The notes under the pieces: generated by a model | Told to the model about the DNA's origin: nothing | The model's database searches: none | The model's input: the letters and a program-made list of their open reading frames with translations, nothing else | Shown: one piece after another, positions 1 through 44,131 of the stretch | Layout of the letters: each line of letters opens with the position of its first letter | Numbering within the stretch: the stretch's first letter is position 1 | Assembly (NCBI GenBank): GCA_023485865.1 | Contig: JAMCZC010000035.1 | Span: 1 to 44,131 of the forward strand | Direction: 5' to 3' | Length of the DNA stretch: 44,131 nt | Origin: Patescibacteria group bacterium | GTDB taxonomy: Bacteria > Patescibacteriota > Microgenomatia > Levybacterales > UBA12049 | Made by a program: the position numbers and the translations under genes

Positions 1-3000
1 GAGTTAATATTAAGCGTTGTTCCTGCATTTACCGCTAAATTGTTATTAATAGTATTTGTTCCTCCGTTTGAAAAAGTCGCGGTTCCTGCAATTCCTACTG
101 TTAGGTTATAAAATGTAATTGCTCCGGTTGTTCCTCCTCCAATGGTAGATCCGTTTACAGTTACTGTTGGTGTACCTGCAGAAGTTCCTATTACACCACT
201 TGTTGTATTTGTTATATTACCAGTAATGGTAACAGTTGAATTAATATTTAAAGTTGTTCCTGAACCAACACTCACATTATTATTAACAGTATTAGTTCCA
301 GCACCTGAAAAAGTTACACTTGCGGTACCTGAAGTTGTTAGGTTATAGAATGTAATTGCTCCGCTTCCTCCGCCAATGGTTTTTGTTGTACCGGTCATTG
401 TGACCGTTGGAGTTCCGGCGCTTGTTCCTATAATTCCGGTTGTGGTATTATTGAAATTACCGGCAACTGAAACAGAAGAATTGATGTTTAAAGTTGTGCC
501 TGTTTCGACAGAAACATTATTATTTACAGCATTTGTTCCTCCTCCTGAAAAAGTAGTTGTCCCAGTGCCAGATGTTGTTAAGTTATAAAATGTAATCGCG
601 CCGCTTCCTCCCCCAAGGCTTCCGGTTGAAGACATTGTTACAGTACCAGCCGAACAGCCGGAGCAGGTGATAGAACCTGTCGTCGTTGTTGTAAAATCGC
701 CGCCGTTTACATTCAAATTTTGACTTCCCAAAGCCAAAGTTGCACCCGCAGAAACAGAAATATCGGTTGATGAAGTTGTTGCAGAGGTAAGAGTCTGTGT
801 GCCGTTCACAATCAAATTATAAATAGTTACAGTTCCGCCGCCTCCGATATTTCCCGTACCATTTATCGTTACGGTTCCTATCCCGGCAGTAGTGTTGACA
901 ACGCCTGTGCCTGCGGTTAACAAACTTCCGCCGTTTATCGTTAGGGCAGTATTTTGGTTAAGCGTTGCCGAAGTTGACGCTGAAACATTTCCTGTAACAG
1001 TTATAACATTTGTGGTTGAAAGAGTAAGCGTTCCGGCAGTTGCGTCAAGGGTATTATTGATAGTATTGGTGCCGCTGCCTGAAAAAGTGGTTATCCCTAC
1101 TCCTGCTTTTTGCAGTCTGTAAAAAGTAATATTTCCCGAACCTCCTCCTATTGAAGTACCAGAAACCGTAACCACAGGAGAGTTAGCGGTTTGATTTATT
1201 ATTCCGGTTGTGGTATTTGTCAAAGAACCGGTAATAGAAATAGTTGAATTTAGATTCAAAGTTGTACCAGTTCCAACGCTTACATTATTGTTCACCGTAT
1301 TTGTTCCCGATGCAGAGTAGGTGGTTGTGCCTGTCCCGGAAGTTGTTAAGTTATAAAAAGTCGCATTTCCTCCGCCCGATATGCTTCCTGTTGCCCCCAT
1401 TGTTATGGTCGGCGTACCGGAAGTGGTGTTCAAAGTACCTGTAACCGTAATGCTTCCGCCGTTTACAGTAAGTCCACCTGTTCCGTTAACGCTTAATGTA
1501 GTAGTACTATCTATTGTTACATTGTTTGCTATAGTACTTGTTCCTGTGTCAAGCGTTGCCGTTGCGCCCGAAGCAACGTGCAGATTGCCTGTTCCTTGCG
1601 TTGTTAATGTTGCCCCCGCGGTGTAGCTTCCAGATCCGGCATGAAACTCAACCCCCGAATTAACAGTAATATTATTGGTTGAACAGGTAAAGAGCATGCT
1701 GGTTGTAAAAGTACAAATATTGGCATTTGTAATTGCTGACGTATCGTCGCTTCTTGCAACAACGACGTCTTGGTAAAGGTCAGCCCCTGTTGCATCGGAA
1801 GTGCCGGCTCTGATAATAGTATTTGCTTTAGGAGTTGAACTGCCATTTAAAAGTATTGTTATTACGTTTCCTGCTGCTACAGTGCCGGGTGTTGCGGAAT
1901 ATGTGCTGTCAACAGAAGAGCAAGAGACAGTTGTTGCTGTTCCGCCGTTTATCCTAATATCAATTACTCCTGTTGTGCTGTCGCAGGGAGGATTGCCAAT
2001 AGCAGTTGACTCATTAGATTGTCTTACGGTTCCGGAAAGAGAGAATACTTTTTGGGCAAAAATAGCATCGGTATAGGGTGGAACATTTGCGCTGCCGGTG
2101 TTAAAAGTTACAGTTTCCGTATGAGTATGTGTGTCCGCCGCAACAGTAAGAGCTCCGGCTCCGTTTGTAGTAGTTGCGCTTGGCGCTCCGGAAGCGCCGC
2201 TTGTTTCAGTTGCATGGCTGTGTGTTGCGGCTCCGCCTGTTGTGCCGTAAGTCGCAGCGGGTTTTGGGAAAACTTGGTAAAACGGGTCACCGCCGGTATT
2301 TGATTTTAAAGCCCAGCCTGTTCCGGGTGCGCCGTCAAACATGCCAATCATTGCGTTTGGTATACTTGTTACCGCATTTGCTTTTCCCAAAATCGTTGTT
2401 ATATTGGGTGGTTCTGTATTTATTGAAGCTGTTGATGTTTGGGCAGGAGCAGTGTGTGTATGCGCGCTTGCCGCTGACGCTCCGCCGTTTGCAACAAGCA
2501 CGTCTTGCGCAGTTGAAGCTGCTGCAAGGGACTGCCATGCAATAGTATGGGTTTGGGTATTTGAACCTCCGGCTGTGCCTGTCCAGTCGCCTCTGACATA
2601 GTTTGCGTCCTGCGTTGTATACCTTGTCCAGCCGGTTGGGACTGTTGCGTCAAAAAATGCAATTGCATTTGCAGGAATTGCGCTTGCTCCTGTTGGAATT
2701 CCGCTGTTGTATCTAATTACCATTAAGCTTTTATATGCAGGAATAATGCTTCCTTGACCTATTGTCGGATTACTGGCAGTATGGGTATGGGTGTCTCCGC
2801 TTGCGGCGCTTGCGCCGGCTTTTGCAGTTGTATCTGCTGCGGATTCCGCGCTAACAGTTAGGGTTGCAACTGTCGGAGTTTCAGTTGAAGCTCCGCCTGT
2901 CCCGCCGTAAGTTGCGTTTCCCCTAATAAAGCTTTGAAAAAAAGGATCACCTGTTGAGCAGGAAATACAAATCCAGCCCGAGGGAGTTGCTCCGTTTGCC

Positions 3001-4178
3001 GGATCCCACAAGAGTATAAGGTTAGTCGGGTCTGCCGCTATCTGCCAGAAACGGGCTTCGCTCCAAATTGTTAAATTGTTAAATTGTTGAATTGTTAGAG
3101 GGCCGAGGAGATAAAATTCCGGGCTTTTTTCAGGAGCTTTGAATTGATAAGAAAGTTCTTTGGTTTCTCCTTTTTGCATTCTTTCATTCCAAATAATTTG
3201 ATGAGTATATGTTTTTCTATCGAAAGTTACTTTTGCGTTGTTGTCGGCTTTTACTCCGAAAGCATAGGGAAGATTTTCTATAATTTGGCCTTCGAAATCT
3301 TTGTTAGCTTTAATTATTAATTTAACCGTATATGGTGAAACAGGATTAATTCTTGTTGCTGTTTGTCTTTCAACTTCAAAGTCTTGATTTTTTCTAACCT
3401 CAAAATAGTCTTTTATTTCGTAGGTGCCATTGGCAGAAGTTGCTTTTAAGTCCATTTGGTATTGCCCAACTCCGCTTGTCTTAAACTCCGAGAAATAATC
3501 GGGTTCATAAGTAACATTTTCGCCTAAACAAGTTTTAGAGCGCTTTATCCTTCCATTTTCAGAAGAAAGTACATCATCAATTCCTAATTCTTTATTCATA
3601 ATTCTTAATTCTAAACTTGCTTGACAGTCGTTAAAGCCTTTTTCATTCAAAACGCTAAAGGCAAGCTTTGCTTTTTCATTCGTATTATAAATGCTTTTAT
3701 TTGTATTAACAGCTAAAACCCCCCAGTTAAAATCCTGCGTTAGTATCCTTGAATTGCCAAAATCCGAAAGAATTACAGCCAAGGTATATTTCCCGGCTCT
3801 AAAGAATTTATCGTTTTGGGCGGTAATTAGGTAAGTATCGCTGTCTTTTTTTACTAAATTGACCTTTGCCTCGGCTATTTGGGTTTTGTCGAAAAGAACA
3901 GTTGCCCCGACCTTTTTGTCGCCTGCCGCCAGCACTTTCCTTATTAAAGAAAGTCTATTGTCTTTTCTATCATTTAATTTCAGCGTAAAACTAACAGTCG
4001 CGTATGCGGGGTAGTCTTTTGCCGCAGAAATAATTTTTGCATTGGGGAAGGGAATTTCGCGAAGCGAAATTCCCTTTAATCCAATAATTATTACTGCTAT
4101 TACAATTCCTACTACAATTAGAATTCTTCTTGATTTTATAGCTTTTGTATTTGGTATCTTGTATTTCGTATTTCCCAT
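1..4178 (-). CDS. Large secreted/surface protein with N-terminal TM segment, HTHT-rich tail-fibre/collar-like region and ~78-aa tandem repeats; C-terminus beyond left window edge
   Basis: Manual minus-strand translation from ATG at 4178..4176 stays open to position 1 (MGNTKYKIPNTKAIKSRRILIVVGIVIAVIIIGLKGISLREIPFPNAKIIS...). It contains DTHTHTASNPTIGQGS, SAHTHTAPAQT, ATHSHATE, DTHTHTETVTFNTGS, then repeats such as GGGSGAITFYNLTTSGTGTTTFSGGGTN.VNNNVSV. Not in the ORF track, presumably because no stop lies inside the window. Confidence 0.85.
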   Translation of the reverse strand, partial: MGNTKYKIPNTKAIKSRRILIVVGIVIAVIIIGLKGISLREIPFPNAKIISAAKDYPAYATVSFTLKLNDRKDNRLSLIRKVLAAGDKKVGATVLFDKTQIAEAKVNLVKKDSDTYLITAQNDKFFRAGKYTLAVILSDFGNSRILTQDFNWGVLAVNTNKSIYNTNEKAKLAFSVLNEKGFNDCQASLELRIMNKELGIDDVLSSENGRIKRSKTCLGENVTYEPDYFSEFKTSGVGQYQMDLKATSANGTYEIKDYFEVRKNQDFEVERQTATRINPVSPYTVKLIIKANKDFEGQIIENLPYAFGVKADNNAKVTFDRKTYTHQIIWNERMQKGETKELSYQFKAPEKSPEFYLLGPLTIQQFNNLTIWSEARFWQIAADPTNLILLWDPANGATPSGWICISCSTGDPFFQSFIRGNATYGGTGGASTETPTVATLTVSAESAADTTAKAGASAASGDTHTHTASNPTIGQGSIIPAYKSLMVIRYNSGIPTGASAIPANAIAFFDATVPTGWTRYTTQDANYVRGDWTGTAGGSNTQTHTIAWQSLAAASTAQDVLVANGGASAASAHTHTAPAQTSTASINTEPPNITTILGKANAVTSIPNAMIGMFDGAPGTGWALKSNTGGDPFYQVFPKPAATYGTTGGAATHSHATETSGASGAPSATTTNGAGALTVAADTHTHTETVTFNTGSANVPPYTDAIFAQKVFSLSGTVRQSNESTAIGNPPCDSTTGVIDIRINGGTATTVSCSSVDSTYSATPGTVAAGNVITILLNGSSTPKANTIIRAGTSDATGADLYQDVVVARSDDTSAITNANICTFTTSMLFTCSTNNITVNSGVEFHAGSGSYTAGATLTTQGTGNLHVASGATATLDTGTSTIANNVTIDSTTTLSVNGTGGLTVNGGSITVTGTLNTTSGTPTITMGATGSISGGGNATFYNLTTSGTGTTTYSASGTNTVNNNVSVGTGTTLNLNSTISITGSLTNTTTGIINQTANSPVVTVSGTSIGGGSGNITFYRLQKAGVGITTFSGSGTNTINNTLDATAGTLTLSTTNVITVTGNVSASTSATLNQNTALTINGGSLLTAGTGVVNTTAGIGTVTINGTGNIGGGGTVTIYNLIVNGTQTLTSATTSSTDISVSAGATLALGSQNLNVNGGDFTTTTTGSITCSGCSAGTVTMSSTGSLGGGSGAITFYNLTTSGTGTTTFSGGGTNAVNNNVSVETGTTLNINSSVSVAGNFNNTTTGIIGTSAGTPTVTMTGTTKTIGGGSGAITFYNLTTSGTASVTFSGAGTNTVNNNVSVGSGTTLNINSTVTITGNITNTTSGVIGTSAGTPTVTVNGSTIGGGTTGAITFYNLTVGIAGTATFSNGGTNTINNNLAVNAGTTLNIN

Positions 4179-4179
4179 A

Positions 4180-7100
4180 TTAATTTATTATTAAGAAATT
4201 AAATTTAACGTCTGTTGGCACCGGCGCGTTTATTCCAACCGTGAAAGATCCTGTTGTCCCGTTCAACGGGTCGTTAGGCACTTGCCGCAAAAGATAGAGG
4301 TTTTGTCCCAAAGTTTGTCCTACGGGAGTAATATATATTAATGATTTTGAAGTTACTAAGTTATTATCTACAGTAATTTCAGTCCTGTACGCTTTTAGGG
4401 TAACCACCCCCGCGCTTCCGGTGGCAACAACTTCGGTATTAGACAGGGCAAAAGCAGGGGACACCAGGTTCAAATTCAATTTTCCAAACGTTGCAGTTCC
4501 CGAGGCTGTCAAGTCTCCTGATTGATTAATTGTTAAAATTGCTGAATTGCTGGAATTGTTAACTCTGAACTGCGAATTTGAGGCTGACGAACCTGGTTCG
4601 TTAGAGCCTAAGTTGAGGGCTAGGTCGCTGCCTGGGATAGGAGAGATGATATTTGTAGAGAGTACTCCGCCAACCTTAACATCTTTGGCAAACTCGGCAT
4701 TGCCGCCAACCTTTAGATTGCCGTTGGTGTCGATATAGAATAGTCCGGCCATTATAGACAGCCCGCCTTGCCTTAAGGGTTGCAGGTTCAAATCCGACCC
4801 CAAAACGTTAATGGAGTTACTGGCAAGAATTAAGTTTCCGTCAATTGATAACTGTCCGACAACCGAAACGTCGGAGAAGCTGGAAGGGCCAAAAGACATC
4901 AGGCCCTGGGTAAAGGTGGCAGTTTGGGCATTCAAATTATCAACATTTGCCAAAAGTCCGGAGTAGGAGGCGATATCTATATAGCTATTAGCGGCTAGCG
5001 TATAGGGGTTAGTTAAAGCAGAACTAGACGCTAAGTCACTAGACGTTGACGCATAGTAGTTGTTTGTAACGAATATTGAACTTGAAGTAGAGATAGGTAA
5101 GCCCTCTATCTCGGAAGCCAATATCTTCCCAGCCCTTAAAGTACCTGCGATGCTCGCGTCATTGGTCACTTGTAAATTGTCACTAGTCAATTTTCCTGAA
5201 AAAGTGGCATTGCCTTGGTTATCGAAACTGCTAACTGCTGAAGTAGACGCAGAATTACCATTTAATATTGATAATTTATTATTTTCGAACTTAAGGGCAA
5301 TAGCCGAATCGTTTGTAATGGGGGATATCAGGTTAGTGTGAACGGTATCAATTTGAGCTATCGGGGACACAATGTTGTTAGATGTTAGATTTTGGATATT
5401 GGCTGTTAGAGTAGTCAAAGAATTTGTTGTTATTTCTTGAGCGTTTATAACTCCCGCCTGCAGGTTGCCGATTACCGCGCCTGCTAAAACTTCCGCCCTG
5501 TTCACAACGTTTCCCGCAGTATCCGTAACCGTGGCAATTGAACTATACGCTGTACCCTCTACGCTATTCCCTAATCTTACTACATAATTCTTAATACCTA
5601 ATACATCGGTTAATATCGCCGGAGTAGGGTCGTAATAACCTGCTTTTATATAAGCCTGAATAGAGCCTTGACAAAGAGCAGGGGAGACTAAGCCGAAATT
5701 TGCCGAATTTGAGGCTGACGAACCTGGTTCGTTAGAATTGGAGCACGTAAATGCTTCAAGTGCCGTTCCTACGATAAATCCGGGTTGAGTGGCTTTCATG
5801 GCAACTCCGGGAATGTTTGAGCTGGTAAGTTTATCTCCGGTATGAATATCTCCGTTTATGTTGCTTACAACTACTGGCGTTTGTCCTAAAAGTGAAACGT
5901 TTTTGTAATTCGGGTCGTTTTCCCTTGTCCCGTCTTGATTATTGTTATTTTGGGTTCCTTCTCCCGGCCTTGCAATTACTCCCACAATCCCGTTGTCATA
6001 AGCTTTTGTTGTCTTGATTACAGCCCTTGAAGTAGAACTATCAACGCTTACAACTTGTCCAGTTGTTAAAGTTGGGTCGGAGTTTTTAAAGAATTCGGAA
6101 AAGTCTCCTGTACCCGCAGAGGAAAAATAGAAATTTGTCCCTCCGGACTGTATGAAAAGTCTTCCTTGAGTAGCGCCACTTCCGACATTTCCCAAAGCAA
6201 GGTCGCCGTTGTTAGGCCTTGTCGGTGTTGTCGTGCCGTAATCGTAGAGCTGGAGCATCGAGCCGTTTCCGTAAAGCTGGAGAGTGTTATATATAGTTGC
6301 GTTGCCGGAATATAAGGTTCCGTTTATGCTTCCGGATGACCCAATTGCGCTTCCGGTCGTATCCGCCACAGGATTTGAAGTCCCGTTAATGCTGTTTGCA
6401 GTGATATGTATTCTTCCGGTTCCTCCATCGCCTCCTCCGCCTCCGGCATAATTTGTTCCTGAACCCGCACCTCCTCCGCCTCCGTTTGCATTAACCGTCC
6501 CTAAAATTGCCGTTCCCGTATTTAGATATATACTTCCTCCCGCTCCTCCTCCGCTTCCGGTTCCTCCACTTACACCTGTTGCCCCCGCGCTTCCGTTTGA
6601 GGTAATTTTTCCGGCGCTTGAGTAAAGTGATGATGCGCCTATATATATTATTCCTCCTCCTGAAACTCCAGAGCTTCCTGATATAGGGACTGTACCATTA
6701 TAGCCGCTGCCTCCACTTCCGGAACCCAAGTTAAGGATTGACAAATCAGCCCTTCCGTATAATCCTCCACCTCCACCTCCACCTGCGGTAGTACCAGCTG
6801 CTCCGGTTCCTCCTCCGGTTGCCCCGCTTCCTGCCAGTCCACCCGCACCCCCGCCTGTTCCTATCGCCCCAGCATTGCAGGCTGCTCCACCCGCACCCCC
6901 GTTGCTGTTAATTGTTCCCGCACCTCCCCCTCCTCCTCCCGCACAGACATTAGTTCCACCTCCCGCTCCTCCTGCGGCAGGGCTTGAAGAGGCATAGCCT
7001 GAACCCCCACCTCCACCTCCACCTCCTCCGAATCCTCCGCCGCCGCTGCCTCCCGCTCCAGTTCCTCCGCTTATTCCTCCCGCTCCACCTCCTCGGTTTA

Positions 7101-10100
7101 ATCCTGCCGCGCCGGTTGTTCCGGCCGACCCTGCACCGTCAAAGCTTTCTCCGCCTGTTCCATTGACTATATTGCTTGTTCCGCCTGCTCCTCCTGTATA
7201 TCCATTTCCGCTCATTGAAATTGTTCCCCTGTTATCAACACTACCGGCGGCTCTGAAGAACAAAACGCCTCCTTTTGGATTACTCCAGCCAGAAGCGGTT
7301 AAAGTTCCCCCGGGGAGCACAGTTACATTATTGTAGTTAGGTATTCTTTGCAGCATTACCCTTTGGTTGGTTGTTAGCGTCCCTATATTCGTATCGTTTG
7401 CCGCACCGTCTCCATAGTAATTTTTCTTGCTGGTAGTAAAGGTAATAGTGTTGGTTGAGATACTTTGAATCTTTAAGGTTTCATAATTTCCGACGTTAAC
7501 TGTATTGCTTGATGTTCCCTGAAGGTTAATCAATAACACCTCATCTCCCACAGCAAGACATCCCGAAGATGGGGTAGAGGAGAGTACCGCGGTAGTTGAA
7601 GTTAAAGAAGAAACAGAGTAATTAACTGCATCTCCTCCGTCTACGCAAGACCTTGAAGCAATTACGTTGGTTGTGTTGATGTTTACCGTTCCGGAGATTA
7701 AGATATTGCCGTCGGCGCCGGTGCCGCTTGTTAGAGGTGTTAAGATTGTCGTATCCGCCACAGGATTTGAAGTCCCGTTAATGCTGTTTGCAGTGATATG
7801 TATTCTTCCGGTTCCTCCATCGCCTCCTCCGCCTCCGGCATAATTTGTTCCTGAACCCGCACCTCCTCCGCCTCCGTTTGCATTAACCGTCCCTAAAATT
7901 GCCGTTCCCGTATTTAGATATATACTTCCTCCCGCTCCTCCTCCGCTTCCGGTTCCTCCACTTACACCTGTTGCCCCCGCGCTTCCGTTTGAGGTAATTT
8001 TTCCGGCGCTTGAGTAAAGTGATGATGCGCCTATATATATTATTCCTCCTCCTGAAACTCCAGAGCTTCCTGATATAGGGACTGTACCATTATAGCCGCT
8101 GCCTCCACTTCCGGAACCCAAGTTAAGGATTGACAAATCAGCCCTTCCGTATAATCCTCCACCTCCACCTCCACCTGCGGTAGTACCAGCTGCTCCGGTT
8201 CCTCCTCCGGTTGCCCCGCTTCCTGCCAGTCCACCCGCACCCCCGCCTGTTCCTATCGCCCCAGCATTGCAGGCTGCTCCACCCGCACCCCCGTTGCTGT
8301 TAATTGTTCCCGCACCTCCCCCTCCTCCTCCCGCACAGACATTAGTTCCACCTCCCGCTCCTCCTGCGGCAGGGCTTGAAGAGGCATAGCCTGAACCCCC
8401 ACCTCCACCTCCACCTCCTCCGAATCCTCCGCCGCCGCTGCCTCCCGCTCCAGTTCCTCCGCTTATTCCTCCCGCTCCACCTCCTCGGTTTAATCCTGCC
8501 GCGCCGGTTGTTCCGGCCGACCCTGCACCGTCAAAGCTTTCTCCGCCTGTTCCATTGACTATATTGCTTGTTCCGCCTGCTCCTCCTGTATATCCATTTC
8601 CGCTCATTGAAATTGTTCCCCTGTTATCAACACTACCGGCGGCTCTGAAGAACAAAACGCCTCCTTTTGGATTACTCCAGCCAGAAGCGGTTAAAGTTCC
8701 CCCGGGGAGCACAGTTACATTATTGTAGTTAGGTATTCTTTGCAGCATTACCCTTTGGTTGGTTGTTAGCGTCCCTATATTCGTATCGTTTGCCGCACCG
8801 TCTCCATAGTAATTTTTCTTGCTGGTAGTAAAGGTAATAGTGTTGGTTGAGATACTTTGAATCTTTAAGGTTTCATAATTTCCGACGTTAACTGTATTGC
8901 TTGATGTTCCCTGAAGGTTAATCAATAACACCTCATCTCCCACAGCAAGACATCCCGAAGATGGGGTAGAGGAGAGTACCGCGGTAGTTGAAGTTAAAGA
9001 AGAAACAGAGTAATTAACTGCATCTCCTCCGTCTACGCAAGACCTTGAAGCAATTACGTTGGTTGTGTTGATGTTTACCGTTCCGGAGATTAAGATATTG
9101 CCGTCGGCGCCGGTGCCATTATTAATTGTTTGTTGGGAAGTATCGACCCTTGCCCTTTCTACGCTACTCGAATCTGCAAAATAAATGCTTCCGTTATTTC
9201 CGTCTCCGGTTGTTGTTCCCGTTGCTTGGATTGTAGTAAGATTGGCCGAGCTTTCTCCTGCAAAATAGCCTGTTGCGACTATGTTTCCTTTAACATCCAA
9301 TTTATTATTAGGTGTTGCGGTTCCTATTCCTACACTTCCGAAAAATGCTCCGGCTGTTGCTGTTGCGGCGGGGTCGAGGAAGTAGGCCGGGTTATCCAAG
9401 TCGTAAAACGAGCGGGCATAAGCAGAGCCAGCGTTTGTTAAATAAAACTGCGTCGTCCCCGAAGCTGAAGCCGCAATCAAGTTTCCGCTGTTTAAATTAT
9501 TGACTATCAAAGCCGCATTGTTAGCATAACCTGTATTAATATGTAGTGGAGCTGTTGGAGCGCCTGTCCCAATGCCGACGTTGCCCGATGTATCAACATA
9601 AAATTTAGGAGCTCCTTGTGAACCAAGTGCGGCATTTCCAGTCGTAATACCAAAACCAGAATAACCACCTACCAAAAGGACATTTCCGCCGCCTGATGCC
9701 CCAGCAGAAGTTCCTCTGAAAATACCGACATTCGCAGTGGTACTTAAATCATCACCAAGAGCAATTATGCCTACTGCTTGTGATGCATCTCCTCCCACTT
9801 TAAGCGTTCCATATACTTGAAGCTTGTTCAGTGGGCTCGTCGTCCCAATGCCCACCTGCCCCCCCCAGCCGTTGTTGGGCATAACAATAAATTGTCCAGA
9901 GAGGGAAGCAACTGCCTGGTTTTTAGCTATATTTGAAACGGAAAATTGGGCTGTTGACGTTGCCGTTCCGCCTAAAAGAAAATCGTCAGTTATATTGGTA
10001 GGGGAGAGTGCTCCTAAGCTTCTCTGCCACCAGCCTTGAACCCCAGATGTCTGGGTTGATGCTATATTCCCGGAACATGTTAGGTTACCAGTTGAGTTTG

Positions 10101-13100
10101 ATATTGTACATCCTGTTGCACTGGATCCACCTGCAATGTTTACATCAATGGCGCCGTCTTGCTGAAGATTTAGAGCAGTTGCTCCCGCATTTATGGTTGC
10201 GCTTGTCCCAAGGCTTACAGTGGCAATACCTGATGCGGTAAGTATTGTATCTGATGCCGCAATTGTTAAGGTGTTTGAGCCGGAATCTAATGTCAGTCCT
10301 CCTGTTGTAGTTTGAATTGTTGCCGCTGAACCATTGCCTAAGATTAGGGTAGTTGAATCCAAGGATAAGGCTGCCGCAGCATCTATTGTTCCTAAAGACG
10401 AAGCAGTAAGTGTTGTTGTTCCGGAAAGAGTAGTTGTTATGGCATTAACTGTTAAAAGGCTTCCGGCTCCTCCGTTAAGAGGAGATATTGTTATATTCCC
10501 TGTTGTATTTCCGCCTATTGTCAAAAGCTGATTGTTTGTTGTCTGTATACTAGCTGTTGATGAGTCTAAAACCAAGCTTCCTGAAAGCGATGCGGTTTGT
10601 GTTCCCCTTGTTCCTGCGATATTGACAAGAGCAAACTTAGCAGAGGTTGTTGATTGTCCACCTATCAATAAATCTACAGTAGAATTATTAGGGAATAGTG
10701 CGCCATTTTGCTGATTCCAGTATGGATCTGAAAATAAGCATGAACTACTAAAAGAAGGAGTTGTTCCGCCGGTTAAACATTGAGCAGAAGTTCCTATTGC
10801 TGTTTGTCCGATAAGTCCAGATGTAGCGGTGTAAAGAATTCCTCCTGCATTTGTATACAAACCGGAAGTAATTGCGCCGGTATTGCCGATTGTGAATTTT
10901 GGAACACCACTCGCAGAGGCAGTTAAAATGTCTCCGGTACCGGGGTTATTAACAATAAGGGCGGCATTTGAATTTATATTACTGGTTGCAGCAGGCAGTA
11001 CATTTAATCTATCTGTTATTTGAACAGCCCCCAGGTTATTCGTGCTGTCGTTTTGAATGTCTGTTTGGACATATAATGTCCCGCCGCCCTGACCGATATT
11101 AACTGTACCGGTTGTTGATATTATGTTACCGTTTGTTCCGTCATGGGAGAGATTTAAAGAATATGTTTTTGTTGAGTCAAATATTTTAAGCGTCGGAGTG
11201 CCCGAGTTAACATTTGCAAATAAGAATTTGGCAGAAGTAGAAGCTACTCCTCCGATTGCCAAATCAACTGTTGAATTGCCGGGATAAAGAAGGCCGTTTG
11301 TTTGTCCCCAGAAACTGTCGCCGCCGCTGCCGCAGGTTCCCCAAGTCGGAGCACTGCCGCCTGTTGATTTAAGACACTCATTGCTTGCGCCTGCTGTAGT
11401 CTGGCTAAATAAACCGTTTGAGGTTGTATAAATTACTCCACCCCCCGTAGTGTAGGTTGCGGAAGTTATCGCTCCGCTTCCTGCTATCCTAAATCTTGTC
11501 CACCCGGAAGCTGAAGCCGTAAACAAATCTCCGACTCCGTCGTTATTGACTACCAAACTTGCAAAGGAGGTTTTACCGGAGATTGAGGCAACGGCTAATG
11601 TACCGGAGTTTCCTCTTATATCAAGAGTTGTGAGCGGGAAAGTCGTCCCAACTCCTACACTGCCTGTTGAAGAAAGGTATAAGCTGGAAGAAGAATTTCC
11701 GGGTTTGAACTGTATATCTCCTGTTGTGTTTCCTCCCAAGGTTAATAATTGGTTTGCGGTTGACTGGATTTGCGCCGTGCCGCTTCTGAATGTCAGCTGT
11801 CCTCCGACAGAGGCCGCTCCCGCCACATCCAAAAGGGCAGTGGGGGAAGTGGTTCCGATGCCGACATTGCCATTTACGGCAAGAGTTGCTGTTCCGGGAT
11901 TGTTATATCCAATTGCGGCTTGTCCTCCCCAGCCGTTATTGGGCATAACAATCAGATTCCCCGAAGCAGAGGCAATAGTCTGTCCTGTTTTTATACCTGT
12001 AAAGGAAAATAAGGCAGAAGATGTTGCAGTGCTTCCAAGAAGCAAATCGTTAGTTGTATCAACAGGCGAAAGTGCCCCCGCTAACTGATTCCACCAGTTA
12101 GTTCCTGTTCCCGCCGGACAGGTTCCGGTTCCGGTTACAATACCGCCGGTTGTATTTACACAGGCGTTGCTTGTGCTTATTCCGTTTGTTCCCCCCGACT
12201 GATAAACTCCTCCGATTAAGTTTAAATTCCCGCCGTTACTAAGTGTTAACCTTGTTGTCCCGCTTGCCGAGGCGGTAAAAATATCTCCTGAATTTAAGTT
12301 GTTCACTATCAAAGCCGCATTTGAACCGTATGCGCCATTTATCTGAAGAGGGGCAGTGGGGGAGGTGGTGCTGATGCCGATAATTCCAGAGCTTAAATTT
12401 CCATAAATAGTGTTGCCGATATTTAATTGATTACTTCCTGTAGCTGAAGGAGCGTTTGTCCCCGAGCCAAGCATTATGTTGCTTGCTCCGCTTGTAATGT
12501 TTAGTCCCGCATTATAGCCCAATAACGTATTATTGTTTCCTCCAGTAATAAGGGCAGTTCCAGCTTGATAGCCAAAAAGAGCGTTATTACTAATATCACT
12601 GTTTCCAAACACACCGGTTCCAGCATACGCTCCATTAACTGTATTTCCGCCTCCAGTGGTATTGTTTTGAAGAGAATAGTACCCAGTAGCAGTGTTATTT
12701 GAGCTACTACTGCTATAATGAAGAGCCCTCATGCCAATAGCTGTATTAGCGTTGCCGCTGTTAGCGTAACCAGCTTGATAGCCGACAAAAGAATTGTAAA
12801 ATCCAGTTCCGCCTCCAGCTTGATATCCTAGGGATGTTCCAAAGTTTGAGTTGGGAAAATTAATAAGATTTGCTACTTGAATAGCGTTATTTGGGGTCGT
12901 TGTTCCAATCCCTACATTACCGCTTCCATTAACATAAAGACCTGTGCTGCCGTTGGGATTAATTTGTACTGCTCCGGTATTTGTATCTCCGATTTGTAAA
13001 GCATTCATTGCGGTTGCCCCAATTGTTCTTGTTGTTCCTGCGGCAGAACCCAAAGAGAAATTTCCGGCAACAGAGGCAACCGGAGTGCCGGAATTTACAT

Positions 13101-15435
13101 TCAAAACTGCAAACTTAGCAGATTGGGTTGATTGTCCTCCAACTAATAAATCAACTGTGGAATTGGCGGGGAAAAGGGCTCCGGCACCCGCCCCGGAAGT
13201 AGGCTGAATCCAATAGTTTGTTCCCGCCGGACAGGTTCCCGTTCCCGTTACTATTCCTCCGGTTGTATTTACGCAGGCGTTGGTGAGGGTTTGTCCTTGA
13301 TTTGTGCCGACAGAGAAAATGCTGCCGCCGGCTATAGTTGTGTTTCCCGAACCATCCACAGTGAATTTGGCAGTTCCGCTTTGCGAAGCGCTAATTAACG
13401 GCCCTCCTCCGGTTTGATTCAGCGTCAAGGCTGATTGGCCGCTTGAGGTAGCCAAAACAGCAAATAAACCGTCAACTTCCACCGCTCCGACGGCACTAGA
13501 TATATTGTTACTGATTGATGTATTAACTAGTGGTTTGTCGAGAGCAATTTTTCCCGTTCCGTCGGGCGAAAGGGTAATATTTGAATTGCTTCCCGCGTTG
13601 GTTGTGAGAAGCACAGGCTGGCCGGAGATTGTAAATTGGCCTCCGCTTGCCTGGAAAGTCGGATTGGCGCTTCCGCCAATGGTTAAGTTTCCCGATGAGT
13701 CCAAGGCTAAAACGACATTGTTTGTTCCTGCACCGGATTGGGTTATTGGAGCTAGACCCTGTAACGTTTCCGAATTAGCCGCAAAAGCAACCGTTGCCAG
13801 CTGTTGCCTGGGCGTCATTTCGGGGGTGGTATTAACGCTAACGCCTAAGAATAAGGCGGAATTAGAGGCAAAAAGCCAGTTAGGGATTCCGCAGGGTCCG
13901 GTTGGGTTAGTTTGGTTAACCGGACACATTCCGGCGTTTCCCAGTAAAACCGAAAAAATTCCGTCCTGATCCGGGCTTACGCTGTCAACTTCCTGCCAAA
14001 ACAAAGCACTGCCTGTGGCCGGCGCCTGGGCATTATATATTGCAAACCTTAAGGCGCTGGGGGTAGAAATAGGATTATCCTGGTTATCCGTAAGTCTTCC
14101 CTGAAAAGATAAGATTCTGATTGGGGCGCTGGGCAAAGCGGCTAGAGCAGGATTACCGGTTGTTGGTTTTTGGAAAAATGACTGGTAGAAACCAAAGCCG
14201 ATAACAGCCATAAAGATAATCAAAATTGCAAAATGGAAGTAGTGGGTAATTGCATAGGAATGATACGTTTTGTACCATTTTGGACGTTTATATCGGAGCG
14301 TAAACCAGGCTTTCTTGTACCAGGGAAAGTATTTTGTTGAGATATCCAGGGGAGCATACATTGCCTTCGGCAAATTTCCAATTTCCAATTTCCAATTTCC
14401 AATTTTCGAACTTTTGATTTTTGATTTTTGATTTTTGATTTTGGCAAAGACCGGTTTTCCTTTGGCCAGCCAGGTCAGGTACGAAGCCTTGTCAAAAACT
14501 TTAGCAAAGGGGATGGTCAAGAGCTGATCAAAAGCAAAAATGCCTATCTCTGATAGTTTTTGAGCTAGTCTGAGAGGGGGAAAGCCCGAATATGACTCAT
14601 GATTTGAGACGGACACCTCGGAGGTGGCTTTAGACTCCTGCGAGGTGAATCTTTCGAGCTCTAGGCGGACATTTTTCCCAGTACTCCTATCCAAATCATA
14701 ATTCTTAATTCCTAATTCATAATTCTTTCCAAGGAGGCCTTCGGCCTGTGCCCAATTTAGGTATTTGCGTAAAGAGGAGAGCTTGCGGTTTACCGTTGCC
14801 GGGGAAAACCCCACTTCGCCAAGGCTTCGAGGGGCAAGTAGCCTTTGTTTGTATTCTTCCAATAATTGCGGGCTAATCGCATTCAAAACATTTCTTGAGC
14901 TTCCATTGTCTAGCCTCAAATCTAATACTTCCTCTGCCCAAGTTAGGAATTGTTTCAAGTCTATGAGATAGTTTTTTATAGTAAGATGCGAAGCGTTGTA
15001 GACATAGAGGTAGTTTTTAAAGTCCCGGATCTTATATGGGTCCGCTGATTGCTGATTGCTGATTGCTGATTGCTGAGCGAACGGATCGTGAGCGATATGT
15101 CCTTCCAGTTTTAAAAACTTAAAAAATTTGCGAAGAGAGGATAAGTGACGCTCGAGCGATCTCTCCGAGAGCGCAGATTTCTGATTTCTGATTTCTGATT
15201 TCTGATTTTTTTCTGCAATCTGTAATCCGTAATCATCAATCGCTTCGCGTTTGTATGCTTCGATTGTTCCAGTGGTTACAAGTTGGGGAGAAAAAGGCTT
15301 TTGGTAATGAGATTCATACCAACGAATGAAATGATTAATGTCAGATGTATAATTCTTGACAGTAGCCCTGGAAGCCGAATTGGGTGGAGCTAGCAAAAAT
15401 GTTTTGAATTGTTGTACAAAGTTATCGTTTGACAT
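4180..15435 (-). CDS. Giant repetitive surface protein with two N-terminal tyrosine-recombinase SAM-like domains, a TM segment and VGIGTT.P / NSTVDLL.GG.ST.SAKF repeats
   Basis: ORF 4180..15468. Likely start is MSNDNFVQQFKTFLL at 15435. N-terminus: ...SRATVKNYTSDINHFIRWYE...ERSLERHLSSLRKFFKFLKLEGHI and ...ASHLTIKNYLIDLKQFLTWAEE...SPATVNRKLSSLRKYLNWAQAEG. TM near AITHYFHFAILIIFMAVIGFGFYQSFF. Then thousands of residues of Gly/Ser/Thr/Asn-rich repeats. Confidence 0.9.
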   Translation of the reverse strand: MSNDNFVQQFKTFLLAPPNSASRATVKNYTSDINHFIRWYESHYQKPFSPQLVTTGTIEAYKREAIDDYGLQIAEKNQKSEIRNQKSALSERSLERHLSSLRKFFKFLKLEGHIAHDPFAQQSAISNQQSADPYKIRDFKNYLYVYNASHLTIKNYLIDLKQFLTWAEEVLDLRLDNGSSRNVLNAISPQLLEEYKQRLLAPRSLGEVGFSPATVNRKLSSLRKYLNWAQAEGLLGKNYELGIKNYDLDRSTGKNVRLELERFTSQESKATSEVSVSNHESYSGFPPLRLAQKLSEIGIFAFDQLLTIPFAKVFDKASYLTWLAKGKPVFAKIKNQKSKIKSSKIGNWKLEIGNLPKAMYAPLDISTKYFPWYKKAWFTLRYKRPKWYKTYHSYAITHYFHFAILIIFMAVIGFGFYQSFFQKPTTGNPALAALPSAPIRILSFQGRLTDNQDNPISTPSALRFAIYNAQAPATGSALFWQEVDSVSPDQDGIFSVLLGNAGMCPVNQTNPTGPCGIPNWLFASNSALFLGVSVNTTPEMTPRQQLATVAFAANSETLQGLAPITQSGAGTNNVVLALDSSGNLTIGGSANPTFQASGGQFTISGQPVLLTTNAGSNSNITLSPDGTGKIALDKPLVNTSISNNISSAVGAVEVDGLFAVLATSSGQSALTLNQTGGGPLISASQSGTAKFTVDGSGNTTIAGGSIFSVGTNQGQTLTNACVNTTGGIVTGTGTCPAGTNYWIQPTSGAGAGALFPANSTVDLLVGGQSTQSAKFAVLNVNSGTPVASVAGNFSLGSAAGTTRTIGATAMNALQIGDTNTGAVQINPNGSTGLYVNGSGNVGIGTTTPNNAIQVANLINFPNSNFGTSLGYQAGGGTGFYNSFVGYQAGYANSGNANTAIGMRALHYSSSSSNNTATGYYSLQNNTTGGGNTVNGAYAGTGVFGNSDISNNALFGYQAGTALITGGNNNTLLGYNAGLNITSGASNIMLGSGTNAPSATGSNQLNIGNTIYGNLSSGIIGISTTSPTAPLQINGAYGSNAALIVNNLNSGDIFTASASGTTRLTLSNGGNLNLIGGVYQSGGTNGISTSNACVNTTGGIVTGTGTCPAGTGTNWWNQLAGALSPVDTTNDLLLGSTATSSALFSFTGIKTGQTIASASGNLIVMPNNGWGGQAAIGYNNPGTATLAVNGNVGIGTTSPTALLDVAGAASVGGQLTFRSGTAQIQSTANQLLTLGGNTTGDIQFKPGNSSSSLYLSSTGSVGVGTTFPLTTLDIRGNSGTLAVASISGKTSFASLVVNNDGVGDLFTASASGWTRFRIAGSGAITSATYTTGGGVIYTTSNGLFSQTTAGASNECLKSTGGSAPTWGTCGSGGDSFWGQTNGLLYPGNSTVDLAIGGVASTSAKFLFANVNSGTPTLKIFDSTKTYSLNLSHDGTNGNIISTTGTVNIGQGGGTLYVQTDIQNDSTNNLGAVQITDRLNVLPAATSNINSNAALIVNNPGTGDILTASASGVPKFTIGNTGAITSGLYTNAGGILYTATSGLIGQTAIGTSAQCLTGGTTPSFSSSCLFSDPYWNQQNGALFPNNSTVDLLIGGQSTTSAKFALVNIAGTRGTQTASLSGSLVLDSSTASIQTTNNQLLTIGGNTTGNITISPLNGGAGSLLTVNAITTTLSGTTTLTASSLGTIDAAAALSLDSTTLILGNGSAATIQTTTGGLTLDSGSNTLTIAASDTILTASGIATVSLGTSATINAGATALNLQQDGAIDVNIAGGSSATGCTISNSTGNLTCSGNIASTQTSGVQGWWQRSLGALSPTNITDDFLLGGTATSTAQFSVSNIAKNQAVASLSGQFIVMPNNGWGGQVGIGTTSPLNKLQVYGTLKVGGDASQAVGIIALGDDLSTTANVGIFRGTSAGASGGGNVLLVGGYSGFGITTGNAALGSQGAPKFYVDTSGNVGIGTGAPTAPLHINTGYANNAALIVNNLNSGNLIAASASGTTQFYLTNAGSAYARSFYDLDNPAYFLDPAATATAGAFFGSVGIGTATPNNKLDVKGNIVATGYFAGESSANLTTIQATGTTTGDGNNGSIYFADSSSVERARVDTSQQTINNGTGADGNILISGTVNINTTNVIASRSCVDGGDAVNYSVSSLTSTTAVLSSTPSSGCLAVGDEVLLINLQGTSSNTVNVGNYETLKIQSISTNTITFTTSKKNYYGDGAANDTNIGTLTTNQRVMLQRIPNYNNVTVLPGGTLTASGWSNPKGGVLFFRAAGSVDNRGTISMSGNGYTGGAGGTSNIVNGTGGESFDGAGSAGTTGAAGLNRGGGAGGISGGTGAGGSGGGGFGGGGGGGGGSGYASSSPAAGGAGGGTNVCAGGGGGGAGTINSNGGAGGAACNAGAIGTGGGAGGLAGSGATGGGTGAAGTTAGGGGGGGLYGRADLSILNLGSGSGGSGYNGTVPISGSSGVSGGGIIYIGASSLYSSAGKITSNGSAGATGVSGGTGSGGGAGGSIYLNTGTAILGTVNANGGGGGAGSGTNYAGGGGGDGGTGRIHITANSINGTSNPVADTTILTPLTSGTGADGNILISGTVNINTTNVIASRSCVDGGDAVNYSVSSLTSTTAVLSSTPSSGCLAVGDEVLLINLQGTSSNTVNVGNYETLKIQSISTNTITFTTSKKNYYGDGAANDTNIGTLTTNQRVMLQRIPNYNNVTVLPGGTLTASGWSNPKGGVLFFRAAGSVDNRGTISMSGNGYTGGAGGTSNIVNGTGGESFDGAGSAGTTGAAGLNRGGGAGGISGGTGAGGSGGGGFGGGGGGGGGSGYASSSPAAGGAGGGTNVCAGGGGGGAGTINSNGGAGGAACNAGAIGTGGGAGGLAGSGATGGGTGAAGTTAGGGGGGGLYGRADLSILNLGSGSGGSGYNGTVPISGSSGVSGGGIIYIGASSLYSSAGKITSNGSAGATGVSGGTGSGGGAGGSIYLNTGTAILGTVNANGGGGGAGSGTNYAGGGGGDGGTGRIHITANSINGTSNPVADTTGSAIGSSGSINGTLYSGNATIYNTLQLYGNGSMLQLYDYGTTTPTRPNNGDLALGNVGSGATQGRLFIQSGGTNFYFSSAGTGDFSEFFKNSDPTLTTGQVVSVDSSTSRAVIKTTKAYDNGIVGVIARPGEGTQNNNNQDGTRENDPNYKNVSLLGQTPVVVSNINGDIHTGDKLTSSNIPGVAMKATQPGFIVGTALEAFTCSNSNEPGSSASNSANFGLVSPALCQGSIQAYIKAGYYDPTPAILTDVLGIKNYVVRLGNSVEGTAYSSIATVTDTAGNVVNRAEVLAGAVIGNLQAGVINAQEITTNSLTTLTANIQNLTSNNIVSPIAQIDTVHTNLISPITNDSAIALKFENNKLSILNGNSASTSAVSSFDNQGNATFSGKLTSDNLQVTNDASIAGTLRAGKILASEIEGLPISTSSSIFVTNNYYASTSSDLASSSALTNPYTLAANSYIDIASYSGLLANVDNLNAQTATFTQGLMSFGPSSFSDVSVVGQLSIDGNLILASNSINVLGSDLNLQPLRQGGLSIMAGLFYIDTNGNLKVGGNAEFAKDVKVGGVLSTNIISPIPGSDLALNLGSNEPGSSASNSQFRVNNSSNSAILTINQSGDLTASGTATFGKLNLNLVSPAFALSNTEVVATGSAGVVTLKAYRTEITVDNNLVTSKSLIYITPVGQTLGQNLYLLRQVPNDPLNGTTGSFTVGINAPVPTDVKFNFLIIN
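6356..7725. repeat. 1370-bp direct repeat, copy 1 (Gly-rich domain of giant gene)
   Basis: Starts gtcgtatccgccacaggatttgaag, ends ccgtcggcgccggtgcc. Repeated at an offset of 1392 bp (464 codons, in frame). Confidence 0.92.
7748..9117. repeat. 1370-bp direct repeat, copy 2
   Basis: Same sequence as 6356..7725 by eye. Short antisense ORFs 6648..6848/8040..8240 and 6984..7166/8376..8558 translate identically. 22-bp spacer between copies. Confidence 0.92.
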
Positions 15436-16069
15436 ATTTATTCCTTCGTTCCAGCCTTCTCTTCCCACCTAAGCTTCCCATTCGCATTCTGGTACTATTC
15501 GTACGCTGCTCTTGGAGCGCTTTTTGGCGGGCAAGAAATAAGCTTTCCGAATAACCGCCGTCTTTAATAAAAGCGTTTTCCAAAGAGGCGAGCTGTTTAT
15601 CCAAAAGATAAGTCGCCTGGTAAATTAGGCAGATTAAGCAGTTGGCAAAATCTTCCGGGGAAGTCAAATAGGACTTATAGGTCTCATAAGACTTATCGGA
15701 CCTATAGGCTAAAGCCCGGACAGCTTTGGCTTTTGGGGAATCTTTTTCCCACAGAGGAAGTTCTCTTTGGCGCAGGAAATCCTGGTAATCAAGAAGTAAT
15801 TCTTCCAAAGAAGCCCTAGCTACGCCTATAAGTTTTATTTCGGTTTTTTTAGACACGGCTGAAGCAAGCGAACCTTCAGCTATATTCTGTCTGCCCGAAC
15901 GGGCAGCTTGGATCATTTGGTCGTTCATCCGATAGGACCTATTAGACGCATAAGTCAGATAGGTCTTACAAAATTCAACTGTTAGGTCGTAAATAAGGGT
16001 AGTAGTCTGATAAGATTTAAGATTTTTGTATCCTCCGTAGGTTTTTTTGTTAAGCAGTTCTTGGTTCAT
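15422..16069 (-). CDS. Four-helix-bundle protein (S23/IVP-like, Avd-superfamily style)
   Basis: MNDQMIQAARSGRQNIAEGS...KTEIKLIGVARASLEELLLDYQDFLRQRELPLW...LIYQATYLLDKQLASLENAFIKDGGYSE; paralogous to 39117..39671. 3' end overlaps the giant gene start. Confidence 0.85.
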   Translation of the reverse strand: MNQELLNKKTYGGYKNLKSYQTTTLIYDLTVEFCKTYLTYASNRSYRMNDQMIQAARSGRQNIAEGSLASAVSKKTEIKLIGVARASLEELLLDYQDFLRQRELPLWEKDSPKAKAVRALAYRSDKSYETYKSYLTSPEDFANCLICLIYQATYLLDKQLASLENAFIKDGGYSESLFLARQKALQEQRTNSTRMRMGSLGGKRRLERRNKYVKR

Positions 16070-16418
16070 GAATTAATTTGCGAAACTTCCCGAGCAGAAA
16101 TCTGTGAAAATATTGACTTAGCTTCGAGATTATACGGATTATACGGATTATCTGAAAGTTTTAAGTCATTTAACATACACTATTAGAATAAAGAAATTTG
16201 AAATTAGTTGTCAAGGCCTTATAGTATTCATCAATGATACGTTTTGATAGTATATGATATATCACAAAAACAATTGAGTGTTGTGTGAAAATGATATTTC
16301 GTTTTACGCTTGTGAAAATAATTTATGCCTATAAAATTAATAAGATAAATATATACATAATATATCAATAAGTATCGTACATCCTATAATCTCCCTTGTG
16401 TACTTGTGATGTATTAAT

Positions 16419-16516
16419 TGCAAATATGCAAATGACGAATAAGCAAATGAATGCATTAATACATTAAATTATTTAATTATTCATTTGAGATTTGCTTATT
16501 TGCTTATTTTTGCATT
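16419..16516. repeat. Intergenic repeat family A: (GCAAATAA)n ... (TTATTTGC)n palindrome
   Basis: tgcaaatgacgaataagcaaatgaatgcattaatacattaaattatttaattattcatttgagatttgcttatttgcttattt. Confidence 0.85.
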
Positions 16517-16798
16517 CCCGTTTTGGCGGTAAGTTATTCTAAGTGATAAGGTTTTTAAAGTTGTATTTTGGATTGATATGATAGGAAAAATAGAATTTTT
16601 GAAATTGGAGCTTGGAATTCTTGAAGTTAGAAGTTGGATATCTTTGATCTTGAAACTTTGAAATCAAGAAATCTTGAAATCATGATATCAAAATAATCAA
16701 AATCGAGGATGTCAAAAATATCCAACGTCAAGTATTCCAACTTTTGCTTGCAATTTAAGGCTCGGGTAAGCATAATTAGTTTAGACCTTAAGCCAATT

Positions 16799-16924
16799 TC
16801 AAATATGCAAATGACGAATAAGCAAATGAATATAAAAATATTTAAATCAAAAAATCAAATTAATAAATTTATGAATTCAAACATTCATTTAAAATTTGCA
16901 TATTTGCATATTTGCATATTATTT
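16799..16924. repeat. Repeat family A; 3' arm encodes signal peptide of 16871..17752
   Basis: caaatatgcaaatgacgaataagcaaatgaatataaa...aacattcatttaaaatttgcatatttgcatatttgcatatt. Confidence 0.85.
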
Positions 16925-17752
16925 CTGCTTATTTTTGCATTTGCCGCGCCTTCGGCGTTTGCTGCCTTCAAAATCCCGGTCCAGGCTCAGGTAGGGAAAT
17001 TCTATTTAAACCTTTCAGGCTATATTTCTCCTTACGCTTCGGTTGTTTTAACAATTGACGGATTATTTGTAAGAGCAACGGTTGCCGACGCAGGAGGCAA
17101 TTTTTCCATATCGGGGGTTTTAATTAAGGAAGGCTTTTCTAAATTTTGCCTTGAAGCCGTTGACTTCAAAAGACTCGGAGATTCCTTTACCTGTTTTACT
17201 GTTCCTCCTGCAAAAGGCGACGTAACCATGACGGGAATATTTCTCCCGCCAACGCTTGGTCTTTCTAAAAACGTAATAGCCGAGGGAGGGGAGACTTTGG
17301 CCTTCGGTTACACGATGCCGGGTGCGGAAGTCACACTATACCTAAGTAACGGCCAAAAATTAACGACAACAGCAGATAGCACGGGTTATTACATTTTTAA
17401 CATTAAGAATCTCAAGGCCGGGAAATATAACTTATACGCAAGGGCCTTCTACAACCATAAAGAATCCCTTGCGCCGACAAAGACGCTGGAGCTTCGGGCA
17501 TTGTCGTGGTGGGAGCAAATAATTGCCTTTATAAAGAGCATTATTAATAAGATAATTAAGTTTTTCAGCTCGTGGGCCTTAGGACCGCTTTGGCTTGCCC
17601 TGCCAATCCTTATCCTCATTATTATACTTATTTTAAAGCTCTGGCCGGAGAAGTTTACGTTTATATACCAGTCGCGCCTTATAATCTTCTTTACAAGGGC
17701 ATTCAGGAAGCCCAGGAAGCCCCTTCACCATAGCTGGTGGCTCGGGTACTAA
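16871..17752 (+). CDS. Secreted protein with carboxypeptidase-regulatory/Ig-like domains and C-terminal TM
   Basis: ORF 16709..17752. Plausible start MNSNIHLKFAYLHICILFLLIFAFAAPSAFA (signal peptide), then AFGYTMPGAEVTLYLSNGQKLTTTADSTGYYIFNIKNLKAGKYNLYARA. Confidence 0.75.
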   Translation: MNSNIHLKFAYLHICILFLLIFAFAAPSAFAAFKIPVQAQVGKFYLNLSGYISPYASVVLTIDGLFVRATVADAGGNFSISGVLIKEGFSKFCLEAVDFKRLGDSFTCFTVPPAKGDVTMTGIFLPPTLGLSKNVIAEGGETLAFGYTMPGAEVTLYLSNGQKLTTTADSTGYYIFNIKNLKAGKYNLYARAFYNHKESLAPTKTLELRALSWWEQIIAFIKSIINKIIKFFSSWALGPLWLALPILILIIILILKLWPEKFTFIYQSRLIIFFTRAFRKPRKPLHHSWWLGY

Positions 17753-17757
17753 TGATA

Positions 17758-17853
17758 AATATGCAAATATGCAAATTTCAAATGAATGAATTAATCATTA
17801 AATCATTTAAATATTCATTTGCTTATTAGTCATTTGTAATATTTGCTTATTTT
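17758..17853. repeat. Intergenic repeat family A
   Basis: aatatgcaaatatgcaaatttcaaatgaatgaattaatcattaaatcatttaaatattcatttgcttattagtcatttgtaatatttgcttatttt. Confidence 0.85.
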
Positions 17854-17861
17854 AAGAAGGT

Positions 17862-18917
17862 TTATTTAGCTTCGGGGGTTTCGGGAGCCTCCGTCTTCTT
17901 TTCTGAAGGTTTTACATCAGATTTCTTTCCAAACGAGGGTTTTTTGAAGCCGTTTTTTCTGTAATACATGCTTCCCAGAATCAAGGCTATAATTACAAGG
18001 ATTACAATGACTGCGATTTTCCAGGGGAAAACCCAGAAATAAACGGCTGACGCTAAGGGAAGGTTGTTATTTACTCCATAACTTGCCAGAAGCTCCGCTT
18101 TAAAGCGGCCAATCATCAGTTTTCCTCCAAACTGATTTTCATAGTCTCTGGCTGCTTGAGGGAAGATATTGTTTTCTTTAAGCGGCAGAATCGCTTTTCG
18201 CCCAAGCATATCCGATACGGTTATGTATCCTTGCGGCCTGATGTGCAAGTCTCCGAAGTTTTTTATTTGGGTTAATATCTTTACCGGTCCGTATTCCTGG
18301 AAACCGTTGGCAAAGAATTTGGTAACAGTTGCGCTTTCTTTAATGGGGCCCTTTACCGTAATATAAAAGAGCGAACCTGCTTGCGTAACCACCGTGGCTC
18401 CCGTGCCTCCAACGTTAACATTTGTCGCAGGAGTGTATAAAACGGCGGCATAATGACCCCCGGGCCTTGCGTTTTTAGGCACCTGGATAAAATAATTCAA
18501 CTCTTGTCTTGCGCGCGATTTTATTGTAAACGTATCGGGCGTTACGCCTAGCCAGGCAGCGGCAGAATATTTATTTGAGAGGCTATTGTTGGGAAGGAAA
18601 ACCGGTGTTCCGATAGTGTCTTCTACTATAAAGTCTTTTACAGCAGTTGTAAAAGTTAAATCATGGTCGGTATCGTTAATTACTTTTAAAGTCCCTTCGG
18701 CTGTTTGGCCCGGATCAAGCTTTTGGGAGACGGTAGGGGGACTTATGGTATAAGTTCTGAACGTTTCCTGGGCCCTTGCCCTTTGGGCAAGAATGACACC
18801 AATAAGCAAATAAGCAAATAAGCAAGCAGATAATAACCCAATACGCAAATATGCAAATGACAAATGAATGTTTAAATGTCTGAATGAATTAATTTGGTAA
18901 TTTTTTGATTTAATCAT
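17862..18917 (-). CDS. Secreted, membrane-anchored DUF916-like Ig-fold protein
   Basis: Signal peptide FAYLRIGLLSACLFAYLLIGVILAQRARAQ; TVSQKLDPGQTAEGTLKVINDTDHDLTF...PGGHYAAVLYTPA; C-terminal TM and charged tail. Family assignment tentative. Confidence 0.75.
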   Translation of the reverse strand: MIKSKNYQINSFRHLNIHLSFAYLRIGLLSACLFAYLLIGVILAQRARAQETFRTYTISPPTVSQKLDPGQTAEGTLKVINDTDHDLTFTTAVKDFIVEDTIGTPVFLPNNSLSNKYSAAAWLGVTPDTFTIKSRARQELNYFIQVPKNARPGGHYAAVLYTPATNVNVGGTGATVVTQAGSLFYITVKGPIKESATVTKFFANGFQEYGPVKILTQIKNFGDLHIRPQGYITVSDMLGRKAILPLKENNIFPQAARDYENQFGGKLMIGRFKAELLASYGVNNNLPLASAVYFWVFPWKIAVIVILVIIALILGSMYYRKNGFKKPSFGKKSDVKPSEKKTEAPETPEAK

Positions 18918-18960
18918 TTATAAATTTATTTGCATATTCGTCATTTGCATATTTGAAATT
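18799..18960. repeat. Repeat family A; one arm encodes signal peptide of 17862..18917
   Basis: aataagcaaataagcaaataagcaagcag...gcaaatatgcaaatgacaaatgaatgtttaaatgtctgaatgaattaatttggtaattttttgatttaatcatttataaatttatttgcatattcgtcatttgcatatttgaaatt. Confidence 0.88.
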
Positions 18961-18973
18961 CTTTCTAGCCTTG

Positions 18974-20425
18974 CTAGAAAGTAGCTGTCGCAACGTAAGT
19001 TACGACGCTATAATAAGTTCCTGCCGGAATTGTTACATCAACAGCGCCTGCATATTCGACCGATGTCAATCCCGCTCCTACGCCTCCTGTTGCTGCGGTG
19101 TTACCAATCGGTCCGGTAGACGCAGAAGCTAAGGTTACAGCTGTTGATTGCGTCGGCCAGCCGTATTTTGCGCCGGTTCCACCGCCTGTTGCGTCATTTC
19201 TTGTTGTTGTATACCAGATTGACGTCACGTTGAGCCCGCAAGGGTGGATGCCAAACCACGGTACATTAATTGTCATTGCCGTAGGTGTAGTGCTATCGGG
19301 AATCCAGATCCCTGTGGCCGGGTTTACAAGGTGTCCCGAAGAGGTTGCTGTAAGAGTATAGCCGCCGCTGGCATTGGTGCTAATAGTTATAAGCTGGGCG
19401 GAGATATTGATTGTTGAGGTGTTAAGAATTCCTAAGTTAATCGTTGTTGCCGTTGAAGCAATTCCGGAGTTAACAGATTCGGTATTTGTACAGCCGGTTG
19501 TGTTCCCGGTATTAATAGCGCCCGATACGGGAGCGATGGTAAAAGTAAGAGTCGGGTCAACAGTTGCCTGAACCTGCACCGATTCTATAGTTCCAATCGT
19601 AGCCTTTGCGCTGTCTAGCGTTACACTGTTGTTGTCTTGAGTCTGAATAGAAATTTTCCAGTTATCTGCAGTTCCGGCGGCTGCTGATTTTGTCGGGTTG
19701 ATAAGCCTAGGGGAATTAGTCGTGCAGCTTGTTTCGTTGCTGGAGCTATCAGCACAGCCAATAAGAAAAGTTATCACTGTGCCTCCAACTACTGAACCTC
19801 CCGCATCAACAGTGCAAGTAATTGTTGGCGTTTGTCCTGAAGTAGCAATTGCAAAAGTGCATGTTCTTGTCCCGTCAAGCTTATAAGAAATATTGCTTGC
19901 GGAGTTTGCAGTGGTAAGACCATTAAACGAAAAGGTCGTAGCAGATGGAGATGCCGTTGTTACGGCAGTGCCTGGAAAAGTAAGTACTATTTTTCCGCTT
20001 GCCGGAACGGTAGAAATCGTTGTGAACTGAATTTTATGCGTTGTTGTAATGGCGGTTGTTATCGGATCTCCTGCGTGGTGGGTATTTGCTGCCGTATTGG
20101 TAAAGTAGACGATTCTTTGATTGGAAGAAGGTGTGTTTGCGGCAGACATTGAGGCAACATTAACCGTGTTTAAAGTTTCTCCGGTATCCGGCCAAAGAAC
20201 AGCAGAGTCCGATGCTAAAAAAATGGAGCCATTGTCATTTATAGTTACCTGTCCGGCAGAAGCAGCCTGATTAGATGTCAAAGGTGCGGAAGCGGATGGG
20301 CGGGAAGTGGTGATAGTGTCAGAAACGCTCGTTAGGGAAGCTGCCCTGGCTTTTTGCACAAAAAAACCCCCGGTCAGGAGAAAGAAAATCAAAATGAACA
20401 CAAGCCTACGAATAGTAATTGCCAT
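18974..20425 (-). CDS. Secreted Ser/Thr-rich hypothetical surface protein
   Basis: 483-aa ORF with N-terminal hydrophobic segment MAITIRRLVFILIFFLLTGGFFVQKARAAS and Ser/Thr-rich beta-type repeats. Confidence 0.75.
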   Translation of the reverse strand: MAITIRRLVFILIFFLLTGGFFVQKARAASLTSVSDTITTSRPSASAPLTSNQAASAGQVTINDNGSIFLASDSAVLWPDTGETLNTVNVASMSAANTPSSNQRIVYFTNTAANTHHAGDPITTAITTTHKIQFTTISTVPASGKIVLTFPGTAVTTASPSATTFSFNGLTTANSASNISYKLDGTRTCTFAIATSGQTPTITCTVDAGGSVVGGTVITFLIGCADSSSNETSCTTNSPRLINPTKSAAAGTADNWKISIQTQDNNSVTLDSAKATIGTIESVQVQATVDPTLTFTIAPVSGAINTGNTTGCTNTESVNSGIASTATTINLGILNTSTINISAQLITISTNASGGYTLTATSSGHLVNPATGIWIPDSTTPTAMTINVPWFGIHPCGLNVTSIWYTTTRNDATGGGTGAKYGWPTQSTAVTLASASTGPIGNTAATGGVGAGLTSVEYAGAVDVTIPAGTYYSVVTYVATATF

Positions 20426-20576
20426 TTTTCATAGCACCGGAACGACAGTACTAATACTATATATATTGAGGAAATTTTTAATACTTGTCAAGTGCCAGTC
20501 TGGCCTTTATTGGTAGTTTTTTTAATTCTTATTGCTATTACTAGTATAACAGAAGGTTTTGATATTCTATGGATAA

Positions 20577-22526
20577 TTATTTTAAAGATATTGTTGAGGT
20601 ATAAAAGCTTCCGTCACTTAAAGTTGCTTTTAGCTGGTAAGTTCCAGGGCTTCCAAGAGGTGGGTTTTGGGTAGATAAATTGTAAATATAAATGTTGTTT
20701 GTCGAATCATATCTAAACTGGTTTCCAGTGTCAGCATTACTTGTTGACGTTGTTGCTTCGTCTGTCCCTACAATACCGTCCGTTATTTTTGCAACATAAA
20801 GATAAACAGTTGCATTGCTAATAATATTCCCGTTGTAGTTAGTTAATTGAAATTTAATTGGTATTGTCCCTCCGGTTTTAAAAACTTTATTATCTCCTAA
20901 AGGCGGAAGGAATCCTCCAAAATTGTAATGGACGTAGTAGATAACAGTTTTTGTTGCAGTATTTCCGGCTTTATCTGCTGCAGAAACCATAAAACTATGC
21001 GCACCAACAGTGCCAGTATCAATGTTTTGTCCGCTAGGAACTGTTCCAGTCGAGGATGCAACTCCTGATAAATTGTCTGTTGTTGACCAAACAGCCGTTA
21101 TAGGTTGATTTAAAATATAAGAATTTCCATCAATAGGGGAATTAATTATAATTGTTGGAGGAGTTTTATCAATTTTGAGAGTATAAGTATTAGTTTGTTC
21201 TACATTCCCCGCAATATCCACCGACCAATAAGTTATTGTATTCGTTCCTTCATTTGAAATTGTAAAGCTTGTAGAATTTCCCGATATTACCTGTTCGACT
21301 CCTCCGTTAATTGTATAATGTATCTCCTTTACTCCTGAACCGCCATTATTATCTGTTGCATTTAAAGTTACATTTACATCCGTAAAATTCCACCCATTTA
21401 CATCCTGTTGGGGATTTTGAGTAAGGTTAGTTACTGGAGGAATTGAATCAACAATGTCGTTAAAGACATTTAAATTACCAGAAGTAGCATCTCTTACATA
21501 AATTAAGCCGGTAGCTGAATTTACCACTACATTCCACGGAGAGGATGTATGGGGATCAGCGAACTCAATGGGATCATTTATTGCTCCGTCTACCACTGCT
21601 ATTACTGCATTGCTGTTTGTATAAGTTTGAAAATCTGATATATAAATTCTATTGGTTGAAGTGTTAATATCCATACCAGCACTATAAAAACCCACATTTG
21701 TAGTTTTAACAACGGAGTTAGTTGACATATTTATTATATTAAGTTCATCTGCCAGCCAGCTATTAGAATACAAAAGATTAGTGTTGGGATTCAAAACTAA
21801 AACACTTGGTGTCTGACTAACCGGTATTTCGGTAGTTATCGTGTTAGAAATTGTATCAACTACTCCAATACGCCCAGAGTTCCAGGCTCCTAAATAAAGG
21901 GCATTTGTATTAGCATTTAATGCCATAGATGGAACTGAAGCTGCCGACGAAGAAGTTATGGTTGTTAATATTTGATTAGAGTTACCATCTACTACAAATA
22001 CTGTTCCTCCAAGACGGTAATAAATAGTATTGTTATTAGAATTTATAACAAGATATGAGTCACCTTGTGTTCCTACGGGATTTGTGGTAGTTGATTGGAT
22101 TATAGCATATGTGTTTCCATCTATAGAGATTAAATGTTGCGCACCAGCGGTTCCTACGTATATGGTATTAGTTACCTGGTTAAAAGCAATTGAGGAAGTA
22201 GATTCACCTAAGACTGGCCCATGAAGAGGAATTGACGCTATGGTAGAATTGTCATTCAAATTTATTACCTGTACAGTGTCATAGCCGGTCAATACATACA
22301 TTTTATTTGTTGCTTTATTTATTGTCATAGATCTGACACCTCCGAAATTTTCAAAATGAATACTCTGAAGATATTGCATTGAGGCATATGATTTGAGAGG
22401 AAAAGAAGATGCTAGAATAATAAAAAAAATAAAAAAAACTGAAACTCCAATGAGGAAATATATAGAAGAAGAAAACTGTTTTCTTGTCCTCATATTAAAT
22501 TTAATAATAGAGCGCTTCTGATACAA
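20577..22526 (-). CDS. Secreted YncE/NHL-like beta-propeller protein with C-terminal Ig-like domains
   Basis: 649 aa; repeated NxxTNxIYVG..., SIDGNTYAIIQSTTTNPVG, NPNTNLLYSNSW motifs; DKTPPTIIINSPIDG...YILNQPITAVWSTTDNLSGVASSTG. Confidence 0.8.
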   Translation of the reverse strand: MYQKRSIIKFNMRTRKQFSSSIYFLIGVSVFFIFFIILASSFPLKSYASMQYLQSIHFENFGGVRSMTINKATNKMYVLTGYDTVQVINLNDNSTIASIPLHGPVLGESTSSIAFNQVTNTIYVGTAGAQHLISIDGNTYAIIQSTTTNPVGTQGDSYLVINSNNNTIYYRLGGTVFVVDGNSNQILTTITSSSAASVPSMALNANTNALYLGAWNSGRIGVVDTISNTITTEIPVSQTPSVLVLNPNTNLLYSNSWLADELNIINMSTNSVVKTTNVGFYSAGMDINTSTNRIYISDFQTYTNSNAVIAVVDGAINDPIEFADPHTSSPWNVVVNSATGLIYVRDATSGNLNVFNDIVDSIPPVTNLTQNPQQDVNGWNFTDVNVTLNATDNNGGSGVKEIHYTINGGVEQVISGNSTSFTISNEGTNTITYWSVDIAGNVEQTNTYTLKIDKTPPTIIINSPIDGNSYILNQPITAVWSTTDNLSGVASSTGTVPSGQNIDTGTVGAHSFMVSAADKAGNTATKTVIYYVHYNFGGFLPPLGDNKVFKTGGTIPIKFQLTNYNGNIISNATVYLYVAKITDGIVGTDEATTSTSNADTGNQFRYDSTNNIYIYNLSTQNPPLGSPGTYQLKATLSDGSFYTSTISLK

Positions 22527-22541
22527 TTGTCAAGATCCAAT

Positions 22542-23591
22542 TCAGACTTTATTGGCGGTTTTTTTAACTCTTATGATAATTGCCGTAATAATCAATATTA
22601 TGATTAAAATTCCAAACAAAGTTTCGGTTGGAAAAGCATAGAAACTGACAGTTCTTCTATAAAGAGGGCCTTGGTCGGAGAGAGCGATGGTTAGAGTCGC
22701 GGTATATGGTCCAAAAAGAAAGGTTTCGGGCCAGACGGCGGCAGGGGACTTAAGACTCAAGACGTAAGACTTAAAAGAGGCGGGGGTGGTAGCGGTTGGA
22801 GATTGCAAAGAGTCGGGGATAGAGCGGACGGACTGGGATAAAATATTCACAGGCAGTAAATCTACATTTCCCACGGTTTGTCCAAACATGTTTTTGATTA
22901 GGATATTGCCTTTGGTGGTTATAAAATGGTCGCTTGTATTCCTAACCCGCACCGTAAAAGGCACAGGGCCGCTTGGGACAAAAAGAGGCGCCGAAAACTC
23001 TTCAATGTTTCCTTGGGTCATACCTTTGGGGCCAACCGAAAGCAATACGTTTGTGGCTATTCCGGCAGCTTGGCCGGACACATTTGCAGTTTTCGCAGGC
23101 TGATTACTGGATATAAAAACAATTGAAAAATAATAATCTCCCAAAGGTTCTCCTTGAGGGAGCGCAATTTCAAGCATTAATTCTTTTTTCTGTCCGGGGG
23201 AAAGAGTTATAGAGTCAATAGAGGTGTCTTGGTCAAGAATTTGCATTTTGTCAAAGATAAAAGGATCGACGTAGCTAAAATCCGATAAATAGGTGACCTG
23301 ACCGTTTTCGCTGTCGGAAGCTGTAAAAGGTTTTATACCGATTCGTAAATCAACGGGATCATTTCCTAAATTTTCGATTAAAATTTTTGATTTTATGTCT
23401 GTCGGCGGCGTTGCCTGGATTTGCAGGATGGGAGGAAAAACACCCAGTGAAACCTGCGCTTGCGCAGCAGGCGCAAAAATAAGCAAATAAGCAAATAAGC
23501 CAACCAATAAGCAAATAAGCAAATAAGCAAATGACAAATGAATGTTTAAATGTCTGAATGAATTAATTTGGTAATTTTTTGATTTAATCAT
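22542..23591 (-). CDS. Secreted, membrane-anchored DUF916-like Ig-fold protein
   Basis: Signal peptide FAYLLICLLVGLFAYLLIFAPAAQAQ; VSLGVFPPILQIQATPPTDIKSKILIENLGNDPVDLRIGIKPF...PLGDYYFSIVFISS; C-terminal TM. Confidence 0.75.
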   Translation of the reverse strand: MIKSKNYQINSFRHLNIHLSFAYLLICLLVGLFAYLLIFAPAAQAQVSLGVFPPILQIQATPPTDIKSKILIENLGNDPVDLRIGIKPFTASDSENGQVTYLSDFSYVDPFIFDKMQILDQDTSIDSITLSPGQKKELMLEIALPQGEPLGDYYFSIVFISSNQPAKTANVSGQAAGIATNVLLSVGPKGMTQGNIEEFSAPLFVPSGPVPFTVRVRNTSDHFITTKGNILIKNMFGQTVGNVDLLPVNILSQSVRSIPDSLQSPTATTPASFKSYVLSLKSPAAVWPETFLFGPYTATLTIALSDQGPLYRRTVSFYAFPTETLFGILIIILIITAIIIRVKKTANKV

Positions 23592-23647
23592 TTATAAATT
23601 TATTTGCATATTTATCATTTGCATATTTGAAATTTGTAATTTGAAAT
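23477..23647. repeat. Repeat family A; near-identical core to 18799..18960
   Basis: ataagcaaataagcaaataagccaaccaataagcaaataagcaaataagcaaatgacaaatgaatgtttaaatgtctgaatgaattaatttggtaattttttgatttaatcatttataaatttatttgcatatttatcatttgcatatttgaaattt. Confidence 0.88.
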
Positions 23648-23655
23648 TCCTTCTT

Positions 23656-24405
23656 TCAGAAGGATGGTGTTGCGATATAGTTTATAACATTTGTATATAA
23701 TCCTGCCGCCTGGCTGTTTGAAATATTTAATTTATAGGTAATTTGCGCTTGTCTTCCTCTGCCGACATTTACAGAGCTCATAACTGTTACTGCCGAAGGC
23801 GAAGCCGCAAAAGGTTTATAAAAGTCGGTATGTCCGGTGAATTGAGAGTCGCAATCGGTCCCTGAAAGATTGTCACATCTATATCCAAATCCAAAAGTAT
23901 TAGGATCATTCCATAAAGCCGCGGTTGTAGTGTTGCAGGCACCGCTGTTGCAAGCGGTATCGGGAATCATTTGGCCGGATGAAGCGACCAGCAGAGCATG
24001 GTTTTCAGACGCTGTTACCGTATAGCCAAAAGCAGAACCGTTGGAAACGGTTAAATTATTGCTTCGTGTTACGGCAATAGTCGGACTAATCGTTCCAAAA
24101 TCAATATTTGTTTGCGAAATACTAAATGAGAAGGGAATAATGGACTTGATGTATTGAAAACCGGCCCGTACTTTAAAATTTGTGCCTGTATAAAGCCCCG
24201 GAGCTGTTTGGCCGACCGTAAGGTTTAAGGTAAATCCTCCGGTTGTAGTTTTCCCCGCCGCAGTATTAAAATTGCCAAAACGCAGTATAAAGTTTGCGTT
24301 TGACATAGTTTGAGCGGCAACGCCGCTCAAACTTAATAAGCAAATAAGCAAATAAGCAAATAACCCAATAAAAAGAGAACGTTTAAATGACAAAAATTTA
24401 TTCAT
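23656..24405 (-). CDS. Secreted hypothetical protein
   Basis: Signal peptide FIGLFAYLLICLLSLSGVAAQ; 249 aa. Confidence 0.7.
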   Translation of the reverse strand: MNKFLSFKRSLFIGLFAYLLICLLSLSGVAAQTMSNANFILRFGNFNTAAGKTTTGGFTLNLTVGQTAPGLYTGTNFKVRAGFQYIKSIIPFSFSISQTNIDFGTISPTIAVTRSNNLTVSNGSAFGYTVTASENHALLVASSGQMIPDTACNSGACNTTTAALWNDPNTFGFGYRCDNLSGTDCDSQFTGHTDFYKPFAASPSAVTVMSSVNVGRGRQAQITYKLNISNSQAAGLYTNVINYIATPSF

Positions 24406-24462
24406 TTAGTAATTCGATTATTGATTTGCATATTTGTCATTTGTAGTATTTGTTTATTTTTT
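24334..24462. repeat. Repeat family A; one arm encodes signal peptide of 23656..24405
   Basis: aataagcaaataagcaaataagcaaataacccaataaaaagag...tcgattattgatttgcatatttgtcatttgtagtatttgtttatttt. Confidence 0.82.
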
Positions 24463-25095
24463 CGACTCTTCTCTTAGGTCTTCTGTTTCTTCCAAAATTT
24501 CATTTAATTTTTGCACATCCTGCTCTTTCAAATTAGCTTTTTCATCTTTTATTACCTCCTCAACGTCTTCGGAAATCGTGTCGGCGGCCTCTTTTGTCCG
24601 TTCTTCTAAAGCCTCAATATCGGCTTCTTCCTTATCCGACTTTCTGTATTCTCTGCCGAAAAAATAGACCAGGGGAGAAATAAGAAGGAGCGACCCGACT
24701 TTTATAAAATTACCAAAAGCGTCTCCTCTTAAAGCATCCGGCAAAAATACCAAAACCGCGCCCACTATAAAAATAAAAATAGCCGGAGGTTCAAAAACAA
24801 AAGCAATTCCAAAACCCAAAAAGTATAAAAGAAAGAAAAGGCTCGAGGAAATGCTTCCGGTTGCAAAGACCAAAAGCAGAATAATCGTGTTTAAAATGAA
24901 AATTCCCCAGGGCCCCTCGCCGCCCATTGTTAAAAATCCCTGGCCTTTCCTTCGGGCAGAGATTATTAGATATACAACAACCAGGACGCCTAATATCTGA
25001 ACAGTGTAGCCGGAAAGCGGTGTATTTTGCCAAACAAAAACCAATACAAAAGATAAAATTAAAACCAGGGCTTGGAGAATGAACCTCATACACAA
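24454..25095 (-). CDS. Multi-pass membrane protein with charged coiled-coil C-terminus
   Basis: 213 aa, several hydrophobic segments then KSDKEEADIEALEERTKEAADTISEDVEEVIKDEK. Confidence 0.7.
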   Translation of the reverse strand: MCMRFILQALVLILSFVLVFVWQNTPLSGYTVQILGVLVVVYLIISARRKGQGFLTMGGEGPWGIFILNTIILLLVFATGSISSSLFFLLYFLGFGIAFVFEPPAIFIFIVGAVLVFLPDALRGDAFGNFIKVGSLLLISPLVYFFGREYRKSDKEEADIEALEERTKEAADTISEDVEEVIKDEKANLKEQDVQKLNEILEETEDLREESKK

Positions 25096-25179
25096 TAATC
25101 GTAATCAATTTAGTTTTATAATTCAAGTATAGTTTGTCTGTTTATGGAAAAATTGCTATACTCACGTTAAGTATAATTT

Positions 25180-25275
25180 AAAATTTCAAATTATAAATTT
25201 CTAATCAAATCTAAATGTTAAAATTTCAAAATTTAAAATTCAATGAAAATTAAAAATTTAAAATTTAAAATTAAA
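25180..25275. repeat. Repeat family B (AAATTT-type arms, core CAAATCYAAA...ATTGAAAATT), overlaps leuS start
   Basis: atttcaaattataaatttctaatcaaatctaaatgttaaaatttcaaaatttaaaattcaatgaaaattaaaaatttaaaatttaaaattaaa. Confidence 0.7.
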
Positions 25276-27891
25276 CCAAGGTATTTTCCTCAAGAGATAG
25301 AGCCGTACTGGCAAAAGGTTTGGAAAGAGCAGGGGATTTATAAGTTCAGCCCCGCTTCGCACAAGGCTTCGCGGGGTAAATATTATAACCTCGTTGAATT
25401 GCCATACCCGTCGGGCGACCTTCATTTTGGACACTGGTTTTCGTTTGTCCCCGCAGACGCCCACGCAAGATATAAGAGAATGAGCGGTTTTAATGTGTTT
25501 TTCCCAAACGGTTTTGACGCCTTCGGGCTTCCCGCTGAAAATGCAGCCATAAAACGGGGCGTGCACCCTAAAGACTGGACAATGAAAAACATCGAGAACA
25601 TGACCAAGCAATTTGGAACAATGGGGACAATGATTGATTGGAATTTTACCGCCATAACCTGTCTTCCGGAGTATTACAGATGGAATCAGTGGATATTTTT
25701 AAAAATGTTTGAAAAAGGAATTGCTTATAGAGGCAAGGCGTTGTCAAATTGGTGTCCGGTTGACCAGACGGTTTTGGCAAATGAACATATAGAAAACGGC
25801 TGTTGCTGGAGATGCGGAGCGGAAGTTATTCAAAAGGAAGTTGAGCAGTGGTTTTTAAAGATCACAGATTACGCAGATAAGCTTATTTGGTCTGAAAATA
25901 GCCGGGTCGTCGATCGCCAGCCACGCTTTTCGAATGATGCTCGCTCAAGTTTTCCAAAAAAACAATCTCAAACCCGCTCGCTAAGTGAAAGCCTTTCTTC
26001 AAATTTTAAAAATAAACCCAACAAAAGTGCGACGGCTTTCAATTCATCTCAAAGCGAACTGACTCCCTCCGATCAAAATAATCAATCATCAATCAACAAT
26101 CAACAATCAGCCGTTGATTGGCCAAAAGAGGTTAGGGAAGGGCAGAATAACTGGATTGGCAGGTCGGAAGGAATGCTCCTCGAATTTAAAATTGGAGAAG
26201 CGAAAGCTTCGATTGAAGTGTTTACAACCAGACCCGAAACAACAGATGGGGCTACTTTTTTGGTGGTTGCTCCGGAACACGAATTCGTAACTTCGTTACT
26301 CAATATAAAAGATAAAATATCGAATATAAAATATAAGGGAATTTTAGAATACGTTGGGGGAGCCAAGAAAAAGACCGAGATGGAGCGAAAAGAAGACAGA
26401 ACAAAGTCCGGAATTTTCAGCGGAGCTTATGTGAAAAATCCGGTAACGGGTAAAGATATTCCGGTTTGGGTTTCTGATTATGTTTTGGCAGGCTATGGTA
26501 CAGGAGCGATAATGGCAGTTCCATATGCAGATGAAAGAGACAGGGAATTTGCCGAAAAATTCGATCTTCCAATTACAGAAACTAAGTTCAACGCAAAGCC
26601 AAAGGGCAAAAAAAGGGTTAATTATCACCTTCGCGACTGGTCTGTTTCAAGACAGCGCTATTGGGGGACGCCAATCCCAATCATTTACTGTCATAACTGC
26701 TGGGAATCAAAATTAAAAATTAAAAATGAAAAATTAAAAATTGAATATGGAAGGACTTATATAGAGATGGATGGACAAGAATACGCAATGGTTCAGGTTC
26801 CGTTGGAAGATTTGCCAATTGAGCTTCCTTATGATGTTGATTACACGCCAAAAGGAAAGCCGCCCCTGGGAACAGACGAAGAGTGGCTTAACGTAAAATG
26901 TCCAAAATGCGGAGGACCGGCAAAAAGAGACGCGGAAACCCTGGATACTTTTTTTGATTCTGCCTGGTATTACTACCGCTATGTTTCTCCAAAATACGAA
27001 AAAGGGCCCTTCGACAAGCTCAGGGTAAAAGAACTTTTACCGGTTGACGTCTATTTCGGGGGAGCAGAGCATACCGTAGGCCACACTTTATACGCCAGAT
27101 TTTTCACCAAGTTTTTCAAAGATTTGGGGCTGGTGCCTTTTGACGAGTTTGCTTCAAAAAGAGTCCAGCATGGGGTAATTTTAGGGCCGGACGGCAACAG
27201 AATGAGCAAATCCCGGGGAAATGTTGTAAGCCCTGACGAGGTCGTAAAGGAATACGGTACCGACGCCTCAAGACTTTACCTTTGTTTTATGATGCCATAC
27301 GAAGCAACTGCACCTTGGTCAACATCTGCAATAAGCGGCATTTACAGGTTTTTAAAAAGAGTCTGGGATCTGCAATATGAGATTAAAAATAAAAAATTAA
27401 ATATAAAAAATGGATTAAGCAAAGAAGATTTAAGCCAGATGCATATAGCTATCAAAAAAGTGGGGGAAGATTTGGAAAATTTTCATTTCAATACCGCAGT
27501 CGCAGCCCTTATGACCTGGTTGAATTTTCTCTCGGCAAAAAAGGAAATTGCAAAAGAGGAGTACGAAACTTTTCTTAAACTTTTAAGTCCTTTTGCGCCC
27601 CATATCACAGAAGAACTTTGGCACTCGCTAAATCCGTCTGATAACTCCATCCATCTGGAAAGCTGGCCTAAATTTGACTCCAAATATCTTGTTGCGGATA
27701 AAGTATCTGTTGTCGTTCAGATAAACGGCAAGGTAAGGGACAGCATAAAAATCAAAAATCAAAAATCAAAAATCAAAAGTTACGTTGAGGAGGAAGCAAG
27801 AAAAAGCGGGAAGGTTAAGAGGTATCTGGAGGGAAAAGAGATAAAGAAGGTAATTTACGTAGAGGGCAGGATAATTAACTTTGTCATATAA
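25243..27891 (+). CDS. leuS: Leucyl-tRNA synthetase
   Basis: ELPYPSGDLHFGHWFSFVPADAHARYKRMSGFNVFFPNGFDAFGLPAENAA; WCPVDQTVLANEHIENGCCWRCG; NWIGRSEG; TTRPETTDGATFLVVAPEH; RDWSVSRQRYWGTPIPI; MSKSRGNVVSPDEV. Confidence 0.97.
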   Translation: MKIKNLKFKIKPRYFPQEIEPYWQKVWKEQGIYKFSPASHKASRGKYYNLVELPYPSGDLHFGHWFSFVPADAHARYKRMSGFNVFFPNGFDAFGLPAENAAIKRGVHPKDWTMKNIENMTKQFGTMGTMIDWNFTAITCLPEYYRWNQWIFLKMFEKGIAYRGKALSNWCPVDQTVLANEHIENGCCWRCGAEVIQKEVEQWFLKITDYADKLIWSENSRVVDRQPRFSNDARSSFPKKQSQTRSLSESLSSNFKNKPNKSATAFNSSQSELTPSDQNNQSSINNQQSAVDWPKEVREGQNNWIGRSEGMLLEFKIGEAKASIEVFTTRPETTDGATFLVVAPEHEFVTSLLNIKDKISNIKYKGILEYVGGAKKKTEMERKEDRTKSGIFSGAYVKNPVTGKDIPVWVSDYVLAGYGTGAIMAVPYADERDREFAEKFDLPITETKFNAKPKGKKRVNYHLRDWSVSRQRYWGTPIPIIYCHNCWESKLKIKNEKLKIEYGRTYIEMDGQEYAMVQVPLEDLPIELPYDVDYTPKGKPPLGTDEEWLNVKCPKCGGPAKRDAETLDTFFDSAWYYYRYVSPKYEKGPFDKLRVKELLPVDVYFGGAEHTVGHTLYARFFTKFFKDLGLVPFDEFASKRVQHGVILGPDGNRMSKSRGNVVSPDEVVKEYGTDASRLYLCFMMPYEATAPWSTSAISGIYRFLKRVWDLQYEIKNKKLNIKNGLSKEDLSQMHIAIKKVGEDLENFHFNTAVAALMTWLNFLSAKKEIAKEEYETFLKLLSPFAPHITEELWHSLNPSDNSIHLESWPKFDSKYLVADKVSVVVQINGKVRDSIKIKNQKSKIKSYVEEEARKSGKVKRYLEGKEIKKVIYVEGRIINFVI

Positions 27892-27892
27892 T

Positions 27893-27994
27893 AATTTCAA
27901 ATTTCTAATTCTTAATTTGTAATCAAATCCAAAGCTCAAATTTTAAAAATTAAAACATTTATTGAAAATTTAAAATTTTAAATTAAAAATTTAC
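27893..27994. repeat. Repeat family B
   Basis: atttcaaatttctaattcttaatttgtaatcaaatccaaagctcaaattttaaaaattaaaacatttattgaaaatttaaaattttaaattaaaaattt. Confidence 0.75.
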
Positions 27995-27998
27995 GCTT

Positions 27999-28646
27999 AT
28001 GCTTGAAATTGCCCGGCAAGCAGGAGAGAAATATTTGCCTGTTATCAAACAAAACCGGCTGCCTTTAGGCTTGGGATTGCTTGGTTTGATATTGTTTATA
28101 TATGGTTTGATAGCATTACTGGGTTCGGCCTCAAATAAGAGTGATCTTACATTTGAACCTGCTAAATCAGCCTCGGATAGCGCACAGACTAATACTCAAA
28201 ATATTGTGGTAGATGTGGAAGGAGCAGTTGTGAAGCCCGGAATATACTCTTTGGCTTTGGGCTCAAGGGTACAGGAGGCTTTGGTTTTAGCTTTAGGACT
28301 GTCCCAAACAGCCGACAGAAATTGGGTAGAGAAAAACCTCAACCTGGCTGCAAAATTAACCGACGGAGCAAAAATTTACATCCCAAGGCTTGGAGAGGTT
28401 CAAAATAACACAGCAAATTTTGTTCAAGGGGCAAGTTCCGGTACGGATACTATCACCTCAAGCGCGTTAATAAATGTAAATACAGCATCGGGAGCAGAGC
28501 TGGATACTTTGCCGGGAATAGGCGCTGCAACCGCCCAGAAAATTATCAATAACAGGCCGTATGCAAGCGTTGAAGAGCTTTTATCCAAAAAGGCGGTAAA
28601 CAGCAAGGTATTCTCGCAGATAAAAGACAAAGTCAGCGTGAACTGA
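27999..28646 (+). CDS. comEA: ComEA-like DNA-binding protein (TM + SLBB + helix-hairpin-helix)
   Basis: VDVEGAVVKPGIYSLALGSRVQEAL (SLBB) and INVNTASGAELDTLPGIGAATAQKIINNRPYASVEELL (HhH). Confidence 0.9.
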   Translation: MLEIARQAGEKYLPVIKQNRLPLGLGLLGLILFIYGLIALLGSASNKSDLTFEPAKSASDSAQTNTQNIVVDVEGAVVKPGIYSLALGSRVQEALVLALGLSQTADRNWVEKNLNLAAKLTDGAKIYIPRLGEVQNNTANFVQGASSGTDTITSSALINVNTASGAELDTLPGIGAATAQKIINNRPYASVEELLSKKAVNSKVFSQIKDKVSVN

Positions 28647-29113
28647 CAATAAGCAAATAAGCAAATGACTAATATGCAAATAAATAATAAAATTACTAAT
28701 CAACAAGTAAAAGAAAGGGATATTCACGAGAGAATTTATAAGTTTGTTATACGGGTAATTGCCTTAACAAAATCTCTTCCAAAAAATCCTCAAAACGATG
28801 TAATAATTTATCAAATTGTTAAATCTGTAACCTCAATGGGTGCAAATGACCAGGAGGCAGATGGTTCTGAATCAAGAAAAGACTTTATAGCAAAATACTC
28901 AATAGTAAAGAAAGAAAATAAAGAAACCAATTATTGGTTAAGAGTTATTGGTGATACAAACCCCGCTATAAAAAAACGGATAGGAAATCTTCAGAATGAA
29001 GGATTAGAGCTAGTTAGAATTATATCTGCGATCATATTAAGCGCAAAGAGAAAAATTTAATTATTTGAAGATTCATTTGAAATTTGCTTATTTGCATATT
29101 TGCTTATTCTAAA
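28646..29113. repeat. Family A arms in inverted orientation flanking the four-helix-bundle gene 28665..29060
   Basis: Left: caataagcaaataagcaaatgactaatatgcaaataaat. Right: gattcatttgaaatttgcttatttgcatatttgcttattct. Confidence 0.8.
28665..29060 (+). CDS. Four-helix-bundle protein (S23/IVP-like)
   Basis: RDIHERIYKFVIRVIALTKSLPKNPQNDVIIYQIVKSVTSMGANDQEADGSESRKDFIAKYSIVKKENKETNYWLRVI; flanked by arms of the intergenic repeat family. Confidence 0.85.
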   Translation: MTNMQINNKITNQQVKERDIHERIYKFVIRVIALTKSLPKNPQNDVIIYQIVKSVTSMGANDQEADGSESRKDFIAKYSIVKKENKETNYWLRVIGDTNPAIKKRIGNLQNEGLELVRIISAIILSAKRKI

Positions 29114-29115
29114 TC

Positions 29116-30429
29116 ATGCCCATTAAGTTTTTTATAGCTTTTTTGTTATTAGTATTGTCGGTCCGCTTTTTCTTCTTTTACTTGTCAAAATCAAATTATA
29201 GGGACGGACAGGAAATTAGTTTTGAGGCAGCGTTATTTTCCGAGCCTCAAGCTATAGGGAATTTTCAAAGATTTCCGCTTAGCCTTCCAACGGGAGAGAC
29301 TGTTTTTGTTACGGCGCCTGCATTCCCGGAGTATAAGTATGGTGATAGAGTAATGGTGTCAAGCCCCATAAGAATTTTACCTCGAGCCGGAGGCTTTCAG
29401 CCTCGCGCTCTCGAGGAGCAATCATACGGGGTAAGCACTCAAGCTGTTGAACCGCTAATCTCAAAAAGAATTTACACAATGTATTTTCCTAAAATTAGCC
29501 TTGTGAAACCTCAATTTAACCCACTTTTAGCAGTCACTGCCTTTATCCGCCAATCCGTAACAACTCGCTTCAATAACAATCTGCCTCCCGACTTATCCAG
29601 TCTATTGCTCGGAATTGTTTTTGGAATTAAAGCCCCGATGTCAGCTAATTTTCTGGGTAATCTAAGGATTGCCGGAGTAATGCACGTTATTGCCGCATCG
29701 GGAATGAATATTACCATGGTCGCGGGTTTCCTAAGTTCAATTTTCACGCTATTTTTAAGACGCCAGACGGCGCTTTTGGCCAGCATTATAGGAATTGTTT
29801 TCTATGCTTTTTTGGCCGGTATGCAGCCTTCAATAATTAGAGCGGCAATTATGGGAATTCTGGTTTTTTCCTCACAAATCCTGGGCCGGCAAAGCTTGGG
29901 TGCTTACGGACTTTTTCTGGCGGCGTTTATGATGCTCTTTATTTCTCCTGGATTAATTTCCGACGTTGGCTTCCAGTTGAGTTTCGCCGCAACGGCAGGA
30001 CTTTTGTATTTAAATCCCTTATTTGGCAGAGCAGGGAAGCTCAATAGTCTAATCAAGAGATTCCCTTTGTTGGAGGATCTTTTTATAACTTTCAGCGCTC
30101 AATTATCTACCTTACCGATTCTTTTGGCAACTTTCGGCACATATTCTCTTTGGTCAATACCCGCAAACGCTCTTGTTTTGTGGACCGTGCCGGTCTTAAT
30201 GATTTTAGGGGGAGTAGGGGCAATTTTAGGAATGATTTTTCTGCCCTTAGGTTCAATCTTAGTTTACTTTTGTCTTCCTCTACTTTTATATTTTCAAAAA
30301 ATAGTAATTTTCTTTAGTTCCTTGGGCGGAGTTTTGACGATTCGGAATTTACCCCTAACTTTTATTTTGGGTTATTATCTTCTCGTTTTGTCTTTTGTTT
30401 TTTACTTTTCAAAACCAAAAAAAAGCTAA
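29116..30429 (+). CDS. comEC: ComEC/Rec2-type competence channel, without an evident C-terminal metallo-beta-lactamase domain
   Basis: MHVIAASGMNITMVAGFLSSIF, AFLAGMQPSIIRAAIMGILVF, LISDVGFQLSFAATAGLLYL, TFSAQLSTLPILLATFGTYSLWSIPANALVLWTVPVLMILG; 437 aa. Confidence 0.92.
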   Translation: MPIKFFIAFLLLVLSVRFFFFYLSKSNYRDGQEISFEAALFSEPQAIGNFQRFPLSLPTGETVFVTAPAFPEYKYGDRVMVSSPIRILPRAGGFQPRALEEQSYGVSTQAVEPLISKRIYTMYFPKISLVKPQFNPLLAVTAFIRQSVTTRFNNNLPPDLSSLLLGIVFGIKAPMSANFLGNLRIAGVMHVIAASGMNITMVAGFLSSIFTLFLRRQTALLASIIGIVFYAFLAGMQPSIIRAAIMGILVFSSQILGRQSLGAYGLFLAAFMMLFISPGLISDVGFQLSFAATAGLLYLNPLFGRAGKLNSLIKRFPLLEDLFITFSAQLSTLPILLATFGTYSLWSIPANALVLWTVPVLMILGGVGAILGMIFLPLGSILVYFCLPLLLYFQKIVIFFSSLGGVLTIRNLPLTFILGYYLLVLSFVFYFSKPKKS

Positions 30430-30562
30430 AGCCTTCCGCCAAATTTTCATGAAAATCCTTTCGCGGGGCGAAAAATCTACCAACAAATGCTATTCTTTGA
30501 TATATTATGATTAATAAAACCGGTAAAAACGGGATTTTTGCCCAAAAATACTACAAGATAAT

Positions 30563-30588
30563 TTAGCACTCAAAATTTAGAGTGCCAC
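30563..30588. promoter_or_regulatory. CIRCE-like inverted repeat in a convergent intergenic gap
   Basis: TTAGCACTC-AAAATTTA-GAGTGCCAC; left arm matches the CIRCE consensus, right arm 7/9, spacer 8 rather than 9. Confidence 0.35.
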
Positions 30589-30629
30589 GTTTTAAAAATG
30601 CGGCCGGGCGGAGTTTTGGGGAAACATTT

Positions 30630-32360
30630 TCAATTTGCCCCGGCGGAAGTTGCGGCAAAAGGTCTTGTAAAAGTCTTATTCTGGTGGAAAACGTCATCCG
30701 AGAGGGGAAGCGTAAACGAAATAGTTGTACCCTGTCCTACGTCTGATTTGACCACAACTTGCCCCCCGTGAGCCTCAACAACGCCTTTAACGATATATAA
30801 TCCAAGTCCGGTGCCTTTCTTTTCCAGCTCATGAGGCGTTTTCCGTATCTGGTAAAACTTGGAAAAAAGGTCTTTTTGATCTTCCTCGGAAATGCCCATG
30901 CCGGTATCGGAAACCGAAACGGTTACGCTATCCGTGTTAATCTCTCCAAAAATAGTAATTTTGCCTGCCGAGGGGGTAAATTTAAGGCTGTTAGAGACCA
31001 GATTATTCAGTACCTGGGTAATCCTTGTCCGGTCAAAATTAACCTGGGGCAGGGACTTTGGCACATAAGAATTAATTTCTATGTTTTTCTTTATTGCCCG
31101 GGGAGAAAAGGCGTCCACAACTTCATTTATAAGCTGGTTTAAGTCATTTGGAGCTTTTTGTACAATAAATCTTCCCGCCTCAATTTTTGCCGCATCCAGA
31201 ACCGAGCCAATCTGCTCCAAAAGCACTTTAGCCTGGGAATCTATGATGCCAAGAAGTTGTTTTTGTTCGCTCTCTTTCAGCTTTTTTTCCTCGAGCATTA
31301 ATTCCGAGGAATCTTTGATGGCGGTTAACGGCGCTCTTAATTCATGGACCATCATATTGGTAAAGTCTTCTTTTATCCCGGAGAGGTTTTTTTCTATCGT
31401 AATATCGTGCATCAGAACAGAAACGCCTGTAATTTTTTGGATTTCTTCCGAATTAAAAACCGGCGTTAAGAAAATCTGAAAGGTGTTTTCTCCAATTACT
31501 ACCTCTTTTTCCTCAACAGCCTTTTTCGAAGTTACCGATTCGCTTATTTTTCCCAGTAAATCGTATTTTCCCGACATTTCATTCAAAATGTCGAGAATTG
31601 TGATGTTTTCTCTTTGGATATTTAAGAATTTCCTGGCCGCTTCATTTATTATCAGCAGTTTGTTTTTGTCATCAACCATAAAAACTCCGTCGGCAAGGCT
31701 TCCGATCATCGAAGTCAGCTTACTTTCTTCTACTTCGAGAACCTGACGAAGCCTCGTTAAGGCGTTTGATGCATTTTCCGTAATCTGGTAAAGGGTGGTT
31801 ACCGCGTCTTCTTTGTATAAATCCGGCGTAGTTGAGGAAACATTTATAAGTCCTGTGACCTTATTGTTAATAATAAGCGGGATATGAAAAAAAGAGGCTA
31901 AGGGGAGTTTATTTGCTTCATCCAAAGAAACTCCGGAAAGCGTTTGGTCAATGAATGTCGGTAAGTTTGGTAAAAGTGTCCCGATGGAGGCTAACATGCT
32001 CTTTCTTACCTGACTTATAAAAAGACTGCTTACGTTTTCTTCAACATAGGTTTTAAATATTAGCTTATCTTCCTTAACAACAATAGACGAAGCAGAAGAG
32101 TAGGAAAAAAGGTTTTTGAGACTTCCGGTGATAATATCAATTATTTGCTCAACGTCAAGGGAATAACTTATTTTATCCTGGATTTCTTTTAAAACAGAGA
32201 TTTGGTAGAGCTTCTGTTTGTCGATTTGCTGCTGTTTTTTGATCGCGTCCATTTTCCTTTTTTCATAGATTATCCATAAGAATAAACCAACGACCGAGAT
32301 TTTAACGAGATCATCTAACTTAATTAAGAGGATGTTTGAGGGGTTGAAAAATCCATTCAT
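30630..32360 (-). CDS. Sensor histidine kinase with GAF-like and PAS-like domains
   Basis: MMVHELRAPLTAIKDSSELM (H box), RITQVLNNLVSNSLKFTPSAGKI (N box), VSDTGMGISEEDQKDLFSKFYQ (G1/F), GTGLGLYIVKGVVEAHGG (G2). Confidence 0.95.
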   Translation of the reverse strand: MNGFFNPSNILLIKLDDLVKISVVGLFLWIIYEKRKMDAIKKQQQIDKQKLYQISVLKEIQDKISYSLDVEQIIDIITGSLKNLFSYSSASSIVVKEDKLIFKTYVEENVSSLFISQVRKSMLASIGTLLPNLPTFIDQTLSGVSLDEANKLPLASFFHIPLIINNKVTGLINVSSTTPDLYKEDAVTTLYQITENASNALTRLRQVLEVEESKLTSMIGSLADGVFMVDDKNKLLIINEAARKFLNIQRENITILDILNEMSGKYDLLGKISESVTSKKAVEEKEVVIGENTFQIFLTPVFNSEEIQKITGVSVLMHDITIEKNLSGIKEDFTNMMVHELRAPLTAIKDSSELMLEEKKLKESEQKQLLGIIDSQAKVLLEQIGSVLDAAKIEAGRFIVQKAPNDLNQLINEVVDAFSPRAIKKNIEINSYVPKSLPQVNFDRTRITQVLNNLVSNSLKFTPSAGKITIFGEINTDSVTVSVSDTGMGISEEDQKDLFSKFYQIRKTPHELEKKGTGLGLYIVKGVVEAHGGQVVVKSDVGQGTTISFTLPLSDDVFHQNKTFTRPFAATSAGAN

Positions 32361-32704
32361 TATTTTGTAAGCGATTCAAGCTTATCGCCTGTTCTTTTAC
32401 TGCCGATAACAATAATATAGGTGCCAATTATAAAAAGAGGCGCTTTTATCAAAAGTAAAATATTGGTAAAACTTACGCTTGTAAATCCGGAAACCTGGAG
32501 GTACGATTCAAGCGCATCGACAAGAATGCCCCCGGCAATAAAAAATATACCTACGGCAATTGATTTAAATCCGCTGGCTAAAATCCCGCTTCCGAACTTT
32601 TTAGTAACGCCGACCATAATAAAACCTGCGGCAATTCCTGCAAGAACAGAAACAAAAGAACTTCCTTCGATGAATATTGTTAAAAGTTTTTGTGTATCTA
32701 TCAT
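32360..32704 (-). CDS. Small membrane protein in histidine kinase/response regulator operon
   Basis: 114 aa, three hydrophobic segments; abuts the histidine kinase start. Confidence 0.7.
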   Translation of the reverse strand: MIDTQKLLTIFIEGSSFVSVLAGIAAGFIMVGVTKKFGSGILASGFKSIAVGIFFIAGGILVDALESYLQVSGFTSVSFTNILLLIKAPLFIIGTYIIVIGSKRTGDKLESLTK

Positions 32705-32705
32705 A

Positions 32706-33086
32706 CTAACCCTTAGTGCTTCCTAAAGCTTGATTTATGGCTTCTTGAGCGGCATTGGCCTTGGGTTCTTGAGGAGCAGGGGGGGGTGGCGCAGTGACCT
32801 GCGGGGGTTGTGTTAGATTCGCTCCTCCATCAGGATAAGCCGAAAGTAAGGGCTCCATGGTTTTTCTGACAATCAGGCCGGAAAGTTGAACGAATTGGTC
32901 AATCAACCCCTGGATAAGTTCCTGGGGAGGACCTTGGATTGCGGTAACCGTTCCGCTGTCGTCCACAACAAGTCCTTTAACATTTCTGGCCTTGGCAAGA
33001 GTTATCCCGGGTCCTAAGATTACCATTTGTTTCTGGATAACTTCCGTTAATAATTTTTTGTAATCGGTGTCTTGGGCAGGCTGCAT
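32706..33086 (-). CDS. Small hypothetical protein in histidine kinase/response regulator operon
   Basis: 126 aa, globular N-terminus and Pro/Ala-rich C-terminus; tightly packed with neighbours. Confidence 0.7.
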   Translation of the reverse strand: MQPAQDTDYKKLLTEVIQKQMVILGPGITLAKARNVKGLVVDDSGTVTAIQGPPQELIQGLIDQFVQLSGLIVRKTMEPLLSAYPDGGANLTQPPQVTAPPPPAPQEPKANAAQEAINQALGSTKG

Positions 33087-33087
33087 A

Positions 33088-33459
33088 TTAATTTTGCCCT
33101 TTGCTTAGGGCGTTTTTAATCTTTTCAATTACGTCTTTTGGCTCAACCTGATATTTAAACACATAATCCGCCGCGCCGGCGTTAATTGCTTCTTTGACCA
33201 GTTCATCCTGACTAAAATTGGACAGTATAATTACCGGTATATTTTTTGTTTTATCATCAGTCTTAAGCTGTTTTAGAATGTCGTTTCCCGAATAGTCGGG
33301 TAAAACCTGATCGAGCAAAATAAGGTCAGGAGCTTCGGTTTTTGCCTTGTCCATACCTTCCTGTCCGGTGTTTTCGGCCATTACCTGAAAACCCTCTTTT
33401 GTAAGTGCGGCAGTAAAAATGGTGGTCAGCGCTTCGTCGTCGTCGATAAGAAGAATTTT
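33088..33459 (-). CDS. Single-domain response regulator (CheY-like receiver)
   Basis: MKILLIDDDEALTTIFTAALTKEGFQVMAENTGQEGMDKAKTEAPDLILLDQVLPDYSGNDILKQLK...PVIILSNF...GAADYVFKYQ. Start moved from the longest ORF (33579). Confidence 0.93.
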   Translation of the reverse strand, partial: KILLIDDDEALTTIFTAALTKEGFQVMAENTGQEGMDKAKTEAPDLILLDQVLPDYSGNDILKQLKTDDKTKNIPVIILSNFSQDELVKEAINAGAADYVFKYQVEPKDVIEKIKNALSKGQN

Positions 33460-33512
33460 CATAGCTAATACCAACGTAGCAGTTCTTTTTTGAAAATGCA
33501 AGCCCCCAGATA

Positions 33513-33611
33513 ATGATAAATATGCAAATGCTAAATAAGCAAATGAATATTTAAATGATTTAATGATTAATTCATTCATTTGAGATTTGCTTATTTGCTT
33601 ATTGGGTTATT
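33513..33611. repeat. Intergenic repeat family A
   Basis: gataaatatgcaaatgctaaataagcaaatgaatatttaaatgatttaatgattaattcattcatttgagatttgcttatttgcttattgggttatttt. Confidence 0.9.
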
Positions 33612-33635
33612 TTATTGTGGTACAATATTGCCAAT

Positions 33636-35282
33636 ATGCCTAAAGATGAGATAATCCAAAGTCTAAAAAATGCCTTAAAAGAGTTAGGAGTAGAGGAATT
33701 TGAACCCCAGATAGAACGGCCCAAAGATCCGCAAAACGGCGATTTTTCTTCAAACATCGCGCTCATTTCATTCGCAAAAATCAAAAATCAAAAATCAAAA
33801 ATCAAAAATCCGTTGGATTTGGCTCAGGAAATCGTTTCCATACTAAATACCAAATACCAAATACCAAATACCGTATCTAAAGCTGAAGCTGTGGCTCCGG
33901 GGTTTATTAATTTTTATTTATCAAACGAATATCTGCAAAAACAAGTTCAGGAAATTATCAAAGAGGGCGATAATTATGGTTTGTTAACTATCGGCAAAGG
34001 CAAGAAGGCCAGTGTTGAGTTTGTGTCCGCAAATCCGACAGGCCCTTTGCATATCGGTAATGCCGTTGGCGGACCGCTTGGAGATACGATTGCAAATGTC
34101 TTGACAAAATCAGGCTATAACGTCAAAAGAGAGTATCTGCATAATGACGTCGGCGGGCAGGTGCTAAAGCTTGGCGAAGCAATTTATTTTGAACTCAATC
34201 CCGGCGAAAAACCAGCGGACGAGGAAACCCAATATCAAGGCGAATATATAAAAGAACTAGCTCAAAAAGTATCAGAATCACTAAAAGCATCGCATTTGTC
34301 AAAAGAGGAGTTTGTCGGGAAAGCCGCGTCAAACGCGGTTTCAATAATACTTGAGGGGATTCTTAAAGACTGCGAAGGAATGGGAATTAAGTTCGATATT
34401 GTCAGAAAAGAGTCGGATTTAAGGAAGGAAGTGCCCGAAGCGTTGGCCAAAATCAAAAAATTTATCAAAGAAAAAGACGGGGCAGAGTGGTTTGCGCCCG
34501 CGGACGAATTTTTAAAAGACAGGGAAACTGTGGTTAAAAAGTCAGACGGTCAGTATACCTATTTTGCTTCGGATATTGCTTATCACAACGAAAAAATGAG
34601 CAAAAATGATTTAGTTATTGACATTTTGGGTTCAAATCATTCCGGACACGTGCCAAGGCTCCAGGCGGCGGTTAAAGCTTTGGGGTTTGACGTTAATAAT
34701 TTTAAAGTGATTTTATACCAATATGTCAGGCTAAAAAGAGGTTCGGAAATCGTGAAAATGAGCAAAAGAGCGGGTAATTTTGTAACCGCCGCGGAGGTTT
34801 TGGATGAGGTGGGGAAGGATGCCTTTCGTTTTTTTCTTTTAAGAAGCGCGCCCGAAACGCATATGGATTTTGATTTGGAATTGGCAAAAAAGCAAGCCAG
34901 CGAAAATCCTGTTTTTTACGTCCAATACGCCTACACGCGAATATCTTCGATATTCGCTAAATTTCAAATTTCAAATTTCAAATTTCAAATTAGCGAAGCA
35001 GACGCAAGTCTGCTAACGCATAAAGAAGAGGTTGCCCTGATAAGGCATTTGCTAAAATTACCCGGGTTAATTGAGGAAGTTTCCCGTACTTTTGCGGTAC
35101 ATACTTTCACAACTTACGCTATGGAGCTGGCCACGCTTTTTCATAAATTCTATGAAGCTCACAGGGTAATCTCAAAAGATGGTAATTTAACCAAAGCCCG
35201 TTTGGCACTTTTAGAAGCCACCCGAATTACCCTCAAAAACACGTTGGATTTACTGGGTGTTTCCGCGCCTGAAAAAATGTAA
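33636..35282 (+). CDS. argS: Arginyl-tRNA synthetase
   Basis: VEFVSANPTGPLHIGNAVGGPLGDTIANVLTKSGYNVKREYLHNDVGGQ; DILGSNHSGHVPRLQAAVKALG; VKMSKRAGNFVTAAEVLDEVGKDAFRFFLL. Confidence 0.97.
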   Translation: MPKDEIIQSLKNALKELGVEEFEPQIERPKDPQNGDFSSNIALISFAKIKNQKSKIKNPLDLAQEIVSILNTKYQIPNTVSKAEAVAPGFINFYLSNEYLQKQVQEIIKEGDNYGLLTIGKGKKASVEFVSANPTGPLHIGNAVGGPLGDTIANVLTKSGYNVKREYLHNDVGGQVLKLGEAIYFELNPGEKPADEETQYQGEYIKELAQKVSESLKASHLSKEEFVGKAASNAVSIILEGILKDCEGMGIKFDIVRKESDLRKEVPEALAKIKKFIKEKDGAEWFAPADEFLKDRETVVKKSDGQYTYFASDIAYHNEKMSKNDLVIDILGSNHSGHVPRLQAAVKALGFDVNNFKVILYQYVRLKRGSEIVKMSKRAGNFVTAAEVLDEVGKDAFRFFLLRSAPETHMDFDLELAKKQASENPVFYVQYAYTRISSIFAKFQISNFKFQISEADASLLTHKEEVALIRHLLKLPGLIEEVSRTFAVHTFTTYAMELATLFHKFYEAHRVISKDGNLTKARLALLEATRITLKNTLDLLGVSAPEKM

Positions 35283-35457
35283 GAGTTATGGGTGCTGAGG
35301 TCGCTTACAGAAAATTTTTTTGGTACGTGCGCGATAAAGCTCAAGTTGTCCATCAAATAATGCCCGCTACTCCGTGCCGCAAAAATTTTGTAAGCTCCCC
35401 GCGCCGCCTATTTTCCTCCTTCAAATTTTTCTTTCCCCCTGCTATAATAAGCTTCTT

Positions 35458-36741
35458 ATGAACTATAACCGTAAAGTTCTCCCAAACGGCCTTCGCATTA
35501 TAACTGTTCCCATGCCTTCGTTTGAAAGCGCGACATCTTTAGTTATGGTCGGAGCAGGCTCAAGGTACGAAACAAATAAAAACAACGGCATTTCTCACTT
35601 TTTGGAGCATATGGCTTTTAAGGGAACAAAGAAGCGCCCCTCGGCAATTGATATATCAGGTCTAATTGACGGAATAGGCGGGGAATTTAATGCTTTTACC
35701 GGTAAGGAAACAACGGGTTATTATATAAAATCCGCAATTTCCCACGTTGATTTGTGTTTGGATGTTTTATCCGATATGCTGCAAAATTCAAAACTTGACC
35801 CAAAAGAAATAGAAAAAGAAAAAGGCGTAATTTTGGAGGAAATCAACCTTTACGAAGATACGCCTTCAAGTAAAATCGGCGACGTTTACGAACGGCTTTT
35901 GTACGGCGATACACCCATGGGTTGGGATACAGCCGGCGAAAAAGACGTTATCAGGCAAATTAACAGGCAAGATTTTCAAAATTACATGCAAAGTCTCTAT
36001 AGCGCTGACAACATTGCGGTTGTGGTTGCCGGCGGAATAAATGAAGATAAAACAGTTACGCTTATTGAAAAATACTTTGGGAAAATGCCTAAGTTTGATA
36101 CATTACGATACCAAAAAGTCGTTGAAAAACAGGGAAAACCTAAGATTTTAATCAAAGAGAAGAAAACAGAGCAGGTTCACATTGCTTTAGGGTTTAGAAC
36201 GGTTCCTCTTAATCATCCCGACAGACACAGCCTAGCTGTTTTGTCTGCAATTTTGGGCGGCGGAATGAGTTCAAGGCTTTTTCACGAAGTCAGAGAAAAA
36301 AGAGGACTCGCGTATTACGTAAGAACAGTCTCGGAGCAGTACCAGGACGCCGGAAATCTGGTTTCAACGGCCGGTCTTGATCCCAAAAGGGCGGAAGAGG
36401 GGATTAGGGTAATAGTCGAGGAATACGGTAAGATATCAAAAATCAAAAATCAAAAATCAAAAATAACAAACAGAGAGTTAACAAAAGCAAAGGAGTTGAT
36501 AAAAGGGAATTTTGTTTTGGCATTAGAAAACAGCCGTTCGGTTGCCGGCTTTTATTCCCAAGCAGAGCTTTTAGAAGAAAAAATTGAAAATCCTGAAGAA
36601 ATTATGGCAAAAATCGATAAAGTTACGGTTTCGGACGTAGAAAACGCGGCAGAAAAGTATTTCAAAGAAGAAGTGATGAACTTAGCGGTCATTGGCAATT
36701 TCTCTAGTGGACAAAATTTTGAAAAGTTGTTAAAGTTATAG
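35458..36741 (+). CDS. M16 family zinc metallopeptidase
   Basis: LPNGLRIITVPMPSFESATSLVMVGAGSRYE...GISHFLEHMAFKGTKKR (HxxEH); GGGMSSRLFHEVREKRGLAYYV. Start at MNYNRK. Confidence 0.95.
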   Translation: MNYNRKVLPNGLRIITVPMPSFESATSLVMVGAGSRYETNKNNGISHFLEHMAFKGTKKRPSAIDISGLIDGIGGEFNAFTGKETTGYYIKSAISHVDLCLDVLSDMLQNSKLDPKEIEKEKGVILEEINLYEDTPSSKIGDVYERLLYGDTPMGWDTAGEKDVIRQINRQDFQNYMQSLYSADNIAVVVAGGINEDKTVTLIEKYFGKMPKFDTLRYQKVVEKQGKPKILIKEKKTEQVHIALGFRTVPLNHPDRHSLAVLSAILGGGMSSRLFHEVREKRGLAYYVRTVSEQYQDAGNLVSTAGLDPKRAEEGIRVIVEEYGKISKIKNQKSKITNRELTKAKELIKGNFVLALENSRSVAGFYSQAELLEEKIENPEEIMAKIDKVTVSDVENAAEKYFKEEVMNLAVIGNFSSGQNFEKLLKL

Positions 36742-36877
36742 GTGATTGATGATTGACAGTAGAAACTAGAAGCTAGAATTTGAGGTTAGATGATAGAGGA
36801 TAGAGAATAAAAATTTCCATTTTCAAACTTCAAGATCCAGTATCTAGCATCAAGCTTCAAGCATCAAAAATATATTT

Positions 36878-37450
36878 ATGGAACAGACGTTTGTAATGAT
36901 AAAGCCCGATGGGGTTAAAAGAGGCTTGATAGGAGAAATCATCCGCAGGTTCGAAAGAATGGGGTTAAAAATAGTGGCAATGAAAATGGTTTCTGCAAAA
37001 GACGAAGTTTTGCTCAAGCACTACAACGCCGATGATACAAAAACTCTGCAAAGGTGGGGAGAAAAAACCCTTAAAACTTATACTCAATACGGCAAAGATG
37101 CCAAAAAAGACCTCGGAACAGACGATCCGCAGGAATTAGGAAAGATGGTCAAAGGCTGGCTTTTTGACTATGTAAAATCAGGACCGATGGTGGCGATGAT
37201 TCTGGAAGGAAAACACGCGGTTGATAACGTTATTGCGATGGCAGGCCCGACAATGCCGGTTCAGGCGCCCGCAGGAACAATCAGGGGGGATTATTCAACC
37301 GACTCCGCCGCATACGCCAACGCTGAAAAAAGAGGAGTTATGAATTTGGTGCATATTTCCACCAGTCTTGAGGAGGCAAACGTAGAAAAAGCCCTCTGGT
37401 TTACCGCCGAAGAAATCCAAAGCTACAAAAGAGCGGAAGAGCTTATTTAA
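36878..37450 (+). CDS. ndk: Nucleoside diphosphate kinase, long form with internal insertion
   Basis: MEQTFVMIKPDGVKRGLIGEIIRRFERMGLKIVAMK...GPMVAMILEGKHAVDNVIAMAGPTMP..APAGTIRGDYS...NLVHIS. Confidence 0.95.
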   Translation: MEQTFVMIKPDGVKRGLIGEIIRRFERMGLKIVAMKMVSAKDEVLLKHYNADDTKTLQRWGEKTLKTYTQYGKDAKKDLGTDDPQELGKMVKGWLFDYVKSGPMVAMILEGKHAVDNVIAMAGPTMPVQAPAGTIRGDYSTDSAAYANAEKRGVMNLVHISTSLEEANVEKALWFTAEEIQSYKRAEELI

Positions 37451-37467
37451 CAAAATACTACAAATAC

Positions 37468-37560
37468 TACAAATGATAAATAAGCAAATGAATATATTAA
37501 TGCATTAAATCATTTAATTATTGATTTGAAATTTGCTTATTTGCATATTTGCTTATTATC
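37468..37560. repeat. Intergenic repeat family A
   Basis: aaatgataaataagcaaatgaatatattaatgcattaaatcatttaattattgatttgaaatttgcttatttgcatatttgcttatta. Confidence 0.88.
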
Positions 37561-37990
37561 AAGTCCTAAGGAATTTAGAATACAAAAGAGAACAAGCAAT
37601 AAAAATAGCGAGCGATATTAGTTCGGATAATAGGCAGTATTGGCAAAAGGACTTTATCTCGAAAAACTGGACAAAAAATAAAACCGCCGAAACAAAAAGT
37701 CCGGAAAGCGCAGTTAAGAAAAGCCCGTGAGCAAACACTTTTCTTTTATCTAAGAAAACGGCGAGGGCAAAAAACATCACCAGTAAATAGAAAAGACTGC
37801 CTAAAAGTGAAATCGGAACACCCAAAATAATTGAATACTGGCTGGTTAAAACGGTTTCGCAGCCGCTTGTTACGGTGCAGGGCGGAAACGCATTTTTGTA
37901 GTGGAGAATTGTTAAATAAGTCGCATCCAAAAGCCCTATGAATGCAAGAATGAGGCAGGCAATGGATAAATTATTTCTTGTTAAGCGCAT
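37559..37990 (-). CDS. Vitamin K epoxide reductase (VKOR) family protein
   Basis: Four TMs; CTVTSGCETVLTSQYSIILGVPISLLGSLFY and FCQYC motif. Confidence 0.92.
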   Translation of the reverse strand: MRLTRNNLSIACLILAFIGLLDATYLTILHYKNAFPPCTVTSGCETVLTSQYSIILGVPISLLGSLFYLLVMFFALAVFLDKRKVFAHGLFLTALSGLFVSAVLFFVQFFEIKSFCQYCLLSELISLAIFIACSLLYSKFLRT

Positions 37991-38100
37991 CCCGTTAGAA
38001 GCAGATCGCGATCTGCCTAAATTCTCCTTTGTTTATGATTTTAATTTTATTCATAATTCACTCCGATTAAATTCTTTTGCGATCGCGGCTTCTAACGGGA
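37990..38100. repeat. 111-bp MITE-like/hairpin element with 13-bp terminal inverted repeats
   Basis: tcccgttagaagc (37990..38002) and gcttctaacggga (38088..38100), flanked by cgca on both sides; internal perfect palindrome gcagatcgcgatctgc at 38001..38016. Confidence 0.6.
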
Positions 38101-38826
38101 CGCATCTTGAATTATTTTTTTGAAGTCATCGTAGCTTCGGGGATTTGCAATTTGCACTCCGTTTACAAAAAAAGTTGGAGTAGCGTTAATGCCGATACTT
38201 GAAGCTTGGTTTTGTGAATCTGCTACATAATTTTTAGTTTCATCGGAAGTCATATCTTTTTGGAATTTATCGGTATCAAGCCCTAATTTTTTGGCGTAAG
38301 CAACAAACGTGTCGGCGGCAGAATCGCTTTGGGCCCAGGAAGCTTGAGTTTCAAAAAGCATGTCGTGCATTTCGAAGAATTTGCCTTGAAGTTTTGCGGC
38401 GTAAGCGGCCTGTGCCGAAATCAGCGCGTTTTTATGAATACTTGTTAAGGGAAAAAACCGGTAAGCAAAATATATTTTATCGCCAAACTCACTCAAAAGT
38501 TGTTTTACAAGCGGGTGATAGGCGGCACAGGCCGGGCACTGGAAGTCGGCGTACTCAACCAGAGTTATTTTTGCTTTTGGATCTCCTTTAGTAATGTCGT
38601 TTTTAGAAACCGGCGGAAGATTAATTGCCGACGAAGATGAAGAGGGGGAAGAACCGGCAAGTTTAATAAGCCCAATAACCGAAAGTCCGACAACTAAAAC
38701 CACCCCTATTATTATGCCCCATTTCTTAAGCAGCGCGTTTCTTTTTTGTGTTTCCGCCTTTTCCTGCCACTCTTGTCTTCGAAGCTCTTTTCTTTCTTTT
38801 TTGGTCAGCTTTTGCTCATCAGCCAT
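38092..38826 (-). CDS. DsbA/DSBA-like thiol:disulfide oxidoreductase, membrane anchored
   Basis: VEYADFQCPACAAYHPLVKQLLSEFGDKIYFAYRFFPL...INATPTFFVNGVQIANPRSYDDFKKII. Start set at MADEQKLTKKERKELRR because the upstream extension overlaps tRNA sequence. Confidence 0.92.
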   Translation of the reverse strand: MADEQKLTKKERKELRRQEWQEKAETQKRNALLKKWGIIIGVVLVVGLSVIGLIKLAGSSPSSSSSAINLPPVSKNDITKGDPKAKITLVEYADFQCPACAAYHPLVKQLLSEFGDKIYFAYRFFPLTSIHKNALISAQAAYAAKLQGKFFEMHDMLFETQASWAQSDSAADTFVAYAKKLGLDTDKFQKDMTSDETKNYVADSQNQASSIGINATPTFFVNGVQIANPRSYDDFKKIIQDASR

Positions 38827-38873
38827 AGAGGATATAATGGCACTTTGCCGGTTAATTTTCAAGAGGGAATTTG

Positions 38874-39050
38874 TCGGAGAGGAGGGAATTGGACCCTCTG
38901 TCTCTGCGTCCTTCACCCCGTTAATTACTTGTCGGAGACCGCGGAATTGAACCGCGTGCCTCTCGGTCCCGAACCGAGCGTTCTACCGATGAACTAGTCT
39001 CCGTAAATTAACGGGGCGGACGCAGCGTGATGCCGGTTCACTACACTCCG
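38874..39050 (-). tRNA. Interrupted tRNA-Pro-like gene: 5' half 39050..39017, 3' half 38911..38874, broken in the anticodon loop by a 105-nt insert
   Basis: Halves CGGAGTGTAGTGAACCGGCATCACGCTGCGTCCG + GGACGCAGAGACAGAGGGTCCAATTCCCTCCTCTCCGA give a 72-nt cloverleaf: acceptor 6/7 pairs with C1-G72 and A73, D stem GTGA/TCAC, anticodon stem CTGCG/CGCAG, loop TCCGGGA, variable AGACA, T stem GAGGG/CCCTC. Confidence 0.7.
38932..39003 (-). tRNA. tRNA-Pro(CGG), nested inside the interrupted tRNA-Pro-like gene
   Basis: CGGAGACTAGTTCATCGGTAGAACGCTCGGTTCGGGACCGAGAGGCACGCGGTTCAATTCCGCGGTCTCCGA: full cloverleaf, anticodon loop TTCGGGA, C1-G72, A73, no encoded CCA. Confidence 0.95.
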
Positions 39051-39116
39051 AAACCCCAAACAATTTTACCATTAAAATGATAAAATTATAAGTGTCTTAA
39101 GTTTCTTAAGTAACTT

Positions 39117-39671
39117 ATGTTGCCAAAGTACAAATATTTATTAACCTATCGTTACTCTTTGTTAATCCATGATTTAACAGTTGAATTTACTCTTAAATTT
39201 ATGGCGGGGTTCGATTACCGAAGAAGCAGGGAGCAAATGGTTCAGGCAGCCAGATCCGGAAAGCAGAATATAGTAGAAGGAGTAGGCCAGAGTTTAATTT
39301 CGAAAAAAGGAGAGATAAAACTTCTGGGAGTTGCCAATGCTTCCTTGGAAGAACTCCTGTCGGATTATGAAGATTTTTTGCGTCAGCATAGCCTTGAAAT
39401 TTGGCCAAAAACAGATATTAAAATTAGCAATTTTAGAAAAATTGCTTATAGGCTAAGTGTCTTAGCTAATTTAAGTAACCTAGGAGAATTTAAAGAAAAA
39501 CCAAAACTTTCAGAAAATCCCGAAGAAGCTGCAAATTTTCTTTTAACACTCTGCCACCAAGCCACATTTTTACTTTCAAGACAGATTGCAAAAATGGAGG
39601 AGATATTTATAAGAGAAGGCGGTTACAGCGAAAATTTGTTTAAAAAGAGATTAAATAGTAAAATTAAGTAA
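39117..39671 (+). CDS. Four-helix-bundle protein (S23/IVP-like, Avd-superfamily style)
   Basis: REQMVQAARSGKQNIVEGVGQSLISKKGEIKLLGVANASLEELLSDYEDFLRQHSLEIW...CHQATFLLSRQIAKMEEIFIREGGYSENLF; paralogous to 15422..16069. Confidence 0.85.
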   Translation: MLPKYKYLLTYRYSLLIHDLTVEFTLKFMAGFDYRRSREQMVQAARSGKQNIVEGVGQSLISKKGEIKLLGVANASLEELLSDYEDFLRQHSLEIWPKTDIKISNFRKIAYRLSVLANLSNLGEFKEKPKLSENPEEAANFLLTLCHQATFLLSRQIAKMEEIFIREGGYSENLFKKRLNSKIK

Positions 39672-39698
39672 CTTAAGTAGCCTAGGCTACTTATTAAT

Positions 39699-39770
39699 GC
39701 CCTTGTAGCTCAACGGATAGAGCAGCGCAGTCCTAACGCGCAGATAGAGGTTCAATTCCCCTCAAGGGTA
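39699..39770 (+). tRNA. tRNA-Arg(CCT)
   Basis: GCCCTTGTAGCTCAACGGATAGAGCAGCGCAGTCCTAACGCGCAGATAGAGGTTCAATTCCCCTCAAGGGTA; anticodon loop GTCCTAA; acceptor GCCCTTG/CAAGGGT. Confidence 0.93.
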
Positions 39771-39771
39771 C

Positions 39772-40497
39772 ATGAATAAGTCAGAAATTATCCGCTACCT
39801 TATCCTTCGTTCAATTGGCAATTTTTTGGTTTTGTTTGCAATTTTTGGGGTTTTGGCAACTTTTGGTCCGGCTGCCTACTACGAAATTTCTTTTAAAATA
39901 GTTCAGGCCAGGGGAGTCCATTATCGGGTTTATGAGCCCAAAGATACGACATCGCCTCTCGGGGAGATTCTAAAACAGCAAAAAATTGGGTCTGTTAAAG
40001 TTTATAGCGGCGGATTTGCAGATGTTCTGGCGGGTCCAAAAGAGCAGATTTTGATACCTAATGATACATCTTTTGATATTTTGATACCAAAACTTGGGGC
40101 AAACGCCAAAGTTTTTCCTAACGTTGACGCATCAGATGAAAACCAGTTTTTACCGGTTTTAAAGCAGGGAGTTGCTCACGCAAAGGGAACTGTTTTCCCC
40201 GGAATGAAGGGTAATATTTATCTTTTTGCCCACTCAACCGATAACTTTTGGGATGTTGGCAGGTATAACGCTATTTTTTATCTTCTAAAAGATCTTTTGC
40301 CTGGCGATGACGTAGTAATCTTTTTCCAAAACAAAAGGTATAATTATGTAGTTACAGGTTCAAAAACGGTCGACCCTTCTGATGTTTCGTACATTGTAAA
40401 TGCGCAAAACCAGAAGTCCGAAACCTTGATTTTGCAAACCTGCTGGCCTCCGGGGACTACCTGGAAAAGATGGCTAGTTTTTGCAAAGCCCAAGTAA
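39772..40497 (+). CDS. Sortase family protein
   Basis: N-terminal TM; FDILIPKLGANAKVFPNV; NIYLFAHSTDNF (His); ETLILQTCWPPGTTWKRWLVFA (Cys/Arg). Confidence 0.93.
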   Translation: MNKSEIIRYLILRSIGNFLVLFAIFGVLATFGPAAYYEISFKIVQARGVHYRVYEPKDTTSPLGEILKQQKIGSVKVYSGGFADVLAGPKEQILIPNDTSFDILIPKLGANAKVFPNVDASDENQFLPVLKQGVAHAKGTVFPGMKGNIYLFAHSTDNFWDVGRYNAIFYLLKDLLPGDDVVIFFQNKRYNYVVTGSKTVDPSDVSYIVNAQNQKSETLILQTCWPPGTTWKRWLVFAKPK

Positions 40498-40600
40498 TAA
40501 TTACAAATATGCAAATGCTAAATAAGCAAATGAATATTTAAATGATTTAATGATTAATTCATTCATTTGAAATTTGCTTATTTGCTTATTGGGTTATTTA
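40498..40600. repeat. Intergenic repeat family A, near-identical to 33513..33611
   Basis: aattacaaatatgcaaatgctaaataagcaaatgaatatttaaatgatttaatgattaattcattcatttgaaatttgcttatttgcttattgggttattt. Confidence 0.9.
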
Positions 40601-41848
40601 TTTGAGGTCGACTGTATAAAGGTTCGGGGCGGAATTAGGGTTGCCCAAGTCCGTTAAGATAACTATTCTTGAACCGTCTGACCAGGGAAACACGTATGAG
40701 TCGACGAATGGTCCCGCATAGACCGTTGTCTGGTTTGTTGCATCGTATTCCATAATGTCAATCTTTTTATTATGGTTATAGATTAAATGTTTTGAATCAG
40801 GGAACCAGATTATTGGGGAAGGTGAGTAAACGTCTAAATTTTCTTCGTTTGGCAGTGAATCAACAATTTTATAATTCCTGTCTTCTTTTATATCGTAAAC
40901 ATAAACTTGCCCTTTTTGAATATTTCTTGCTTCGGGAGTGGAATCTGTTCCGATTAACCTTGGGGTAATTATTATTGGTATTTCAGCAGATTGCGATGCT
41001 ATATAAAGAATTTTAGTTTCGTCTGCGGACCAATCTATAATTTTAAAATCGGAAAGGACAATTTGCTTCAAGTTTTTTGGGAGCGCGTCGGTTAAAGACT
41101 TTTCCTTATCGGCTTTTTGCTTGTTCCAGTCCGCATTCACGCTAGCCATAGTTTCGGTGACGTCTTGAGGGTTTTGGTTAAACCCGTTTGTACGCAAAAG
41201 ATAGGTGGCTGAAGATACTCCCGGGATGCTTGTGAGAAGCTGGGAGCCGTCAGGAGACCATTGTAGACTTGCTTTAGAGAAGCTGTTTAGCGTATCGTTA
41301 ATAATCTGGCTTGAGGAACTTTGCAGGGTTAGGATTGGTCTTGCGGTTGTATCCATAATATAGATCCCATTTTTAACTGCCGATTGGGAAGCAACCGTAT
41401 AGGCAATTTTTGTGTGTGACGGATCCAAAACCGGATTTTGAGCTCCTAAATTAGTTATGTTTTCAAGTTTTGGTGCGGTAGGGAACAAAAGGGCATCGGC
41501 TTTTGTTACGACCTCGTTTTTAATGATTAAAGTTTTTTCCCAGGGCAAATATCCCTCTTTGAGAATTTTTACGTCATAAGTTCCGGGAGCGAGATTTATG
41601 GTGTTGGCTGTTGCGGTTGTTAAGTGGCCGTTTACAAAAACTTGAGCTCCATCGGGGCTACTTGTAGCAACTAATAGGCCTGTTCCGGCTAGGTTTGGAC
41701 CTCCTTTGCCAAAACCAAAGCGATAGCCTTTTCCATAAAGCACAACAAGGACTGTAGCGGTAAACATAAAAAGGAGAATTAGCGCGGAAATAATTATTTG
41801 TTTTTTCACTGCGTTTAGGATTATACTAGCTAATAATGACTCTTGCAA
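40598..41848 (-). CDS. PEGA domain protein with TolB/WD40-like beta-propeller
   Basis: TM then GTGLLVATSSPDGAQVFVNGHLTTATANTINLAPGTYDVKILKEGYLPWEKTLIIK (PEGA); SPDGSQLL, WSADETKILYI, WFPDSKHLIY. Confidence 0.88.
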   Translation of the reverse strand: MQESLLASIILNAVKKQIIISALILLFMFTATVLVVLYGKGYRFGFGKGGPNLAGTGLLVATSSPDGAQVFVNGHLTTATANTINLAPGTYDVKILKEGYLPWEKTLIIKNEVVTKADALLFPTAPKLENITNLGAQNPVLDPSHTKIAYTVASQSAVKNGIYIMDTTARPILTLQSSSSQIINDTLNSFSKASLQWSPDGSQLLTSIPGVSSATYLLRTNGFNQNPQDVTETMASVNADWNKQKADKEKSLTDALPKNLKQIVLSDFKIIDWSADETKILYIASQSAEIPIIITPRLIGTDSTPEARNIQKGQVYVYDIKEDRNYKIVDSLPNEENLDVYSPSPIIWFPDSKHLIYNHNKKIDIMEYDATNQTTVYAGPFVDSYVFPWSDGSRIVILTDLGNPNSAPNLYTVDLK

Positions 41849-41940
41849 GTGAGCGGCTTTGAGGGTTATAATCGATTTTATCCAAGGCAGAAACCAAAAA
41901 TTTGATAGGTTAAGTATATATTTTGATATAGTTATTTATT

Positions 41941-42957
41941 ATGCTTTCGAAAAGAATAGGAATTGATCTTGGTACTGCTAATACTCTGGTTTACCTTGCC
42001 GGGGAGGGTATTGTTCTAAATGAGCCGACAGTTGTAGCCGTTACTGCCGAGGAAAACAGAGTTGTGGCAGTTGGCAAGGAGGCAAAGGATATGCTTGGCC
42101 GCACTCCCGGTAATATTGTGGCAATGAGGCCTCTTCGAGATGGAGTAATTGCAGACTACACCATAACCGAAGCAATGCTTTCATATTTTATCGACAAAGC
42201 CGCCGGTAAATCCCGTTTTTTTAAACCCGAAGTTATGGTTTGTATTCCTTCGGGAGTCACCCAGGTTGAAAGAAGAGCTGTTTTGGACGCAACAATGTCT
42301 GCAGGCGCAAAAGTGGCCTATCTTATAGATGAGCCTTTGGCAGCAGCAATAGGCGCCAAAATACCCATTGCCCAGGCTGCAGGACATATGGTGGTTGATA
42401 TAGGCGGAGGCTCAACCGAAGCCGCGGTTATTTCGTTAGGCGGAGTAGTTGTGCATCATTCGGTAAGGGTTGGCGGAACTAAAATCGACGAGGCAATTGC
42501 CAACTACACCAAGAAAAAATTTAACCTGCTTATCGGTGAGAGAACATCCGAGGAAATAAAAATTAATATGGGTAACGCCCTTATTGACGATAAAAAACAA
42601 GCAGAGGAAAAAAAGGTCGAAATAAGAGGAAGAGACAGCGTAACCGGACTGCCAAGAACAATAGAGTTAACAGAAGCCTTGGTTAACGAAGCAATATACC
42701 CTGTTTTAATAGATATTATTCAAGCGGTTAAAGGAGTTTTAGAGCAAACCCCTCCCGAGTTGGCGAGTGACATTATCGACAAGGGAGTTGTAATGTCGGG
42801 CGGGACATCTCTTTTAACAAATTTTGATAAATTAATGACAAGGGTTACAGGGGTCCCATGTCATGTGGCGGAAGACGCGCTGTTATGTGTTGTCCGGGGG
42901 ACCGGGGTTGCGCTGGAAAATATCGAACTTTACAAGAGAAGCATAGCGAGAAAGTAA
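41941..42957 (+). CDS. mreB: Rod shape-determining protein MreB
   Basis: KRIGIDLGTANTLVYLAGEGIVLNEPTVVAV; MVVDIGGGSTEAAVISLGG; VVMSGGTSLLTNFDKLM; 338 aa. Confidence 0.97.
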   Translation: MLSKRIGIDLGTANTLVYLAGEGIVLNEPTVVAVTAEENRVVAVGKEAKDMLGRTPGNIVAMRPLRDGVIADYTITEAMLSYFIDKAAGKSRFFKPEVMVCIPSGVTQVERRAVLDATMSAGAKVAYLIDEPLAAAIGAKIPIAQAAGHMVVDIGGGSTEAAVISLGGVVVHHSVRVGGTKIDEAIANYTKKKFNLLIGERTSEEIKINMGNALIDDKKQAEEKKVEIRGRDSVTGLPRTIELTEALVNEAIYPVLIDIIQAVKGVLEQTPPELASDIIDKGVVMSGGTSLLTNFDKLMTRVTGVPCHVAEDALLCVVRGTGVALENIELYKRSIARK

Positions 42958-43062
42958 TTTTCAATTTTAAATTTTCAATTTTCATTCAAATCCAAATGCT
43001 TTAATTTTAAAACATTAATTCATTGAAAATTCATTAGAAATTAAAAATTAGAAATTAATAAT
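42957..43062. repeat. Repeat family B
   Basis: ttttcaattttaaattttcaattttcattcaaatccaaatgctttaattttaaaacattaattcattgaaaattcattagaaattaaaaattagaaattaat. Confidence 0.75.
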
Positions 43063-43302
43063 TTTATGTTATCCTATAAGAATTCTCCAAACATATAAAA
43101 ATTTATGAATTTTCATATTTTCACGAAAATTTTCACAAGGAACAAGATTTATAGTAACTGGATTGTAGAGTTAAGTAAAACAGCCAATTTTTTGGGTATA
43201 TTAGAGTAGGGTTTAGGGTAAAATATTGTATACTAAATATGTTCAAAACAGATAAAATTGGCAATTTTACCGCAAAAGCAAAATGCCTTATAGTAAATTA
43301 AG

Positions 43303-44046
43303 ATGAAAAACAAAATATTTTTACTCGGAGTAGGGTTTAATAACCTAAAAATAGGAGATGTCCTAGAGTTAATTAAAAAAGGCCTAGGAAAAAATGAAAA
43401 AAAATACTATATTGTTACCCTTAACCCCGAAATTTTAGTGATTGCCGACAGCGACCCTAACTATAAAAAAGTCCTAAATGGGGCAAAATTAGCTTTGCCG
43501 GACGGCATTGGGGTAATGATGGCGGCAAAATTACTCGGGAAACCATTAAAGGAGAGGATACATGGTGTAGACCTTATGGAAAACCTCTGTCGGGGGGTAT
43601 CGAAACAGCCTATAACGGTGGGCTTTCTAGGAGCGGGGCCCCACGTAGCAGAGTTAACGGCCGAGTGCTTACGTGAAAAATACCCCGGATTAAAAGTAGT
43701 TTTCACCGGACAAGAGTGGGATGGAAAATCAAAAATCAAAAATCAAAAATCAAAAATCGACATATTATTCGTTGCTTTTGGGTCTCCGAAACAGGAAATT
43801 TGGATTGCGGAAAATCTGGAAAGACTTCCGGTTAAAGTCGCAATAGGGGTTGGGGGAGCTTTTGATTTTGTCAGCGGAAAAGTAAGAAGAGCTCCGGTTT
43901 TTGTCCGAAAATTAGGTCTTGAATGGCTGTTTCGCCTCATCCTCCAACCCTGGAGGATAAAAAGACAATTAAGACTTATCAAATTTATTTACTTAGTATT
44001 TAAAGACCTGAATTCTAGGAACGAATGCCCCCCAGGGTCTTTTTAG
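43303..44046 (+). CDS. WecG/TagA/CpsF family glycosyltransferase; C-terminal codons probably altered by IS insertion
   Basis: YYIVTLNPEILVIADSDPNYKKVLNGAKLALPDGIGVMMAAKLLGKPLKERIHGVDLMENLC; LFVAFGSPKQEIWIAENLERLPVKVAIGVGGAFDFVSGKVRRAPVFVRKLGLEWLFRLILQPWR. Confidence 0.93.
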   Translation: MKNKIFLLGVGFNNLKIGDVLELIKKGLGKNEKKYYIVTLNPEILVIADSDPNYKKVLNGAKLALPDGIGVMMAAKLLGKPLKERIHGVDLMENLCRGVSKQPITVGFLGAGPHVAELTAECLREKYPGLKVVFTGQEWDGKSKIKNQKSKIDILFVAFGSPKQEIWIAENLERLPVKVAIGVGGAFDFVSGKVRRAPVFVRKLGLEWLFRLILQPWRIKRQLRLIKFIYLVFKDLNSRNECPPGSF

Positions 44047-44131
44047 GTAGCAATCAAATACTTCCTGTGGTGTTTTGTAGTTAAGACGTTTTCTTGGTCT
44101 GTTGTTTAACTCCCATTCAACGTCTCTTAAC
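43993..44131 (-). mobile_element. C-terminal end of an IS30-family transposase, rest beyond right window edge
   Basis: Minus-strand translation LRDVEWELNNRPRKRLNYKTPQEVFDCYLKRPWGAFVPRIQVFKY*; (L/F)NNRPRKRL.YKTP.EVF is the IS30-family transposase C-terminal signature. Confidence 0.85.

Follow-up and report, generated by a model that had tools for sequence, protein, structure and literature searches.

The surface-protein genes of this locus raised the question of how a palindromic repeat that otherwise lies between genes could come to encode the signal peptides of several secreted proteins. The window (the whole stretch of DNA analysed, 44,131 nt) is contig C18 of G000, a patescibacterial metagenome-assembled genome (MAG) of 680 kb in 41 contigs that is 94% complete. 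Genes were called as simple ORFs, and the assemblies compared were MAGs. An earlier note on this DNA had described four ORFs by their N-terminal peptides, and all four were found as described:

p1, 16871..17752, forward strand: predicted secreted protein with a CarboxypepD_reg/Big domain and a C-terminal TM segment; signal peptide MNSNIHLKFAYLHICILFLLIFAFAAPSAFA from element copy E2
p2, 17862..18917, reverse strand: predicted secreted protein with a C-terminal anchor, distantly paralogous to p5; signal peptide from E4
p5, 22542..23591, reverse strand: WxLIP_PGBD-like surface protein (slightly under the Pfam cut-off) with a C-terminal TM segment; signal peptide from E5
p6, 23656..24405, reverse strand: weak PamT/Pam-pilin match, under the NCBIfam cut-offs; signal peptide MNKFLSFKRSLFIGLFAYLLICLLSLSGVAA

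Profile comparison also returned weak matches to CPR Pam-pilus models in the window operon. The repeat itself was an inverted repeat of 100-165 nt built of 8-nt units, its left arm being A-rich (AAATATGCAAATGACGAATAAGCAAATGAAT) and its right arm T-rich (ATTCATTTGAAATTTGCTTATTTGCTTATT). The short copies had no ORF of their own and folded as hairpins (z about -1.3 to -3.2). The following copies were located in the window, and more intergenic copies lay on contigs C13, C23 and C25:

E1, 16420..16527, forward strand: intergenic copy
E2, 16795..16949, forward strand: SP-type copy with A-rich left arm, open middle and T-rich TTTGCATA array; n- and h-region of p1; hairpin z -2.9
E3, 17755..17858, reverse strand: intergenic copy between the convergent p1 and p2
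E4, 18800..18962, reverse strand: SP-type copy with extra octamers; encodes the p2 signal peptide; hairpin z -2.7
E5, 23474..23636, reverse strand: SP-type copy sharing 95% identity with E4 across 129 nt; encodes the p5 signal peptide
E6, 24335..24460, reverse strand: copy without the middle insert; array of three TTTGCTTA units forming the p6 h-region; orthologous array in the relative G100 (locus L060)
E8, 33511..33612, forward strand: intergenic copy, absent at the orthologous G100 site
E9, 37459..37557, forward strand: intergenic copy
E10, 40500..40596, forward strand: intergenic copy

The octamer TTTGCTTA gave the same cyclic peptide, FAYLLICL, in every forward frame, as its length is not divisible by 3; on the reverse strand TAA was met. 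The exact 8-aa period that had been claimed for it was visible for one to two cycles only, each array holding about 3-4 octamers. The octamer formed the hydrophobic core of p2, p5 and p6, but p1, which had been listed with them, carried the TTTGCATA variant instead. A fifth case was found in the same genome, in gene L001 on contig C13 (L163:3115-6090), which encodes MNVQILKSKNYQINSFRHLDIHLELAYLHIRLFLICLLICLLIFAFVPRLAPAYA. In all five genes the octamer repeat DNA encoded the n- and h-regions of the signal peptide; the A-x-A cleavage region lay outside the repeat, and the proposal that the repeat supplies the secretion signal was therefore upheld for the first two regions and not for the third. 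The predicted peptides had an n-region net charge of +1 to +4, a 12-aa h-region hydropathy of 2.8-3.7, and A-x-A-like sites with small residues at -3 and -1, as is expected of Sec-type signal peptides by sequence, and Sec targeting of the repeat-encoded N-termini is predicted accordingly.

Translation of the repeat was assessed from the positions of start codons. The next ATG, GTG or TTG after the repeat was codon 119 in p1, 139 in p2 and 115 in p5, in each case within the conserved domain. As no usable start lies between the repeat and that domain, the repeat must be translated in these genes, three of the window's four, given ATG/GTG/TTG starts. In p6 the next such codon was codon 33, at the mature start; p1 had further in-frame starts upstream of the one used here.

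The element body at p1, p2 and p5 could be aligned to intergenic copies, both those of the window and those of other contigs. The N-terminus MIKSKNYQINSFRHLNIHLSFAYL was identical in p2 and p5, as the earlier note had reported, and the two proteins were about 28% identical, yet the underlying repeat DNA was 95% identical over 129 nt. The p1, p2 and p5 copies differed from the intergenic ones by a middle insert of 25-28 nt, which the p6 copy lacked, and those at p2 and p5 also by extra octamers. Searching the genome for the insert returned p2, p5 and the C13 gene only; the p1 insert carries a 3-nt deletion. The open-frame subtype (the p1, p2, p5 and L001 copies) is known at signal peptides only. 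Among the intergenic copies, 7 of 54 orientation and frame readings ended in an open hydrophobic tail. The idea that any insertion in any frame yields a signal peptide thus failed for whole elements, most readings being closed because the middles contain stops, and the description of the repeat as a ready-made signal, although supported as to the use of the repeat, was too strong.

The element resembled a MITE in being short, multi-copy and bounded by inverted-repeat arms, with no transposase gene. Its mobility is suggested by one clean presence/absence site, that of E8, at which a clear target duplication was not apparent. The p1/p2 junction (E3) was considered as an empty site and dropped in favor of E8, as the G100 gap there is about 200 nt. 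An Rfam search matched two tRNAs and nothing for the element. Octamer matches among named genomes were partly from Gottesman-, Woese- and Roizmanbacteria.

Comparison with a syntenic relative indicated when the repeat was recruited. The reference, L060/G100 (JAKALS010000003.1, WY5.bin132; equated with G101 on near-identical coordinates), belongs to genus g32 in the same family as the source and carries the same operon. Its p6 had an octamer signal peptide, the sole such array in that genome, with three full octamers and an open frame as in the window. The signal peptides of its p5 (MKHFVFCIKISLIILVILFTASILNTRYQILDTANA) and p2 contained no octamer and stood at the same place, as the orthologue comparison proposed earlier had anticipated, and the p3 signal peptides of the two genomes, which are not made of the repeat, resembled each other. 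As the octamer is common to both p6 genes and absent from G100 p5 and p2, recruitment at p6 is old, and the p5 and p2 signal peptides were probably replaced in the window lineage; less simply, they were altered in G100.

Tandemness was scored at periods of 6-9 (maximum 32) against codon shuffles, and signal peptides were called strongly periodic at p<=0.002 and a score >=22. Scores were 27 (p6), 24 (p5), 23 (p1) and 22 (p2), with codon-shuffle means of about 15-16 and p about 0.001-0.003, at or near the shuffle floor. Among 100 orthologues from relatives (own genome excluded), 30 signal peptides were strongly periodic, mostly with 7-nt units, although these cases are related and not independent, making the p-values descriptive. 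Periodicity was much rarer in p1 and p2 orthologues (5/40; 3/19 and 2/21) than in those of p5 and p6 (25/60; 16/30 and 9/30). In mature-region windows of p5 and p6 it was found once in 243, and in internal TM segments of the sampled stretches in 5 of 471, comprising 5/272 in the own genome (rates there being taken from about 300 kb) and 0/199 in relatives. Three of the five own cases fell in one truncated ORF, and another was the C13 gene's signal peptide in an over-extended ORF. Chance or composition was ruled out by the codon shuffles, the mature-region windows and the internal TM controls. An E. coli comparison gave 0/8. Repeats were also present, at a rate of 1-3%, in coding regions of other kinds, and a general tolerance of repeats in coding DNA may therefore account for some of the pattern. 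Signal peptides outside Pam-type genes showed little enrichment, and the effect is therefore concentrated in the Pam-type operon. Synonymous and nonsynonymous counts among cassettes were too few to show coding selection.

Other repeats were also observed in coding regions. Heptamer arrays (AAAAATC, AAATTTC), read as KNQKSKI or KFQISNF, occurred at 25243-27891, 33615-35282, 35374-36741 and 43303-44046 of the window, where the hosts were LeuRS, ArgRS, a peptidase and a glycosyltransferase-like protein and the inserts were tolerated and hydrophilic. At L167:3312-3911 and window 3-4181, heptamers encoded the n-regions KNLKFKIKN and NTKYKIPNTK before a pilin-like and another membrane-anchored protein. 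A 3762-aa ORF (4180-15468) had an integrase-like N-terminus and a glycine-rich region, several hundred residues long, that was near-identically duplicated internally.

The process was not confined to the octamer. It extended beyond the one palindrome family that the earlier note had described: relatives drew on other 7- and 8-nt families, and their signal peptides were built of units such as TTTTTAG, TTAACTT, GGCTTTT, TATACCT, ATCTCTC and GTAGTATT. An unbiased scan of 283 relatives for octamer arrays returned FAYLLIC-type signal peptides in four further genes of three genomes (two in G031, one each in G260 and G083) besides the p6 orthologue of G101. The octamer served internal TM segments in three genomes of that scan, and other copies were intergenic or beside a four-helix-bundle gene. 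At L260 (G167) and L270 (G149), octamer arrays encoded internal transmembrane segments of polytopic proteins. A signal-peptide cassette was common to different genes of one genome in five genomes (G000, G044, G010, G045 and G058), with two genes sharing it in each of the last four; the repeats from which the cassettes were built differed. Within-genome cassette scores were 86.6 (G044), 69 (G010), 51.6 (G045) and 48.2 (G058), ranging over 48-94 with G000 included; controls reached a maximum of 37.6 between genomes (n=3888) and 17 in within-genome mature regions. In G011 and G045, SP-type repeat units recurred genome-wide. The cassette of G044 p5 and p6 (L104, L072) was G+C-richer (MNILARGA..IFAGTAFC) with no pure tandem array, suggesting another repeat type serving as signal peptide.

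A candidate complete relative of the small element was found in the window:

Four-helix-bundle locus, 28648..29108, forward strand: 23S_rRNA_IVP gene 28665..29060 between octamer arms matching those of the element; N-terminus MTNMQINN arm-encoded

The gene sits between comEA- and comEC-like genes, an insertion common to the own genome and G031. At 30 related loci (L121-L150; also L057), nearly all had inverted 7/8-nt arms around the gene; the arm families included those serving as signal peptides, and the unit sequence varied by genome. The protein N-terminus was often arm-encoded at such loci of this order. By their common arms, the small elements may be derivatives of the four-helix-bundle element that lost the gene.

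We consider it quite likely that the signal peptides of this operon are exapted repeat DNA, seemingly rebuilt and copied on several independent occasions, in light of the shared sequence, the replacement relative to orthologues, the obligatory translation in three genes and the statistics. An element spanning the 5' end of a gene for a secreted protein would supply the start codon and a Lys/Asn-rich n-region from its A-rich arm and middle and the hydrophobic h-region from its T-rich arm, with the cleavage site provided by the host gene. The A-rich arm would code for Lys, Asn and Gln and the T-rich arm for Phe, Leu and Ile, and as the A-rich arm precedes the T-rich arm on either strand, the layout would be that of a signal peptide. 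Signal peptides would be a permissive landing place, since nothing beyond charge, hydrophobicity and A-x-A is required of them. Because stops break up most whole intergenic copies, an open variant had to arise before being copied. Ectopic recombination or conversion between repeats, or movement of the element, probably then spread that version to p1, p2, p5 and the C13 gene. Relatives show this process too, with repeat families of their own. The left arm of the transcribed element is predicted to pair with the h-region coding sequence, which could affect translation.

Local slippage, by which T-rich signal-peptide DNA would expand in situ with no mobile element and the intergenic copies would be secondary or unrelated, is an improbable account of the whole. 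Such changes are tolerated by signal peptides, and inverted arms were not found in every relative: a significant upstream inverted partner was present in 12 of 35 periodic signal peptides tested (own genome and G100 included), while 23 were T-rich arrays with no such arm, and these could be half-elements or slippage products. Slippage, however, does not fit the non-tandem middle and left arm of the own-genome copies, which are homologous to intergenic copies, the near-identity of the p2 and p5 DNA against the divergence of their proteins, the cassettes common to different genes in four other genomes, or the rarity of periodicity in internal TM segments of similar composition.

We regard it as very unlikely that the arrays are phase-variable contingency loci, in which an 8- or 7-nt unit, gained or lost, would change the reading frame and so turn surface proteins on or off. 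Repeats that are not multiples of 3 do stand at the 5' ends of surface-protein genes, and SSRs are reported, in work cited in PMC4692102, to be enriched near prokaryotic N-termini; but the arrays hold few units, and that of p6 has kept its unit number and open frame between the own genome and G100. Least credible of all is an annotation artefact in which the proteins begin downstream of the repeat. The response regulator ORF 33088..33579 is such a case, as E8 extends it into a false signal-peptide-like N-terminus and its true start is probably MKILLIDDD, where the conserved domain begins. In p1, p2 and p5, however, no alternative start precedes the conserved mature domain, and orthologues carry a signal-peptide-like segment at the same position. 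Exaptation of repeat DNA thus remains the preferred reading. More tentatively, and with rather less confidence than for this operon, we propose that inverted repeats derived from IVS-type elements are recurrent signal-peptide donors order-wide, that signals of the surface-pilus-like operon turn over not through point mutation alone but also as elements insert and a start-plus-signal cassette is copied from gene to gene, and that one subtype is a dispersed cassette.

Exaptation of this kind would provide a concrete route from non-coding, selfish-looking DNA to a needed protein part, one in which the genetic code makes an A-rich/T-rich palindrome read as a charged and then a hydrophobic segment, as in a signal peptide. 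How signal peptides arise and turn over becomes testable in a group with many genomes, and our findings suggest that CPR surface proteins can swap targeting modules like exons. They also connect four-helix-bundle genes, widespread in CPR but unexplained, with a dispersed repeat system.

Intervening sequences of 23S rRNA, the 23S_rRNA_IVP elements, are known in CPR rRNA genes (PMC11270868). As in those elements, a four-helix-bundle ORF lies between complementary arms at 28648-29108 and at most of the relatives' loci, and the arms of the own and relatives' copies are those of the signal-peptide elements; in contrast, the own copy lies outside rRNA genes, next to com-like genes, and the small elements have no ORF. 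Heptanucleotide tandem repeats of cyanobacteria and xanthomonads are dispersed 7-nt arrays, mostly intergenic; they are similar in their dispersal, but their units differ, a signal-peptide role is not reported for them, the paper nowhere using the term, and paired arms are not described in the portion of that source consulted (PMC4692102). Rickettsia palindromic elements (RPEs) are similarly palindromes of about 100-150 nt read in frame in unrelated genes (PMC10969869). In-frame presence was found here in five own-genome genes, a likeness by description, the element being unmatched in Rfam; RPEs, however, are in-frame insertions fused to diverse genes, whereas the element described here gives a predicted N-terminal export signal. 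The closest case is RU-2, an enterobacterial small mobile repeat that contributes to the signal peptide predicted for YPO1552 of Yersinia, a protein whose homologues from other genera carry signal peptides unrelated to it (PMC2759123). There one case is predicted, and the protein is small and hypothetical, whereas here a multi-gene cassette lies in a conserved surface-protein operon, with recurrence in several genera, different repeat families and p6 retained across genera. A cassette in several proteins, or repeated recruitment across genera, is not described for RU-2 or RPEs in the parts of those sources consulted. With RU-2/YPO1552 as a single-gene precedent, what is new is the recurrence, the cassette copying and the order-wide pattern.
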